Shown here piece by piece: positions 1 to 64,000 of a stretch of DNA of 64,000 bases. Each line of letters begins with the position of its first letter. Positions within the stretch are counted from its first letter, which is position 1. This DNA comes from Pseudaquabacterium pictum (GTDB lineage: Bacteria > Pseudomonadota > Gammaproteobacteria > Burkholderiales > Burkholderiaceae_C): positions 62,001 to 126,000 of the forward strand of contig NZ_BJCL01000013.1 of the NCBI RefSeq assembly GCF_005403045.1, given 5' to 3'. The notes below the pieces were generated by a model. It worked only from the letters and a program-made list of their open reading frames with translations, was not told the DNA's origin and did no database searches. Position numbers and translations under genes: made by a program.

Positions 1-635
1 TGCCGTGCGTCGTAGGTGTTCAGCGCGATCGACGTGCCCACATGCCCCGGCATCACCAGCACGCAGCCCACATGCGGCGCGTTCACCCGCAGGTCGGTGA
101 GCAGCGCCTCGGTGAAGCCCTTCACCGCGAACTTGGCCGCGCTGTAGGCGGTGTGCGGCACGTCCGGCCCCAGGCTGGCCCAGAAACCGTTGACGCTGCT
201 GACGTTGACGATGCAGCCCACTGGGCTGGCCACCAGCAGCGGGAGGAAAGCGCGGGCGCAGAAGTAGACGCCGAACCAGTCGACGTTGAAGGTTCGCTCC
301 CAGTCGGCGCGCCCGCCGGTGACGAAGCTGCCGCCACCCGCCGTGCCGGCGTTGTTGAACAGCAGGTGGATGTGGTCGGCGGCATGCTCGGCGCGCACTG
401 CATCGCGGAAGGCCAGCACGGCCTGTTCGTCGCTGACATCGGCCACGCAGGTGCTCACCCGCGTGCCGGCAGGCGCGGCGGCCAGGCACAGGCTGCGCGT
501 TTCGGCCATCGCGGCGGCCGATACATCGCACAGGGCCAGGTGCACACCCTGGGCGCTGAGCTGCAGCGCCAGCGCCCGGCCGATGCCGGTGCCACCGCCG
601 GTCAACACCGCCAACTGTCCGGCTTCGATCTGCAT
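1..635 (-). CDS. Short-chain dehydrogenase/reductase, C-terminus outside the window
   Basis: NAD(P)-dependent oxidoreductase of the classical SDR family; the substrate cannot be told. The reading frame runs open through the left edge, so only the first 211 residues are present. The Rossmann motif TGGGTGIG is at residues 12-19, NNAG at 94-97, the catalytic serine region VSSVNG at 145-150, and the YSAAK (YxxxK) catalytic motif at 164-168. The ATG at 635 is preceded by AGGAG at a good distance, which fixes the start. It is divergent from the S9 peptidase gene across about 90 bases. Family assignment is secure from the motifs; the physiological role is unknown. Confidence 0.9.
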   Translation of the reverse strand, partial: MQIEAGQLAVLTGGGTGIGRALALQLSAQGVHLALCDVSAAAMAETRSLCLAAAPAGTRVSTCVADVSDEQAVLAFRDAVRAEHAADHIHLLFNNAGTAGGGSFVTGGRADWERTFNVDWFGVYFCARAFLPLLVASPVGCIVNVSSVNGFWASLGPDVPHTAYSAAKFAVKGFTEALLTDLRVNAPHVGCVLVMPGHVGTSIALNTYDAR

Positions 636-727
636 GCGCACTCCTGTGGATGGGTGCACCAGCGTAGGCGCAGCCCGCGGGCTGCCGCTGTTGCCGCGGT
701 GACAGGCCCGCCCCGCCCTCCCCCACA

Positions 728-2818
728 ATGAACGCCCATCCACCACTGCCGCTGCAGCCCGCCACCATGCCCAAGCGCCGCCCGATCACCGTTGAAGACC
801 TCTGGGCCATGGAACGCCTGGGGACGCCCAGCCTGTCGCCCGATGGGGCGCAGGCAGTCCTGCCGGTCACCCACTACAGCATGGACGACAACAAGGCCAG
901 TTCCGCGCTGTGGCTGCTGTCCACGCTGGGCGGCCAGCCGCGCCAGCTGACCCAGTGTGGCGACAAGGACGGCGCGCCGCAGTTCAGCCCGCGCGGGGAC
1001 TGCGTGGGCTTCACCGCCCGACGCGAGCAGCAGGGCCACAAGGACGAGACGCCGCAGTTCTACCTGATCCCGGCCGACGGCGGCGAAGCCCGGCGCGTCG
1101 GCGAAGTGGCCACTGGCGTGGAGGCCTTCCGCTGGTGCCCGGACGGCGAACACATCGTCTTCATCTCCTGGGTGTGGCCCGAACTGAAGGGCGCCAAGGC
1201 CCAGGCCAAGGCGCTGAAGGACTTCAAGGCCCGCAAGACCACCGGCATCGCCACCAGCGAGGGCCTGTACCGCTACTGGGACCACTTCGTGCCCGAGGGC
1301 CGGGTGCCGCATCTGCACCGCATGGACATCCACACCGGCAAGGTGCAGGACCTGTTCGAGGGCACGGCCTACAGCCTGGACTGGTGCGACCCCGACGCCA
1401 ACAGCTTCGACATCTCGCCCGACGGCAAGCGCATCGTCTTCGCCTTCGACCCCAACCCCGAGAAGCGCACCGACGGCCGCTTTGCCCTGGCCGAGATGGA
1501 CATCAAGCGCCGCCGGGTGGAAGTGGTGGCGCAGGACGTGGGCTGGGACTTCGGCGCACCGCGGTACAGCCCCGATGGCGAGCGCATCGCGTTCCTGGCC
1601 AGCCACCAGGCGCTGCGCCACACCATGCCGCGCCAGCTGGCGGTGGTGGTGCCGGGCCAGCCGGTGGAGGTGGTCAGCGCCGAGTGGGACCATGAAGTGG
1701 CCGCACCGCTGCTGTGGGAAGACGACGGCACGGCCGTGCTGCTGCAGGCCGAGCAGGAAGGGCAGCGCCACCTCTGGCGCTTCGACCTGGCCGACCGCAG
1801 GGCCGAGGTGCTGGTGCGCGGCGGCACGGTGCAAGGCTTCGACAAGGCTGCCGGTACGGTGGTGACGGTGGCCGATGCCGCCGACCATCCGGCGCAATGC
1901 CACGCCCTGCTGCCCGGCGCCGCGCCGCGCCGCATCGAGCGCTTCAACGACGGCGTGATGGCGCGGCTGCAGCTGGGCAACCATGAGGCCATCCGTATCA
2001 CCGGTGCCCAGGGCGACCCGGTGCAGGTGTGGCTGTTCTACCCGCCCGGCTTCGACGAGAAGAAGACCTACCCGCTGTTGCAGGTGATCCACGGCGGCCC
2101 GCACACCGTGGTGGGCGACAACTGGCACTACCGGTGGAACAACCCGCTGTTCGCCGCCGGCAGCGGCAAGAAGGGGGACGCTGGCCATGTGGTGGCGGTG
2201 GTCAACTACCACGGCTCGTCCAGCTTCGGCCATGGCTTCCTGGACAGCATCACCGGCCGCTGGGGCCAGCTGGAGCTGCAGGATGTGGAGGCCGCCACCA
2301 CCGAACTGCTCAAGCGCCCCTACATCGACCCCGCCCGCGTTTACGCCACCGGCGGCAGCTACGGCGGCTACATGGTGGCCTGGATGAACGGCCATGTGCC
2401 GGCCGGCCGTTATGCCGCCTATGTCTGCCATGCCGGCTGCTTCGACTGGACGGCAATGTTCGCCGACGACGCCTGGGCCTGGCATGCCAAGGAACTGGGC
2501 GGCTGGTACTGGGACGACATGGCCCGGGTGCATGCCCAGAGCCCGCATGCCTTTGCCGCCACCATGCACACGCCCACGCTGGTGATCCACGGCGCGCTGG
2601 ACTACCGCGTGCCCGACGCCCAGGGCCTGGCCTACTACAACACCCTGAAGGCCCGCGGCGTGCCGTCGCGCCTGCTGTGGTACCCCGACGAGAACCACTG
2701 GATCCTGAAGCCCCAGAACAGCCGCCTCTGGTACGACGAGTTCTTCAGCTGGCTGCGGGCCCATCCGGCGCCGGCCGCCGGCAAGCCGGCCAAGCCGGAG
2801 AAGGCGCGCAAGGCCTGA
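728..2818 (+). CDS. S9 family (prolyl oligopeptidase-type) serine peptidase
   Basis: Predicted dipeptidyl/acylaminoacyl peptidase of the alpha/beta-hydrolase fold. An N-terminal WD/PD40-like beta-propeller fills about residues 40-400, with recurring 'SPDG' blades, followed by a C-terminal hydrolase domain. The nucleophile is S544 in GGSYGGYM, the acid is D625 in HGALDYRVP and the base is H657 in DENHW, giving a complete catalytic triad in the correct order. Length (696 aa) is normal for the family. No strong ribosome binding site precedes the ATG at 728; an alternative start is the ATG at 767. No signal peptide is obvious, so it is probably cytoplasmic. The last 20 residues are Ala/Lys/Pro-rich. 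Confidence 0.93.
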   Translation: MNAHPPLPLQPATMPKRRPITVEDLWAMERLGTPSLSPDGAQAVLPVTHYSMDDNKASSALWLLSTLGGQPRQLTQCGDKDGAPQFSPRGDCVGFTARREQQGHKDETPQFYLIPADGGEARRVGEVATGVEAFRWCPDGEHIVFISWVWPELKGAKAQAKALKDFKARKTTGIATSEGLYRYWDHFVPEGRVPHLHRMDIHTGKVQDLFEGTAYSLDWCDPDANSFDISPDGKRIVFAFDPNPEKRTDGRFALAEMDIKRRRVEVVAQDVGWDFGAPRYSPDGERIAFLASHQALRHTMPRQLAVVVPGQPVEVVSAEWDHEVAAPLLWEDDGTAVLLQAEQEGQRHLWRFDLADRRAEVLVRGGTVQGFDKAAGTVVTVADAADHPAQCHALLPGAAPRRIERFNDGVMARLQLGNHEAIRITGAQGDPVQVWLFYPPGFDEKKTYPLLQVIHGGPHTVVGDNWHYRWNNPLFAAGSGKKGDAGHVVAVVNYHGSSSFGHGFLDSITGRWGQLELQDVEAATTELLKRPYIDPARVYATGGSYGGYMVAWMNGHVPAGRYAAYVCHAGCFDWTAMFADDAWAWHAKELGGWYWDDMARVHAQSPHAFAATMHTPTLVIHGALDYRVPDAQGLAYYNTLKARGVPSRLLWYPDENHWILKPQNSRLWYDEFFSWLRAHPAPAAGKPAKPEKARKA

Positions 2819-2940
2819 CCGGTGTACCGCCGCCGCCCGGCGTCACCAGCCGGACGCCGGCCTGCGGCCGAAGTGGGTATGCTTCGCCGTCGTCCTGGCC
2901 TCCTGTCGACGGCCGCCGACCACCCCCGGGAAAGCCCACC

Positions 2941-4113
2941 ATGCTGATCGATTTCTTCTACACCCTGCGCGCGGCCAAGCTGCCGGTCTCGGTCAAGGAA
3001 TTCCTCACCCTGCTGGAGGCGGTGAAGGCGGGCGTGATCGACCAGTCGGTCGACGAGTTCTACTTTCTGGCCCGCACCACCCTGGTCAAGGACGAGGCCC
3101 ACTTCGACAAGTTCGACCGGGCCTTCGGCGCCTACTTCAAGGGCGTGGAGATGCTGGCCGACTTCACCAAGGAAGTGCCGCTGGAGTGGCTGCGCAAGAA
3201 CCTGGAGCTCGAACTCAGCGCCGAGGAAAAGGCCAAGATCGAGAAGATGGGCTGGGACGAGCTGATGGAGACGCTGAAGAAGCGCTTCGAGGAGCAGAAG
3301 GAACGGCACGAAGGTGGCAACAAGTGGATCGGCACCGGCGGCACCAGCCCCTTCGGCGCCTATGGCCAGAACCCCCAGGGCATCCGCATCGGCCAGGAGA
3401 AGGGCCGCAACAAGAGCGCGGTGAAGGTCTGGGACCAGCGCGCCTACAAGGACTACGACGACAACCTGGAGCTGGGCACCCGCAACATCAAGGTGGCCCT
3501 GCGCCGGCTGCGCCGCTTCGCCCGCGAAGGTGCGGCCGAAGAGCTGGACCTGGACGACACCATCCATTCCACCGCCGCCAATGCCGGCCTGCTGGACATC
3601 AAGCTGGTGCCCGAGCGCCACAACAAGGTGAAGGTGCTGCTGCTGATGGACGTGGGCGGCACGATGGACGAGCACATCCACCGGGTGGAAGAGCTGTTCT
3701 CGGCCACCAAGACCGAGTTCAAGCACCTCGAGTTCTACTACTTCCACAACTGCGTCTATGACTTCATGTGGAAGAACAACAAGCGCCGCTTCAGCGAGAA
3801 GACAGCCACCTGGGACATCATCCGCAAGTACAACAAGGACTACAAGCTCATCTTCATCGGCGACGCGACGATGAGCCCGTACGAGATCCTGCAGCCCGGC
3901 GGCAGCGTGGAATACAACAACGAGGAGCCGGGCGCCGAATGGATCCAGCGCCTGACCAATGCCTTCCCCAAGTACGCCTGGATCAACCCCGAGCCGCAGG
4001 GCGTGTGGCAGTACCGCCAGAGCATCAGCGTGATGCAGCAACTCGTCAACCAGCGCATGTTCCCGCTCACACTGGCGGGGCTGGAAGGGGCGATGCGACT
4101 GCTGTCGAAGTGA
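2941..4113 (+). CDS. VWA domain-containing CoxE-like protein
   Basis: A 390-residue von Willebrand factor A protein resembling the CoxE-like family. Members of this family usually work with a MoxR-type AAA+ ATPase in metalloenzyme maturation or stress functions. The N-terminal half is highly charged and helical. The VWA core begins near residue 230 with VLLLMDVGGTMDEH, where the canonical DxSxS metal site is altered to D-V-G-G-T. The later region contains FIGDATMSPYE. The ATG at 2941 follows GGGAAAG and matches where family similarity begins, although the frame is open far upstream. It overlaps the following tamA start by four bases (GTGA). No MoxR ATPase gene is adjacent, which is unusual. 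Confidence 0.85.
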   Translation: MLIDFFYTLRAAKLPVSVKEFLTLLEAVKAGVIDQSVDEFYFLARTTLVKDEAHFDKFDRAFGAYFKGVEMLADFTKEVPLEWLRKNLELELSAEEKAKIEKMGWDELMETLKKRFEEQKERHEGGNKWIGTGGTSPFGAYGQNPQGIRIGQEKGRNKSAVKVWDQRAYKDYDDNLELGTRNIKVALRRLRRFAREGAAEELDLDDTIHSTAANAGLLDIKLVPERHNKVKVLLLMDVGGTMDEHIHRVEELFSATKTEFKHLEFYYFHNCVYDFMWKNNKRRFSEKTATWDIIRKYNKDYKLIFIGDATMSPYEILQPGGSVEYNNEEPGAEWIQRLTNAFPKYAWINPEPQGVWQYRQSISVMQQLVNQRMFPLTLAGLEGAMRLLSK

Positions 4114-6059
4114 GCGGCCCGCGCCCCGGGCGCGGCGCCCTGGCCGCCCGGCGGCTGCGCTGGTTGCCACGCGGCGCGCTGCTGCTGGCTGCGGCCCTGT
4201 CGACGGGTTGCGCGTCGATTCAAGGGTTGCTGCCAGGCGCTGCCACATCGGCCGCCTCAGGCGACACCGCGCCGGCGCGTCCGCCCAGCCGCCCGGAATT
4301 CACCCTGGTGGTCGAGGCGCCGACGGCACTGCGCGACCTGCTGCTGCGCCACCTCGATCTGGCCCGCCTGCAGCAGTTGCCCGACGACGAGCGCCTGGGC
4401 AATGCCGAGTTCAACCGCCTGGTGGCCGCCGTGCCGGCCCAGGCCCGGGAGCTGCTGCAGACCGAGGGCTACTTCGACGCCCAGGTGACGGTGCTGCGCG
4501 AGGACGAGCGCGTGCCCGACGGCCGCCGCACCGCCGTGCCCGGAACGGTACGGGTGCAGGTGCAGCCCGGCGCGCCCACCCGGGTGACGGCACTGGATCT
4601 GCAGCCCGAGGGCGACCTGCAGCGCCGCATCGCCGCCGGCGAGGCCGATGCGCTGGCGCTGCAGCAGGCGCTGCCGGCAGGCGGCGTGCTGGGCCTGGGC
4701 CAGGTGTTCCGCAACGCCGATTGGACGGCCACCAAGCAGCAGCTTGTCAACCGCCTGCGCAGCGCCGGCTATGCGGCGGCCAGCCTGCAGCGCAGCGATG
4801 CCAGCATCGACCCCGACGCCCGCAGCGCCCGGCTCAACGTGGTGCTCGACAGCGGGCCGCTGTTCCTGGCCGGGCCGGTGCAGGTCAGCGGCCTGCAGCA
4901 CCATGACGCCGACATGGTGCAGGCGCTGGCCGGCTTCAGCCCCGGCGCGCCGCTGACCGAGGCCCGGCTGCTGGAATTCCAGGACCGGCTGCAGAAGACC
5001 AAGCTGTTCAACAGCGTCACCGTCGCGGTCGAACCCGACCCGGCCAGCGCCGCTGCCGCGCCGGTGCGGGTGCGGGTGGTGGAAGCGCTGCTGCAGCAGG
5101 CCACGGTGGGCGTGGGCATCAGCGCCAACACCGGCCCGCGGGTGACGGTGGAACACACCCACCGCCGCGTCTTCGGCTTCCCGGTGGTGGCCGACAACAA
5201 GCTGGAATGGGGCCGCGACAGCCAGAGCTGGAGCGGCGACTTCAGCACCCATCCGGGCGCAGGCTTCTACCGCAACCTGCTGGGCGTGCAGATCGAGCGG
5301 GTGAAGAGCGAGACCGATGTGGTGCTGTCGCAGCGCCTGCGCCTGGGCCGCACCCAGGACACGCCGCGCATCGAGCGGCTGTACTTCCTGGAGCTGCTGC
5401 GCTCGCGCCAGGCCGATCTGCCCGGCACCACCGGCGGCGTGCGCAGCGGCGGCGTGCCCACCACCGCCACCGCGCTCAGCGCCAACCTGCACTGGGTCTG
5501 GCGCGACTTGGACAGCGCCATCCTGCCCACCCGCGGCCTCAGCCTGGCGCTGCAGACCGGCGCCGGCCAAGCCACCCAGCACGGCGGGCCCGATGGCCCC
5601 TTCGCCCGGCTGTACGGCCGCCTGACCGGCTACCTGCCGCTGGGCGAGCGCTGGTACGGAACCGCCCGCGTCGAGCTGGGCCACATCGCCCACCGCAGCG
5701 GCGTGCAGGTGCCCGATGCGCTGGGCTTCCGCGCCGGCGGCGACGACTCGGTGCGCGGCTACGCCTACCGCTCGCTGGCGCCCACCGATGCCGGCGGCGG
5801 CACCATCAGCGGCCAGCGCCTGCTCACCGCCAGCGTGGAAGTGGCGCGGCCGATCGTGCCGTCGATCCCGTCGGTGTGGGGCGCGCTGTTCATCGATGCC
5901 GGCCGCGCGGTGACCGACTGGCGCGACTACAGCCCCGCCTGGGGCTATGGCGCCGGCATCCGCTGGCGCAGCCCGATCGGCCCGCTGCGGGTGGATCTGG
6001 CCTGGGCGGATGAGCTGAAGAAGCTGCGCTTGCACTTCTCCGTAGGCATTGCATTTTGA
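4110..6059 (+). CDS. tamA: TamA-like Omp85 outer-membrane assembly protein
   Basis: Outer-membrane component of the translocation and assembly module, which with TamB inserts autotransporters and other beta-barrels. The 649-residue product has an N-terminal signal with a lipobox-like STGC (Cys 34), POTRA-like segments over about residues 60-320, and a C-terminal barrel. The Omp85 hallmark DDSVRGY lies near residue 545. It ends in an aromatic residue (..GIAF), as barrel proteins do. The start is taken as the GTG at 4110, which overlaps the VWA stop (GTGA); no ATG is available nearby. It is coupled to tamB downstream by another overlap. An acylated Cys on a barrel protein would be atypical, so the lipobox needs care. 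Confidence 0.88.
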   Translation: MSGPRPGRGALAARRLRWLPRGALLLAAALSTGCASIQGLLPGAATSAASGDTAPARPPSRPEFTLVVEAPTALRDLLLRHLDLARLQQLPDDERLGNAEFNRLVAAVPAQARELLQTEGYFDAQVTVLREDERVPDGRRTAVPGTVRVQVQPGAPTRVTALDLQPEGDLQRRIAAGEADALALQQALPAGGVLGLGQVFRNADWTATKQQLVNRLRSAGYAAASLQRSDASIDPDARSARLNVVLDSGPLFLAGPVQVSGLQHHDADMVQALAGFSPGAPLTEARLLEFQDRLQKTKLFNSVTVAVEPDPASAAAAPVRVRVVEALLQQATVGVGISANTGPRVTVEHTHRRVFGFPVVADNKLEWGRDSQSWSGDFSTHPGAGFYRNLLGVQIERVKSETDVVLSQRLRLGRTQDTPRIERLYFLELLRSRQADLPGTTGGVRSGGVPTTATALSANLHWVWRDLDSAILPTRGLSLALQTGAGQATQHGGPDGPFARLYGRLTGYLPLGERWYGTARVELGHIAHRSGVQVPDALGFRAGGDDSVRGYAYRSLAPTDAGGGTISGQRLLTASVEVARPIVPSIPSVWGALFIDAGRAVTDWRDYSPAWGYGAGIRWRSPIGPLRVDLAWADELKKLRLHFSVGIAF

Positions 6060-9000
6060 GCACGCTGCCGCCTAATCCACCGCCCGTGGCGCCGGACGCG
6101 CCGACGCCGAACCCTGGCCGGACGGCGCGCGCTGGGTCGGCGCTGGGCCGATTGGTGATCGGGCTGCTGGTCGTGGCGCTGCTGCTGGTGGCTGGCGTGG
6201 CCGGCAGCGCCTGGTGGGCCTGGCGCCACCCGGCTGCCCTGCCCTGGCTGCTGGCCCATGTGCCCGGCCTGCAGGCCAGCGGCGTGCGCGGCTCGCTGGC
6301 CGCCGGCACGCTGCAGATCGACCAGCTCGACTGGCAGTTGCCGGCCCAGGCCGGCCGGCTGCGGCTGTGGCAACTGCAGATCGACGGCCAGGGCCTGGTG
6401 CTGTGGCCGCGGCCGGGCACGCTGGCCCTGCTGCGCCTGGACCGGCTGCACGCCACACGGGCCCAGTACGACAGCCCGCCGCCCAGCGGCCAGCCGCTGC
6501 AGCCGCCGGCCCAGCTGCGCCTGCCGATCGACCTGGCCCTGCAGCAGCTGCGCATCGACGCCCTGCAGATCGACGCCCTGCCCCCGGTGCGCCAGCTGCA
6601 GGCCGGCCTGCAACTGGGCGCCGACGGTGGCCGCCTGCACCGGGTCGACGGCCTGCAGCTGGTGCTGGAAACCGGCACCTCCGCAGCACCCGCGCCAGTG
6701 GCGCTGTCGGGCCGGCTGCAGATCGGCACCGCCGCACCGCTGGCGCTGCAGGCCGACCTGCAGGCCCGCCGCGATGGCGCGCCGGCCTGGCAGGCCACGC
6801 TGACCGCCCGTGGCCCGCTGGCCCAGCTCGAGACCACGCTGCAGCTGCGCGGCGAGGCCACCGCCGGCGCCGCCGCGCCCACGCTGCAGGCCCAGGCCAC
6901 GGTGCTGCCGTTTGCGCCTTGGCCACTGGGCGCCCTGCAACTGCAGACCGAGGCACTGGACCTGGCCGCGCTGTCGCCCCGCCTGCCGCAGACCCGCCTG
7001 GCCGGCCGCGCCGAGGTGCAGACCCGCGGCCGCGACCAGCCGGCCGCCCTGCGCGCCACGCTGGACAACCGCCTGCCCGGCGCCTGGGATGCCGGCCGCC
7101 TGCCGCTGCAGCAGATGCAGCTGCAGGCCAGCGGCCGACCCGACCAGACCGACCGGCTGACGCTGGACCGCTTCCAGCTGCTGCTGGGCGACGCTGCCGG
7201 CCCAGCCGGCCGCATCAGCGGCCAGGGCCAATGGCAGGACGATGCGCTGCGCCTGCAGCTGCAGATCGACCAGCTGCTGCCAGCCCGGCTGCACCGCAGC
7301 GCCGCGCCGCTGCGCCTGGGCGGGCCGCTGCTGGTGCAGGTGCGCGGCCTGCCCACCGCTGCCGGCCCGGGGAGCCAGCCCACGGTGGCGCTGGACGGCA
7401 CCCTCACCGGCCAGTGGGCCGACAACGCCGGCCTGCCGGTGCAGCTGCGCCTGGTGGGCGAGGCCAGCGCCAGCCACCTGCTGCTGACCCAGGCCGAGGC
7501 CCGCGCCGGCGGCGCGCTCGCCAAGCTCAGCGGCCAGGCCCGGGCCGAGGCCGGCGGCTGGCGGCTGCAGGCCCAGGCCACGCTGACCGACTTCGATCCC
7601 CGGCCGTGGTGGCGTGGCCCCGAAGGCTCGGCCTGGCAGCGCGGCCCGCACCGCCTGCAGGGCGAGGCCAGCGCCAACCTGTTGTGGCGGCCGGCGCTGG
7701 CCCAGCGCGCCGGCGACCTGGCCATCGACCGCCTGCTGGCCGCGCTGGACGGCGATGCCAAGCTGCACCTGGCCGACAGCCAGCTGGCCGGCGTGCCGCT
7801 GGCGGCCGACCTGGCGTTGCAGAGCCAGGGCCCCAGCGCCCAGGTGCAGGGCGTGCTGGTGCTGGGCGGCAACCGGGCCACGCTGGACGGCCAGGGCGGC
7901 GCCGAGGCCGCCGCCGACCGCTGGCGCGCCAGCCTGCAGGCGCCCACGCTGGCCACGCTGGCCCCGCTGCGCGCGCTGCTGGCCGAGCTGGCACCGGGCA
8001 GCGCCGCCGCCATCGACCAGGCCTGGCCCACCGCCGGCAACCTGCAGGCCACGCTGCAGACCCAGGGCCGCTGGCCGGCATTGCAGAGCCAGGGCACACT
8101 GCAGGCCAGCCAGCTCGGCAGCGCCGCGTTGCAGCTGCAGCAGGCCAGCCTGTCGTGGCGCCAGGGCGACCGCAGTGATGCCCCGCTGCAGGCCAGCCTG
8201 CAAGCCCAGGGCCTGCGCAGCGGTGGCCAGCAGCTGGACACCCTCGCACTGACGCTCAGCGGCACGCTGGCCGAGCACCGCATCCAGCTCAGCGCCGACA
8301 GCCCGCTGCGCCCGCCGGCCTGGACCGAGAACCTGCTGGGCCCGGCCGGCACCGGCACCCAGCTGACCGGCGAGGCCCGCGGCCAGTGGCTGCCTGGCAG
8401 CGGCGTGGCCGGCGGCCGCTACCGGCTGCAGGGGCTGACGCTTCAAGGCGGCGCCCGAGGGGCTGCCGCCGGCAAGCCCTGGCTGGCGGCGAAGGATCTG
8501 GCGGGCGAACTGCAGCTCGACGCCGCCGGCGGCCTGCAGGCGCTGCAGCTGGCACCGGGCCGGGTGCAACTGCCCGGCACTGCGCTGAACTGGCGCACCC
8601 TGGGCTGGACGGCCGGCGGCAGCCTGGTGGTGGCTGCCGAGCTCGAGACCATCGACGTGGCCAGCCTGCTGAGCCGGCTGCAGCCCGACATGGGCTGGCG
8701 CGGCGACCTGACGCTGGGCGGCCGCATCGACATCACCAGCAGCGCCCAGGCGCTGGACGCCGACATCGTGCTGGCCCGCGGCCAGGGCGACCTGAGCGTG
8801 GTCGACGACCTCGGCCAGGCCCAGCCGCTGGGGCTGACCGAGCTGCGACTGGCGCTCAGCGCCCACGGCGGACGCTGGCAGTTCGCCCAGGGCCTGGTGG
8901 GCGCGCGCATCGGCTCGCTGGTGGGTGCGCAGGTGCTGAGCAACCCGCCCGGCCAGCGCTGGCCGCAGCCGGGTGCGGCGCTGCAAGGCCTGCTGGAGGC

Positions 9001-10285
9001 CCGCGTGGCCAACCTGGGCGTGTGGGGCACCTGGGTGCCGCCGGGCTGGCGGCTCAGCGGCGCGCTGGACACCGTGGCCCAGTTCGACGGCACGCTGGGC
9101 GCGCCGCGCATCACCGGCAGCATGCGCGGCAGCGGCCTGGGCCTGCGCAACGTGCTGGACGGCGTGAACCTCACCGACGGCCAGCTGGCGCTGCAGCTCA
9201 CCGGCGACCAGGCGCGCATCGAGCGCTTCAGCCTGCAGGGCGGCGACGGCCGGCTCGACATCACCGGCGGTGCCGACCTGGGCGCGCAGCCCAAGCTCAA
9301 CCTGCAGATGGCAGCGGAGCGCTTCCGTCTGCTCGGCCGCATCGACCGCCGCATCGTGGCCAGCGGCCGGGCCAGCGTCAGCCTCAGCGACCGGCGCCTG
9401 CAGGTCGACGGCGGCTTCACCGTCGACGAGGGCCTGATCGACATCGGCCGTGGCGACGCTCCCACGCTGGACAGCGATGTGCGGGTTGAGCGCAGCGCCA
9501 GCGCGGTGGCTGCGGCCGCCAGCGCAGCCCCGGTGCCGGTGGCCGGGCCGCGTGCCGGTGCCAGCCCGCCACCCCAGCCGGTGCAGGTGCAGATGCAGGT
9601 GAAGATCAACCTCGGCCAGAAGCTGCAGCTGCGTGGCCAGGGCGTGGACACCCGGCTGGCCGGCGATGTGGTGCTCAGCAGCCCGGGCGGCAGGCTGGCG
9701 GTCAACGGCACGGTCAGCACGGTGGACGGGCGCTATGCCGCCTACGGCCAGCGGCTGGAGATCACCCGCGGCCGCTTCTACTTCACCGGCGAGCCAGGCA
9801 ACCCGCGGCTGGACGTGCTGGCCATCCGGCCGAACCTGGATGTGCAGGTGGGCGTGCTGATCGACGGCCAGGCCCACAGCCCGCGCATCCGCCTCTACAG
9901 CGACCCCGAGCTGGCCGACTACGACAAGCTGTCCTGGCTGGTGCTGGGCCGCAGCCCCGACGGCCTGGGCAGCGCCGACACCGCACTGCTGCAGCGGGCC
10001 GCCTTCGCCCTGCTGTCGGGCAGCGGCGTGGGTCCCACCGACAAGCTGATGGAGGCCATCGGCCTGACCGACTTCTCGTTCCGCCAGACCGATGGCGACA
10101 CCCGCGACACCATCATCAGCCTGGGCAAGCAGCTCTCACGCCGCTGGTACGTGGGCTACGAGCGCGGCGTGCATGCCACAACCGGCACCTGGCAACTGAT
10201 CTACCGGGTGGCGCAGCGCTTCACGCTGCGGGCGCAATCGGGCAGCGACAACGCCATCGACCTGATCTGGACCTGGCGCTGGTGA
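6056..10285 (+). CDS. tamB: TamB-like translocation/assembly module protein
   Basis: Large inner-membrane-anchored, periplasm-spanning partner of TamA, of the AsmA/TamB bridge-protein class. The product has 1409 residues. One transmembrane helix lies at about residues 27-52. A very long Gln/Leu/Ala-rich repetitive beta region follows, and the conserved DUF490/TamB domain occupies about residues 1050-1409, ending in a terminal aromatic residue (TWRW). The start is a TTG at 6056 overlapping the tamA stop (TTGA), so translation is probably coupled. Low-complexity 'LQLQ' patches and a Pro/Ala linker near residue 1160 are present. Family and pairing with tamA are secure. Confidence 0.92.
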   Translation: MSTLPPNPPPVAPDAPTPNPGRTARAGSALGRLVIGLLVVALLLVAGVAGSAWWAWRHPAALPWLLAHVPGLQASGVRGSLAAGTLQIDQLDWQLPAQAGRLRLWQLQIDGQGLVLWPRPGTLALLRLDRLHATRAQYDSPPPSGQPLQPPAQLRLPIDLALQQLRIDALQIDALPPVRQLQAGLQLGADGGRLHRVDGLQLVLETGTSAAPAPVALSGRLQIGTAAPLALQADLQARRDGAPAWQATLTARGPLAQLETTLQLRGEATAGAAAPTLQAQATVLPFAPWPLGALQLQTEALDLAALSPRLPQTRLAGRAEVQTRGRDQPAALRATLDNRLPGAWDAGRLPLQQMQLQASGRPDQTDRLTLDRFQLLLGDAAGPAGRISGQGQWQDDALRLQLQIDQLLPARLHRSAAPLRLGGPLLVQVRGLPTAAGPGSQPTVALDGTLTGQWADNAGLPVQLRLVGEASASHLLLTQAEARAGGALAKLSGQARAEAGGWRLQAQATLTDFDPRPWWRGPEGSAWQRGPHRLQGEASANLLWRPALAQRAGDLAIDRLLAALDGDAKLHLADSQLAGVPLAADLALQSQGPSAQVQGVLVLGGNRATLDGQGGAEAAADRWRASLQAPTLATLAPLRALLAELAPGSAAAIDQAWPTAGNLQATLQTQGRWPALQSQGTLQASQLGSAALQLQQASLSWRQGDRSDAPLQASLQAQGLRSGGQQLDTLALTLSGTLAEHRIQLSADSPLRPPAWTENLLGPAGTGTQLTGEARGQWLPGSGVAGGRYRLQGLTLQGGARGAAAGKPWLAAKDLAGELQLDAAGGLQALQLAPGRVQLPGTALNWRTLGWTAGGSLVVAAELETIDVASLLSRLQPDMGWRGDLTLGGRIDITSSAQALDADIVLARGQGDLSVVDDLGQAQPLGLTELRLALSAHGGRWQFAQGLVGARIGSLVGAQVLSNPPGQRWPQPGAALQGLLEARVANLGVWGTWVPPGWRLSGALDTVAQFDGTLGAPRITGSMRGSGLGLRNVLDGVNLTDGQLALQLTGDQARIERFSLQGGDGRLDITGGADLGAQPKLNLQMAAERFRLLGRIDRRIVASGRASVSLSDRRLQVDGGFTVDEGLIDIGRGDAPTLDSDVRVERSASAVAAAASAAPVPVAGPRAGASPPPQPVQVQMQVKINLGQKLQLRGQGVDTRLAGDVVLSSPGGRLAVNGTVSTVDGRYAAYGQRLEITRGRFYFTGEPGNPRLDVLAIRPNLDVQVGVLIDGQAHSPRIRLYSDPELADYDKLSWLVLGRSPDGLGSADTALLQRAAFALLSGSGVGPTDKLMEAIGLTDFSFRQTDGDTRDTIISLGKQLSRRWYVGYERGVHATTGTWQLIYRVAQRFTLRAQSGSDNAIDLIWTWRW

Positions 10286-10287
10286 GC

Positions 10288-10301
10288 CCGGCCACGGCCG
10301 G
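10288..10301 (+). terminator. GC hairpin after tamB, possible terminator
   Basis: CCGGCC-AC-GGCCGG is a perfect six-base inverted repeat directly after the tamB stop and before the tRNA. No run of T follows, so it is at best a weak or factor-dependent terminator. Confidence 0.35.
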
Positions 10302-10328
10302 CCCGCATGCGAGAATCCACGCGGGCCA

Positions 10329-10403
10329 GCCGCCGTAGTTCAATGGATAGAACGAGCGCCTCCTAAGCGCTAGATACAGGTTCGATTCCTGTCGGAGGCA
10401 CCA
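10329..10403 (+). tRNA. tRNA-Arg (anticodon CCU)
   Basis: All cloverleaf arms can be folded by eye. The D arm is GTTC/GAAC, the anticodon stem AGCGC/GCGCT with loop CTCCTAA (anticodon CCT, reading AGG), and the T arm ACAGG-TTCGATT-CCTGT; the CCA end is encoded. The acceptor stem pairs GCCGCCG with CGGAGGC, leaving a G4-A69 mismatch. It sits alone between tamB and the FeeM-like gene. No copy of its 3' end was seen elsewhere in the window, so no integrated element is suggested. Confidence 0.93.
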
Positions 10404-10422
10404 CCGGCGCCCCGCGCCGGCC

Positions 10423-11313
10423 TCAGATGCCGATCAGGTCGGTGGTGCCGAAATCGGTCGGCAGCGCCTCGCTGGGATGGCCGGTGTCGGTGAGGCGGCG
10501 GTCCTGCATGCGCTGCTTGGCCTGCATGCGACTGATGACCGCCGCTTCCTCGCGCAGCGACAACGCAAACGGGTAGAGCGAGCGCTCCCGCGCCGCACTT
10601 TCAGGCCGGCCGCCGAACTCGCCGATCTGCGCCATGATGTAGGCGAACTCGGCGCCCAGCAGCACCGCCGGCGCATTGACCGACTTGTTGATGCGCTCGC
10701 CGGCCAGGATCTGGCAGCCCAGCATGCGCTCGTAGTAGCGCACATGCCGCGGGTTCACTTCCATGATCAGCATGTCGTGGCCACGGATGCGGTGGGCCAC
10801 GATGTAGGCCACATGGAACAGCGTGGCCAGGACCCGCTTGGTGCCCACGGCCGGGTCGATGGCCAGCTTGGTGAACTCGGCGATGCGGCGACCCTGGGCA
10901 CGCAGCTGGTCGACCTCCGTCGCGAAGGCGCCGTCGGCACCGAGCTTGCCCGGATTGTCGAAGGCCACGGTGATGGTGCCGATCACCACGTCGTTCTCGA
11001 CCGCGGTCAGGGTGAAGCGGCTGACGGTGGGATCGGTGGGCAGGCTCACCTGCTGGTAGCCGCGCCAGCCGTAGCGGTCCTTCAGCAGGCTGTTGACGCG
11101 GTTGCGCCGCTCCATCGAATCCGCAGTCTTGATCTTGAACCGCCGCGGACCGTTGGGGCCATCGGGCAGCAGGTCGATCCGGGGGTCTTCCACCAGCATG
11201 TGGCCGCGGGGGCCGCGCCACATGACCGATGCAGCAAAGATCGTGGACTTCAAAGGATCACCGGTGATTGTGGACGGCAGGCTGCTGAAGCGCACTGGGA
11301 TGGTTCCGATCAT
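10423..11313 (-). CDS. FeeM-like N-acyl amino acid synthase (GNAT fold)
   Basis: About 296 residues resembling the N-acyl amino acid synthase FeeM-type acyltransferases, relatives of the autoinducer-synthase/GNAT fold, which transfer an acyl chain to an amino acid. Recognisable blocks are RRNRVNSLL...YGWRGY, the acidic segment ending GRRIAEFTKLAID, and a C-terminal core with NPRHVRYYERMLG. It has no signal peptide. The start is uncertain: ATG at 11313 is chosen, but the frame is open to 11409 and another ATG lies at 11220. Family members are often near exopolysaccharide/PEP-CTERM systems, but this one stands alone beside the tRNA. Two short palindromes lie about 100-130 bases upstream. Confidence 0.72.
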   Translation of the reverse strand: MIGTIPVRFSSLPSTITGDPLKSTIFAASVMWRGPRGHMLVEDPRIDLLPDGPNGPRRFKIKTADSMERRNRVNSLLKDRYGWRGYQQVSLPTDPTVSRFTLTAVENDVVIGTITVAFDNPGKLGADGAFATEVDQLRAQGRRIAEFTKLAIDPAVGTKRVLATLFHVAYIVAHRIRGHDMLIMEVNPRHVRYYERMLGCQILAGERINKSVNAPAVLLGAEFAYIMAQIGEFGGRPESAARERSLYPFALSLREEAAVISRMQAKQRMQDRRLTDTGHPSEALPTDFGTTDLIGI

Positions 11314-11409
11314 AGCGATGGCGGGATGACATTCAGATATCGGCACAGAGGCCGGACCTGGGTTTCTGATGGCCGGATACCCTGATTGGACGCCTTGCGG
11401 ACCGCCCAA

Positions 11410-11426
11410 CCCCCTGAATCAGGGGG
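11410..11426. promoter_or_regulatory. 17-bp perfect palindrome upstream of the FeeM-like gene
   Basis: CCCCCTGA-A-TCAGGGGG is perfectly symmetric around one base. It lies about 100 bases upstream of the likely FeeM-like start and 63 bases beyond the end of the DNA ligase gene, so it could be an operator for the first or a terminator-type hairpin for the second. No T-run follows on the ligase strand, which favours an operator. Confidence 0.45.
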
Positions 11427-11431
11427 GTAGT

Positions 11432-11442
11432 TTGACCGTCAA
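11432..11442. promoter_or_regulatory. Second short palindrome (TTGAC-C-GTCAA)
   Basis: An 11-base perfect inverted repeat only five bases from the 17-bp palindrome. On the minus strand its TTGACG also resembles a -35 box pointing at the FeeM-like gene, but no convincing -10 follows. Either a regulator half-site or chance. Confidence 0.3.
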
Positions 11443-11488
11443 TCCGCTGGATGCACACAACTTCTTTGCATGCGTGTGTGATTTACGT

Positions 11489-13201
11489 TCAACCTGCCAC
11501 AACTGGCACCAGGGCTTCCAGCGTCTGCAGGCTGTCGGCCTGCCACAGCGGCTTGTCGTGCCGGATGCGCAGCATGCGCGGAAAGCGCAGCGCGATGCCG
11601 CTCTTGTGCCGCGGGCTGCGGGCGATGCCCTCAAACGCCAACTCGAAGACCAGGCCAGGCTTCAGGCTGCGCACCGGGCCGAACTTCTCCAGCGTGCTGG
11701 CACGGATCACCGCGTCCACCTGCTTGAACTCGGCATCGCTCAGGCCCGAGTAGGCCTTGGTGAAGGTGAGCAACTGCAGCGCACCGGGCTGCGCCGGCAG
11801 GCGCGCGGCGATGGCCTGCACCACCGCATCGGCTTCGGCCGCGTCGGCCGGCGGGCGGCTCCAGACGGCAAAGGTGTAGTCGGTGTACAGCCCGGCGCGG
11901 CGGCCGTGGCCGGCCTGGGCGTAGACCAGCACCGCGTCCACCGTGTGCGGCGCGATCTTCCACTTCCACCACAGGCCGTCGGCCTTGGTGCGGCCGCTGC
12001 CGTAGGCCGACTGCCGGTGCTTGAGCATCAGGCCTTCGACGCCGCGGTCGCGGCTCTGCTGGCGCAGAGTTGCCAGGGTGGTCCAGTCGTCCGCCTGCAC
12101 CTCCGGCGACAGCGCCAGCGGCTGGCCATCCAGCAACGCCTGCAGCGCGCTGCGCCGCTGCTGCAGGGGCTGCGGCCGGCAATCCTGCCCGGCCAGTTCC
12201 AGCAGGTCGTAGGCGATGAAGCGCACCGGCACGGCGGCCAGCAGCTTGCGCGGCAGAGTCTTGCGCTGGATGCGCTGCTGCAGGGCCTGGAACGGTGCCG
12301 GCCGGTCGTCGGCGCCCCAGGCCAGCAGTTCGCCGTCCAGCACCGTGCCGTCGGGCAGGCCATCGGCCTGGGCCACCACCTCGGGGAAGCGCTCGGTGAT
12401 CAGCTCCTCCCCGCGCGACCAGATCCACAACCGGCCGCCGCGGCGCACCAGCTGGGCGCGGATGCCGTCGTACTTCCACTCGGCCTGCCAGTCGGCCACC
12501 GGGCCCAGTCGCGCGGCCAGCTGGGCGGGCGGTGCGTCGTCCAGCGCATGGGCGAGGAAGAACGGATAGGGCTGGCCGTCGTCCTGCGCATCGGCACCGC
12601 CGTCGGCCCCGGCCGGCGCCAGCAGCGCCGCCAGGCGGGCCGCGGTGGGCGGCTGGCGGCCGTCGGTCCAGCCCATCATGCGCTGGGCGACCAGCTTGGC
12701 ATCCAGCCCGGCATGGCGGGCCAGGGCGCGTTGCACCAGCAGCTTGCTGACGCCGACGCGGAAGCCGCCGCCGATCAGCTTGACCAGCAGGAAGCGCTGC
12801 TCAGCCGGCAGTTCATCCCACCAGGCGCGCAGGGCGGCGGTCTGCACCTCGGGTGGCTGGCCGCGCAGCGGCAGCAGGCGCTGCGTCAGCCAGTCGGCCA
12901 GGCCCAGGTCGCTGGTCTGCCGGGGCGGCGGCAGGATCTGGGCGATGGTCTCGGCCAGATCGCCAACCGCCTGGTAGCTGGCCTCGAACAGCCAGTCGGG
13001 GATGCCGGCCAGCGCCGTGGCCTCGGCGCGCAGCAGCGCGGTGGGCACAGTCTGACGCGGCTTGCCGCCGGCCAGGAAGTACACGCCCCAGGCGGCATCG
13101 GCCGGCGGCGCCTCGGCCAGGTATTGCACCAGGGCGGCCACCTTGGCCTCGGTGCTGGTGCTGGCGTCCAGCGCGGCGTACAGGGCAGCGAAGCGGCGCA
13201 T
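11489..13201 (-). CDS. ATP-dependent DNA ligase (Lhr/Exo/MPE-cluster type)
   Basis: A 570-residue ATP-dependent DNA ligase of the bacterial repair-cluster kind. It has an N-terminal DNA-binding domain (residues 1-200), an adenylation domain with nucleotidyl-lysine K243 in EWKYDGIR, and an OB-fold C-terminal domain with the WWKWKI/VYAQAG region. In other proteobacteria this ligase is encoded with an Lhr-Core helicase, a manganese phosphoesterase (MPE) and a metallo-beta-lactamase exonuclease. Here only the exonuclease partner is present. Its ATG overlaps the exonuclease stop by one base (TGATG), so the two are co-translated. Role: repair ligation independent of NAD-dependent LigA. Confidence 0.92.
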   Translation of the reverse strand: MRRFAALYAALDASTSTEAKVAALVQYLAEAPPADAAWGVYFLAGGKPRQTVPTALLRAEATALAGIPDWLFEASYQAVGDLAETIAQILPPPRQTSDLGLADWLTQRLLPLRGQPPEVQTAALRAWWDELPAEQRFLLVKLIGGGFRVGVSKLLVQRALARHAGLDAKLVAQRMMGWTDGRQPPTAARLAALLAPAGADGGADAQDDGQPYPFFLAHALDDAPPAQLAARLGPVADWQAEWKYDGIRAQLVRRGGRLWIWSRGEELITERFPEVVAQADGLPDGTVLDGELLAWGADDRPAPFQALQQRIQRKTLPRKLLAAVPVRFIAYDLLELAGQDCRPQPLQQRRSALQALLDGQPLALSPEVQADDWTTLATLRQQSRDRGVEGLMLKHRQSAYGSGRTKADGLWWKWKIAPHTVDAVLVYAQAGHGRRAGLYTDYTFAVWSRPPADAAEADAVVQAIAARLPAQPGALQLLTFTKAYSGLSDAEFKQVDAVIRASTLEKFGPVRSLKPGLVFELAFEGIARSPRHKSGIALRFPRMLRIRHDKPLWQADSLQTLEALVPVVAG

Positions 13202-14271
13202 CAGGCGGGGTCGGCCACCGGGGGGGCATCAGCCGGGGCGGCAGGCGCCGGCAGCTCACCGCCCTCGCCGCCGAACTCGGTGCGGAACGACGCGGCGTCC
13301 AGCCCCTGCTCGCGCAGCCAGCGCACCATCACCGCCTCCTGGCCGTGGGTGACGATCACCCGCTCGGCGCCGGTGGCAGCGATGGCGCGCTGCAGGCCGG
13401 GCCAGTCGGCATGGTCGCTGAGCACGAAGCCACGGTCCACGCCCTGGCGTCGGCGGGCGCCGCGCAGCTGCATCCAGCCGCTGGCGAAGCCGTCGCTGAA
13501 GTCACCGAGCTTGCGCGCCCAGGCGCTGGCATGCACCGCCGGCGGCGCCACCACCAGCGCGCCGCGCAGCGCCTGGGCGCGCGCCGGGCCATCGGGCAGC
13601 TCGGTGAGCAGCTGTGTCGGCGGCAGCGCGACGCCGACGGCCCGGTAGGCCGCGTTGAGCGGCTGCACCGCGCCATGCACCACGATCGGTCCGATGCCGG
13701 CATCCACACCGGCCAGCAGCCGCTGCGCCTTGCCGAAGCTGTAGGCCATCAGCAGGCTGGGCCGGCCGGCGGCGGCATTGCCGCGCCACCAGGCGTCGAT
13801 GTCGGCAAACACGTCGGCCTGCGGCCGCCAGCGGTAGATGGGCAGGCCGAAGGTGGATTCGGTGATGAAGCAGTGGCAGCGCACCGGCTCGAAGGGCGGG
13901 CAGGTGGGGTTGCGCTCATCATGGGCGCTGAGAAAGTAGTCGCCCGAGGCCACCCACACTTGGCCCCCGTGTTCCACCCGCACCTGGGCCGAGCCCAGCA
14001 CATGGCCGGCCGGGTGCAGGCTGATGCGCACGCCCTGGTGCAGCACCGGCTCGCCGTAGGCCAGGCCCTGCAGGTTCAGGCCCGCACCCAGGCGGCTGCG
14101 CAGCACGCCCTCGCTGACCGCGGTGGCCAGCACATGGGCGTGGCCGGCACGGGCATGGTCGGCATGGGCGTGGGTCAGCACCGCCCGGTGCACCGGGCGC
14201 CAGGGGTCGATGTAGAAATCGCCGGCAGCGCAGTACAGGCCGGCCGGGCGCAGGGTGATCAGGTCGTCCAC
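13201..14271 (-). CDS. Ligase-associated DNA exonuclease (metallo-beta-lactamase/CPSF fold)
   Basis: A 356-residue nuclease with the metal-binding motif HAHADH at residues 34-39 and later conserved blocks GDYFLSAHDERNPTC, YSFGKAQRLL and SDHADWPGL, typical of the SNM1/CPSF-like exonuclease found beside bacterial ATP-dependent ligases. It probably trims 3' or 5' ends before sealing by the ligase encoded immediately downstream. The start is a GTG at 14271. The C-terminal 25 residues are Ala/Pro-rich and poorly conserved. It lacks a signal peptide and should act in the cytoplasm. Confidence 0.9.
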   Translation of the reverse strand: MDDLITLRPAGLYCAAGDFYIDPWRPVHRAVLTHAHADHARAGHAHVLATAVSEGVLRSRLGAGLNLQGLAYGEPVLHQGVRISLHPAGHVLGSAQVRVEHGGQVWVASGDYFLSAHDERNPTCPPFEPVRCHCFITESTFGLPIYRWRPQADVFADIDAWWRGNAAAGRPSLLMAYSFGKAQRLLAGVDAGIGPIVVHGAVQPLNAAYRAVGVALPPTQLLTELPDGPARAQALRGALVVAPPAVHASAWARKLGDFSDGFASGWMQLRGARRRQGVDRGFVLSDHADWPGLQRAIAATGAERVIVTHGQEAVMVRWLREQGLDAASFRTEFGGEGGELPAPAAPADAPPVADPA

Positions 14272-14378
14272 GGGCGGCCGATGCTACCCGCGGGCCGCCC
14301 TGCCCTCACCCGCCCGCGGGATTCACCCGGATGGGATGCCGGCAGCAACCCGGCCGGCGCGCCGAAGCGGCGCGTGGC

Positions 14379-14939
14379 TCACTTCTTGACGTAGGTGTAG
14401 ACGATGACGCCGTTGACCACGGTGCTGGACTGCTGCACGTAGGTGGTCGAGCCGATGCGGGTGGTGGCGCCCAGGTTGCGGGCCTGCAGGAAGTTGCCGT
14501 TGGCGTCGTAGACCACCTGCTTGTTCACGGCCGCGGCGTAGTACGGCGATCCGCTGGCACTGCCCACGCCATGGGTCTTGTAGGCGTTGGCCCAGCCCTG
14601 CACGGTATAGAGGTTCTTGTATGGATCGAACGGCGCCGGCGCCGGCTTGGTAGGCGTGACGACCGGCTTGGTTGGCGTGGGCGCGGGCTTGGGTGGTGTG
14701 GGCGCGGGCTTGGCGGGCGTGACGACCGGCTTGGTTGGCGTGACAACCGGCTTGGCGGGAGCCTGTGCTGGTGCCGGCGTGATCAGCCGCACGTTGGTGC
14801 ACTTGGGACCGAAGGCGGCGGTGGAACTGGCCGAGACCACCTGGCCCTGGCAGGTGGCCTGGTAGGTGGCAGCCTGGCCGGCCAGTGGCAGCAGCGCCAG
14901 GCTGGCGGCGGTGAACAGGAACGGAACGGATGTGCGCAT
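14379..14939 (-). CDS. Secreted protein with proline-rich heptad repeats, unknown function
   Basis: I do not recognise a family. The 186-residue product has a clear signal peptide (MRTSVPFLFTAASLALLPLAGQA). A short region with two cysteines follows, then six proline-rich heptads of the form KP(VV/AP)TPx at residues 62-102. The C-terminal domain (about 80 residues) is rich in Tyr, Asn and Val. GAGGAAG sits just upstream of the ATG at 14939, which is why this start is preferred to the in-frame ATGs further upstream. The proline segment looks like a spacer that could cross peptidoglycan. Likely periplasmic or surface-located. Confidence 0.72.
   Translation of the reverse strand: MRTSVPFLFTAASLALLPLAGQAATYQATCQGQVVSASSTAAFGPKCTNVRLITPAPAQAPAKPVVTPTKPVVTPAKPAPTPPKPAPTPTKPVVTPTKPAPAPFDPYKNLYTVQGWANAYKTHGVGSASGSPYYAAAVNKQVVYDANGNFLQARNLGATTRIGSTTYVQQSSTVVNGVIVYTYVKK
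14634..14756. repeat. 21-bp tandem repeats encoding proline heptads
   Basis: Six imperfect 21-base units, built around accggcttggt/gcgggcttggc on the plus strand, encode the PxKPxxT heptads of the secreted protein. Such a tract can change length by slippage, so copy number may vary between strains. Confidence 0.7.
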
Positions 14940-15146
14940 GGATCTTCCTCGGGACATGGTTGGGCGGCCAAGCGGCCTGGCGCTCAGGCTGCGCCGTTCC
15001 ACTCCCCGGCGCAGCTGCACTATTTTGCTGTTTGTTTCATTTTTATCGTTAATTGATTGAGGCAGGCACCAACAAGGACGTGACAAGCATCACGACCGCC
15101 AGGCCCGCCCCGGCAACCTGCGCTGCCGGTGCGCAGGCCGCCGCCA
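14940..15146. promoter_or_regulatory. AT-rich leader between clsB and the proline-repeat gene
   Basis: About 200 bases without a gene. The stretch 15020-15060 is strikingly AT-rich for this genome (oligo-T and TTAATTGATTG), and it lies 80-120 bases upstream of the proline-repeat gene start. It probably holds that gene's promoter; no exact -35/-10 pair can be assigned. Confidence 0.4.
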
Positions 15147-16406
15147 CTAGTAGCGGCCGTTCAAGCCTGCCAGCCGCAGGAACCAGTGCGCTGCCCAGGC
15201 CACGAAGCCGCGCCGCAGCGCGGCCAGCCAACCGGCACCGACCGGCGGGCGCAGCACCTCGCGCGCCTCGCCGAACGCGGCCTCCACCTGCTGCGCCAGC
15301 CCGGCGGCGAAGGCACCGTCGCGCACGATCAGGTTGGCCTCCAGGTTGAGCAGCAGCGACAGCGGGTCGATGTTGCTGCTGCCCACCGTGGCCCAGTCGT
15401 CGTCGATCACCGCCACCTTGGCATGCAGGAAGGCGGGCATGTACTCGAACACCCGCACGCCGCTGGCCAGCATCTCGTCGTACAGCACCTGGGCAGCCAG
15501 CGCGGCCATGCGGTAGTCGGCCTTGCCCTGCAGCAGCAGGCGCACCTGCACGCCGCGCCGCGCCGCCTGCCGCAGGGCGCGGCGGAACAGCCGCCCGGGG
15601 TAGAAGTACGGGCAGACCAGCACCAGCCGTTGCTGCGCCTGGCCGATGGCCTCGATGTAGGCCTGCTCGATGGCGCGGCGCTGGCGCAGGTTGTCGCGCA
15701 CCAGGAAGGCCGCGCGCACTGGCGCCAGCGAGGCCGCCGCCACCGGCGCAGCCTGCTGGCGCATCTTCAGCCGCGCCATGATGCGCCGCACCCGGGCCAC
15801 CGGTTCGGCGCTGCGGGCCAGTTGCAGCGCCTCGTCCTTCCAGTCGGCACCCAGCCGCGCCCGGGTGTGCATGGCGCGGGCGGTCTGCGCCATCTGCGCC
15901 ACCACCGGGCCCTGCACCGCGACGGCAAAGTCCAGCCGCGGGCGGTCAGACCAGCCGTGGTTCATGTCGTGCCGGTCGTCGATCAGGTTGATACCGCCGA
16001 CGAAGCCGTGCGTGCCGTCGACCACGCACAGCTTCTGGTGCAGCCGGCGCAACTGGCCGGGGTGCAGCAGCCGCCACCAGCGGTCCAGCGGCCGGAAGAC
16101 GACCAGCTGCACACCGGCATCGCCCAGCCAGTGGCGCAGCATGGGCAATGCAGCCTTGCTGCCGAAGCCGTCGACCACCACGCCCACCTGCACGCCCCGC
16201 CGTGCCGCATCGGCCAGCGCCTGCGCCACCGATTCGGCGGCTGCATCGTCATGGAAGATGTAGGTGGCCAGCCACACCCGGTGCCGCGCGCTGGCGATGG
16301 CCGCACACATCGCGGGAAACAGTTCGGCACCGCCAGCCAGCAATTGCACCTGGTTGCCACCGGTGAGCTGGGCCGGGACGGACGGCCCGGAGCGCAGCGC
16401 AGCCAT
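15147..16406 (-). CDS. clsB: Cardiolipin synthase B (phospholipase D family)
   Basis: Phospholipase D-superfamily phospholipid synthase of 419 residues. It carries two HKD motifs: HQKLCVVD (H123, K125, D130) followed by GFVGGIN, and HAKVAVIDD (H328, K330, D335) followed by TVGSSNID. This matches ClsB, which makes cardiolipin or related lipids at the inner membrane. No N-terminal transmembrane pair is present, consistent with ClsB rather than ClsA. The ATG overlaps the stop of the upstream nuclease-family gene (TGATG). It is the last gene of the aroG-nudB-nuclease-clsB chain, all of whose junctions overlap. Confidence 0.92.
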   Translation of the reverse strand: MAALRSGPSVPAQLTGGNQVQLLAGGAELFPAMCAAIASARHRVWLATYIFHDDAAAESVAQALADAARRGVQVGVVVDGFGSKAALPMLRHWLGDAGVQLVVFRPLDRWWRLLHPGQLRRLHQKLCVVDGTHGFVGGINLIDDRHDMNHGWSDRPRLDFAVAVQGPVVAQMAQTARAMHTRARLGADWKDEALQLARSAEPVARVRRIMARLKMRQQAAPVAAASLAPVRAAFLVRDNLRQRRAIEQAYIEAIGQAQQRLVLVCPYFYPGRLFRRALRQAARRGVQVRLLLQGKADYRMAALAAQVLYDEMLASGVRVFEYMPAFLHAKVAVIDDDWATVGSSNIDPLSLLLNLEANLIVRDGAFAAGLAQQVEAAFGEAREVLRPPVGAGWLAALRRGFVAWAAHWFLRLAGLNGRY

Positions 16407-17248
16407 CAATCCAGCCGCAGCTCCACCAGCAGCGGCAGGTGGTCGGACATGCGCGCCCAGCCGCTGTTGCGCGGCACAGTGGTGGACACGCAGGCCAGGC
16501 CGCGGGTGTAGACGCGGTCGAGCGCAAAGATGGGCACGGCCGACGGGAAGGTGCGCTGGGCCCGCTCGGCGCCCACGCGGGCGCGGCGCAGGCCGATGGC
16601 CTGCATCGGACCATCGAGCTTCTCGCCCCAATCGTTGAAATCGCCGGCCACCAGCAGCGGCGCGCCGGGCGGCACCTCCTGCGCGATGAAGGCGGCCAGC
16701 CGCTCCACCTGCCGCACCCGGCTGGCGTGGATCAGGCCCAGGTGGGCGACCACCGCATGCACTTCCACGCCCTGCCACCACACCGGCACATGCAGCAGGC
16801 CGCGCTGCTCGAAGCGGTGGTCGCTGACATCGTGGTGGCCGATGTCGCCGATCGGCCAGCGCGACAGCAGCGCATTGCCGTGCTCACCGTGGCGGGTGGT
16901 GGCATTGGTGCGGTAGGCCACGCTGTAGCCCTCGGGCGCCAGGTAATCGGCCTGGCCCTCGTCGGGCCAGCCCAGGTGGGTGCGGACGAAGCGGTTGGCC
17001 TCGCGCTTCTCGAACAGCCGCACCTCCTGCAGGCACACCAGGTCGGCATCCAGCGCCTCGATGCCCAGGCCGAGGTTGTGGATCTCCAGCCGCTTGCGCG
17101 GGCCGACGCCACGCACGCCCTTGTGGATGTTGTAGGTGGCCACGCGCAGCACATCGCTGGTGTGCTGCGTGGGCGGCCCGCCCAGACTCAGGCCCTGGGC
17201 GGCGAGGCGGGAGTGTGTGAAGTGCGGGCCGCGCATGGCCGCCATCAT
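16406..17248 (-). CDS. Endonuclease/exonuclease/phosphatase family protein
   Basis: A 280-residue EEP-fold hydrolase, a DNase I/sphingomyelinase-like metal-dependent phosphodiesterase. Conserved blocks are ATYNIHKG, CLQEVRLFE (catalytic Glu), AHLGLIHASR, VAGDFNDW and the C-terminal SDHLPLLVEL with its catalytic His. It is commonly encoded beside clsB in proteobacteria and may act on phospholipid or nucleic acid; the substrate is not known. The ATG at 17248 overlaps the nudB stop (ATGA), which favours it over the ATGs at 17245 and 17236. Confidence 0.9.
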   Translation of the reverse strand: MMAAMRGPHFTHSRLAAQGLSLGGPPTQHTSDVLRVATYNIHKGVRGVGPRKRLEIHNLGLGIEALDADLVCLQEVRLFEKREANRFVRTHLGWPDEGQADYLAPEGYSVAYRTNATTRHGEHGNALLSRWPIGDIGHHDVSDHRFEQRGLLHVPVWWQGVEVHAVVAHLGLIHASRVRQVERLAAFIAQEVPPGAPLLVAGDFNDWGEKLDGPMQAIGLRRARVGAERAQRTFPSAVPIFALDRVYTRGLACVSTTVPRNSGWARMSDHLPLLVELRLD

Positions 17249-17745
17249 GCCGTGGCCGCCGACCCAGCCCCTGCCTCGCCGCCCAGGCGCGGTAGGTGCA
17301 GCACCGCCTCGGCGTTGCTGGGCGAGAAGCAGCGGTCGGCCGCGGCCTGCCAGGGCAACCAGACGAACTGCAGGTGCTCGCGCGGCGCCAGGATGACCGG
17401 CGTGCCGGTCGGCACGGTGAGGCCGAACACATGCTCGGTGTTGTGCGTCACGCCCGGCGCATAGCGGTGGCGCCAGACCGGATAGATCTCGTAGACGTTG
17501 CGCAGGCCCCAGTCGCGCAGTGCCGACAGCGGCACGGCCGGGCTGCCGACGACGATGCCGGTCTCCTCGGCCACCTCGCGGATGGCGGTCTCCAGCGTGG
17601 GCTCGTCCAGGCTGTCCTTGCTGCCGGTCACGCTCTGCCAGAAGCCCGGCTTGTCGGCGCGCTCGATCAGCAGCACCTGCAGGTCGGGCGTGTGGATCAC
17701 CACCAGCACGCTCTCGGGGATCTTGGGCGGCTTGACGGTGGTCAT
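17245..17745 (-). CDS. nudB: Dihydroneopterin triphosphate diphosphatase (Nudix)
   Basis: Nudix hydrolase of 166 residues that removes pyrophosphate from dihydroneopterin triphosphate in folate synthesis. The Nudix box runs from G41 to REVAEETGI at residues 56-64, with one extra residue between the glycine and the REV core. WQSVTGSKD is typical of betaproteobacterial NudB. Its ATG overlaps the aroG stop (ATGA). NudB is usually next to aspS in this lineage; here aroG and a toxin-antitoxin pair lie between them. Confidence 0.88.
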   Translation of the reverse strand: MTTVKPPKIPESVLVVIHTPDLQVLLIERADKPGFWQSVTGSKDSLDEPTLETAIREVAEETGIVVGSPAVPLSALRDWGLRNVYEIYPVWRHRYAPGVTHNTEHVFGLTVPTGTPVILAPREHLQFVWLPWQAAADRCFSPSNAEAVLHLPRLGGEAGAGSAATA

Positions 17746-18851
17746 GCGCGGCCCCGCCGCGCCCGCACGGCATCGGCCAGCTGGTGCAGCAGCGGCGCAG
17801 TGTCGTCCCAGCCGATGCAGGCGTCGGTGATCGACACGCCGGGCTGCAGCGGCACGCCGGCCTTCAGGTCCTGCCGGCCGGCATGCAGGTGGCTTTCGAC
17901 CATCACGCCGATGATGCGGCGCTCGCCGGCGGCCAGCTGCGCAGCCACCTCGGCAGCGACCGCGATCTGCCGCTGGTGCTGCTTGGACGAGTTGGCATGC
18001 GAGCAGTCGACCATCACCTGTTCACGCAGGCCGGCCTTGCGCAGCACCGCGCAGGCGGCCTCGACATGGGCCGCGTCGTAGTTGGGTGTCTTGCCGCCGC
18101 GCAGGATCACATGGCCGTCGGCATTGCCGCGGGTCTCGAAGATGGCGGCCACGCCCATCTTGGTCATGCCCATGAAGCTGTGCGGCGCGGCGGCCGAGAC
18201 CAGCGCGTCGGCGGCAATCTGCACGCCGCCGTCGGTGCCGTTCTTGAAGCCCACCGGGCAGCTCAGGCCCGAGGCCAGCTGGCGGTGGCTTTGGCTCTCG
18301 GTGGTGCGGGCACCGATGGCTCCCCAGGCGATCAGGTCGCTGACGTACTGCGGGCTCAGCAGGTCGAGGAACTCGGTGCCCGCTGGCAGGCCCAGGGCGT
18401 TGATCTCCAGCAGCAGCGCGCGGGCCAGGCGCAGACCCTCGTTGATGCGGAAGCTGCCGTCCAGCCGCGGGTCGTTGATGTAGCCCTTCCAGCCCACGGT
18501 GGTGCGCGGCTTCTCGAAGTAGACCCGCATCACCACCACAAGCTCGCCGGCCAGCGCATCGGCCACGGGCTTCAGCAACCGGGCGTAGTGCATGGCCTGG
18601 GCATGGTCGTGGATGCTGCAGGGGCCGACCACCGCCACCAGGCGGTCGTCTTCGCCACGCAGCACCCGGCCGATGGCCTGGCGGGTGGTCTCCACCGTGT
18701 GCTCGATGCCCGGCGTGACCGGCAGGTCTTCGAGCATCACGGCCGGCGAGACCAGGGCCCGCACCGCGGCGATGCGGGTGTCGTCGATGCGGGTGGTGTC
18801 CAGCGTGGGCTGGGTCGGATCGGCGCGGAGGGTGTCGGCAGTGGCAGTCAT
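17742..18851 (-). CDS. aroG: 3-deoxy-7-phosphoheptulonate synthase
   Basis: Class I (AroFGH-type) DAHP synthase of 369 residues, the first enzyme of the shikimate pathway, condensing phosphoenolpyruvate and erythrose 4-phosphate. Diagnostic blocks are VVGPCSIHDH, RVYFEKPRTTVGWKGYINDP, GFKNGTDG, VMVDCSHANSSKQ and GVMVESHL. The start is MTATADT at 18851; the frame is open another 24 codons upstream. The gene begins only 13 bases after the doc stop on the same strand, so it may be transcribed from the toxin-antitoxin promoter. Confidence 0.96.
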   Translation of the reverse strand: MTATADTLRADPTQPTLDTTRIDDTRIAAVRALVSPAVMLEDLPVTPGIEHTVETTRQAIGRVLRGEDDRLVAVVGPCSIHDHAQAMHYARLLKPVADALAGELVVVMRVYFEKPRTTVGWKGYINDPRLDGSFRINEGLRLARALLLEINALGLPAGTEFLDLLSPQYVSDLIAWGAIGARTTESQSHRQLASGLSCPVGFKNGTDGGVQIAADALVSAAAPHSFMGMTKMGVAAIFETRGNADGHVILRGGKTPNYDAAHVEAACAVLRKAGLREQVMVDCSHANSSKQHQRQIAVAAEVAAQLAAGERRIIGVMVESHLHAGRQDLKAGVPLQPGVSITDACIGWDDTAPLLHQLADAVRARRGRA

Positions 18852-18864
18852 GGGCGTTGGTCGG

Positions 18865-19257
18865 TCAGCGGGGCGCCACGCGGTCGCGCAGCCAGGCGGC
18901 AAACGTGGTCTCGTCGATCTCACCAGCCGCCAGGCCGAACATGGCGACCGTGGCCTCGGCCTGTGACGCCGTGAGCCGGTGTCCGTTCAGGCCCAGGAAC
19001 AGGCCAACGGACAGGAAAGCAGCCCGCTTGTTGCCATCGACAAACGGATGGTTCTGCGCCAGGCCGGATGCGTAGCTGGCGGCCAGCGAAGCCAGATCAG
19101 GCGTGCCGTACGCCGCAAGGTTCACCGGCCGGGCCAGTGCGGAATCGAGCAGGCCTTCGTCACGCAGGCCCGACGGCCCGCCGTGCATGGCCAGGCTCTC
19201 GTCGTGCAGCAGGATCAACAGCCGGCGGTCGATCCAGCGCCAGGTGCCGGCGGTCAC
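18865..19257 (-). CDS. doc: Doc-type Fic toxin (death on curing)
   Basis: A 130-residue Fic/Doc-family toxin. The motif HPFVDGNKR at residues 70-78 has the catalytic His and the short-form Doc signature; Doc phosphorylates EF-Tu. The GTG start at 19257 overlaps the antitoxin stop (GTGA), the usual arrangement for a type II pair. The protein looks intact. aroG follows closely downstream. Confidence 0.9.
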   Translation of the reverse strand: MTAGTWRWIDRRLLILLHDESLAMHGGPSGLRDEGLLDSALARPVNLAAYGTPDLASLAASYASGLAQNHPFVDGNKRAAFLSVGLFLGLNGHRLTASQAEATVAMFGLAAGEIDETTFAAWLRDRVAPR

Positions 19258-19478
19258 TTGGCCAGCGCACGGAAGGTATCGCGGTACTCACGCATGAAAT
19301 CGCGGCCCAGTTCAAGCTGCTGCTCGAAGCCGGGATCCAGCGGTGTCAGCGCGACGCCGTCTGGCGTCTCGGTGACGTAGACGGTGTCGCCCTTCTCCAG
19401 CTTCAACCGCGCCAGCACCTCCTTGGGCAGGATGACGCCGACCGAATTGCCGATCTGGGTGAGCTTGAGAGCGTGCAT
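19254..19478 (-). CDS. AbrB/MazE-type antitoxin for Doc
   Basis: A 74-residue swapped-hairpin AbrB-domain protein: LTQIGNSVGVILPKEVLARLKLEKGD is the DNA-binding half (residues 5-30), and the acidic C-terminal tail should bind and neutralise Doc. It is preceded by GGAG and overlaps doc by four bases. A GTTATAAC palindrome just upstream is a likely autoregulatory operator. Confidence 0.88.
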   Translation of the reverse strand: MHALKLTQIGNSVGVILPKEVLARLKLEKGDTVYVTETPDGVALTPLDPGFEQQLELGRDFMREYRDTFRALAK

Positions 19479-19493
19479 GGTGGGCTCCAGGAA

Positions 19494-19513
19494 GTTATAA
19501 CCAATGTTATACC
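19494..19513 (-). promoter_or_regulatory. Operator/promoter of the toxin-antitoxin pair
   Basis: GTTATAAC (a perfect palindrome) and a near-copy GTTATACC are separated by CAAT, 16 bases upstream of the antitoxin ATG. The repeats contain TATAAC sequences usable as -10 elements, so bound antitoxin would cover the promoter, as is usual for type II toxin-antitoxin autoregulation. Confidence 0.6.
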
Positions 19514-19537
19514 GTCCGGCGCCCGCCGTGTCGCGGA

Positions 19538-21328
19538 TCAGGCCGCGGCGCCAGCGTTCCTCAGGCGGATGTGCAGCTCGCGCAGCTGCTTCTCGTCCAC
19601 GTTGCTCGGCGCCCCGGTCAGCAGGCACTGGGCACGCTGGGTCTTGGGGAAGGCGATCACGTCGCGGATCGACTCGGCCTTGGTCATCAGCGTGGCGATG
19701 CGGTCCAGGCCGAAGGCCAGGCCGCCGTGCGGCGGGGCGCCGTACTGCAGCGCATCGAGCAGGAAGCCGAACTTGATCTTCTGCTCTTCCGGTGTGATGT
19801 TCAGTGCCTCGAACACACGGGCCTGCACGTCGGCGCGGTGGATCCGCACCGAGCCGCCGCCGATTTCCCAGCCGTTGAGCACCATGTCATAGGCCTTGGC
19901 GATGCAGGCGCCGGGATCCGTCTTCATCAGCTCGTCATGGCCGTCCTTGGGCGCGGTGAACGGGTGGTGCACCGCGTTCCAGCGCTTGCTGTCGTCGTCG
20001 TACTCGAACATCGGGAAGTCGACCACCCACAGCGGCGCCCAGACGTCGTTGAACAGCCCGTGCTCGCGGCCGAACTCGCTGTGGCCGATCTTGACCCGCA
20101 GCGCGCCCAGGGCGTCGTTCACCACCTTGGCCTTGTCGGCGCCGAAGAAGATCAGGTCGCCGTTGCGGCAGCCCGTGCGGGCGATGATCTCGGCGATGGC
20201 CGCGTCATGCAGGTTCTTCACCACCGGGCTCTGCAGGCCGTCACGGCCCTTGCCGGCGTCGTTCACCTTGATCCAGGCCAGGCCCTTGGCACCGTAGATC
20301 TTGACGAACTCGGTGTAGGCGTCGATCTCGCCACGGCTCATTTCGGCGCCGCCCGGCACGCGCAGCGCCGCCACGCGGCCACCCGCGGTGGTGGCGGGGC
20401 CGGAGAACACCTTGAAGTCGACCGTCTTCATCACGTCGGTCAGCTCGGTGAACTCCAGCTTCACCCGCAGGTCGGGCTTGTCGGAGCCGTACTTGTGCAT
20501 GGCCTCGGCATAGGTCATCTCGGCATACACCGGCAGTTCCACGCCCATGGTCTTGCGGAACACGGTGCGGATCATGGCCTCGGTGATGGCGCGGATCTCG
20601 GCCTCGCCCAGGAACGAGGTCTCGATGTCGATCTGGGTGAATTCAGGCTGGCGGTCGGCGCGCAGGTCCTCGTCGCGGAAGCACTTGGTGATCTGGTAGT
20701 AGCGGTCGAAGCCGGCCACCATCAGCAGCTGCTTGAACAGCTGCGGGCTTTGCGGCAGCGCGAAGAACTGGCCATCGTGCACGCGGCTGGGCACCAGGTA
20801 GTCACGCGCGCCCTCCGGCGTGCTCTTGGTCAGCATCGGCGTCTCGATGTCGATGAAGCCCTGCTCGTCGAGGAACTTGCGCACCTCGATGGCCACGCGG
20901 TAGCGCAGCATCAGGTTCTTCTGCATCTGCGGGCGGCGCAGGTCCAACACGCGGTGGGTCAGGCGCACCGTCTCGCTCAGGTTGTCGTCGTCGAGCTGGA
21001 AGGCCGGCGTGACGCTGGGGTTCAGCACTTCCACCGCATGCGCCAGCACCTCGATCTTGCCGCTGACCAGGTTGGCGTTCTCGGTGCCGGCCGGGCGGGC
21101 ACGCACCAGGCCCACCACCTTCAGGCAGAACTCGTTGCGCACGCCTTCGGCAGCCTTGAACATCTCGGGACGGTCGGGGTCGCAGACGATCTGCACCAGG
21201 CCTTCGCGGTCGCGCAGGTCGATGAAGATCACGCCGCCGTGGTCACGACGGCGGTGGGCCCAACCCATCAGGGTGACGGTCTGGCCCATCAGGGCTTCGC
21301 TGACCAGGCCGCAGTAGGTGGTTCTCAT
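19538..21328 (-). CDS. aspS: Aspartyl-tRNA synthetase
   Basis: Class II aminoacyl-tRNA synthetase of 596 residues, with an N-terminal OB-fold anticodon-binding domain, the bacterial GAD insertion, and the catalytic core ([20 protein letters not shown] as motif 2, and [13 protein letters not shown] as motif 3). The start is MRTTYCG at 21328, preceded by GGAG; an in-frame ATG eight codons upstream is less likely. In organisms lacking AsnRS this enzyme can be non-discriminating; that cannot be judged here. It follows the DUF502 gene on the same strand. Confidence 0.97.
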
Positions 21329-21474
21329 GGTGTGCTCCGGTGTGGGGGCCACGGGACGCGGCGCCGGGTTCAGGGCGGCGCGGCCGGGCGGAAGTGTCGG
21401 GATGGAGGTGGGCGGGTTCGGGGCCGTGGGCTGCCCTCAGGACCAGACGCTGTCGCCGTGGGCGTCCGGCCCCG

Positions 21475-22146
21475 TCAATTTCGGGGGGCGGCAGCGGCTG
21501 GCAGCGGCCGCGGCGGGGCAGGCGGCGGTGGCGCCACCACACCCATCGAGATGATGTACTTCAGCGCCTCGTCCACGCTCATGCGCAACGGGCGGACATT
21601 GGCGCGCGGCATCATCAGGAAGAAGCCGCTGGTCGGGTTGGGCGTGGTCGGCACATACAGGCTGACGTGGTCGCCATCCAGATTGGCCGCCACCTCGCCG
21701 CCGGGCTTGCCGGTGACAAAGGCGATGGTCCAGCTGCCGGGGTGGGGATACTGCACCAGCACGGCCTCGCGGAAGGCATTGCCGCTGCTGGAGAACAGCG
21801 TGTCCGAGACCTGCTTGACCGAACTGTAGATGCTCTTGACGATGGGGATGCGGCTGAGCAGCCGGTCCCATTGCTTCACCCACCACTGGCCGAAGATGTT
21901 GGTGACGAAGACGCCGGTGGCCAGCAGCAGCAGGGCCATCACCACCACACCCAGGAAGGGCACGCGGCGCAGGGCCTCGATCGATGCGTCGGCGCCCTGG
22001 GGGAGCACATGCTGGCCGATGGTCAGCAGCCAGGCGAACACGCCGTCCATCAAGCCCAGCAGCCACAGCAGCACCCAGATGGTGATGGCCAGGGGCAGCC
22101 ACACCAGCAGGCCGGCGATGATGTACTTTCTCACGCTGTGGCTCAT
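21475..22146 (-). CDS. DUF502 inner-membrane protein
   Basis: A 223-residue member of the DUF502 family, which has no assigned function. Two hydrophobic segments at about residues 7-33 and 62-88 are followed by the conserved core RIPIVKSIYSSVKQ and the PTTPNPTSGFF motif, then a Pro/Ala-rich tail. The gene lies 12 bases after the FmdB-type gene and upstream of aspS, a conserved order in betaproteobacteria, so the three are probably one transcript. Confidence 0.92.
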   Translation of the reverse strand: MSHSVRKYIIAGLLVWLPLAITIWVLLWLLGLMDGVFAWLLTIGQHVLPQGADASIEALRRVPFLGVVVMALLLLATGVFVTNIFGQWWVKQWDRLLSRIPIVKSIYSSVKQVSDTLFSSSGNAFREAVLVQYPHPGSWTIAFVTGKPGGEVAANLDGDHVSLYVPTTPNPTSGFFLMMPRANVRPLRMSVDEALKYIISMGVVAPPPPAPPRPLPAAAAPRN

Positions 22147-22158
22147 CCAGGGCTGCCG

Positions 22159-22473
22159 TCAGTGGCAGGCGCAGGAGCCACCGCAGGCCGCCGGCGGGGA
22201 TGCCGAGGCCGCGGCATCGGGCTTGCTGTCGGTCTTGGTGTCCGCCTTGGCCTCACCGGCGGCCGCTGCAGCGGCAGGCGCCGCCGTGCCGCCACCCTTG
22301 AAGTCGGTGGCGTACCAGCCCGAGCCCTTGAGCTGGAAACCGGCGGCCGTGACCTGCTTGGAGAAGGCCTCGGCCCCGCAGGCCGGGCAGGTGCTCAGCA
22401 CCGGATCGGACAGTTTCTGCAACACGTCCTTCGCATGGCCGCAGGCGGAGCAGCGATAGGCGTAGATCGGCAT
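22159..22473 (-). CDS. FmdB-family zinc ribbon protein
   Basis: A 104-residue protein starting MPIYAYRCSACGH. Two CxxC knuckles (CSAC and CPAC) form a zinc ribbon in the first 40 residues, as in the FmdB/CxxC regulatory family. The C-terminal half is a low-complexity Ala/Lys/Asp tail ending CGGSCACH, an extra Cys/His cluster that may bind metal. AAGGG precedes the ATG, and TATAAT lies about 30 bases upstream. First gene of the FmdB-DUF502-aspS group. Confidence 0.9.
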   Translation of the reverse strand: MPIYAYRCSACGHAKDVLQKLSDPVLSTCPACGAEAFSKQVTAAGFQLKGSGWYATDFKGGGTAAPAAAAAAGEAKADTKTDSKPDAAASASPPAACGGSCACH

Positions 22474-22500
22474 GGGAATACCCTTGACGCAAAGCCTGCG

Positions 22501-22506
22501 ATTATA
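22501..22506 (-). promoter_or_regulatory. Consensus -10 box for the FmdB-DUF502-aspS operon
   Basis: A perfect TATAAT on the minus strand, 28 bases upstream of the FmdB-family ATG. The -35 region at 17-base spacing is not close to TTGACA. Position and sequence make it the probable sigma-70 promoter. Confidence 0.55.
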
Positions 22507-22525
22507 GGTGGCGCGGACGAATCGG

Positions 22526-22549
22526 CGCCTGCAGCCACCAGCGCAGGCG
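22526..22549 (-). terminator. Hairpin between the symporter and FmdB genes
   Basis: CGCCTGC and GCAGGCG form a perfect seven-base stem with a ten-base loop, 17 bases after the symporter stop on the same strand. No T-run follows. It could be a terminator for the symporter gene or an upstream element for the FmdB promoter. Confidence 0.35.
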
Positions 22550-22565
22550 GGCGCCTGCCCGCGGC

Positions 22566-24065
22566 TCAGTGCCGGTGCGTACCGCCCTGCCGCCCGCCGG
22601 CATGGTGCGGCGCGGGCTGGGCATGGCGGATCGCCGCCTCGATGGACATGCCGCGGTGCGGCACCAGGCTGGGCGCCAGCGATCCCAGCAGCATGCCCAG
22701 CGCGGATGCCGCCAGACCCAACAGGTTGGCCGGCACCATCGATTCCGGCGCCAGCGCGGTGGCGCCCAGCCAGGTGCCGATGCCCAGGATGATCGACAAC
22801 AGGGCGCCCTGGGTGTTGGCGCGGCGCCAGTAGGCGCCGGCCACCAGCGGCACGAAGGCACCGGCCAGCGTCACGTTGTAGGCGTTCTGCACCATCTCGT
22901 ACATCGTGCTCCGGCTGTTCAGCGCGAACAGCAGCGCCCCCAGGGTGAAGGTCACTAGCACCAGGCGCAGTGTCAGCAGGAACTGCCGGTCCGGCATGTG
23001 CGGCACGAACGGGCGCAGCACGTTCTCTGTGAAGATGGCCGTGGGCGCCAGCAGCGCGCCACTGGCGGTGGACAGGATGGCCGACAGCAGTGCGCCGAAG
23101 AACAGCACCTGTGCCCACAGCGGCATCTGGGCCAGCACCAGATCGGGCAGGATGCGCTGGATCACGCGGGCATCTTCATCGCTGAACAGCTGGGCCAGCT
23201 CCGGAAACGCCACCAGGGCCGCGTAGGCGATGAAGATGGGCACCAGCGCGAAGCAGAAGTAGATCAGCGCACCGATGATGGTGCCGCGCACGGCGGTCTT
23301 CTCGTCCTTGGCGCTGGTCATGCGCTGGAACACATCCTGCTGCGGCACCGATCCGAAGGCAAAGGCGAAGAAGGCGCCTGCCATGGCCCACCAGCCCGGC
23401 GCGTCCTCGGGCAGGAAGTTGAACTTGCCGTCGGCTGCCGCCTGGGCGATGACCTTGGCCGGGCCGCCAGCCATGTCACCCACCAGCACGGCCACCAGGC
23501 TCAGGCCGACCAGGATCACCACGGTCTGCAGCAGGTCGGTGAAGGCCACCGACCACATGCCACCGAACAGGGTGTAGACCATGACCACCGCGCCGCCGAC
23601 CAGGATGGCGTGGTTGAGGGCCAGCGCGCCGCCGGACAGCACATGGATCACCAGACCCAGGGCGGTCGGCTGGGCAGAGGTCCAGCCCAGGTAGCTCAGC
23701 GTGATGGCCACGCTGGTCAGCACCTCCACGGCCTTGCCGTAGCGCTGCTTGTAGAAGTCGCCGATGGTCAGCAGGTTCATGCGGTAGAACAGCCGCGCAA
23801 ACAGCAGCGCCGCGAGCACCAGGCAGACGGTGGCGCCGAAGGGGTCGCCAGGGATGCCGGACAGGCCGTCCTTGGCGAAGGTGGCCGACACCGACAACAC
23901 CGTCTCGGCACCGAACCAGGTGGCAAACACCGTGGCCACGTTCATGTACAGCGGCAGACTGCGCCCCGCCACCAGGTAGTCCTTCGCGTTGTGCACCCGC
24001 CGGGCAGCCAGCAGGCCGATGCCGATGGTCACGAGCAGATAGACGCCAACGAAGGTGATCAGCAA
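22566..24065 (-). CDS. Sodium:solute symporter (SSS family)
   Basis: Integral membrane transporter of 499 residues with about thirteen hydrophobic segments. Sequence features of the SSS/SLC5 family are AKDYLVAGRSLPLYMN near the N-terminus, the ATWFGAETVL helix and the GGMWSVAFTDLLQT block. Substrate cannot be inferred; related proteins carry organic acids, amino acids or pantothenate. It stands alone, leftward, between ubiB and the FmdB gene. Confidence 0.9.
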   Translation of the reverse strand: MLITFVGVYLLVTIGIGLLAARRVHNAKDYLVAGRSLPLYMNVATVFATWFGAETVLSVSATFAKDGLSGIPGDPFGATVCLVLAALLFARLFYRMNLLTIGDFYKQRYGKAVEVLTSVAITLSYLGWTSAQPTALGLVIHVLSGGALALNHAILVGGAVVMVYTLFGGMWSVAFTDLLQTVVILVGLSLVAVLVGDMAGGPAKVIAQAAADGKFNFLPEDAPGWWAMAGAFFAFAFGSVPQQDVFQRMTSAKDEKTAVRGTIIGALIYFCFALVPIFIAYAALVAFPELAQLFSDEDARVIQRILPDLVLAQMPLWAQVLFFGALLSAILSTASGALLAPTAIFTENVLRPFVPHMPDRQFLLTLRLVLVTFTLGALLFALNSRSTMYEMVQNAYNVTLAGAFVPLVAGAYWRRANTQGALLSIILGIGTWLGATALAPESMVPANLLGLAASALGMLLGSLAPSLVPHRGMSIEAAIRHAQPAPHHAGGRQGGTHRH

Positions 24066-24169
24066 GGCAAGGCTCCGCGGTGAGGTGGCAAAAGTGAAAA
24101 GACGGGGTCCATCCGGGCGGGCGGCATTATGGGGCTGCGCTCAGCCGTGCACGGCGGGGCAGGACCGCG

Positions 24170-25723
24170 TCAGCGCGGCCAGTGCAACCAGATCTGCATG
24201 ACCAGCACACCGGCCACGAAGCCCACCGCGCCGTACAGCAAGGCCTGCAGCAGCCGGTTGGTGCGGCGCTGCTCGGACAGCAAGGCCACCACCGCCGGGT
24301 CGCTGTCGCGCCGGTGCAACAGTGCCTGGTGCACCAGGCGCGGCAGCTCGGGCAGCAGCTGGGCGTAGCGCGGCGCCTCGTTCTTCAGGCGCTCGACGAG
24401 GCCCTGCCAGCCCACCTGCCGGTGCATCCAGGTCTCGAGGAAAGGCTTGGCGGTGGCCCAGAGGTCGAGGTCGGGGTCGAGCTGGCGGCCCAGGCCTTCG
24501 ATGTTGAGCAGGGTCTTCTGCAGCAGCACCAGCTGCGGCTGGATCTCGACATTGAAGCGGCGGCTGGTCTGGAACAGCCGCATCAGCACCTGGCCCAGCG
24601 AGATGTCCTTCAGCGGCCGGTCGAAGTGCGGCTCGCACACCGCCCGGATGGCGCTTTCCAAGGCGTCCACCCGGGTGCCCGGCGGCACCCAGCCGCTTTC
24701 CAGGTGCAGCTCGGCCACGCGCTTGTAGTCGCGGCGGAAGAACGCCAGGAAATTCTGCGCCAGGTATTCCTTGTCGTTGTCGGTCAGCGTGCCGACGATG
24801 CCGAAATCCAGCGCGATGTAGCGGCCGAAGCTGCGCTGCGCCAGGCTCACCTGGATGTTGCCGGGGTGCATGTCGGCATGGAAGAAGCCGTCGCGGAAGA
24901 CCTGGGTGAAAAAGATGGTGACGCCATCGCGTGCCAGCTTGGGGATGTCGACACCGGCCTCGCGCAGCCGCTCGAGCTGGTTGATCGGCACGCCATGCAT
25001 GCGCTCCATCACCAGCACCGTGGGGGTGCAGTAGTCCCACACCATCTCGGGCACCAGCACCAGATCCAGCCCCTGCATGTTGCGGCGCAGCTGGGCGGCA
25101 TTGGCGGCTTCGCGCACCAGGTCCAGCTCGTCGTGCAGGTAGCCGTCGAACTCGGCCACCACCTCGCGCGGCTTCAGCCGCTTGCCGTCGGCCCAGGCCC
25201 ATTCCACCACCCGCGCCAGGGTGTGCAGCAGCGCCATGTCATGCTCGATGACATCCAGCATGCCGGGGCGCAGCACCTTCACCGCCACCTCGCGGCCACT
25301 CTTGAGGATGCCGAAGTGCACCTGCGCAATCGACGCGCTGGCCACCGGCGTGGTGTCGAACTGCTCGAAGACCTCGTCGATGCGCTTGCCGAAGGCCTTC
25401 TCGATCAGCGCCACCGCCTGGCTGCTGGGAAACGGCGGCACCCGGTCCTGCAGCAGGGCCAGCTCGTCGGCCACGTCCAGCGGCAGCAGGTCGCGCCGGG
25501 TGCTGAGCACCTGGCCGAACTTGACGAAGATCGGCCCCAGCTTCTCCAGCGCCATGCGCAGCCGCGCACCACGCGGGGCATCAAGCCGGGCACGGCGGCC
25601 CACCGTGGCCACCCGCACCAGCGCCCGCACCCAGCCCTGGCGGAAGCGCGACAGCGCCACCTCGTCCAGACCGAAGCGCAGCACCGTCAGGCCGATGAAG
25701 ATCAGCCGGAAGAATTGACCCAT
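24170..25723 (-). CDS. ubiB: Ubiquinone biosynthesis accessory kinase-like protein
   Basis: ABC1/ADCK-family atypical kinase of 517 residues needed for ubiquinone synthesis. The family-specific KxGQ motif is KFGQ at residues 68-71, followed by STRRDLLP. The Ala-rich loop is [11 protein letters not shown], the catalytic region is [13 protein letters not shown] and the metal site is [10 protein letters not shown]-terminal hydrophobic helix pair anchors it to the inner membrane. It lies 35 bases after ubiJ on the same strand. ubiE, often upstream, is not in this window. Confidence 0.96.
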
Positions 25724-25758
25724 ACCCCGACCCCGGCCCGTGCGACTGCCAGCGGGGT

Positions 25759-26289
25759 TCAGCGGTTGCGCATGCGGTTGGCGGCCAGATCGGCGCCTTG
25801 CCGGGCACTGTGCATGGCCTTGCGCAGCGCCTGCGCCAGGCTGGTGCCCAGGCGGTGCAGCTCATGGGCCACGGTGGGGCCGAACAGACGCTGCAGGTCG
25901 TCGGCCACGTCCCAGCGCAGATTCTTCAGCAGCCAGTCCACATCGGCGGCCAGGTTGGCATCGCCCTCGATGACCACTGGCGGCATCTGGCCGGTCAGGG
26001 CCTGCAGCGCCAGCGCTGCCGGGTTGGCGGCGTCCAGCCGCACCTGCAGGTCGGCATCGACCGGCTCGCGGCACCATTCCACCAGGCCGGCCGGCGTGAT
26101 GCGGAAGGCCAGCACCGGCGGCGCGGGCAGCAGGCGCGGCAATTGCATCAGGTCCAGGCGCAGCACACGCCCCTGGTGCGGCAGCATGCGGGCCACCGCC
26201 TGCGGCTCGGCCGCCATCACGTGGTTGACCACCAGCACCAGGCGGTCCATCAGGGCGGGTGCCAGCAGGGCGTTGAGGTTCTGCAACAT
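25759..26289 (-). CDS. ubiJ: Ubiquinone biosynthesis accessory factor with SCP2 domain
   Basis: A 176-residue UbiJ-like lipid-binding protein with an SCP2 sterol-carrier-like fold that helps organise the Ubi complex around hydrophobic intermediates. It matches UbiJ in length and position immediately upstream of ubiB. The [26 protein letters not shown] region is typical. The start is taken as MLQNLNALL at 26289; an in-frame ATG about 55 bases upstream exists. Divergent from the exopolysaccharide locus. Confidence 0.85.
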
Positions 26290-26481
26290 CGCCTGGATTG
26301 TAGGCAGTCGGCCACGTTCGATCGGGTCGGCGCCCAGAGCTGACATGAATATCAACGAGAATCCGCAGGTTTTGAACACTCCTCGGCGACCTGGTGAGGT
26401 CGGGCGCCTTCGAGTTCGACAGCCCCTGTGGTACAGGACAACGGCCCGTGCCGATGCCCGTCCCACCGATCCAAGAGCCTG
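26290..26481. promoter_or_regulatory. Divergent region between ubiJ and the exopolysaccharide locus
   Basis: A 192-base gap between opposing genes must hold promoters for ubiJ-ubiB and for the wcaJ-led cluster. It is relatively AT-rich around 26340-26380 (ATGAATATCAACGAG). I could not assign a clear -35/-10 pair or a sigma-54 site. Confidence 0.4.
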
Positions 26482-27873
26482 ATGTTCGAGACCCGAAGCC
26501 CCCGCAATTTCAACAGCGCCCCCCAGTCGGTCACCGCCTTCATCGCCACCGTGCTCGAGCCGGCGATCACCGTGCTGGTGTACCTGGGCGCCCTGGCCTG
26601 GCACGGCGAAGAGGTCGGCCGCGCCGACCTGACCTTGTGCTTCCTGGTGCTGGCGCTCACCTTCCCTGGCATCAACCGCTTCCGCGACCGGCTCAGCTCG
26701 GCCGCCGTCGGCATCCTCGGCTCCTGGATCACGCTGCTGGCCATCCTGCTGGGCTTCGGCTACGGCACCCGCAGCCTGGACCTGTTCCAGCACGATGTCA
26801 TCCTGTTCTGGGTGGTCGCCACGCCAGTGATCCAGCTGGCCGCGGTGCGGCTGGGCTTCATGGCCATCCGCCAGCAGGCGCGCCAGCCGGGCAACCGCCG
26901 CAGCGCGGTGGTGATCGGCGCCGGCGCGCTGGGCGTGAAGGTGGCGCATGCGCTTTCCTCCAGCCCGACCCAAGGCGTGGACTTCGTCGGCTACTTCGAT
27001 GACCGCGCCGATGCCCGGGTGCACAGCGACAGCGCCGGCAAGCGGCTGGGCAACCTGCTGGAAGCGGCGCCCTACATCCGCGCGCACGGCGTCAAGGAAG
27101 TGTTCATCACCCTGCCGCTGGGCTCGCAGCCGCGCATCATCGACCTGCTGGAACACCTGCAGGGCACCACCGCGTCGATCTACTTCGTGCCCGATGTCTT
27201 CGGCATCAGCATCATCCAGGGCCGGCTGCAGGACATGTCCGGCGTGCCGGTGGTGGGCATCTGCGAGACGCCGTTCACCGGCACCAACCGCATGATCAAG
27301 CGCATCAGCGATGTCGTGCTGTCGATCCTGATCCTGCTGCTGATCTTCCCGATCATGCTGGCGGTGGCCATCGGCGTGAAGCTCAGCTCGCCCGGGCCGG
27401 CGATCTTCCGGCAGAAGCGCAACGGCCTGGATGGCGAAGAGATCATCGTCTACAAGTTCCGCTCGATGCGGGCCATGGACAACGGCGCAGTGGTCAAGCA
27501 GGCCACCAAGGGCGATCCGCGCATCACGCCGTTCGGCGCGTTCATCCGCCGCACCTCGCTGGATGAACTGCCGCAGTTCATCAACGTGCTGCAGGGCCGC
27601 ATGAGCATCGTCGGACCGCGGCCGCATGCGGTGGCGCACAACGAGATGTACCGCCAGCTGATCAAGGCCTACATGGTGCGCCACAAGGTCAAGCCGGGCA
27701 TCACCGGCTGGGCCCAGGTCAACGGCCACCGCGGCGAGACCGACACGCTGGACAAGATGCAGGCCCGCGTGGAGTACGACCTCGAGTACCTGCGCAACTG
27801 GCCGCTGGGCCTGGACCTGGTGATCATCCTGCGCACCGCCAAGTCGATGCTGAGCGACAGCAAGGCCTACTGA
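26482..27873 (+). CDS. wcaJ: Undecaprenyl-phosphate glucose phosphotransferase (WcaJ/EpsB type)
   Basis: Initiating enzyme of polysaccharide synthesis, transferring a sugar phosphate to undecaprenyl phosphate at the inner membrane. The 463-residue product has four N-terminal transmembrane helices (about residues 15-120), a central nucleotide-binding-like domain with VVIGAGALG, one re-entrant helix near 270-295, and the bacterial sugar transferase domain with RQKRNGLDG, KFRSMRAM, RRTSLDELPQ and SIVGPRPH. The ATG at 26482 is preferred; an in-frame ATG lies at 26428. As the first gene of the rightward cluster it sets the polymer's first sugar, probably glucose or galactose. Confidence 0.94.
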   Translation: MFETRSPRNFNSAPQSVTAFIATVLEPAITVLVYLGALAWHGEEVGRADLTLCFLVLALTFPGINRFRDRLSSAAVGILGSWITLLAILLGFGYGTRSLDLFQHDVILFWVVATPVIQLAAVRLGFMAIRQQARQPGNRRSAVVIGAGALGVKVAHALSSSPTQGVDFVGYFDDRADARVHSDSAGKRLGNLLEAAPYIRAHGVKEVFITLPLGSQPRIIDLLEHLQGTTASIYFVPDVFGISIIQGRLQDMSGVPVVGICETPFTGTNRMIKRISDVVLSILILLLIFPIMLAVAIGVKLSSPGPAIFRQKRNGLDGEEIIVYKFRSMRAMDNGAVVKQATKGDPRITPFGAFIRRTSLDELPQFINVLQGRMSIVGPRPHAVAHNEMYRQLIKAYMVRHKVKPGITGWAQVNGHRGETDTLDKMQARVEYDLEYLRNWPLGLDLVIILRTAKSMLSDSKAY

Positions 27874-27928
27874 ACCACCACAGAACCCACCTCCGCCGGC
27901 ATCCGCCGGCGCTGCCTGGAGAGACCCC

Positions 27929-29134
27929 ATGCGCCCCACCCTGCCCCTGTCGACGCTGGCTGCCGCCGGCCTGCTGCTGGCCACCACCGCTGCCTTCGCA
28001 CAGTCCAGCCCCTACTACATCGGCGTGTCCCAGGCGCTGGCCTACGAGTCGAACCTGTACCGCATCGGCGGCAGCATCGGCCTGCCCGTCGGCGCACAGA
28101 GCAAGTCCGACACCGTCGCCACCACCTCGCTGGTGGCCGGTGTCGACCAGACCTGGGGGCGGCAGCGGCTCAGCGGCAGCGGCTCGCTGCGGGCCAGCCG
28201 CTACGCGCAGAACGACCAGCTGAACAACGAGGGCTACGGCCTGAACCTGGGGCTGGACTGGGCCACGGTGGATCGCGTCTCCGGCCGCCTGGGCGTCACC
28301 GCCGACCGCAGCCTGCGCAGCTACGACCCGGCCTACCAGGGCGGCCTGGCGTCCGAACGCAACATCGAGGACAACAACCAGATCAACGCCACGGTGCGGG
28401 TGGGCGTGGTCACGCGCCTCACCGGCGAGGTGTCGGCCAGCCGCCGCCAGGTGCGCTACTCGGCGCAGGCCTACAAGGGCTCCGAGTACAACCAGAACAC
28501 CGGCTCCATCGGTGCGCGCTACCGCCTGGGGGGCGCCACCACCGTGGGCCTGGCGTGGCGGCAATCGCAGTTGAGCTACGTGTCGATCGATGACCCGTAC
28601 AAGCGCCGCGACATCGACCTGACCGGCACCTGGATTCCCAGCGGCCTGACCAATCTCTACGGCCGCATCAGCCACACCAGCACCGACCACAGCAACTCGC
28701 CCAACCGCGACTTCTCCGGCGTCACTGCAGAGCTGCGCGGCAGCACCCAGGCCACCGGCAAGGTCAAGCTGAATGTGAAGCTGAACCGCGACCTGGGTCA
28801 GGGCAACTCCACCTTCGACTTCGCGGGCGAGCCGCAGCCCACCGAGTTCGACCGGGTGAGCACCACCCTGCGCCTGGGCGCCGACTACGACCTGAGCGCC
28901 AAGATCACGCTGAACGCCGGCATCGAGCACGTCCGCCGCAACTTCGAGGGCACCCGCTTCGCCATCGTGGGCAGCGACCGCACCACAGCGCTGGACCTGG
29001 GCGCCCGCTGGCTGCCCACCCGCGCCATCCAGGTGGGCTGCAGCCTGCGCTACGACACCCGCAGTGTCAGCGTGGTCGGCAACCCGTTCAACAGCCAGGC
29101 GGTCAACTGCTACGGCCAGTTCGTCCTGCAGTGA
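27929..29134 (+). CDS. epsL: EpsL-type outer-membrane beta-barrel protein
   Basis: A 401-residue protein with a signal peptide (cleavage after AAFA) and alternating hydrophobic/polar strands throughout, consistent with an outer-membrane beta-barrel. It resembles the EpsL family found in exopolysaccharide operons of betaproteobacteria, many of which also carry exosortase/PEP-CTERM genes. GGAGAG precedes the ATG. EpsL may act as an export pore or scaffold; direct evidence for the family is limited. Positioned between wcaJ and galE. Confidence 0.82.
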   Translation: MRPTLPLSTLAAAGLLLATTAAFAQSSPYYIGVSQALAYESNLYRIGGSIGLPVGAQSKSDTVATTSLVAGVDQTWGRQRLSGSGSLRASRYAQNDQLNNEGYGLNLGLDWATVDRVSGRLGVTADRSLRSYDPAYQGGLASERNIEDNNQINATVRVGVVTRLTGEVSASRRQVRYSAQAYKGSEYNQNTGSIGARYRLGGATTVGLAWRQSQLSYVSIDDPYKRRDIDLTGTWIPSGLTNLYGRISHTSTDHSNSPNRDFSGVTAELRGSTQATGKVKLNVKLNRDLGQGNSTFDFAGEPQPTEFDRVSTTLRLGADYDLSAKITLNAGIEHVRRNFEGTRFAIVGSDRTTALDLGARWLPTRAIQVGCSLRYDTRSVSVVGNPFNSQAVNCYGQFVLQ

Positions 29135-29153
29135 CAGCGCAGCCACCCGCCGC

Positions 29154-30182
29154 ATGCCGACCATCCTGCTGACCGGCGCCGCCGGCTACATCGCATCCCA
29201 CACCTGGCTTGCCTTGCAGGCGGCCGGCTTCCAGGTGGTGGGGGTCGATGATTTCTCCAACAGCGCGCCCGAGGTGCTGAACCGGCTGCAGCAGCTCAGC
29301 GGCCAGGTGCCGGTGTTCGAGCGCGCCAGCGTCTGCGATGCCGCAGCCATGCAGGGCATCTTCGGCCGCCATGCGATCGATGCGGTGGTGCACTTCGCAG
29401 CCTTCAAGGCGGTGGGCGAGAGCACTGCCCAGCCGCTGGCCTACTACCGCAACAACATCGGCGGCCTGGTCACCACCTGCGAGACCATGCGCGCGGCCGG
29501 CTGCCGGCGCATCGTCTTCAGCAGCAGCGCCACGGTGTACGGCGATCCACAGCGCCTGCCGATCACCGAGGACAGCCCGCTCACCGCCACCAACCCCTAC
29601 GGCCAGACCAAGCTGATGGGCGAGACCATCCTGCGCGACCTGGGTGCGGCCGATCCGCAGTGGCAGACCGCCTGCCTGCGCTACTTCAACCCGGTGGGCG
29701 CGCACGACAGCGGCCGGATCGGCGAAGACCCGCGCGGCACGCCGAACAACCTGATGCCCTACGTGGCCCAGGTGGCCGTGGGCCGCCGGGCGCAGCTCAG
29801 CGTCTTCGGCAACGACTACCCCACGCCCGACGGCACCGGCGTGCGCGACTACATCCATGTGGTCGACCTGGCCGACGGCCATGTGGCCGCGCTGCAGCGC
29901 CTGCTGGATGCGCCGGGCTCGTTCACCGTCAACCTGGGCACCGGCCGCGGCTACAGCGTGCTGGAGCTGGTGCAGGCCTATGCCCGCGCCAGCGGCCGCC
30001 CGGTGCCCTACCAGCTGGTGGCCCGCCGGCCCGGTGACGTGGCGGCCTGCTATGCCGACCCGTCGCTGGCCCTGCAGCTGCTGGGCTGGCAGGCCCGGCA
30101 CGACCTCGACCGCATGTGCGCCGACAGCTGGCGCTGGCAGCAACAGAACCCCAACGGCTTTACAACGCCCTCCGCACCATGA
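29154..30182 (+). CDS. galE: UDP-glucose 4-epimerase
   Basis: Extended SDR enzyme of 342 residues interconverting UDP-glucose and UDP-galactose. The NAD motif is TGAAGYIASHT near residue 7, where the third glycine of GxxGxxG is alanine. The catalytic SSSATVYG and YGQTK motifs are present, and YFNPVGAHDSGRIGEDP is typical GalE. The frame is open about 90 bases upstream, but homology starts at MPTILLTG. It overlaps manC by four bases (ATGA). Confidence 0.93.
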   Translation: MPTILLTGAAGYIASHTWLALQAAGFQVVGVDDFSNSAPEVLNRLQQLSGQVPVFERASVCDAAAMQGIFGRHAIDAVVHFAAFKAVGESTAQPLAYYRNNIGGLVTTCETMRAAGCRRIVFSSSATVYGDPQRLPITEDSPLTATNPYGQTKLMGETILRDLGAADPQWQTACLRYFNPVGAHDSGRIGEDPRGTPNNLMPYVAQVAVGRRAQLSVFGNDYPTPDGTGVRDYIHVVDLADGHVAALQRLLDAPGSFTVNLGTGRGYSVLELVQAYARASGRPVPYQLVARRPGDVAACYADPSLALQLLGWQARHDLDRMCADSWRWQQQNPNGFTTPSAP

Positions 30183-31633
30183 CCCTCCACGTCCAGCCCG
30201 TCATCATGGCCGGCGGCTCCGGCACCCGCCTGTGGCCGCTGTCGCGCGCCGGCTACCCCAAGCAGTTCCTGGTGCTGTCGGGCGATGCCGACAACCGCTT
30301 CAGCCTGTTCCAGCAGGCCGCCCAGCGGCTGCAGGGCCTGGCCGATGCCGGCATCCAGGTGGCGGCGCCCTGCATCGTCGGCAACGAAGACCACCGCTTC
30401 CTGGTGCTGGACCAGCTGCGCGAGCTGGCGCTGGAGCCCGCCTCGGTGCTGCTGGAGCCGGTGGGCCGCAACACCGCACCGGCGGTGACCCTGGCTGCCC
30501 TGGCAGCGCTGGAAGCTGGCGGTGATCCGGTGCTGGTGGTCAACTCATCCGACCAGACGGTGACAGACACCGCCGCCTTCACCGCCGCGCTGCGCCAGGC
30601 GGTGCGCGCCGCGGCCGACGGCACGGTGGTCATCCTGGGCATCACGCCTGACAAGCCCGAAACCGGCTACGGCTACATCCGCGTGGCCGATGGTGGTGGC
30701 AGCGCCGTGGCCACCGTGGCCCAGTTCGTCGAGAAGCCCGACGCCACCACGGCGGCCCGCTACCTGGCCGAAGGCGGCTACTTCTGGAACGCCGGCATGT
30801 TCGTGCTGAAGGCCAGCGCCTGGATGGCCGCGCTGGAGCGCTTCCGCCCCGACATCGCCACCGCCACCCGCGCTGCCTGGGCGGCCCGCAGCACCGATGC
30901 CAAGTTCGTGCGCCCGGGCAAGGTCGAGTTTGCCGCCGTGCCCTCGGAATCCGTGGACTATGCGGTGCTGGAGAAATGCCCCGGCACCGACATCGCCATC
31001 CGCATGGTGGCACTGGACGCCGGCTGGAACGACCTGGGCGCCTGGGAGGCCGTCTGGCAAGTGGCGCCCAAGGACGCGCAAGGCAATGCCAGCGTGGGCG
31101 ACGCCATCGTCAAGGACAGCCGCAACACCCTGGTGCATGCCCACAGCCGGCTGGTCAGCGTGGTGGGCCTGGAAGACGTGGTGGTGGTGGAAACCGCCGA
31201 CGCGGTGCTGGTGGCCAGCCGCGAGCGCAGCCAGGACGTGAAACTGATCGTCAACCAGCTGGGTGCCGAGCAGCGCGGCGAGCAGACCCTGCACCGCAAG
31301 GTGCACCGGCCCTGGGGCTGGTATGACAGCATCGACAACGGCCCGCGCCACCAAGTCAAGCGCATCATGGTCAAGCCGGGCGCCAGCCTCAGCTTGCAGA
31401 TGCACCACCACCGGGCCGAGCACTGGATCGTGGTCAGCGGCACGGCCGAGATCACCAATGGCGACAAGGTGCTGCTGCTGGCCGAGAACCAGAGCACCTA
31501 CATCCCGCTGGGCCAGACCCACCGCCTGGCCAACCCGGGCAAGGTGCCGCTGGAGATCATCGAGGTGCAGAGCGGCAGCTATCTGGGCGAAGACGACATC
31601 GTGCGGTTCGAAGACACCTACGGACGGAAGTGA
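30179..31633 (+). CDS. manC: Bifunctional mannose-1-phosphate guanylyltransferase/mannose-6-phosphate isomerase
   Basis: Type II GMP/PMI enzyme of 484 residues supplying GDP-mannose from fructose 6-phosphate via mannose 6-phosphate. The N-terminal nucleotidyltransferase carries [12 protein letters not shown] and FVEKP. The C-terminal cupin isomerase carries [10 protein letters not shown] and the downstream '[11 protein letters not shown]' metal site. The ATG overlaps galE (ATGA). GDP-mannose would feed the algD product about 19 kb downstream and any mannosyltransferase. Confidence 0.95.
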
Positions 31634-31634
31634 C

Positions 31635-32699
31635 ATGACGATCCTCGTGACCGGCGGCGCCGGCTTCATCGGCAGCAACTTCGTGCTCGACTGGTTCCAG
31701 ACCAGCAGCGAGCCCGTCGTCAACCTCGACGCCCTCACCTACGCCGGCAACCGGGCCAACCTGGCCAGCCTGCAGGCGGATGCGCGCCTCAGCTTCGTGC
31801 ACGGCGACATCTGCGACCGCGCGCTGGTTGACAGCCTGCTGGCCACGCACCAGCCGCGCGCCATCGTGCACTTCGCGGCGGAGAGCCATGTGGACCGCAG
31901 CATCCACGGCCCCGGCGCCTTCATGAAGACCAACGTCGATGGCACCTTCACCCTGCTGGAGGCTGCACGCGCCTACTGGGGCGGGCTGGCGGGGGACGCC
32001 AAGGCGGCCTTCCGCTTCCACCATGTCAGCACCGACGAGGTCTACGGCAGCCTGCAGCCTGGTGCCCCGGCCTTCACCGAAGACCACCCCTACGAGCCCA
32101 ACAGCCCCTACAGCGCCAGCAAGGCCGCCAGCGACCACCTGGTGCGCGCCTGGCACCACACCTACGGCCTGCCGGTGGTGACCACCAACTGCAGCAACAA
32201 CTACGGGCCCTACCACTTCCCCGAGAAGCTGATCCCGCTGATGATCGTCAACGCCCTCGCCGGCAAGCCGCTGCCGGTGTACGGTGATGGCCAGCAGATC
32301 CGCGACTGGCTCTACGTGGGCGACCACTGCAGCGGCATCCGCGCCGTGCTGGCCGGTGGCAAGCTGGGCGAGACCTACAACATCGGCGGCTGGAACGAAC
32401 AGGCCAACATCGACATCGTCAAGATCGTCTGCGGCCTGCTGGATGAACTGCGGCCCGACCCCGCCGGCCCGTATGCCCGGCTGATCACCTACGTGACCGA
32501 CCGCCCGGGCCACGACCGGCGCTATGCCATCGACGCCCGCAAGATCGAGCGGGAACTGGGCTGGCGCCCAGCCGAGACTTTTGCCACCGGCATCCGCAAG
32601 ACGGTGCAGTGGTACCTGGCCAACGCGGACTGGGTGGCCAGCGTGCAGAGCGGCGCCTACCGCGACTGGGTGTCGACCAACTACGCGGAGCGGGCATGA
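31635..32699 (+). CDS. rfbB: dTDP-glucose 4,6-dehydratase
   Basis: Second step of dTDP-sugar synthesis; 354 residues. The NAD motif is [22 protein letters not shown] carries conserved dehydratase residues, the catalytic region is STDEVYG with YSASK, and the C-terminal GHDRRYAID is typical. The ATG lies one base after the manC stop. It overlaps rfbD at its end (ATGA). Confidence 0.96.
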
Positions 32700-33595
32700 A
32701 GATCCTGCTGCTGGGCAAGAACGGTCAGGTGGGCTGGGAGCTGCAGCGCGCACTGGCACCGCTGGGCGATCTGGTGGCCTGTGACTTCGACTCTCCAGCC
32801 CCGCTGACGGCCGACTTTGCCCACCCCGAGAGCCTGGCCGCGCTGGTGGCCGCGGTGCAGCCGGACGTGATCGTCAATGCCGCCGCCCACACCGCGGTGG
32901 ACAAGGCCGAGAGCGAGCCCGCGCTGGCCGAAGCACTGAACGCCACTGCGCCCGCGGTGCTGGCCCGAGAGGCTGCTGCCCGCGGCGCGTGGCTGGTGCA
33001 CTACAGCACCGACTATGTCTTCGACGGCAGCGGCAGCAGCCCGCGCAGTGAAGACGCGCCCACCGGCCCGCTCAGCGTCTACGGCCGCACCAAGCTGGCC
33101 GGTGAACAGGCAATTGCCGCCAGCGGCTGCCGGCACCTCACGTTCCGCACCAGCTGGGTGTACGCGGCGCGCGGCGGCAACTTCGCCAAGACCATGCTCA
33201 AGCTGGCCGCCGAGCGCGATGCACTGAACGTCATCGCCGACCAGTGGGGCGCGCCCACCAGTGCCGAACTGCTGGCCGACGTGACGGCCCATGCGCTGCG
33301 CCAGGCCATGGCCCAGCCCGAACTGGGCGGCCTGTACCACTGCGTGGCCGGCGGCGAGACCACCTGGCATGCCTACGCCCAACTGGTGATCGAACACGCC
33401 CGCGCCGCCGGTGTGCCGATCAAGGTGGCCGCCGATGCGGTGCGCCCCATCCCCACCAGCGCCTACCCCACGCCCGCCACCCGGCCGTTGAATTCACGCC
33501 TGGACACCAGCCGCCTGCGCAACGCCTTCGGGCTGCAACTGCCGGATTGGCAGGCTGGCGTGGTGCGCATGCTCACCGAAACCCTGAACCGCTGA
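32696..33595 (+). CDS. rfbD: dTDP-4-dehydrorhamnose reductase
   Basis: Extended SDR of 299 residues that performs the last reduction to dTDP-L-rhamnose. [10 protein letters not shown] is the nucleotide motif, [12 protein letters not shown] and STDYVFDG are RmlD hallmarks, and YGRTKLAGE holds the catalytic Tyr/Lys. The start overlaps rfbB by four bases. Its substrate needs the 3,5-epimerase RfbC, which is not encoded anywhere in this window. Confidence 0.95.
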
Positions 33596-33610
33596 ACTGG
33601 ACCCGCAACC

Positions 33611-34492
33611 ATGCAACGCAAGGGCATCATCCTCGCCGGTGGATCCGGCACCCGGCTGCACCCGGCCACGCTGGCCATCAGCAAGCAGCTGCTGCCGGTG
33701 TACGACAAGCCGATGGTGTACTACCCGCTCAGCACGCTGATGCTGGCCGGCATCCGCGACATCCTGATCATCAGCACACCGCAGGACACGCCGCGCTTCG
33801 AGGCGCTGCTGGGCGACGGCGGCCGCTGGGGTCTGAACCTCAGCTACTGCGTGCAACCCAGCCCGGATGGCCTGGCGCAAGCCTTCATCCTGGGCCGCCA
33901 GTTTGTGGACAACCACCCCAGCGCTCTGGTGCTGGGCGACAACATCTTCTACGGCCACGACTTCGCCACGCTGCTCAGGCGCGCCGACAGCCGCACAGCA
34001 GGCGCCAGCGTCTTCGCCTACCACGTGACCGACCCCGAGCGCTACGGCGTGGTCGAGTTCGACAGCGATAAACGCGCACTCAGCATCGAAGAAAAGCCCA
34101 AGGCGCCGAAGAGCAACTACGCCGTCACCGGCCTGTACTTCTACGACAACCAGGTCTGCGACATCGCCGCCAGCATCCAGCCCAGCGCCCGCGGCGAGCT
34201 GGAGATCACCACGGTGAACGCCACCTACCTGCAACAGGGCCAACTGGACGTGGAGATCATGGGCCGCGGCTATGCCTGGCTGGACACCGGCACCCACGAC
34301 AGCCTGCTCGAAGCCGGGCAGTTCATCGCCACGCTGGAAAAGCGCCAGGGCCTGAAGGTGGCCTGTCCGGAGGAAATCGCCTACCGCGCCGGCTGGATCA
34401 CCGCCACCCAACTGGAGCAGCAGGCCCAGCCGCTGCTGAAAAATGGTTACGGCCAGTATCTGATGCAAGTGCTGCGCGAGAAGGTGTTCTGA
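33611..34492 (+). CDS. rfbA: Glucose-1-phosphate thymidylyltransferase
   Basis: First enzyme of dTDP-glucose synthesis; 293 residues. GGSGTRLHP is the nucleotide-binding motif, with [23 protein letters not shown] and [11 protein letters not shown] as RmlA signatures. It follows rfbD by 15 bases and ends the compact wcaJ-to-rfbA sugar-nucleotide block. Homologues are feedback-inhibited by dTDP-rhamnose. Confidence 0.96.
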
Positions 34493-34643
34493 GCATCGGG
34501 GCAGGTGGGCAGCCCGCGCGGCAAGCCGCCTGAGCCCATCGCTACAAGCCTTTACACCGTGAAGGCTCAGCCCGGCGCGGTGGCTGCCGACAACGTGTGA
34601 TCGCCCGCGGCCTCGCGCCGCAGCACTCACCACGGCCGCCACC

Positions 34644-37142
34644 ATGATCCAGCCTTCTCGTTCCCCGTTGCGCCCGAGCCCTGCGCCGCCTGGCCAGCGG
34701 CCCACGCCAGCGGCGGCACTGGCTTGGTGCACGCTGGCCTGCCTGGCGCTGGCAGGCTGCGGCGGTGGTGGTGGTGGCGGCAGCGAGCAGGCCCCAGCCG
34801 AGACCCCGGTGACCGCCCCCGCGCCAGCCCCTGCAGCCAGCAGCCCCACCGCCGCTGCCGAGAGTGATGTGGCGACGGTGCTGGCCGTGGCGAATGCCGC
34901 CGTCACTGCCGAGGCCATGGCCCAACAGGCCCAGCGCAGCCTGCAGGATGAGGCCGTGGCGGCCGCCCAGGTGGAATCGAGCCAGGCCGCTGCAGCCGCG
35001 CCCGTTCCGGCACCCGCACCGGCACCCGCGCCGGTGGCGACGCCAGCGCCAAGCCCGGCCCCCGCACCAGCATCCACGCCCGCACCGGCCCCCGCACCGG
35101 CACCTGCACCTGCGCCCGTTGCGGCACCCAGCCCCAGCCCGCTGGTGGTACGCGCCCGCGCCACGCTGGCCGGCGGTGTGGGCGCGCAGATGGTGGTGCG
35201 GGTGAACGGCCAGACCGTCGGCACCACCACGGTGACCAACACCCAGTTCACCAACTTCAGCTTCGCCGTGCCCACGCTGCCCGCCAACGCCCTGGTGGAC
35301 GTGGTCTTCACCAACGACGGCGGCGGCAATGGCGAGGACCGCAACCTGTTCGTGGCCTACCTGCAGCAGGGCAGCCAGGTGGTGATGCCCACCGCCAGCA
35401 ATGCCAGCATCGACCGAGGCGCCGGGGCTGCCGCCTTCGACGGCGCCGACACCGTGGCCGGCAGCGGCAACATCTACTGGAGCGCCGCCCTGCGCCTGAC
35501 CTGGCCGGCAGACACCGCCACGGCCGACGCCCTGCCGGCGCGTCAGCGCGATGCAGTGCGCTTCCTGCTGCAGGCCAGCTTCGGCCCGACGCCAGCCGAA
35601 GTGAATGCGCTGGCCACCAAGCCCTATGCCACCTGGCTGGGCGAGCAGATGGCCCTGCCCCACCAGGCCGACTACGTGAACGCGGTGCAGGCCCAGTTCA
35701 ACCAGGGCGATGCCTGGCGCCCGGGTGGTGCCAGCTACAGCCCGGCAGTGGTGGCCCAGACCTTCTGGAAGACCGCCGCCACCGCACCCGACCAGTTGCG
35801 CAAGCGGGTGGCGTTTGCGCTGCACCAGATCTTCATGGTGTCGCAGACCGATTCGAACCTGTGGCACCACGCCCGCGCAGTCGGCGCCTACCACGACCTG
35901 CTGAACAGGAACGCCTTCGGCAACTTCCGCCAGCTGATGGAAGACGTGGCCCTGAGCCCGGCGATGGGCATCTACCTGAGCCACCTGCGCAACCGCAAGG
36001 AAGACCCGGCCACCGGCCGGATGCCCGACGAGAACTTCGCGCGGGAGCTGATGCAGCTGTTCACCATCGGCCTGCATGAGCTGAACACCGACGGCAGCCC
36101 CAAGCGCAACGCCGGCGGCCAGCCGGTGGAGACCTACGGCATCGACGACGTGATGGCCCTGGCCAAGGTGTTCACCGGCTGGAGCTGGGCCTTTGCCGAC
36201 GGCGAGCTGACTGAGTCGAAGTTCCGCTGGGGCAGCCCGGTGATGACGGCCGCGGGCGACCAGCGCATCGACCTGCTGCCGATGAAGGCCTATGCCAGCC
36301 AGCATTCCACCGCGGCCAAGACACTGTTTGCGGGCAAGGCCTGGGCGGTCACCATCCCGGCCAACGGCACGGCCCAGGCCGATCTGAAGCTGGCACTGGA
36401 CGCGCTATTCAACCACCCCAATGTGGGCCCGTTCATCGGCCGGCAGCTGATCCAGCGGCTGGTGACCAGCCAGCCCACGCCGGCCTATGTGGCGCGGGTG
36501 GCGGCGATGTTCAACAACAACGGCAACGGCGTGCGCGGTGACCTGGCGGCCGTGGTGCGGGCCATCCTGCTGGACAGCGAAGCCCGCAACACGCCGCCCA
36601 ACAGCTTCGGCAAGCTGCGCGAGCCGGTGCTGCGGGTGGCCCACTGGGCCCGGGCGCTGGGGGCGCAAAGCACCTCGGGCCAATGGATGCTGGCCTGGGA
36701 GCTGGAGAGCAGCGGCCAGCGGGCCCTGGCCGCGCCGTCGGTCTTCAACCACTACCGGCCGGGCTACGTGCCGCCGAACACCAGCTTCTCGGCCATGGGC
36801 AGCACCGCGCCCGAGTTCCAGATCGTCAACGAGAGCAGCGTGGCCGCCTGGATCAACACCGCCGAGGGCATGGCCGGCAACGGCCTGGGCTGGACGGGCA
36901 GCACCAACGACGTGAAGGTGGACCAGGCCGCGCTGGGCGCGCTGGTGGCCGGCGGCAACCTGAGCGCGCTGGCCGACCACCTGGACCTGCTGCTGCTGGG
37001 CGGGCGCATGGGCGCCGCGCTGCGCGCTAGCCTGATGGATGTGGTGGCCGCCATCCCCGACGGCACCAACGCTGCCGCCAACCGCGCGCGGGCCGCCACC
37101 TTCCTGGTGCTGGCCTCGCCCGAGTTCGTCTCCCAACCCTGA
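34644..37142 (+). CDS. DUF1800 lipoprotein with one CBM60-like module
   Basis: An 832-residue exported protein of unknown function. The N-terminus ends in a lipobox (LALAGC, Cys 39) followed by a glycine run. A long Ala/Pro-rich spacer covers about residues 115-165. One CBM60-like carbohydrate-binding module starts at residue 167 (LVVRARATLAGG... NGEDRNLFVAYL). The DUF1800 domain runs from about residue 300 to the end, with LLQASFGPT, LRKRVAFALHQI, MGIYLSHLRNRKEDP, NFARELMQLFTIGLHEL and GPFIGRQLIQRLV. The DUF1501 gene follows after ten bases. It is a paralogue of the giant gene at 41449. Confidence 0.88.
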   Translation: MIQPSRSPLRPSPAPPGQRPTPAAALAWCTLACLALAGCGGGGGGGSEQAPAETPVTAPAPAPAASSPTAAAESDVATVLAVANAAVTAEAMAQQAQRSLQDEAVAAAQVESSQAAAAAPVPAPAPAPAPVATPAPSPAPAPASTPAPAPAPAPAPAPVAAPSPSPLVVRARATLAGGVGAQMVVRVNGQTVGTTTVTNTQFTNFSFAVPTLPANALVDVVFTNDGGGNGEDRNLFVAYLQQGSQVVMPTASNASIDRGAGAAAFDGADTVAGSGNIYWSAALRLTWPADTATADALPARQRDAVRFLLQASFGPTPAEVNALATKPYATWLGEQMALPHQADYVNAVQAQFNQGDAWRPGGASYSPAVVAQTFWKTAATAPDQLRKRVAFALHQIFMVSQTDSNLWHHARAVGAYHDLLNRNAFGNFRQLMEDVALSPAMGIYLSHLRNRKEDPATGRMPDENFARELMQLFTIGLHELNTDGSPKRNAGGQPVETYGIDDVMALAKVFTGWSWAFADGELTESKFRWGSPVMTAAGDQRIDLLPMKAYASQHSTAAKTLFAGKAWAVTIPANGTAQADLKLALDALFNHPNVGPFIGRQLIQRLVTSQPTPAYVARVAAMFNNNGNGVRGDLAAVVRAILLDSEARNTPPNSFGKLREPVLRVAHWARALGAQSTSGQWMLAWELESSGQRALAAPSVFNHYRPGYVPPNTSFSAMGSTAPEFQIVNESSVAAWINTAEGMAGNGLGWTGSTNDVKVDQAALGALVAGGNLSALADHLDLLLLGGRMGAALRASLMDVVAAIPDGTNAAANRARAATFLVLASPEFVSQP

Positions 37143-37152
37143 GGCCCTGCCC

Positions 37153-38580
37153 ATGACCGCCAACAGACGCGCCTTCTTCCGCGCCAGCGCCGGCCTGGCC
37201 GCCGCGGCCGCCGCCCCACTGGGCCCACGCCTGCACCTGCCCCTGGCCATGGGCCTGGCCGGCATCGGCGCCCTGGCCAGCCAGCGTGCCCAGGCCGCGG
37301 GCATCCACGACGGCTACAAGGCCCTGGTGTGCCTGTACATGGCCGGCGGCAGCGACAGCCACAACTGGCTGCTGCCCACCGACGACAGCAACCGCGCCAG
37401 CTATGCCAGCGCCCGTGGCGAACTGGCCTGGCCCACCGCGCGGGTGCAGGACATCGGCAACGGTGGCCAGGCCAGCGGCCGCAGCTTCGGCATGCCGGTG
37501 GAGCTGGGGCCGCTGCGCAACTGGTACCAGCAGGGCAAACTGGCTTGGCTGGCCAACGTGGGCACGCTGGTGCGGCCGGTCACCAAGGCCGATTTCCAGG
37601 CCGGCGTGGGCCTGCCGGCCAAGCTGTTCAGCCACAACGACCAGGCCGCCACCTGGCAGAGCCTGCAGCCCGAAGGCGCGCCCACCGGCTGGGGCGGGCG
37701 CATGGGCGACATCCTGATGGCGGCCAACGCGCAACCGGTGTTCACCGCCGTGTCGGCCAGCGGCAATGCGGTGTTCCTCAGCGGCAGCCGGGTGACGCAG
37801 TACCAGGTGGGCACCAACGGCCCGGTGATGATCAACGGCGCGCAGGACGGCTGGCGCGCCGGCAGCAGCGCCGTGCCCGGCGAGCTGCGCAAGCTGCTGG
37901 CCGGCAGCGGCGCCAATGCCTTCGAGGCCGAGTACCTGCGGGTGGTGCAGCGCAGCCTGGCGACCAGCGGCACACTGCAGGCCGCCCTGACCGCCGGCCC
38001 GGCGCTGGACTTGCCGACCACCGCCATCACCCTGCCGGCCGGCACGCCGCTGGCTCTGCACAACGACGCCCTGGCCCGCCAGCTGCGCATCGTGGCCCGC
38101 ATGATCGCGGCCGGCCCGGCCATGGGAATGAAGCGGCAGGTGTTCATGGTGAGCGTGGGCGGCTTCGACAGCCACAGCTTCCAGATGCGCGACCAGCCCC
38201 TGCTGATGGGCCGCGTGGCCCATGCAGTCGACTGGTTCATGCAGACCCTGCAGGCCCAGGGCCAGCTGAACAACGTGGTGCTGTTTTCGGCCAGCGACTT
38301 CGGCCGTGGCCTGGCCAGCAATGGCGACGGCTGCGACCATGGCTGGGGTGGCCACCACTTCGTGGCCGGCGGCGGCGTGAAGGGAGGCCGCATCCACGGC
38401 ACCATGGCGGTCACGGCACTGGGCACGGCCGATGACCTGGGCGCCGGGCGGTTGCTGCCGAGCACGGCAGTGACGCAGTACGCGGCCAGCCTGGGGGGGT
38501 GGATGGGGTTGGGGGCGTCGGACCTGGCCGCGGCACTGCCCAACCTGGGCACCTTTGGTGCGGCGCCTGCGTTGGCGTGA
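37153..38580 (+). CDS. DUF1501 protein, Tat-type signal, partner of DUF1800
   Basis: A 475-residue exported protein of the DUF1501 family, distantly related to the sulfatase/alkaline phosphatase fold. The N-terminus has a twin-arginine pattern (NRRAFFRAS) and a hydrophobic stretch. Conserved blocks are VCLYMAGGSDSHNWLLPTD, LFSHNDQAATWQS, GGFDSHSFQMRDQ and ASDFGRG...DHGWGGHHFVAGG, whose Asp/His residues could bind metal. DUF1501 genes commonly pair with DUF1800 genes; the joint function is not established. Located ten bases after its partner. Confidence 0.88.
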   Translation: MTANRRAFFRASAGLAAAAAAPLGPRLHLPLAMGLAGIGALASQRAQAAGIHDGYKALVCLYMAGGSDSHNWLLPTDDSNRASYASARGELAWPTARVQDIGNGGQASGRSFGMPVELGPLRNWYQQGKLAWLANVGTLVRPVTKADFQAGVGLPAKLFSHNDQAATWQSLQPEGAPTGWGGRMGDILMAANAQPVFTAVSASGNAVFLSGSRVTQYQVGTNGPVMINGAQDGWRAGSSAVPGELRKLLAGSGANAFEAEYLRVVQRSLATSGTLQAALTAGPALDLPTTAITLPAGTPLALHNDALARQLRIVARMIAAGPAMGMKRQVFMVSVGGFDSHSFQMRDQPLLMGRVAHAVDWFMQTLQAQGQLNNVVLFSASDFGRGLASNGDGCDHGWGGHHFVAGGGVKGGRIHGTMAVTALGTADDLGAGRLLPSTAVTQYAASLGGWMGLGASDLAAALPNLGTFGAAPALA

Positions 38581-38819
38581 CGGCGACACCAAAGGCGTCC
38601 GGTCATCGTGAGCGACGTCGAAATCAGATGCCCTGGAACAGGCAGTTCAATGCGCTGACGATCTCTGCTGAGTCTTCCTGCAAGCCTCCGTCGTCTACGT
38701 AGCACAGCCCAAGAGGACGCGCACGGCACCGGTCGGTGGGCAGTCGCGGGGTTGCGCGCTGGCCATGCACAGGCGTACGCTGCGAAGGCTAGGCTGTCCA
38801 GCCCGGAGGAGGAGCATCC
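38581..38819. promoter_or_regulatory. Gap before the PEP-CTERM-type genes
   Basis: About 240 bases between the DUF1501 gene and the next gene. GGAGGAGG just before 38820 is the ribosome binding site. No clear promoter, terminator hairpin or sigma-54 site was recognised. Confidence 0.3.
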
Positions 38820-39443
38820 ATGAGAAGCCGCGATCGCCACGGCGCTGCACTGGCCCTTGGAGGCTGGGCACTGGTTGCCACCATGGCACAGGCCGTTCCG
38901 GTGCAGATCAACCCGCCGCCCTTGGGTTTCAACACCGGTGCCACGGGCATCGAGGTGCAGCAACCGATGGGCCAAAGCTTCATCGCCAACGGCGACAGCG
39001 TGCACACGGTCGAACTGCAGCTGCTGAACATGAACATCTCGCTGGAACTGTCACAAGACCGCCTGGTGACGCTGGACCTCTACGAGGGCGTGGGCTTCCA
39101 GGGCGCGCACCTGGCCAGCCAGACCGTGGATGTCGATCGCATTCTCGGCAGGCTTGCCGGTACCCAGGGCCAAGTTGATTTCGCACTGGGTGGCGTGGCC
39201 GTTGTGCCCGGCCAACCCTACAGCTTTCAATTGCGCGCGGCCACAGCCCGCTTTGGCAGCGTGTGGTTTGCCGGCAATGCGTATGCCGATGGCCACGCCA
39301 TCCTACAGGGCGAGGCCTTCGACGATCCCGATCTGTACTTCGGCATCCGTGCGGTGTCCGAGCCATGCAGCGTGCTGCTGTTGACGGCGGGGCTCGTTCT
39401 GCTCCGCGCGCGGCACGTCACCAACAACCGGAAAGCGCCATGA
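38820..39443 (+). CDS. Secreted protein with a degenerate PEP-CTERM tail
   Basis: A 207-residue exported protein with a signal peptide (cleavage near AQA). A beta-rich central part of unknown function resembles 'choice-of-anchor' type extracellular proteins. The C-terminus has VSEPCSVLLLTAGLVLLRARH: a Ser-Glu-Pro in place of Pro-Glu-Pro, then a hydrophobic helix and basic residues, so a variant exosortase signal. The strong ribosome binding site supports the start. It overlaps the next gene by four bases (ATGA), so the two proteins are co-produced. Confidence 0.7.
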   Translation: MRSRDRHGAALALGGWALVATMAQAVPVQINPPPLGFNTGATGIEVQQPMGQSFIANGDSVHTVELQLLNMNISLELSQDRLVTLDLYEGVGFQGAHLASQTVDVDRILGRLAGTQGQVDFALGGVAVVPGQPYSFQLRAATARFGSVWFAGNAYADGHAILQGEAFDDPDLYFGIRAVSEPCSVLLLTAGLVLLRARHVTNNRKAP

Positions 39444-39994
39444 AAACCAACCGCCCCCTTTTGGCCCAACTGACTGTGGCCGCTTGCGCGAGCCTGGCCG
39501 CCATGCCCATTGCCCACGCGAAAACACGCACGTTCGAGTTCAGCTTTGACTGGGACGAAGGATCGTTGGCCGGGCAGGTGACGTCGGGGCGGTTCAGCTT
39601 CGACGCCAGCCTGTTCCACCCCACAAACTTTGTGCAGGCCGACCAGCTGTTCAGCCAGTTCTCCATCGAGATCGACGGTCGAACTTTTGATGAGACCCAG
39701 GCACCCGGCCACTATCTGCGGTTTCATCCGGACGGCAGGCTGCGCATGGTGGCCGTGGGCACCAACTGCAACGCCGTCACATGCTGGCTGGAAAACCCGC
39801 AGGACTTCACCATGGCCTGGAGCGGAGGCGACTTCGGCCAGGCGCAATATGCTCATGCGCCCAACGAAGCTTCGTACGCCGATGTGATCCATCTCACGGA
39901 GGTGTCCGCAGTGCCCGAGCCTGGCGCATGGGCCATGCTGCTGCTGAGCGGGCCGCTTGTGGTGGCGTGGTGGCGCCGCCGCCCAGCAGGCTAA
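39440..39994 (+). CDS. PEP-CTERM sorting-domain protein
   Basis: A 184-residue exported protein with a signal peptide (cleavage near AHA), a beta-rich body of unknown function and a clean PEP-CTERM signal: VPEPGAWAMLLLSGP, a transmembrane stretch, then WRRRPAG. Exosortases cleave this signal and anchor such proteins, usually in organisms making exopolysaccharide. No exosortase gene is in the window. The body has two cysteines (TNCNAVTCW) that may form a disulfide. Its ATG overlaps the upstream stop. Confidence 0.86.
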   Translation: MKTNRPLLAQLTVAACASLAAMPIAHAKTRTFEFSFDWDEGSLAGQVTSGRFSFDASLFHPTNFVQADQLFSQFSIEIDGRTFDETQAPGHYLRFHPDGRLRMVAVGTNCNAVTCWLENPQDFTMAWSGGDFGQAQYAHAPNEASYADVIHLTEVSAVPEPGAWAMLLLSGPLVVAWWRRRPAG

Positions 39995-40019
39995 CGAGAG
40001 CTGACTGATAGAGGGGGGG

Positions 40020-40811
40020 TCACTTCGCCACTTTCACCCCGCACGTTGGGTCGCACAGGTGAAAGTTGAGACGCCATCTCGAAGCCTGGCGCATGCTGCA
40101 GAAACGCAGCAACGCCGCCCCCATCAGCCAGAGCAAGGCGGTGGCAGGCTCGGGCACCGGGCTAAGCTGGGCCACCAGGCGCACGTTGTCGAAGCGGGCG
40201 TAGGCGGTGCCATACGACGCGGCACCCCCGTCACCATCTTCTTCATAGGTTGTCCAGGCACTGAAGCCGGCGCCGAAGCCGGTGCTTTCCAAAGGCAGGA
40301 TGCCGGACGTGGTGAACAAGTCGCCCGCGAATCGAAGCGCTCCCGGCACATTCAACGCCACGCTGGCAACGCCCACGGTGCGCTTTTCACCTGTGACGGC
40401 CAGTTCGAGACTGTCGATGCGCCAACCGGGTGCTGCGTCGAAGCGCAGGTACTCGAAGCGGAAGTTGGCCGACACCTCGTGATCGCCGGAGACCCCGCTG
40501 CCACCAACCGACCCGAACATCGGCGTTGAAAACTCGAAACCGAAGCGGCCGCTGCCCAGGTCCAAAGGCTTCAGGTCAGGAAACTCGAAGGTGCCTGCGG
40601 TGTAGCCACCCACTTGGCCATCGACACCGTTCAGTTGGCTGTCGCCGTCGAAGCTGTACTGACCGGCTTCGAACACCACCACGAGCGGGCCCCGGTTGAA
40701 GATGCACTCCTCTCCTTCAGTTGCGGTGCAGTTGAACGCCACAGCTTCCGAGGGAATCAAGACGAATGCCCACGCTAGCGTGGCGGCAATGAGCGTGCTG
40801 CGAACTGTCAT
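40020..40811 (-). CDS. PEP-CTERM protein with an extended C-terminal tail
   Basis: A 263-residue exported protein: signal peptide (cleavage near AVA), a beta-sandwich-like body resembling extracellular PEP-CTERM adhesin-like proteins, then SPVPEPATALLWLMGAALLRF followed by basic residues. Unusually, about 25 further residues (ending CGVKVAK) follow the basic cluster, where the family normally stops. The gene is convergent with the preceding PEP-CTERM genes and divergent from the giant DUF1800 gene. Start ATG at 40811. Confidence 0.8.
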   Translation of the reverse strand: MTVRSTLIAATLAWAFVLIPSEAVAFNCTATEGEECIFNRGPLVVVFEAGQYSFDGDSQLNGVDGQVGGYTAGTFEFPDLKPLDLGSGRFGFEFSTPMFGSVGGSGVSGDHEVSANFRFEYLRFDAAPGWRIDSLELAVTGEKRTVGVASVALNVPGALRFAGDLFTTSGILPLESTGFGAGFSAWTTYEEDGDGGAASYGTAYARFDNVRLVAQLSPVPEPATALLWLMGAALLRFCSMRQASRWRLNFHLCDPTCGVKVAK

Positions 40812-41448
40812 GGCATCCCCCGGGTATGCGGTCAAGACGGCGCGGTGCAGGCGCTGCAACACCTGCGGAACCAAGTTTGCTCGGGCAACCGACCCATGCG
40901 CCATGTCTAAAGCTCTTCTAGCACCGCTGCCGCAGACCGGGAACAGGCTAAACCCGAGAACGCGCGGGATCGAGCGCCCGCTCCTGTCCATGCGACGTCC
41001 CTGCCCAGGACATGCAACCAGAGCGTGCTTGCACGCTTTGGCAGGCCGGCTGCACGGTGGAACCCAAACTCTTGGACAAGCCCGACGCCAATGCGTGCGC
41101 CCCACCGTGGCCTCGACCCAGCCGTTGCGCGCCGGGGTTCGAGGAGGCCAGCCATACTCTGCCGGCCTGCCGATCGTGCATGCCGTGATGGCGTGCTTCA
41201 CATTCTGAACAACCAGACACAACTTTCCACTCCGGCCTTCAACCTCTAGCGCCGAAAGCACGCTGACTGGCCTCTGTACGTCCATGGCTGCTTCGAGACC
41301 GCGAACACGGTGGCAAACAACAGCCGGACACAACTGGCCGGGACGCCCCCGCTCATCAGACATCAGACCGACCGATGACAGCGCGACCATTGGCGTCGCC
41401 GCTCCAGAACTGCGCCTCGACACACTGCCCCCAATTGGCCCTGCTTCC
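40812..41448. other. 637-base intergenic region, no supported gene
   Basis: Divergent gap between the PEP-CTERM gene at 40811 and the giant lipoprotein gene at 41449. It must contain both promoters. The open frames here are short or antisense, have no ribosome binding site, and show no recognisable protein family. I see no RNA gene, repeat or clear promoter box. Composition is slightly less GC-rich than the flanking genes. Confidence 0.5.
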
Positions 41449-44400
41449 ATGATCACCCTTGCTCAACGTGCTGCCCGGCTGGTGTGCACCGCAGTTGTCT
41501 CCTGCAGTCTGCTGGCGTGCGGCGGCGGCAACGAACCCGATCAATCGACACTGGTGCAGAGAGATTCTGCTGCCACAGCAGGGATGAAGCAGGCCTTGGC
41601 CGTGGCAGACAGCAACGAAGCACCGGGCACCATCCTGACGGTGCGCGCTCACGGCCGGCTGGCCGGCGGAGTAGGCCCGATCATGGAGGTGCTGGTCGAC
41701 GGTGTGCGCATCGGCACGACCGAGGTGCGCGACACCCAACCCACAGACTTCCGGTTCGCCAGCCCCGCACTGCGCCCAGGCGCCAAGGTCGATGTGGTGT
41801 TCACCAACAACGCGCTGGTGGGTACCGAAGACCGCGACCTGATCGTCACGCAGGTCACCTCCGCCAGCACCTACAGCCTGCCCACCGACCCCGGCGTGGT
41901 CTACGACGTCGGCAAAGACGCCGAGGCCTTCGACGGCATCAACGCTTCGGCTGGCCGAATCAACATGTCCAGCAGCGGCGCGCTGCGCTTCACCTGGCCC
42001 GAGCCCAACCTGACCGCCCAGATCACCGTGCGCGCCAGCGCCAGCCTGGCCGACAACACCGGCGCCCTGATGAGTCTGCGGGTCAACGGCGTGACCATCG
42101 GCCCCGTCGAAGTGCGCAGCACCACACCGGCCGACCACACCTTCACCGTCCCAGCCTTCTCCCAGGGCAGCCGCATCGACGTCGTCTACAGCAACGACGC
42201 CACCATCAACGGCCTGGACCGCAACCTCAACGTGCACTACCTGCGCGCAGGCACCACCGTCTTGCTGCCCAGCGCTGCCGGTGTGCTCTACGACCTCGGT
42301 GAGGGCACCGCTGCCTTCGACGGCGCCAACACCTCGCCCGGCCAGGCCACCCTGCACAGTAACGGCGCCCTGCGCGCGGCCTGGGCCGCCGCCAACATGA
42401 CCGACACCCTCACCGTGCGTGCCAGCGGCGTGGCCGCGGGCGATGTCTGGCCCCTGATGCAGGTCGTCGCCGATGGCATCCTGCTCGGTTCAACCGAGGT
42501 GCGCTCCACCGAGCCCGCCGACTTCCGCTTCGCCGCACTGCCCCTGCGCCCTGGCGCTCAGATCCAGGTCCTGCTGGCCAACCCGGGCAGCGCCAGCGGT
42601 GTCTCACGCAGCCTGAACGTCTCCTACGCCATCTCGGGCACCACCGTGCTGCGCCCGGGCGACGCAGGCGTCACCGCCAATGCCAGCGGCGCTGCCGGCG
42701 CATGGCCTGCCCCCAACCTCACCGACATGCTCACCGTGCGAGCCAAGGGTACCGTGGCCGCCAATGTGGGGGCCATCATGCAGGTGCTCGTCGACGGCAT
42801 CATGGTCGGCACCACCGAGGTGCGTAACACCGACTTCGCTGACTTCAGCTTCCCCGCGCTGCCCATGCAGCCCGGGCGCAAGGTCGATGTCGTGTTCACC
42901 AACAACGAATTCGTCGGCGGTGTCGATCGCGACCTCTTCGTCGCCTACCTGACCACGGCCAACACCGCTGTCCGCCCCACAGATCCAGGCGTCACCTACG
43001 ACGTGGGCAAGGGCAGCAAAGCTTTCGATGGGTTGGATTTGTCACACCACCGTGGGGCAATGTTTCACAGCGGTGCGCTGCGGTTCACCTGGCCGCAAGC
43101 CAATATCACCAGCACGCTCACCGTGCGGGCCAGCGGCACGGCCGCCGGCAATGTCGCCCCCATCATGCAGCTGTGGGTCGATGGCATCCTGGTCAGCAGC
43201 ACCCAGGTGACCGCCACGTACCTGACCGACCATGCCATGCTCTCGCCCGTGCTCAAGCCAGGCAGCAAAGTTGAACTGCTTCTGGCCAATCCAGGCACCG
43301 TGAACGGCGTTCAACGCGCGCTGGTCACCACCTATGCCATGGCAGGCAACACCGTGCTGCAGCAGGCCGACAGCAGTTCAACCACCGGCGGCGTCGAGTT
43401 GCGCGGCACCTGGCCAAGCGCCAACCTCACCAGCACCCTGACGGTGCGCGCTCACGGCCGGCTGGCCGGCGGAGTAGGCCCGATCATGGAGGTGCTGGTC
43501 GACGGTGTGCGCATCGGCACGACCGAGGTGCGCGACACCCAACCCACAGATTTCCAGTTCGCCAGCCCCGCACTGCGCCCAGGCGCCAAGGTCGATGTGG
43601 TGTTCACCAACAACGCGCTGGTGGGTACCGAAGACCGCGACCTGATCGTCACGCAGGTCACCTCCGCCAGCACCTACAGCCTGCCCACCGACCCCGGCGT
43701 GGTCTACGACGTCGGCAAAGACGCCGAGGCCTTCGACGGCATCAACGCCTCGGCTGGCCGAATCAACATGCCCAGCAGCGGCGCGCTGCGCTTCACCTGG
43801 CCCGAGCCCAACCTGACCGCCCAGATCACCGTGCGCGCCAGCGCCAGCCTGGCCGACAACACCGGCGCCCTGATGAGTCTGCGGGTCAACGGCGTGACCA
43901 TCGGCCCCGTCGAAGTGCGCAGCACCACACCGGCCGACCACACCTTCACCGTCCCAGCCTTCTCCCAGGGCAGCCGCATCGACGTCGTCTACAGCAACGA
44001 CGCCACCATCAACGGCCTGGACCGCAACCTCAACGTGCACTACCTGCGCGCAGGCACCACCGTCTTGCTGCCCAGCGCTGCCGGTGTGCTCTACGACCTC
44101 GGTGAGGGCACCGCTGCCTTCGACGGCGCCAACACCTCGCCCGGCCAGGCCACCCTGCACAGTAACGGCGCCCTGCGCGCGGCCTGGCCCGCCGCCAACA
44201 TGACCGACACCCTCACCGTGCGTGCCAGCGCCAGCCTGGCCGCCGGCATTGGTGCCGTGATGCAGGTACGTGTGGACGGCGTGGTTCTGGGGACCACGGA
44301 GGTGAAGTCCACCACGCCTGCCGACTACAGCTTTGCAACGTTGCCCATCACCGCAGACAGCCAGGTCGATCTTGTGTACACCAACGATGCGGTCATCAAC

Positions 44401-47373
44401 GGCGAGGACCGTAACCTCAACGTTTCATACCTCATTTCAAGCACAACGGTACTGCGGCCAACCGCTCCGGGCATCACCTACGACCTGGGCAGCGGCATCG
44501 CCGCCTTCGACGGCATCAACACCGTGGCCGGCAGGTCTGCCATGACGGCCAATGGCGCACTGCGTGCCGCCTGGCCCACGCCGAACCTGACCGACTCGCT
44601 CACCGTGCGCGCGCATGGCCGCCTGGCAGGCAATGTGGGACCCAGCATGGAACTGCATGTGGACGGTGTGATCGTGGCGCGTGCCGAAGTACGCGCCACC
44701 GAGCCCACAGACCACACGTTCGCCGTGCCGACACTTCTGCCCGGCACCAGGATCGATGTCGTATTGACCAACCATGCCGTGGTCGCGGGGGTTGACCGCA
44801 ACCTGGTCGTCGACTACCTGATTGCGGGCAAGACCTTCATGCTGCCCACCGCCCCGGGGAACAGCTATGACATTGGCACCGGTGCAGCGGCCTTCGACGG
44901 CCAGGACGTTCGCCCCGGCCAGCGAACGCTGAACAGCAACGCCGCGCTGCGCATGCAGTGGGCACAACCCAACATCACCGACCACCTGATCGTGCGCGCC
45001 CATGGTCAACTTGCTGGCAGTGCGGGGCCGGTGATGCAGGTGTGGGTGGACGGCGTGGCCGTGAGCAGTGTCGAGGTGCGCAGCACCACCCCCGCCGACT
45101 ACATCATGCCCGTGCCCCCGTTGAAGGCAGGCAGCAGGATCGACGTTGCCTACACCAACGACGCTGTGGTGAATGGTGCAGATCGCAACCTGAACGTTGC
45201 CTATCTGCTGGCTGGCTCGACGTACATGTTGACGACCTCACCACTGGTGCAGTATGACCTGGGCCTGGGCGCGGCTGCGTTCGACGGGCTCAACGTACTG
45301 GCCGGACAACCGGGCATGGCCTTGAATGGCGCACTGCGCCTGATCTGGCCCGCGGCCAACATCCAAGACAGCCTGCTGGTGCGCGCCAGCAGCACTTTGG
45401 CAGCCGGCGTGGGTGCGTTGATGCAGGTGCGGGTGGACGGGGTGATCGTGGGCACGGTGGAGGTGCGCAGCAGCACACCGGCCGACCATATGTTCACCGT
45501 GCCGCGCTTGACAGCAGGCAGCCGCATTGATGTGGCATTCCTGAACAACGCCGTCATCAACGGTGAAGACCGCAACTTGTTCGTGCAGTACCTGAAGGTC
45601 GGCAATAACACCCTGATGCCCACGGCCCCGAGCGTGACACGTGACTATGGCGTGGGCGAAGCGGCGTTCGACAGCAACGACACCACCGCAGGCGACAGCA
45701 CGCTCTACAGCAGCGGGGCCCTGCGCTTCACCGTGCCTGCGCTGCCGGCAACCGATGCCACGCTGACAGCACAGTACGCCGCCGCTCGCTTCCTGCAGCA
45801 GGCCACCTTCGGGCCCACCGCAGCCGAAGTGCAACGCTTGAGCACACTGCCCCTGAGCACGTGGCTGGCAGAGCAGATGGCCATGCCCGCGCAACCCGAC
45901 TTTGTGCGCTACGTTCAGGGCAAGTTCGACCTGGGCGATGACTACCGGCCCAAAGGCAAGAACTACAGCATTGCCTGGCCAGCCCAGCGCTTCTGGGCGA
46001 CTGCCGCCAACGGTCCCGACCAGCTTCGCAAGCGGGTGGCGTTTGCACTGCACCAAATCCTGATGGTGTCGCAGGCCGACTCGAACTTGCATGAGCATAG
46101 CCGTGCCTATGCCAGTTACCTGGACATTTTGAACCAGCATGCCTTCGGCAACTACCGCAACCTGCTGGAAGCAGTGTCCCTGAGCCCGGCCATGGGCATC
46201 TATCTGTCGCACATGCGCAATCGCAGGGAAGACCCGATCTCTGGCCGCCTGCCCGACGAGAACTTTGCGCGTGAACTGATGCAGTTGTTCACGATCGGTC
46301 TGCACGAGTTGAACAGCGACGGCAGCCCCAGGCTAGACAGCAGCGGCCAGCCCATCGAAACCTACGACAACCAGGATGTGATGGCACTGGCCAAGGTGTT
46401 CACCGGGTTCAGCTGGGCGTTTCCGGATGCACAGCTGACCGACCCTGCATTCCGCTGGGGCCGGCCAGACTACCTTACCGCAGCCGACCAGCGCGTCGAT
46501 GTGCTGCCGATGAAGGCCTACCCTGGCCAGCATTCCGCGGCCGAGAAGCGCTTGTTTTCAGGCAAGCCCCATGCCATGGTGATACCTGCCAACAGCACTG
46601 CACAGGACAGCGTTCGCCTGGCACTGGATGCCTTGTTCATGCACCCCAACGTGGGCCCGTTCATCGGCCGCCAGCTGATCCAGCGGCTGGTGACCAGCCA
46701 CCCCAGTGCAGGCTACGTGGCGCGGGTGGCTGCCGCGTTCAACAACAACGGTGCGGGCGTGCGCGGCGACATGGCAGCCGTGGTGCGCGCCGTTCTGCTG
46801 GACGCGGAGGCCCGCAACCCACCGGCGGATGCGATCGGCAAACTGCGTGAACCGGTGCTGCGAGTGACGCAATGGATGCGCGGCATGGACGCGAAGTCGC
46901 AGTCCGGCCAGTACCTGATGGCCATGGAACTGGCCAACCAGGGCCAGCGTGCCTTGTATGCACCTTCGGTGTTCGGCTACTTCAGGCCCGGATTCGTGCC
47001 GCCCAACAGCGCCTTCTCAGGCAACAGCATCACCGTGCCCGAACTGCAGATCGTCAACGAGTCCACCACCGCCCACTGGGTCAACCTGGCGCTGGCCATG
47101 GCCAGCGGCGGCCTGGGGCAGAGTGACACCGGAAGGGACGTGAGCAGCAACCTGGAACCCTTGGTTGCGCTGGCGACGGCAGGCAACATCGACGCCCTGA
47201 TTGAACGGCTGAATCTGCTGATGATGGCAGGGCGCATGAGCCCGGGTCTGCGGCAGGATCTGCTGGACGCCATTGCCGACATCCGCGGCACGACGGCAAG
47301 CAGCCATCTGAACCGGGCCCGCGTGGCACTCTTCCTGACCATGGCTTCGCCTGAATACCTGGTGCAACGCTGA
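41449..47373 (+). CDS. Giant lipoprotein: eleven CBM60-like modules plus DUF1800
   Basis: A 1974-residue exported protein. The lipobox LLAC (Cys 24) is followed by a short linker. Eleven tandem modules then start near residues 63, 192, 321, 428, 557, 664, 793, 922, 1051, 1180 and 1309. Each has TVRA..LAGGVGP.MQV.VDG, a DVV.TN core, DRNL and usually YDVG...AFDG, resembling CBM60 calcium-dependent carbohydrate-binding modules. The period is 129 residues except the third and fifth (107). A DUF1800 domain fills about 1440-1974. The start follows the lipobox logic; the frame is open 55 codons upstream. It overlaps the next gene (TGATG). Modules 1-2 and 6-7 are near-identical. Confidence 0.88.
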   Translation: MITLAQRAARLVCTAVVSCSLLACGGGNEPDQSTLVQRDSAATAGMKQALAVADSNEAPGTILTVRAHGRLAGGVGPIMEVLVDGVRIGTTEVRDTQPTDFRFASPALRPGAKVDVVFTNNALVGTEDRDLIVTQVTSASTYSLPTDPGVVYDVGKDAEAFDGINASAGRINMSSSGALRFTWPEPNLTAQITVRASASLADNTGALMSLRVNGVTIGPVEVRSTTPADHTFTVPAFSQGSRIDVVYSNDATINGLDRNLNVHYLRAGTTVLLPSAAGVLYDLGEGTAAFDGANTSPGQATLHSNGALRAAWAAANMTDTLTVRASGVAAGDVWPLMQVVADGILLGSTEVRSTEPADFRFAALPLRPGAQIQVLLANPGSASGVSRSLNVSYAISGTTVLRPGDAGVTANASGAAGAWPAPNLTDMLTVRAKGTVAANVGAIMQVLVDGIMVGTTEVRNTDFADFSFPALPMQPGRKVDVVFTNNEFVGGVDRDLFVAYLTTANTAVRPTDPGVTYDVGKGSKAFDGLDLSHHRGAMFHSGALRFTWPQANITSTLTVRASGTAAGNVAPIMQLWVDGILVSSTQVTATYLTDHAMLSPVLKPGSKVELLLANPGTVNGVQRALVTTYAMAGNTVLQQADSSSTTGGVELRGTWPSANLTSTLTVRAHGRLAGGVGPIMEVLVDGVRIGTTEVRDTQPTDFQFASPALRPGAKVDVVFTNNALVGTEDRDLIVTQVTSASTYSLPTDPGVVYDVGKDAEAFDGINASAGRINMPSSGALRFTWPEPNLTAQITVRASASLADNTGALMSLRVNGVTIGPVEVRSTTPADHTFTVPAFSQGSRIDVVYSNDATINGLDRNLNVHYLRAGTTVLLPSAAGVLYDLGEGTAAFDGANTSPGQATLHSNGALRAAWPAANMTDTLTVRASASLAAGIGAVMQVRVDGVVLGTTEVKSTTPADYSFATLPITADSQVDLVYTNDAVINGEDRNLNVSYLISSTTVLRPTAPGITYDLGSGIAAFDGINTVAGRSAMTANGALRAAWPTPNLTDSLTVRAHGRLAGNVGPSMELHVDGVIVARAEVRATEPTDHTFAVPTLLPGTRIDVVLTNHAVVAGVDRNLVVDYLIAGKTFMLPTAPGNSYDIGTGAAAFDGQDVRPGQRTLNSNAALRMQWAQPNITDHLIVRAHGQLAGSAGPVMQVWVDGVAVSSVEVRSTTPADYIMPVPPLKAGSRIDVAYTNDAVVNGADRNLNVAYLLAGSTYMLTTSPLVQYDLGLGAAAFDGLNVLAGQPGMALNGALRLIWPAANIQDSLLVRASSTLAAGVGALMQVRVDGVIVGTVEVRSSTPADHMFTVPRLTAGSRIDVAFLNNAVINGEDRNLFVQYLKVGNNTLMPTAPSVTRDYGVGEAAFDSNDTTAGDSTLYSSGALRFTVPALPATDATLTAQYAAARFLQQATFGPTAAEVQRLSTLPLSTWLAEQMAMPAQPDFVRYVQGKFDLGDDYRPKGKNYSIAWPAQRFWATAANGPDQLRKRVAFALHQILMVSQADSNLHEHSRAYASYLDILNQHAFGNYRNLLEAVSLSPAMGIYLSHMRNRREDPISGRLPDENFARELMQLFTIGLHELNSDGSPRLDSSGQPIETYDNQDVMALAKVFTGFSWAFPDAQLTDPAFRWGRPDYLTAADQRVDVLPMKAYPGQHSAAEKRLFSGKPHAMVIPANSTAQDSVRLALDALFMHPNVGPFIGRQLIQRLVTSHPSAGYVARVAAAFNNNGAGVRGDMAAVVRAVLLDAEARNPPADAIGKLREPVLRVTQWMRGMDAKSQSGQYLMAMELANQGQRALYAPSVFGYFRPGFVPPNSAFSGNSITVPELQIVNESTTAHWVNLALAMASGGLGQSDTGRDVSSNLEPLVALATAGNIDALIERLNLLMMAGRMSPGLRQDLLDAIADIRGTTASSHLNRARVALFLTMASPEYLVQR
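41634..42427 (+). repeat. Internal duplication, copy 1 (CBM60-like modules 1-2)
   Basis: A 794-base stretch repeated 1803 bases downstream at 43437-44230. Line-by-line comparison shows five base differences, far fewer than between any other modules. The duplication is in frame (601 codons apart) and points to recent recombination or gene conversion. Confidence 0.95.
43437..44230 (+). repeat. Internal duplication, copy 2 (CBM60-like modules 6-7)
   Basis: Second copy of the 794-base repeat, with five differences from 41634-42427. Sequence similarity drops abruptly at both ends, within modules rather than at their borders, which fits homologous exchange. Confidence 0.95.
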
Positions 47374-48800
47374 TGACGACCTCAACCCATTCACGCCGAC
47401 ACTTCTTGCGTGCGGCAAGCGGCCTGGCCGCAGCCGCCGGGCTGCGCGGCGGCGCGCCCCTGGCCACCGGCCTAGCGGGCATGGCCGCCATGGCAGCCCA
47501 GAGCAGCCAGGCAGCCGACCTGTCTGGCCCCTACCGCGCGCTGGTGTGCCTCTTCATGCACGGCGGCAACGACAGCCACAACTGGGTGGTGCCCACCGAC
47601 ACCACGGGCTACGCAGATTACGCCAGGGCGCGCCAGGAACTGGCCTGGCCAGCACACAAGCTGCTGCCCATCAGCGTGAGCGGCCAGGCTGCCGGCCGCA
47701 GCTTTGGCATGCCTGAAGAACTGGCACCGCTGCGCCGATGGTACGAAGCCGGCCAGGCTGCCATCGTCGCGAACGTGGGCCCGTTGGTGCGCCCGATCAC
47801 AAAACCGGAATATGCCGCCGGCATGGGCTTGCCCGCCAAGTTGTTCTCGCACAACGATCAGGCATCGACCTGGCAGAGCCTGTCGCCCGAAGGCGCACGG
47901 TCGGGCTGGGGTGGGCGCCTGGGCGACATCTTGATGTCGGCCAATGCCTACCCGGTGTTCACCGCAGTGTCGGCAACAGGCAACGCCGTGTTCCTATCGG
48001 GCAGCCAGGTCACCCAGTACCAAGTTGGCGTGGAGGGGCCGGTGGCGCCATCCGGCGTCAGCAGCACCAGCGTCTTCGGATCGGCCACGGCACCGGCCGC
48101 ACTGCGGCGCATGCTGGCCAACGTGGGCACCAGCCCATTGCAGGCCGAGTACGTGCGCATTCTGCAGCGCGGCATGTCAGCCAACACCATCCTGCAGACT
48201 GCATTGCCCGGCGTGAGCGTGCCGCCCATCCCTGCCACCACCATTCCATTTGGCACGGGCGGCAGCTACAAGCTGGACGAGGACGACCTGACCAAGCAGT
48301 TGCGCATGGTGGCGCAAATGGTTGCCGCGGGGCAGACGCTGGGCATGCGCCGCCAGGTGTTCATGGTGTCGATCGGCGGGTTCGACAGCCATGCGAACCA
48401 GATGCGCGACCAGCCGGCACTGATGGCCCGCGTGGCCAACGCCATCGACTACTTCCTGACCAGCATGGGCAGCCTGGGGATGTTGAACAACGTTGCCTTG
48501 TTCACCGCGTCAGACTTCGGCCGTGCGCTGCTGAGCAATGGCGACGGCAGCGACCACGGCTGGGGCAGCCACCACTTCGTGGCGGGCGGCATGGTGGCGG
48601 GGCGCAACATCCATGGCCGGTTTCCAAGCACCGCCCTGGGTGGCACCGACGACATTGGGTCCGGCCGCCTGCTGCCATCGCAATCGGTCACACAAATGGC
48701 TGCACCGTTGGGCCGCTGGATGGGCTTGTCATCGTCTGACTTGGCAACTGTGCTGCCAGGCATTGCAAACTTCGACGCAAACGCGCTCCGCTTTCTGTAG
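47373..48800 (+). CDS. DUF1501 protein, Tat-type signal, partner of the giant DUF1800 protein
   Basis: A 475-residue paralogue of the DUF1501 protein at 37153, identical in length. The N-terminus SRRHFLRAASG is a good twin-arginine signal. Conserved blocks are VCLFMHGGNDSHNWVVPTD, LFSHNDQASTWQS, GGFDSHANQMRDQ and ASDFGRA...DHGWGSHHFVAGG. The ATG overlaps the stop of the giant gene by one base, so the pair is translationally coupled. Tat export suggests it folds, perhaps with metal, before crossing the inner membrane. Confidence 0.9.
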   Translation: MTTSTHSRRHFLRAASGLAAAAGLRGGAPLATGLAGMAAMAAQSSQAADLSGPYRALVCLFMHGGNDSHNWVVPTDTTGYADYARARQELAWPAHKLLPISVSGQAAGRSFGMPEELAPLRRWYEAGQAAIVANVGPLVRPITKPEYAAGMGLPAKLFSHNDQASTWQSLSPEGARSGWGGRLGDILMSANAYPVFTAVSATGNAVFLSGSQVTQYQVGVEGPVAPSGVSSTSVFGSATAPAALRRMLANVGTSPLQAEYVRILQRGMSANTILQTALPGVSVPPIPATTIPFGTGGSYKLDEDDLTKQLRMVAQMVAAGQTLGMRRQVFMVSIGGFDSHANQMRDQPALMARVANAIDYFLTSMGSLGMLNNVALFTASDFGRALLSNGDGSDHGWGSHHFVAGGMVAGRNIHGRFPSTALGGTDDIGSGRLLPSQSVTQMAAPLGRWMGLSSSDLATVLPGIANFDANALRFL

Positions 48801-49097
48801 CCCCGTCTCTATGCCGCGTGCACGGCGGGTGGATTGGCCGGCTGGGTGCATGCAGCGCCCATTGCGCAAGTGCGCGTCGCTCTCGGCGAGCCCGCCTAAG
48901 CCTGTGGCTCTCAGCAATCTCGTTGCTGGTGCAGACACGTCGACGCTGCTCGCAGAGGGATGCTGTCAAGGCGCAGAGCCCGCCCCCGAGTCAGCCTGCT
49001 GTTCAACACGGTAGCTTTCAGCACTGCGGCAACGCCAGTGGACAACAAGCGAAGCTGAAGCCGCGTCATGATCGTCCCTTAACATCGCCGATGAATG

Positions 49098-49124
49098 GCA
49101 GGATTTGGGTGGTCCAAATCCTGC
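49098..49124. promoter_or_regulatory. 11-bp inverted repeat just upstream of algD
   Basis: GCAGGATTTGG and CCAAATCCTGC form a perfect 11-base stem with a five-base loop (gtggt), ending 25 bases before the algD ATG. It lacks a T-run, so an operator or a leader hairpin is more likely than a terminator. Confidence 0.6.
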
Positions 49125-49125
49125 T
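49110..49125 (+). promoter_or_regulatory. Candidate sigma-54 promoter of algD
   Basis: TGG-N10-GC: GG at 49111-49112 and GC at 49123-49124 have the exact -24/-12 spacing, with flanking T, the C and A of the -24 block, and TGCT at -12. Predicted initiation is near 49136, leaving a 14-base leader. It overlaps the right arm of the inverted repeat. Confidence 0.45.
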
Positions 49126-49149
49126 TAGTTTGCACAGATTGGTGAAATC

Positions 49150-50460
49150 ATGAAAATCAGTATCTTCGGCCTCGGTTATGTAGGCGCCGTCTCGGCAGGC
49201 TGTCTGGCGTCAGATGGACACACGGTCATCGGAGTCGATCCGAACGCGACCAAAGTGGATCTGATCAACAGCGGCGTGACACCCATCATCGAGAAAGACA
49301 TCGGCGGAATGATTGAGCATGCCGTCAAAGCTGGCACGCTACGGGCGACTGTCTCGGTGAAGGATGCTGTCCTGGCGACAGACCTATCATTGATCTGCGT
49401 CGGAACACCATCGCAACTCAATGGCAACCTTGACCTTTCTTACGTGAGGCGTGTCTGCGAGGAGATCGGGGCAGCCATGCGCGACAAGGAGGGCTTTCAC
49501 GTGGTTGTGGCACGATCAACGATGCTGCCAGGATCCATGCGCAACCTGGTGATCCCCACCTTGGAACAAGCGTCCGGTAAGACTGCGGGTGTTGATTTCG
49601 GCGTCTGCAACAACCCCGAGTTCTTGCGTGAAGGTACGGCTGTATACGACTACTACCATCCGCCCAAGACAGTGATCGGTGAAACCGATAGCCAGGCCGG
49701 GCAACGGCTGGTGGATCTATATGCATCCCTCGATGCCCCGATGATTCGCACGACCGTCGAGGTTGCGGAGATGGTGAAGTATGCCGATAACAATTGGCAC
49801 GCTGTCAAGGTCGCCTTTGCCAACGAAATCGGCAACATCTGCAAGGCCGTCGGGATCGACGGCCACCAGGTGATGGACATCTTCTGCCAAGACACCAAGC
49901 TCAATCTGTCGGCCTATTACATGAAACCGGGGTTTGCGTTCGGTGGATCGTGTCTGCCCAAGGATGTGCGCGCGCTGACCTACAAGGCCCGGAGCATGGA
50001 CCTGGATTTGCCCTTGTTGAATGCCGTGCTGCCATCGAACGCGAGGCAAGTTCAGCGCGCCATCGAGATGGTCACCAGCAAGGGCCACCGCAAGGTCGGC
50101 GTTTTGGGCTTCGCCTTCAAGGCGGGCACCGACGACCTGCGCGAATCACCCATGGTCGATGTCATCGAGCACCTGATCGGCAAGGGCTTCGACCTGCGCC
50201 TGTTCGACCGCAACGTCAACATGGCGGCGCTGACTGGTGCCAACCGCGACTACATCCTCAACCACATCCCGCACATCTCGAAGTTGATGGTGAACTCGGT
50301 GGAAGAGGTGATGGCGTTTGCCGACACGGTCGTCATCGGCAACGGCGCAGCGGAATTCAAGGCCGCGGCATTGAACCCGCGCGATGGCCAATGTGTCGTC
50401 GACTATGTGCGCATTGCCGATCGCACGAGCGGCCCCGCTTACGATGGAATCTGCTGGTGA
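49150..50460 (+). CDS. algD: GDP-mannose 6-dehydrogenase
   Basis: Oxidises GDP-mannose to GDP-mannuronic acid, the committed step of mannuronate-containing polymers. The 436-residue length equals that of Pseudomonas AlgD, and the catalytic cysteine falls at the same position, C268 in GGSCLPKD. GLGYVGAVSAGCLASDGH at residues 7-24 is the NAD motif, with NNPEFLREG and FAFKAGTDDLRESP downstream. It is preferred over UDP-glucose dehydrogenase because of these AlgD-specific blocks. The first half is less GC-rich than the surrounding genes. The stop overlaps the following GTG start (GTGA). Confidence 0.93.
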   Translation: MKISIFGLGYVGAVSAGCLASDGHTVIGVDPNATKVDLINSGVTPIIEKDIGGMIEHAVKAGTLRATVSVKDAVLATDLSLICVGTPSQLNGNLDLSYVRRVCEEIGAAMRDKEGFHVVVARSTMLPGSMRNLVIPTLEQASGKTAGVDFGVCNNPEFLREGTAVYDYYHPPKTVIGETDSQAGQRLVDLYASLDAPMIRTTVEVAEMVKYADNNWHAVKVAFANEIGNICKAVGIDGHQVMDIFCQDTKLNLSAYYMKPGFAFGGSCLPKDVRALTYKARSMDLDLPLLNAVLPSNARQVQRAIEMVTSKGHRKVGVLGFAFKAGTDDLRESPMVDVIEHLIGKGFDLRLFDRNVNMAALTGANRDYILNHIPHISKLMVNSVEEVMAFADTVVIGNGAAEFKAAALNPRDGQCVVDYVRIADRTSGPAYDGICW

Positions 50461-51674
50461 CTGAGCTCGTCGAAACGCAACGGCCGGCGCATGGCCGGCG
50501 TGTGCTGATCCTGGTTGAAAACCTGCCGTCGCCGTTTGACCGCCGAGTCTGGCAAGAGGCCACAACGCTGGTAGCCCATGGCTACCAAGTGTCGATCATC
50601 TGCCCCACCGGCAAGGGCTACGAACTGCCGTACGAGCTAATCGACTCGATTCACATCTACCGGTACAACCTGCCCAACGAGGGCGAGGGTGCGCTGGGGT
50701 ACCTGCTGGAATATTCTGCTGCCCTGTGGCACACCTTCCGGCTGGCGTACAAGGTGCGGCGGGAGCGAGGCTTCGATGTGATCCAGGCCTGCAACCCGCC
50801 TGATCTGCTGTTCCTGGTGGGAGGTTTTTTCAAGCGTTTCTATGGCAGCCGCTTCGTGTTTGACCACCACGACATCAATCCCGAACTGTACGAAGCCAAG
50901 TTCGGCCGGCGCGACCTATTGTGGAAGCTGATGGTTTGGCTGGAGCGTCAGACATTCCGCACCGCTGATGTGTCGATTGCCACCAATGAGTCATACCGGC
51001 AGATTGCGCTTGAGCGGGGCGGCATGCGCGCCGACCGCGTGTTTGTTGTACGCAGCGGGCCGAAGCTTGATCGCCTGAAGATTCAACCACCCAAGCCGGA
51101 ACTGAAGCGGGGCAGACGCTTCCTTGTCGGCTATGTCGGGGTGATGGGCAAGCAGGAAGGCATAGATTACCTGCTGCGGGCGGCACGGCACATCGTGCAT
51201 GAACTGAAACGCGATGATGTCCACTTCGGGCTTGTGGGCGGCGGCACCTCGCTTGAAGAGATGCAGCAGTTGGCGGGGCAACTAGGACTGGCCGATCACG
51301 TCACTTTCACGGGGCGGGTGCCGGACGCGGAGTTGTTGGACATGCTTAACACCGCTGACGTCTGCGTCAACCCCGATGTGGCCAACGACATGAACGACAA
51401 ATCGACCATGAACAAGATCATGGAGTACATGGCCCTGGGCAAACCGATCGTGCAGTTCGACTTGGCAGAGGGCCGCTTTTCTGCCCAGGAAGCCTCGCTC
51501 TATGCAGCGCGCAATGATGCCGTTGACATGGCACACAAGATCGTAGCGTTGCTGGACGATCCGGAACGGCGCCTGCACATGGGGCAATTCGGGCGCAACC
51601 GCGTGGAACACGAACTGGAATGGCGCTATGAGGTGCCAAAGCTATTGCGCGCCTACGAAACGCTGTGGACCTGA
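50457..51674 (+). CDS. Family 4 glycosyltransferase
   Basis: A 405-residue GT-B fold glycosyltransferase. The N-terminal LVENLPSPFDRRVWQEA motif is common in exopolysaccharide GT4 enzymes. The C-terminal donor domain has VGYVGVMGKQEGIDYLL and the ExxxxxE-like DKSTMNKIMEYMALGKPIV. The start is a GTG at 50457 overlapping the algD stop; the frame is open far upstream but that is antisense-like. It may transfer the mannuronate made by AlgD or another sugar onto the lipid-linked unit; specificity is unknown. Confidence 0.9.
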   Translation: MTELVETQRPAHGRRVLILVENLPSPFDRRVWQEATTLVAHGYQVSIICPTGKGYELPYELIDSIHIYRYNLPNEGEGALGYLLEYSAALWHTFRLAYKVRRERGFDVIQACNPPDLLFLVGGFFKRFYGSRFVFDHHDINPELYEAKFGRRDLLWKLMVWLERQTFRTADVSIATNESYRQIALERGGMRADRVFVVRSGPKLDRLKIQPPKPELKRGRRFLVGYVGVMGKQEGIDYLLRAARHIVHELKRDDVHFGLVGGGTSLEEMQQLAGQLGLADHVTFTGRVPDAELLDMLNTADVCVNPDVANDMNDKSTMNKIMEYMALGKPIVQFDLAEGRFSAQEASLYAARNDAVDMAHKIVALLDDPERRLHMGQFGRNRVEHELEWRYEVPKLLRAYETLWT

Positions 51675-51676
51675 CG

Positions 51677-52840
51677 ATGGCTGCACCGAAGGCGCCGGCG
51701 CTGGCACACAAGCCTTCCCAAGACGCGACGGAACGACGCCCGCATGGGGCCATTTGGGCTCAACAGGGCCCAGCCCTGCTGCTGGCGCTGGTGCTTGGCG
51801 GCCAGGCATTGCCTGCGCTCGCCAACAATTTCAAGCTGCCCTACGAAGTGGCGGCCATGCGTGCGATGCCGGTTGATCCGTCCGTGCGCCCTCGGCCTTG
51901 TCCGGACTTGGTGAATCCGCCATTCCAACTGCAGCATGGCTCGCGCTACAAGCGGGGAGACGGCTCGATTTCCCAGGTCGACCCGCAGTTGGCCGCCGCC
52001 GAAATCGAGGCCACGCGGCCGGTTCGCCAGTTCAACCGCATCATTGCGGACATGGCCAGCATCTCGCTGAAGGCGCCGCAGTTTGCGACTGCTGCCATGG
52101 AGTGCGTTGTTCGGCATCTCGACCACTGGGCCAGCGGAAGGGCCTATCTGGGAGAGAACTCCAACCAGGGCGAGTACGAGAAGAAGTGGGGATCCATCAC
52201 CTACGCACTGGCCTACATCGAGAGCCGGCAGGCAGCGACACCGGCACAACGCACCCGCATCGAGGCCTGGCTGTCACGCATGGGGCACGATGTGCATGCG
52301 TTCTACAGTCGGCCGGCCATCTGGGGGCTGAACAGCCGCAACAACAACCATGCCTACTGGGCTGCACTGTCTTGTGCTGCCGTCGGCATGGCGAGCAATG
52401 ACCAGGAGTTGTTCCACTGGGGGATGTCTCGCTTCGTCGCGGCGCTGGACGACATCGACCCGTCCGGCCATCTTCCGCTGGAACTGCGCCGCGGGCCACG
52501 CGCGTTGGAGTACCACGCCTTCGCACTCGGACCCTTGCTGCTGCTGGCGGCGATTGCAAAGGCCAATGCGGTCACCGTGCCTGCGCCTGGTCTGGCGGCC
52601 TTGCACCGCCTGGCCGACAGCGTGCGGGCCGGCATGTTGGATCCGGATGTGTTCACCAGGCTCACTGGCCAGAAGCAGACGATCGTGAAACCGCGCCCTG
52701 CGGAGTGGGCCTGGGCTGAACTCGCCTTGCATATTTGGCCAGACAGCACGCTGGATCGCCAGATCGCAAAAGATAGGCCGTACTTTCATATTTGGCTTGG
52801 AGGAGATCTGAGCATAAGATATGCAAATCGGCCCCGATAG
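51677..52840 (+). CDS. algL: Alginate lyase (polysaccharide lyase family 5)
   Basis: A 387-residue AlgL-type mannuronate lyase of the periplasm. The four catalytic residues known for Pseudomonas aeruginosa AlgL (N201, H202, R249, Y256) correspond here to N224, H225, R272 and Y279, all shifted by exactly 23. An N-terminal hydrophobic signal segment (LLLALVLGGQALPALA) follows a 35-residue hydrophilic leader, longer than usual. The ATG at 51677 is chosen; a GTG at 51665 is possible. It probably trims or clears polymannuronate during export. Confidence 0.93.
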   Translation: MAAPKAPALAHKPSQDATERRPHGAIWAQQGPALLLALVLGGQALPALANNFKLPYEVAAMRAMPVDPSVRPRPCPDLVNPPFQLQHGSRYKRGDGSISQVDPQLAAAEIEATRPVRQFNRIIADMASISLKAPQFATAAMECVVRHLDHWASGRAYLGENSNQGEYEKKWGSITYALAYIESRQAATPAQRTRIEAWLSRMGHDVHAFYSRPAIWGLNSRNNNHAYWAALSCAAVGMASNDQELFHWGMSRFVAALDDIDPSGHLPLELRRGPRALEYHAFALGPLLLLAAIAKANAVTVPAPGLAALHRLADSVRAGMLDPDVFTRLTGQKQTIVKPRPAEWAWAELALHIWPDSTLDRQIAKDRPYFHIWLGGDLSIRYANRPR

Positions 52841-52879
52841 TGCATCAAACCAGACCAAAACCAACAGAAATATAATTTA

Positions 52880-53782
52880 TTAGGACATGTATCTGCGGAA
52901 GAATACAGAGTGCTTCCTAGCAAGAAATACAAACGTCAACGATAAGAAGAAACTGAGGGTCGCCAAAACAGCACCAGGAGGAAGCCCCATATTCGCCAGC
53001 AGCTTTTGGAATGCAGTATGCGACAGATATATTCCAAGTGTACACTCAGATAACGGCAACAAGTCAAAACCGATTCTGGGACTGAACCAGCCCGCAGCGA
53101 TTGCGATCATCGCCGCCGACCCAACAAGATATGGCAACCCAAACCTAAGATCGAGGCCAGACATCAGCAGAGACCAACCCGTCAAAAATACGCCTAGTCC
53201 AAGTTGAATGGGGGTCAAAGACCGAAAATAGTATATAAACACTCCGAATAAAACCGCAGGGAGCGCGTGCATCCACTGCGCGATGGGATAACCAAGCTGA
53301 ACCGAGAGCGGGCGCCAGCTTGCCCCCACTAAGAACATTGCTGCACCCGAAAGCAGGGACAGCCCAGCAACAGTATGCACAGAGAAGTTATTCTTTACGA
53401 CATCAAAAAGCAGGAGTACCAAAAATATATAAGGCATGTACCACAAATGAATGCTGGGTCCAGCCAATACTCCAGCCATCCAACCTGATTCCACATTGAC
53501 TACAGGCTTGCCCGCAAAGAAATTTGCCGCCGCGTAAACCAAAAACCATAGAAACCACGGGACAATGATCCTAAAAAAGCGTCTTTGAATGGACTGATAA
53601 TCAATAATTCGACTTCCACTCAAAAACACTGACAGCATAATATAAAATATTAAGCCAGCATATGCCACCGGGGACTGAGTGCCCTCCGCATGAAACCATA
53701 CGATACCGAAAGCGCTGACCAAACGAGCAATTTCGATGTCTGGTCGTTTTGGCGCGAGAGCGGGTGATTCCTGATTAGTCAA
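52880..53782 (-). CDS. Acyltransferase 3 family membrane protein, AT-rich
   Basis: A 300-residue integral membrane protein with about nine hydrophobic segments. It resembles acyltransferase-3 (OafA/WecH-like) enzymes that acetylate surface polysaccharides: an N-terminal RPDIEIARLVSAFGIVWFHA with the conserved His, and ECTLGIYLSH near the C-terminus. The gene is conspicuously AT-rich; two sampled 60-base lines have 27 and 28 G+C. That contrasts with all neighbours and indicates acquisition from another source. It is convergent with algL (about 40 bases apart). Confidence 0.85.
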   Translation of the reverse strand: MTNQESPALAPKRPDIEIARLVSAFGIVWFHAEGTQSPVAYAGLIFYIMLSVFLSGSRIIDYQSIQRRFFRIIVPWFLWFLVYAAANFFAGKPVVNVESGWMAGVLAGPSIHLWYMPYIFLVLLLFDVVKNNFSVHTVAGLSLLSGAAMFLVGASWRPLSVQLGYPIAQWMHALPAVLFGVFIYYFRSLTPIQLGLGVFLTGWSLLMSGLDLRFGLPYLVGSAAMIAIAAGWFSPRIGFDLLPLSECTLGIYLSHTAFQKLLANMGLPPGAVLATLSFFLSLTFVFLARKHSVFFRRYMS

Positions 53783-53909
53783 AGCTTATTTGATTTAAAC
53801 GCAACAGATCAAAATTTCATCGCATAAAACCAACAAAGCAATCTCAGTGCTACTTTCGACTTTCAAGACCGGCCTAGCATGCAAGGAGGGAGACGCTTAA
53901 GCAAACGGG

Positions 53910-55541
53910 CTACTGCGCCAAGTGTGAAGCAAGTCTCACCGACAAAGCAACAATCGTTAACGTGGGATTTGCTTGACCAGAGCTCGGAAACACGGCCGAA
54001 CTGTTGACATACAAATTTGGCACGTCGAACGTCTGAAGATCCTCATTGACCACACCCGCCCCAGTTTCGCTTGCCATCCGGGCCGTACCGATCTGATGCG
54101 TACCGTGCCGGGCCGCAGCCAAGATCGCTACCGGCGTTTCTTCAGCCGGCTGCCGATAGTGCAGTTCCCCCAATTTGTTGTTCAAGAGCCAGGCACGCAT
54201 CAATTCATGCGCACGGAACAAGGCGGCAGCGTCCTCCTCGCCAAAGCGCAAGTCAATCTGCAGCTTGGGCAAGCCAAGGCGGTCGGTCTGGTCGCTCAAG
54301 CGGACGCGGCTGTCTGCATGCGGGAAGTGCTCAGCATGGTATGACAGGCCATACCGCCGGCTGTCGTTGCGGATGAAGAAGCCAGGTACACGCGGCCGAC
54401 TCACGTAGCGCCGCATCAGGAATCCGACACTGCCGGATACCGCAGCGGGAAGCCCGCGCAGCAGATTCCCGACGTGGGGGGACCAGGGCGTGCCCGGCGG
54501 TGCGTGGTAGCGACGGATTGCCTCGGCCATCAGCAAGCGCCCGATCGGCCCCATTGCCATTGCCAAGAACACCGTCGAGAGCAAGGCGCTGCGGTGCCGC
54601 GGATCTGCCACTGGGGGCACCACCGGCCAGAACGACACGTTGGGCAGTTGGTGGGACCGCTGCGCTGCATCGCTTGGAATGAAGCGCCTGCGTGCATAGG
54701 ACCCACGGCCATCCAGGAAGAAGTCGAACGCAGCATCGATCGCCGCGTCCGCAAAGGTGATATCGGAGACTTCGCCGATCACATGGGCCATGTAATGGCG
54801 GCCGAGCGGCCCAGCGTCGCCCCCGAACAGGGCTGGATGGCGGCGCTGCAGGTTGAGCAGCAGCCTGGTGCTCTCCAGGCCCCCCATCGCCAACACCAAC
54901 CGCCGGACGGGCACTGCATGCCGCTGTCCGTCCGGTGTGCAGACCTGCAATGACGCTGCATGGCCATGCTCGTCCAATTGGATGTCGACCACCGTGCAAT
55001 GCAGCCTCAGGTCGATGAGCGGGCTGTGCGCCAGCACACGGCCGTGTGCGAGCTGCATTTTCGGGGCGGTGCTGAAGCGCTCCAGACGAGTCACATCGAC
55101 GATAGGGTCCGGCTTCCGACCCGACAACCCGGCATCCTGGAAAGCAGGCTCACCGCAGGAGAGCAGTTCGCAGGCGCGCCCATACCAAGGTGATAGCGCG
55201 TCGCTGAAGCCGATGGGCCAAGCGGCATCGGGCACCCAGTCGCGATGGGCAAAGTCGATGGGATCGAACGGCTGGCATCGGGCACCCCATAGGTTCGAAG
55301 TACCGCCAAGGCGCCTTGCCATGCAGATACGCGGGTCGTCGTGCACCTGCGGATTCGCCACATCAGCTGCGGACAGTTCCTGCAGCGCGTCGTCCTGCTG
55401 TTCACCGCCGGACTCCAGCACCAGCACCTTCTGCCCCCTGGCGGCCAGTTCCAGGGCGAGCGTGATGCCGGCGGGCCCGGCCCCCACCACGCAGACATCT
55501 GCGGCCTGCATGTCCAAGCCTTCAGCACCCCGCCCGATCAT
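53910..55541 (-). CDS. GMC-family FAD-dependent oxidoreductase
   Basis: A 543-residue glucose-methanol-choline oxidoreductase. The FAD-binding GAGPAG is at residues 20-25, with VLESGG following. Later blocks are GGTSNLWGARCQPF, MGGLESTRLLL, the catalytic-region RHGTHQIGTARM and C-terminal SSAVFPSSGQANPTLTIVAL. The ATG at 55541 overlaps the upstream aldo/keto reductase stop (ATGA). Such enzymes in polysaccharide loci may oxidise a sugar or lipid-linked intermediate; the substrate is not known. Last gene of the overlapping leftward chain. Confidence 0.9.
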   Translation of the reverse strand: MIGRGAEGLDMQAADVCVVGAGPAGITLALELAARGQKVLVLESGGEQQDDALQELSAADVANPQVHDDPRICMARRLGGTSNLWGARCQPFDPIDFAHRDWVPDAAWPIGFSDALSPWYGRACELLSCGEPAFQDAGLSGRKPDPIVDVTRLERFSTAPKMQLAHGRVLAHSPLIDLRLHCTVVDIQLDEHGHAASLQVCTPDGQRHAVPVRRLVLAMGGLESTRLLLNLQRRHPALFGGDAGPLGRHYMAHVIGEVSDITFADAAIDAAFDFFLDGRGSYARRRFIPSDAAQRSHQLPNVSFWPVVPPVADPRHRSALLSTVFLAMAMGPIGRLLMAEAIRRYHAPPGTPWSPHVGNLLRGLPAAVSGSVGFLMRRYVSRPRVPGFFIRNDSRRYGLSYHAEHFPHADSRVRLSDQTDRLGLPKLQIDLRFGEEDAAALFRAHELMRAWLLNNKLGELHYRQPAEETPVAILAAARHGTHQIGTARMASETGAGVVNEDLQTFDVPNLYVNSSAVFPSSGQANPTLTIVALSVRLASHLAQ

Positions 55542-56518
55542 CGCGCCGCCCGGCCGCCATCGGCCAGCAGGTCGGCCACCAGTTCGATCGCATCAGGTCG
55601 CACTTTGCCCTCGGCGCGGGCAATGTTTGCAGCACGGTGCTTCGATGAGAACATCGACATCAACACGACACCCCCTGCGTTGGCCGCCAGCGCACGGTCA
55701 ACCAACAGCTGCGACACCGTCTGCTCTGCATTGCCTGCATAGCCCGCATCGGTCAGTCTGCGCACCGCCGGCGCGCCACCGGCATGTAGCGCCTGGGTCA
55801 ATCGCTCGCGCATGCCGTCCACTCCCAGCACAGAATGGGTGATAAAGCTGAGTCGTCCAGCCGCGGCGGCTTGCAATCTGCGTAACGGTTGGTCCACGGG
55901 GTCGTCCGCCAACTGCAGCACGGTGTAGACATCGGGATGTGCCAAAGCCAGTTGCGCTGCATGCGCGTCACCGGCAACGCCCACATGCCGCACCTTGCCG
56001 GCGCGCCGCAGGTCGCTCAGCGCCTGGAGGATGTCATCGCGCGCAATATCGGCGTGCACGGGCTTGTGCAGTGCAAAGACGTCGACATGATCAGTTCCCA
56101 GCCGCCGCAGGCTGCGTTCCAGCGACTCGACAAGCAGCGCCGGTGTGAGTGGTACAGCGACGTTGCGCGTGGCAGGAATCCGCCTGAATGCCTTGCGCAA
56201 CCCCTTGAGTGCACCCACCAGTGGCCGCGCCGCCGCATAGGCCGACTTCAGCAAGGCATTGCGCTGCGGCGGCGCCAGGCCCACCTTGGTGCAAATCAGC
56301 AGTTGGTCGCGACGGCCCCGGGCAAAGGTTCCCAGGATTGACTCGGCATCGCCAGCGCCATAGGCCGGTGCCACGTCGAACCAGTTCACGCCTGCGGCGT
56401 GGGCCTCGGCCATGGCCCGCACGCCGTCGGCAGGCGCCACACGGGAGCCGAGCGACGCGCAGCCGAACCCGATTGCGCCGGCAGCCATGGCGAACCCTGG
56501 CAGTTGCACGCTTCTCAT
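55538..56518 (-). CDS. Aldo/keto reductase
   Basis: A 326-residue (alpha/beta)8 NADPH-dependent oxidoreductase with the full catalytic tetrad: D48 and Y53 (WFDVAPAYG), K78 (CTKVG) and H151 (ALHKP). The NADPH-binding end (SSKHRAANIA) is present. Its start overlaps the heparinase-like gene stop (TGATG) and its end overlaps the GMC gene. It may act with the GMC enzyme in opposite directions on a sugar; this is inference from context. Confidence 0.9.
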   Translation of the reverse strand: MRSVQLPGFAMAAGAIGFGCASLGSRVAPADGVRAMAEAHAAGVNWFDVAPAYGAGDAESILGTFARGRRDQLLICTKVGLAPPQRNALLKSAYAAARPLVGALKGLRKAFRRIPATRNVAVPLTPALLVESLERSLRRLGTDHVDVFALHKPVHADIARDDILQALSDLRRAGKVRHVGVAGDAHAAQLALAHPDVYTVLQLADDPVDQPLRRLQAAAAGRLSFITHSVLGVDGMRERLTQALHAGGAPAVRRLTDAGYAGNAEQTVSQLLVDRALAANAGGVVLMSMFSSKHRAANIARAEGKVRPDAIELVADLLADGGRAAR

Positions 56519-58506
56519 CAGACAAACTCCTCGCCCGTAATCCGATCACGGGTCAACAACTGGATGCGGACAACGGCACCATCAGCAGGCACGTGCCCGC
56601 ACCACGAGATACGGTCCGACTCCTGGCGCACTCCAAAGCGGGGCGAAACCCAACCGCCAGCGCCCATGGCACCGCCGCGCTGGCACAGGAGATCACCTTG
56701 CGCCTCGAATACAAGCCGCGCAACCGGCCCCGTGCGGTTGTGCACGATGAAGCCTGATCCGTCGCGCACTGCGCTGTAAGCCAAACCCAACTGAAACACC
56801 ACTTCAGTCACAGGCGCCGGCGCCTTGCCCAGTAGGCGATCGGTGATCTGGTATCCGTCGTCCAGGGCGACGATGGTGCGTTCATGGCGCAAACCGAACC
56901 GGCGCATGTAGCCGTCGTGCGATGCACGCCACGGCCATGCCGCCTGACCGCCGGTCGACTCCAGACGCGCATCCGCCTTGGCTGACCAGTTGAACGGGCC
57001 GGCCATCGTGCTCTGGTCCGCGCCCTGGAGATTCAGCGTGTTGTGCGCGCGCGTGCTGCGGAACCAGTCTCGCCACTGTCCGCCGGAGTGGTACAGGTAG
57101 GTTCCCGGATCAACCAGCATCGGGTCACCGTCAACGTCCAGGGTGACAGACAGGGCATCAGCGTGCCCGTGCGCAGCGATCGACAGATAGCCCAAGGGAC
57201 CGTGGTCGAAAGTCAGCAAGCATGCGCGGCCGGCGACTTGGCGGCGGTCCACGCTGCATCCGCCATCGGCGAACAAACTGGTGCCCATCACCGGTGTGGG
57301 CCCCAACCCGGGCCGGCCAAAGATAGCATCACGCAGTCGCAGGCCCGGCAGCCCCTCGCCTGCCAGCGCGCGCCCATGCACCGCACAGATGGCAGCTGCG
57401 ATTGACATCGGATAGTCGGCTTCGTGCTCACCCGACGTCAGCACCCGGCCTTCGTCGTTGTCGCAAAGCGGCGGCACAACACCATGCCGATTGGCCAATG
57501 CCACCACGTGCATGGCAAACGCGTCCAGGCGTTGCGCCACCTCGGTCGCAAAGGGTTCGGACGCAGCCTCGGCCACGACGGATGCCAGCAGTATGAATTC
57601 GGCAGTGAACGCGCCATAGCTGGGTGACTGTTCCGCCGGCCAGCCGTCCGGCAGGATCTGCTTCAGGCATTGCGTGACAAGCTGCGCCCGTGCTGCCGCC
57701 CGCGCATGGCCCGCATCCGGCAGCTCCGGCACAGCCACCGCGATCAGATACTCGGCAGCACATTCGGCGACCAGGTGGTTGTTTGCCGAAGAGTGCAGCG
57801 ACGGGAACAGGGCCAGCAAGCGCGCATGCGCAGCCAGCATCGCCCGCGCGCGACCCAGCGTTGCGGGCCGCAAGCGGTCACCACAGAGTGACAGCGCGAC
57901 CAGAAGGTTGATGGCCCGGATTGCGACATTCAGCAACTCGGCCCAGTGGATGCCACGGAATGGGGGGTTGTTCTCGTACCAGCTGTCAATGGCAGAGCCC
58001 ACAGCTTCCAGCGATGGCGTACAGCCGTTGAGTGCCGCATCGGCAGCCAGCAGTGGCAGGAACTGGAGGCGCCCGAACTCCCACACATACTTGACATCAC
58101 CAATGCCGCGCTCCAGCCGATAGGCAATGTCAAAGCAGTAGCGCTCGCTGCCCGGCCACGATTTGCCGGTACAAGGGTCCAGTGTCCAAAGACTCGCGTC
58201 AAACGCCATGCTGATGGAGCCCGCCGGCCAATGCACACCCAGCGCGGTGAACTGACCCTGCCGAAAGCGCTTGGCACCTTGCGCAATGGCGGTGCGCAGT
58301 GCCTCGTCAGACATGTGCACGCGGTCCTTCAAGCCCGGCAGCACCGCAGGCAACTGCGGTTCATGCGCATAGGCGGCCCAGCCTTGGCGCAGCCAACGCG
58401 TGCTTTGCCGGCGCAGCGCTTCGCGCAGTCTGTGTGCCAGTTCTGCGACACCCATGTTGCGCAGCCTGCGCCAAAGCCAAGCGATGCGGTCGATGCGGGC
58501 TCTCAA
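56518..58506 (-). CDS. Heparinase II/III-family polysaccharide lyase
   Basis: A 662-residue protein with an N-terminal alpha/alpha toroid (residues 30-380; NNHLVAECAAEYLIA and PSYGAFTAEF) and a C-terminal heparinase II/III beta domain (FDHGPLGYLSIAAHGHADALSV, DPGTYLYHSGGQWRDWFRSTRAHNT). The usual family start similarity lies upstream of the first ATG (58455), so the TTG at 58506, which overlaps the preceding stop (TTGA), is chosen. It is probably an intracellular or periplasmic lyase for uronate-containing polymers such as the product of this locus. Confidence 0.88.
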   Translation of the reverse strand: MRARIDRIAWLWRRLRNMGVAELAHRLREALRRQSTRWLRQGWAAYAHEPQLPAVLPGLKDRVHMSDEALRTAIAQGAKRFRQGQFTALGVHWPAGSISMAFDASLWTLDPCTGKSWPGSERYCFDIAYRLERGIGDVKYVWEFGRLQFLPLLAADAALNGCTPSLEAVGSAIDSWYENNPPFRGIHWAELLNVAIRAINLLVALSLCGDRLRPATLGRARAMLAAHARLLALFPSLHSSANNHLVAECAAEYLIAVAVPELPDAGHARAAARAQLVTQCLKQILPDGWPAEQSPSYGAFTAEFILLASVVAEAASEPFATEVAQRLDAFAMHVVALANRHGVVPPLCDNDEGRVLTSGEHEADYPMSIAAAICAVHGRALAGEGLPGLRLRDAIFGRPGLGPTPVMGTSLFADGGCSVDRRQVAGRACLLTFDHGPLGYLSIAAHGHADALSVTLDVDGDPMLVDPGTYLYHSGGQWRDWFRSTRAHNTLNLQGADQSTMAGPFNWSAKADARLESTGGQAAWPWRASHDGYMRRFGLRHERTIVALDDGYQITDRLLGKAPAPVTEVVFQLGLAYSAVRDGSGFIVHNRTGPVARLVFEAQGDLLCQRGGAMGAGGWVSPRFGVRQESDRISWCGHVPADGAVVRIQLLTRDRITGEEFV

Positions 58507-59516
58507 CAGAACAACTCCGGACGGCGTGTGCGCAGCCCATCCAGTTCCAACTGCACGGCGGCCCAGCAACGCTGGCGCGCGGTGGACGCTGCCAACTCCA
58601 ACTGGGGCTGCTGATCCAGCACTTGGCGGACGCCAGCCGCCAGAGCTGCTGCATCCAGGCTGGTGAACACCCCGGCCGCTCCAAGCGCTTCTGCCAACGT
58701 TGGCGAATGGTTCGTGAGCACCGGGACACCCAGGCTGATGGCCTCCTCCACAGCCATCTGCATGATGTGAGGGCGGTCGGACAGTGTGATCACCGCCGTG
58801 CTGCCCGCCATCACCTGCTGGTAAGTTGCATAGTCGATGAAGCCCAGCAGCCGAACATTGGCCGGCATCTTGGCCTGGTCGAGGCCAGCCTTCCGGTAGT
58901 TGCCGGTGATCCAGAAGTCTGCCTCCGGGCAGGCGGCAAAGGCCTCGATCGCAAGCTCCACAGGCTCGTCGGTCGCGAAGGTGCAAACAAACATGAAGCG
59001 TGGCCGATCTCCGGAGACCTGCCGCTCCACACCTAACGGGGCCGCACTCGGCAGGGTCAGCAACAGCGCGGTCGCGGACCGCCAGGCTGCAACGATGCCG
59101 GCATCAGCACGGTTGTGCATCAAGGTCACTGGCGCACGCCGGGTCATCCAGCGGTACAGCGGCTGAAACAACCGCCATTGCGGCTTGGACAGCGCGCCAC
59201 TGTGAAAGTCCTGGATCACATCACCGTTGTGCCCCGCTGCCCAGAGAGCGCAAACCAACGGCAACATCGGCGGCTGATTCAGGCAGATGATGGTCTTTGG
59301 CTTGCGCGCTCGCAGCAACTGCCAGGTGCGCCACATCAGCCTCAAGTAGCGCATGGGTTGGCGACCACCTTGGCGGCCGAGAAAGATGATCTCGACACCA
59401 AAGGTGCGCGCGGTAGCCCTGGAACGGAAGCAATCGTCCTTCCACGCAATGAAGAGCCCGTCCTTCAGTGCCAGCACGGGCATGGCCGTCGGCAGTTGAG
59501 TGTGCACGGTGTGCAT
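58503..59516 (-). CDS. Glycosyltransferase, GT4-like
   Basis: A 337-residue GT-B type glycosyltransferase. Features include NQPPMLPLVCALWAAG, DFHSGALSKPQWRLFQPLY, a donor-domain ITGNYRKAG, LLGFIDYATYQQVMAGSTAVITLSDR and VEEAISLGVPVLTNHSP. The ATG at 59516 is used; a TTG at 59525 overlapping the upstream stop is possible. Cytoplasmic face of the inner membrane; sugar specificity unknown. Confidence 0.82.
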   Translation of the reverse strand: MHTVHTQLPTAMPVLALKDGLFIAWKDDCFRSRATARTFGVEIIFLGRQGGRQPMRYLRLMWRTWQLLRARKPKTIICLNQPPMLPLVCALWAAGHNGDVIQDFHSGALSKPQWRLFQPLYRWMTRRAPVTLMHNRADAGIVAAWRSATALLLTLPSAAPLGVERQVSGDRPRFMFVCTFATDEPVELAIEAFAACPEADFWITGNYRKAGLDQAKMPANVRLLGFIDYATYQQVMAGSTAVITLSDRPHIMQMAVEEAISLGVPVLTNHSPTLAEALGAAGVFTSLDAAALAAGVRQVLDQQPQLELAASTARQRCWAAVQLELDGLRTRRPELFC

Positions 59517-59521
59517 GGCGG

Positions 59522-60535
59522 TCAAGGCTGCCAGGCCAGGCCGAACATGGCACGCAGACGCACGAGCGCACGACGCACGTCGCGATCGATCACACTGCGC
59601 AAGCACTTGGCCAGCCCCAGCCCCACTACTGTCGGCAGGCACCAGGGGTAGAAGCGCACCGTGAACCTGATCTGCGCGCGGACCAGGTAATACTCGGACA
59701 ACAGGCTGCGCTTTGACCTGTCCGTGCTGGACCCGATGGTGCGTCCCTCCTTGTGATAGACCACGGCGCCAGGTGCGTAACCGAGGCCGAAACCCCGTCG
59801 CCTTGCACGCACAGCCCAGTCAATCTCTTCGTAATAGAGAAAATAGCCGTCGTACATGGCGCCGGTGGCCTCCAGGCAGGGCCGAGAAATCATCAGAGCA
59901 GCACCAAGTATGTAGTCCAGCTGCGACTCGACCCAACCCTGGTCGCGCTGCGCCGACACCCCAGCATGGGCGCCAAGCAACTTTGCGCGCCCCAGCCAGC
60001 GCGAGAACCTGGCGCCGGCGTAGGCCTGAACGATCGACCGGTCCCAGTCGAACACAACGGTGGCCCCGCACATGCCCAGACCAGGGCGTTCAGCCATGCG
60101 CATGGCCATGGCACTGACACACCCCGGCGCCAGCATCGCGTCGTTGTTGAGCAGCAGAATCCCGTCGTAGTCAGCATGGCGTTGCACAAGTGCGATGCCG
60201 ACGTTGTTGCCGCCTGCAAAGCCCAGATTGCCACCTGTGTCCACCAGCACCACGGGCAACCGATTCCAGGCCTGGGCGCCTTCCGTGCACTGCTGGCCAG
60301 GGGTTGGCGGTTCAGGCCAGGCGGCGGCCGGCTGCGTGGTGCGGTCCACCAAACACACGCCGCTGGACTGCAACCACGACCGGATCAGTTCGAGCGACCC
60401 GTCACCTGAGGCGTTGTCGCAGACCACCACACCGGCAATGGCCGGGTCGGCAACGTCACGGATCGATGCCAAGCAGTCGATGGTGTCAGGCCCGTTCCGC
60501 CAATTGAGGACGATCAGCCAGATGCGTGGTGTCAT
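59522..60535 (-). CDS. Family 2 glycosyltransferase (rhamnosyltransferase-like)
   Basis: A 337-residue GT-A glycosyltransferase. IVLNWRNGPDTIDCL opens the family 2 fold, VVCDNASGDGS and LVDTGGNLGFAGGNN are nucleotide-sugar loops, LLLNNDAM carries the DxD-like metal site, and YDGYFLYYEEIDWAVRARRRGFG is the acceptor/base region. This layout is typical of WbbL-like rhamnosyltransferases, consistent with the dTDP-sugar genes. The ATG overlaps the O-antigen ligase stop (ATGA). Confidence 0.88.
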   Translation of the reverse strand: MTPRIWLIVLNWRNGPDTIDCLASIRDVADPAIAGVVVCDNASGDGSLELIRSWLQSSGVCLVDRTTQPAAAWPEPPTPGQQCTEGAQAWNRLPVVLVDTGGNLGFAGGNNVGIALVQRHADYDGILLLNNDAMLAPGCVSAMAMRMAERPGLGMCGATVVFDWDRSIVQAYAGARFSRWLGRAKLLGAHAGVSAQRDQGWVESQLDYILGAALMISRPCLEATGAMYDGYFLYYEEIDWAVRARRRGFGLGYAPGAVVYHKEGRTIGSSTDRSKRSLLSEYYLVRAQIRFTVRFYPWCLPTVVGLGLAKCLRSVIDRDVRRALVRLRAMFGLAWQP

Positions 60536-62076
60536 GGGTGCCGCAGCCCGAAACGCCGTGGATGCGCTGCAGGTTGCACCACCTGCAATGTGCGCAGGCG
60601 GTCGGCAATGCTCACCAGCATGCAAGACACCAGCACCATGACCAGCCCGTGGTTGTGCGGCAACGACAACACCCCCTTGATCAGGGCAAAGCCGAAGACT
60701 GAAGCGGCCAAGGCCAGCGCAAGCAAGTCGGGTTCGGCCTGCGCCAATCCATGGCGAAGACCAAGACCAACGAGCGCGAGCAAGACGAATGCAAACAATA
60801 TCAATGACGGAAAACCACCGTCAAGCAAGTAGGAGAGGTAGGAACTGTCCAAGGTCAGCACACCATAGTTCCCGACGAAGCCCAAAACTTGACCACCAAT
60901 GTCCTGGCCGTAGCCAAGCAACGGACTGACCGCTGCCTTCGCCAGACCCGCCTCCCACATGCGCAGGCGCACCAGCGAACTGGATTGCTCGGCTGCTGTT
61001 CTGCCGACCACGATGTCCAGCACGAAGTACACAGCCACCAAACCGATACACACGATCGCAATCGCGACCAGCAAGTTCAAAGCAGCGGCAACCGAGTGCC
61101 TCGCCAGCTTGTAGCGGCGCAAGAGCATGGCAGGCGCCAACAGCCCAAGCACCAGCACATAGGTGCCGATGCCAGACCGTGATCCAGTTTTGGCCACGAT
61201 CACTGCAAACAGGCAGAGCAGTGCGAGCAGTGCCAGTGCTCGCAGCCATCGAAACCCTTGACTGAAGGCCCAGTACACGGTCACCGGCGTGACCAGTACC
61301 ATGAACTCCGACAGGGTCAGCGGATGGCTGAAGGTGGACTGCAATCGGGCACCATCACCGCGCAGTTTCTCACGCAGAACTTGCTCAAGATATTCGGAGT
61401 CGACTTGCAGGATTCCGGCAAAGAGATTGTGGCCAAGACGCCACTCCAACAGGCCCAGCAAGCCCACCAAAAGTGCCGAGGCGACGAACGCCGCAACCAG
61501 CTTGTGCACATCGTTACGGGTTTGCACGACGCCAAGGGCAATGAACAGGGGCGCGAATGTGGACAGCACATCATTGAGCCAGGCGCGGACGGCAATCACT
61601 GGGTACTCTGAAGCGACGGACGCCACCAATTTCCACAGAATGAGCAGCAGCACAGGGTAGATCACCACTCGAAACTGGGCTGCACGCTCCTGCAAGCGCT
61701 GTCGAAACGCTGGCCCCTTTGCCAACAGATACATGCCCACTATGAGCAAGGCCAACAGGGACAACCGAGACAGCGAGAATGACGGCATGCCTGGCAGCCT
61801 GAACCCGGCATAACGCGGCCACAAGACGGTGGCAAACACAAAAAACACCAAGAGCCCGAAGCCGAAACGCTCGATGCCTGCGGACGCCTGGGGCGCCAGC
61901 ACCAGAACACCGGCTCCGATCGCGCCAAAAACAAGCAGAACCAGCCAGATGGACAGAAATGGCGCACCTGACGAAAAGAGCGTCGCGACTGCAACGATCA
62001 GCGTCAGCAATACCAACCCGAGGCCAAAGGCCAAGCCGCGCCATACCGCCTGCGGCCCTCCTCGTCTCACCAACAT
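60532..62076 (-). CDS. O-antigen ligase/polymerase (Wzy-like) membrane protein
   Basis: A 514-residue integral membrane protein with about twelve hydrophobic segments and a large periplasmic loop near residues 345-430. It resembles the O-antigen ligase/polymerase family: KTGSRSGIGTYVLVLGLL and the STFSHPLTLSEF block. In this locus it most likely polymerises the repeat unit (Wzy role). No flippase (Wzx) gene is in the window. The start ATG at 62076 is 20 bases after the FrhB-like stop. Confidence 0.86.
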   Translation of the reverse strand: MLVRRGGPQAVWRGLAFGLGLVLLTLIVAVATLFSSGAPFLSIWLVLLVFGAIGAGVLVLAPQASAGIERFGFGLLVFFVFATVLWPRYAGFRLPGMPSFSLSRLSLLALLIVGMYLLAKGPAFRQRLQERAAQFRVVIYPVLLLILWKLVASVASEYPVIAVRAWLNDVLSTFAPLFIALGVVQTRNDVHKLVAAFVASALLVGLLGLLEWRLGHNLFAGILQVDSEYLEQVLREKLRGDGARLQSTFSHPLTLSEFMVLVTPVTVYWAFSQGFRWLRALALLALLCLFAVIVAKTGSRSGIGTYVLVLGLLAPAMLLRRYKLARHSVAAALNLLVAIAIVCIGLVAVYFVLDIVVGRTAAEQSSSLVRLRMWEAGLAKAAVSPLLGYGQDIGGQVLGFVGNYGVLTLDSSYLSYLLDGGFPSLILFAFVLLALVGLGLRHGLAQAEPDLLALALAASVFGFALIKGVLSLPHNHGLVMVLVSCMLVSIADRLRTLQVVQPAAHPRRFGLRHP

Positions 62077-62096
62077 GGATGTTCTCCAGCCGACAT

Positions 62097-63323
62097 TCAG
62101 AAGCGATTACCGAGGAAACGCCGAGCCGCACCCAGAAATTCCTTGGCAAGGCCAACCGGTGAAGTCCGTACTGCCAGTTGGCCAAGCTGAAGGCCTTGGT
62201 AGCTAGGCACGGCGCCACCAAGAAGACGGAGCGCCAGCATGCGGGCAAGGAGCACCGACTTGCGCCTGTGCTGATAGGGCTGGATTGCGCGCAAATCGCC
62301 GGGGTCGAAAGGTTCCAAATGTACGGATGCCCGCTGCGCTTCAGCAACCAGGCGCTCACCCACAACCGTGCGCGCAACCACCAAACTGCGTCCATCACGT
62401 TCCGTGAAGTCCGGATAGCCGTCTCGACCGTACCAAGCATCGGCACACACCACGTCGGCAAACTCACCAGTGCCATCGGCGCAGAGCTTGCAGCGTGTCT
62501 GCAGATGGCGATTGAGGATGTTGCCCCAAGCCGTGTTGTAGTCCATCGCCTCAGTCCTGCCGGCCGCCGTTCTCGCCTGCGTCAAACCCGGCCAACCGTC
62601 ACCCCGGTAGCGAAAATGCACGACGTCTTCAGACACCAATTGCATCTGCTTCAAGATGGCCGAGGTCCCGTGCTGGCTGGGCGTACCGGCGCACATGAAC
62701 GACAGCAAGATGGGAATCCGCTCAGCCAGAGACGGCTCTTGCGAGATGATCTTTCGGACCGCTGCAACGTCGCACGGCTTGCCCACAAACGCAAACCGTC
62801 CGGGTAGAGCAAGTGCCACAGGCAGTGCAGCCACCGGTGAAGCAGGAGAGTAGCGTGACCCGGCACCATCCAGCACTTCAGATCGCGTCCGACTGATCAT
62901 CGCCTCGTTGCGGAGCGGCTCACCGGGTGCCACCTGCACGTGCAGCACGAAGTCGACCTGGCGACTCGCCAACAGGTGGATCAGCAGCGCCGAGAGCACG
63001 CCACCAGACGAGCCGCGATGACGCACATCCGGGTCCACCGCATGGCCGGCAGAAACGCGCCGCACAGGGCCCCACGCCGGCTCGTAACGGGTGCCCTCCT
63101 CAAACCGCACTGGATGAGAAAGACCAAGTCCCGGGCAGACAGCCCGAACTCGCGCTTGCTCGGCATCGGTCAGGTCCCGCTCGGCATGCGGCCGGAGGAA
63201 GCCCTTGGCATTCAGCCGCATCGCGACAACCGACGGTCCGACCGCGGGCACGCAGGCTCCGCATCCAGAGCACAGGCCGGACTTGACGATACCGGCCAGG
63301 GTTTGGTCAGTGCGCACCGGCAC
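62097..63323 (-). CDS. Coenzyme F420 hydrogenase beta-subunit-like (FrhB) protein
   Basis: A 408-residue iron-sulfur flavoprotein-like member of the FrhB family. The N-terminal CSGCGAC is a ferredoxin-type cysteine motif, RHRGSSGGVLSALLI binds cofactor in the family, and C-terminal TRCKLCADGTGEFADVVCADAW adds two more cysteines. Bacterial homologues are frequently encoded with polysaccharide pyruvyltransferases, as here, but their reaction is unclear. The GTG at 63323 overlaps the pyruvyltransferase end by 17 bases; a GTG at 63317 is an alternative. Confidence 0.88.
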   Translation of the reverse strand: MPVRTDQTLAGIVKSGLCSGCGACVPAVGPSVVAMRLNAKGFLRPHAERDLTDAEQARVRAVCPGLGLSHPVRFEEGTRYEPAWGPVRRVSAGHAVDPDVRHRGSSGGVLSALLIHLLASRQVDFVLHVQVAPGEPLRNEAMISRTRSEVLDGAGSRYSPASPVAALPVALALPGRFAFVGKPCDVAAVRKIISQEPSLAERIPILLSFMCAGTPSQHGTSAILKQMQLVSEDVVHFRYRGDGWPGLTQARTAAGRTEAMDYNTAWGNILNRHLQTRCKLCADGTGEFADVVCADAWYGRDGYPDFTERDGRSLVVARTVVGERLVAEAQRASVHLEPFDPGDLRAIQPYQHRRKSVLLARMLALRLLGGAVPSYQGLQLGQLAVRTSPVGLAKEFLGAARRFLGNRF

Positions 63324-64000
63324 ACTCCGTCAGCAGGCTTGCCAATGCAGCCCGATAGCGGTCAAGGCGGCCCTCGGCAGCCTGCATACCAACCCGCACC
63401 TGCTGCGCCAGTTCGTCGCGATGTTCAAACCCTGTCTTGATGCGTTGAATGACCTGCGATTCGGACTCAACCTGGCAATCGGCGACATGTGAATAACCCA
63501 ACGTGCCGAACAAGCCTGTGAACTTGCGGCTGTAGGCCATGGGCACACCGGGCACACCAGACGAAAATGCGGCGATGCAGGCATGCATGCGTGCCCCGGT
63601 GAAGTAGTCCAGACCGGAAATGAAACTCTTCGCGGCGCTTGGCGACTCGAATGGGCCAGCCAGTTGTACATGTGGCCGCAATGCAGAAACCTGCTGAGAC
63701 GCACGCCAGTCATCCTCCACCTCGCGGTCTGGGGTAACGACGTGTGGGACCAACCAGACATCCGCGCCAGCAACCACAGTGAACCAGTCCACGAGGTCCA
63801 GGATGGACCTTCTGTAGTCGAGTTTCAAACCGAACTGGTTGTTGCCGGTGTAACCACCCGACCAAAGCAAACCGGAAACGTTGATGCCGACACGAGGCCG
63901 ACCACCAAATTTCTGCGCCTGCTCGAACGGCAGGGCAAAGGCCACATCAGTGACTTCAAGCAGTGGCGTTTTCAATCCGCGCCCCTGGTAAAACGCTGTC
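63307..64000 (-). CDS. Polysaccharide pyruvyltransferase, N-terminus outside the window
   Basis: The C-terminal 230 residues of a WcaK/CsaB-type pyruvyltransferase, which adds ketal pyruvate to surface sugars. GLKTPLLEVTDVAFALPFE, VGINVSGLLWSGGY, VWLVPHVV and the donor-site FISGLDYFTGARMHACIAA are characteristic. The frame is open to the right edge, so the start lies beyond 64000. It overlaps the FrhB-like gene and is the most upstream gene of the leftward chain in view. Confidence 0.88.
   Translation of the reverse strand, partial: TAFYQGRGLKTPLLEVTDVAFALPFEQAQKFGGRPRVGINVSGLLWSGGYTGNNQFGLKLDYRRSILDLVDWFTVVAGADVWLVPHVVTPDREVEDDWRASQQVSALRPHVQLAGPFESPSAAKSFISGLDYFTGARMHACIAAFSSGVPGVPMAYSRKFTGLFGTLGYSHVADCQVESESQVIQRIKTGFEHRDELAQQVRVGMQAAEGRLDRYRAALASLLTECAGAH

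Follow-up and report, generated by a model that had tools for sequence, protein, structure and literature searches.

The window analysed here, a stretch of 64,000 nucleotides from an Aquabacterium host, a freshwater or sludge bacterium, carries genes for an exopolysaccharide (EPS) together with two paralogous DUF1800/DUF1501 gene pairs, one of which contains a giant lipoprotein gene:

26428-34492, + strand: conserved 5' part of the EPS locus, with a WcaJ-type initiating transferase, an EpsL-like outer-membrane protein and sugar-nucleotide genes (Pfam/NCBIfam)
34644-37142, + strand: paralogous lipoprotein with an Ala/Pro-rich linker, one CBM60 and DUF1800 (Pfam)
37153-38580, + strand: DUF1501 partner of this short paralogue (Pfam)
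39440-39994, + strand: PEP-CTERM protein between the pairs, C-terminus VPEPGAWAMLLLSGPLVVAWWRRRPAG
40020-40811, - strand: PEP-CTERM protein between the pairs; PF07589 match in the frame 40020-41456, likely start 40811
41449-47373, + strand: giant lipoprotein gene, eleven CBM60 modules and DUF1800 (Pfam, lipobox), open from 41284
47373-48800, + strand: DUF1501 partner of the giant, with an RR-type (Tat-like) signal; its ATG overlaps the TGA of the giant by one base
49150-62076, strand not specified: species-variable EPS part, with an AlgD-type GDP-mannose dehydrogenase, glycosyltransferases, alginate-lyase-family and heparinase-family proteins and Wzy (Pfam/NCBIfam)

The sugar-nucleotide genes are ManC, RmlA, RmlD and an RmlB/GMD-type gene (Pfam, NCBIfam), and EpsE, EpsF, EpsG, exosortase B and EpsI lie just past the window end; on this contig some 17 kb separate exosortase B from the giant pair. 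EpsE, EpsF, XrtB, EpsI and the initiating transferase score above the cut-offs of their models (TIGR03028, TIGR03017, TIGR03113, NF045609 and TIGR03023), and for EpsL (TIGR03014, 198.8 versus a cut-off of 275) and EpsG (TIGR03029, 269.4 versus 313.8) the best models remain below cut-off. Its gene content marks the locus as an exopolysaccharide cluster of the exosortase-B (XrtB/Eps), Wzx/Wzy type with PEP-CTERM genes; the placement of the giant inside a polysaccharide locus, claimed in an earlier note made from the sequence, is thus supported and sharpened to the XrtB/Eps type by the matches to EpsE, EpsF, XrtB and EpsI. The cassette between the two DUF1800/DUF1501 pairs (38820-39443, 39440-39994 and 40020-40811) encodes three PEP-CTERM-type proteins, two of them clear and one degenerate. 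The biosynthetic locus also encodes members of the alginate-lyase and heparinase II/III families (51665-52840 and 56518-58986), which possibly serve polymer turnover.

The EpsE-EpsF-EpsG-EpsH(XrtB)-EpsI set with PEP-CTERM genes is common to the PEP-CTERM/exosortase EPS loci described previously (Haft 2006, PMC1569441; Aquincola floc formation, PMC9850573), which also share envelope proteins implicated in EPS holding. Unlike the proteins of those loci, the giant combines a lipoprotein signal with CBM arrays and lacks a PEP-CTERM tail, and it is missing from the published descriptions of such loci that we found.

The giant gene lies in an open frame of 2029 codons (41284-47373), whose likely start, from the frame and the lipobox, is the ATG at 41449. 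Read directly from the sequence, a hydrophobic signal is followed by the lipobox LLAC-GGG, and secretion of the protein is predicted. Lipoboxes are also present in the giants of G002, G004, G017 and G020 (G000 being the source genome, and the other G numbers other genomes of the genus). Given the plain signal peptide (AQA-A) that replaces the lipobox in the giant of G012, the predicted lipid anchor is not universal. The giant is organized as follows:

41449-41520, + strand: lipoprotein signal peptide, MITLAQRAARLVCTAVVSCSLLAC followed by GGG; lipobox LLAC at codon 24 (Cys codon 41518-41520)
41628-42423, + strand: recent internal duplication, first copy (DNA self-comparison)
41632-42021, + strand: module 1, long (130 residues), loop motif N..DRD
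42022-42405, + strand: module 2, long (128), DRN
42406-42729, + strand: module 3, short (108), motif lost (P..SRS)
42730-43113, + strand: module 4, long (128), DRD
43114-43434, + strand: module 5, short (107), motif lost (P..QRA)
43431-44226, + strand: recent internal duplication, second copy (offset 1803 bp)
43435-43824, + strand: module 6 (130), near-identical to module 1 by module comparison
43825-44208, + strand: module 7 (128), near-identical to module 2 by module comparison
44209-44595, + strand: module 8, long (129), DRN, C-type position (alignment, module tree)
44596-44985, + strand: module 9, long (130), DRN
44986-45369, + strand: module 10, long (128), DRN
45370-45759, + strand: module 11 (130), terminal cap module, in a cap clade across species (module tree; AlphaFold2 model with DUF1800)
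45760-47373, + strand: DUF1800 domain (Pfam), predicted all-helical, pLDDT 92

CBM60 (PF16841) matches the giant in 11 stretches, with 436.8 bits against a curated Pfam cut-off of 28.2, and DUF1800 (PF08811) matches residues 1502-2026 with 287.5 bits over model positions 1-418 of 419. Since each module singly clears the curated cut-off except module 5 (25.2 versus 28.2), the count of eleven is far above chance expectation. Weak Pfam matches (Big_7, HcyBio and others) were put down to chance. A Pfam scan of the whole genome found CBM60 at this locus only. The likely start and the lipobox agree with the lipoprotein placed here by the earlier note, whose domain content is confirmed, as is the 129-residue period with two short modules: lengths are 128-130 residues except in modules 3 and 5. 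What that otherwise correct description lacked is the higher-order repeat. Pairwise identity between modules is 36-59%, but modules 1-2 and 6-7 are 98-99% identical, and the corresponding DNA repeat, ~780 bp long and offset by 1803 bp, shows 97-100% identity per 60-bp block. The array of the giant is therefore duplicated at a higher order and is neither a simple 129-residue tandem nor a row of eleven equal modules.

Searched against the sequences of the PDB, a single module met only chance CoA-transferase matches and the module alignment met none; structural comparison was therefore needed. AlphaFold2 models were obtained for modules 4-5-6 (pLDDT 90, pTM 0.81) and for module 11 together with DUF1800 (27-sequence alignment; pLDDT 92, pTM 0.90). 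The model of a long module superposes on vCBM60 (2xfd) with a Z of 15.0 and an rmsd of 2.8 over 104 of 109 residues, the next unrelated match having 6.8; a second structural comparison with 2xfd gave a Z of 14.5 over 104-105 residues, and 2xhh and 2xfd rank first in the Foldseek PDB list for the cap-module model, in which DUF1800 was folded jointly with module 11 and for which the list contains no DUF1800 fold relative. Single modules are thus confidently predicted to adopt the vCBM60 β-sandwich fold, in agreement with the CBM60-like identity first proposed for them. On the strength of this structural match, the 129-residue unit is predicted to be one complete CBM60 domain, including the C-terminal segment AFDG...NGALR, which falls outside the 91-position Pfam model.

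The modules share with CBM60 (PF16841; vCBM60 2xfd/2xhh) the sequence family, the fold and a loop, TN(D/N)...R(N/D), which aligns to TND...RD of vCBM60; in contrast to vCBM60, the giants carry 11-16 copies, higher-order units and degenerate short members, with no attached glycanase, and the DRN(D)L loop of their modules is longer. The TND...RD residues are those that we take to form the calcium/ligand loop, in line with the presumed metal-ligand assignment and numbering of vCBM60. The equivalent N/D residues are kept in 9/11 modules of the giant and lost in modules 3 and 5. Eight short modules are found across three species (modules 3 and 5 in G000 and in G002; modules 3, 5, 10 and 15 in G012), and all eight are devoid of both the TND...RD-aligned residues and the C-terminal segment. 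Among long modules, N/D at the second site is kept in 37/42, and the five exceptions include modules 2, 7 and 12 of G012 and module 2 of G002, all in position two of the unit. The association of motif loss with short modules has a Fisher p of 2e-6, a value inflated by shared descent, and as the short modules fall into two clades it represents two loss events rather than eight. From these sequence features, the short modules look like non-binding spacers.

Regarding the ligand, vCBM60 chelates equatorial O2 and O3, and O2 of mannuronate is axial. The AlgD-type gene is real (it matches a solved enzyme over 436/436 residues), within a locus that reads as Wzx/Wzy-type with EpsE/F, but G012 retains the giant without the AlgD-type region, which makes a polymannuronate-specific ligand unlikely. 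The locus of G012 has a syntenic frame with a different middle block, and conservation extends neither to the AlgD-type gene nor to the remainder of the downstream region; the giant is therefore kept although the polymer probably varies from species to species. Within positions 49150-64000 of the window, the glycosyltransferase/Wzy block has a G+C of 0.61, down from 0.71, and lacks conservation in G012; this block is species-variable and probably exchanged.

Comparison with relatives has also indicated how the array grows. The giant of G012, a seven-contig genome of the same genus, has 2616 codons and 16 modules by a home-made profile (15 by Pfam), arranged as a 624-residue five-module unit repeated three times, mostly with >90% DNA identity between copies, and followed by a terminal cap module. 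Module counts are thus 2x5+1 here and 3x5+1 in G012, a 5n+1 rule supported by two complete genes only. The module tree contains cross-species clades for the C-position, the short E-position and the cap modules, as well as a B-position clade with G012, G002 and G004 but not G000; the A and D positions are partly resolved only. These cross-species clades suggest that the ordered five-module unit is older than the species concerned and was amplified later. Contigs stop within the giant gene in the draft genomes of G002, G004, G017 and G020, and within the short paralogue in G006; because the repeat array breaks draft assemblies, the array family is probably under-counted. In another draft genome, G010, a short CBM60-DUF1800 gene (L047:4940-7582) is broken by an in-frame TAG, through decay or sequencing error.

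The regular period, together with an array length that is species-specific and changes block-wise, could be expected of a molecular ruler setting the chain length of the polymer, a role that had been raised for the giant. Nevertheless, the species differ by an entire five-module block, the recent blocks are near-identical copies, as repeat expansion predicts, and chain length already has a determinant in the locus, EpsF, alongside an EpsG-type kinase, so that we regard a ruler as highly improbable.

CBM60 is present in 10/21 genomes of the genus, in 1/80 other relatives (a weak match), and in six other genomes of a class sample (n=369) and five of a phylum sample (n=398). Elsewhere it occurs in one or two copies, fused to xylanase-type proteins, an S8 peptidase, or RTX-like or β-helix proteins. 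Outside Aquabacterium these three sets yielded no comparable array, and a scan of viral contigs yielded none either; a contig scan of genomes with two poor peptide patterns found four loci. The architecture is real, conserved and unusual, and is made of already known domain families. It is not unique to this genome: CBM60 is present in nearly half of the genomes of the genus, and in those loci that were read it is carried by DUF1800 proteins. XrtB occurs in 7/10 genus genomes with CBM60 and 6/11 without it (Fisher p 0.66), which is no significant correlation in a set where drafts are incomplete. Three of the proteins found (L055, L056 and L057) are subtilisin-like peptidases of family S8 that end in a CBM60 of the 126-residue DRNL/AFDG type, like the array modules. 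Two other class members (L059 and L060) encode DUF1800 proteins with the same two domain families, but in reverse order, with a single weak CBM60-like segment C-terminal to DUF1800 and no array. On a plasmid of Azospirillum brasilense Sp 7, L090:5947-8757 encodes two CBM60 modules and a right-handed β-helix; the gene table lists no gene for this interval, and the query has matches in 46 Azospirillum plasmid records.

Characterized CBM60 domains bind xylan, galactan and cellulose oligosaccharides, and 2xfd is itself a cellobiose complex, both of which would suit an adhesin or scavenger that binds foreign plant or algal polysaccharide (xylan, galactan) and lies in an EPS locus as part of a shared biofilm programme. 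We consider this quite unlikely, as CBM60 is restricted to the EPS locus in its own genome and EPS sugar-nucleotide genes adjoin the CBM60-DUF1800 genes in G000, G006, G010, G012 and G017.

The main rival explanation, compatible with a tether, is that the array is a targeting device, in which DUF1800 and DUF1501 form an enzyme that modifies or trims the EPS and the CBM60 modules hold it on its substrate, as in xylanases. The fusion of CBM60 elsewhere to enzymes (xylanase-type, S8 peptidase) and a β-helix protein argues in this direction, as do the DUF1800 polar residues E297, N298, R301, E302, H388 and H425, strictly conserved in 27 divergent members, the invariant motif DHGWG.HH of DUF1501, and the presumed closeness of DUF1501 to alkaline-phosphatase-like enzymes. 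However, the enzymes found carry only one or two CBM60 modules, eleven to sixteen being excessive, and we know of no catalytic activity for DUF1800 or DUF1501, nor did sequence searches find PDB relatives of either. We hold a targeting role to be rather unlikely.

The DUF1800 domains of the giant and the short paralogue are 63% identical, and the giant and its DUF1501 gene are, by their overlap, translationally coupled. DUF1800 is present in 20/21 genomes of the genus, in up to nine copies, and the source genome holds one more DUF1800/DUF1501 pair, its third (L089:1804-4752, G000:C21), which is without CBM60 and has transporter-like neighbours and no evident EPS context. The pair is therefore not confined to EPS loci and need not be a polysaccharide system. 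Known DUF1800/DUF1501 pairs, among them those co-operonic with bacterial chitin synthases (PMC5122149), likewise consist of adjacent DUF1800 and RR-signal DUF1501 genes; unlike them, the present pairs are two, paralogous, in an XrtB EPS locus, and their DUF1800 carries N-terminal CBM60.

We propose, at about an even chance, that the giant is a lipoprotein whose multivalent, calcium-dependent binding of carbohydrate retains or organizes the EPS of its own XrtB/Eps locus at the envelope. The N-terminal lipid, presumably in the outer membrane, would anchor and present a long chain of CBM60 sandwiches, nine of which would grip the polymer through the calcium/ligand loop, the two short modules serving as spacers, and avidity would rise through amplification of the five-module unit. 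The C-terminal DUF1800, beside the last module, may pair with the co-translated RR-signal DUF1501 protein. Such a tether role is plausible. In the case of the related Aquincola, overexpression of the PEP-CTERM protein PepA lowers released and raises bound EPS (PMC9850573), by analogy the nearest experimental precedent for protein-dependent EPS retention.

More tentatively, the giant may exemplify a novel type of envelope polymer-holding device, in which an expandable CBM60 array, its binding and non-binding modules following a set order, would grow by five-module units and so tune avidity and reach for the cell's own EPS. Coupled to a DUF1800/DUF1501 activity, the device would be a calcium-dependent counterpart, in Gram-negative bacteria, of repeat-tuned surface adhesins. 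We consider this wider reading possible though doubtful. For the retention of exosortase-type EPS on cells, which is the basis of wastewater-sludge flocs, the giant offers a concrete candidate whose parts can be tested, and it provides a rare handle on the widespread DUF1800/DUF1501 pairs of no assigned function, by linking one subgroup of them to sugar-binding modules.
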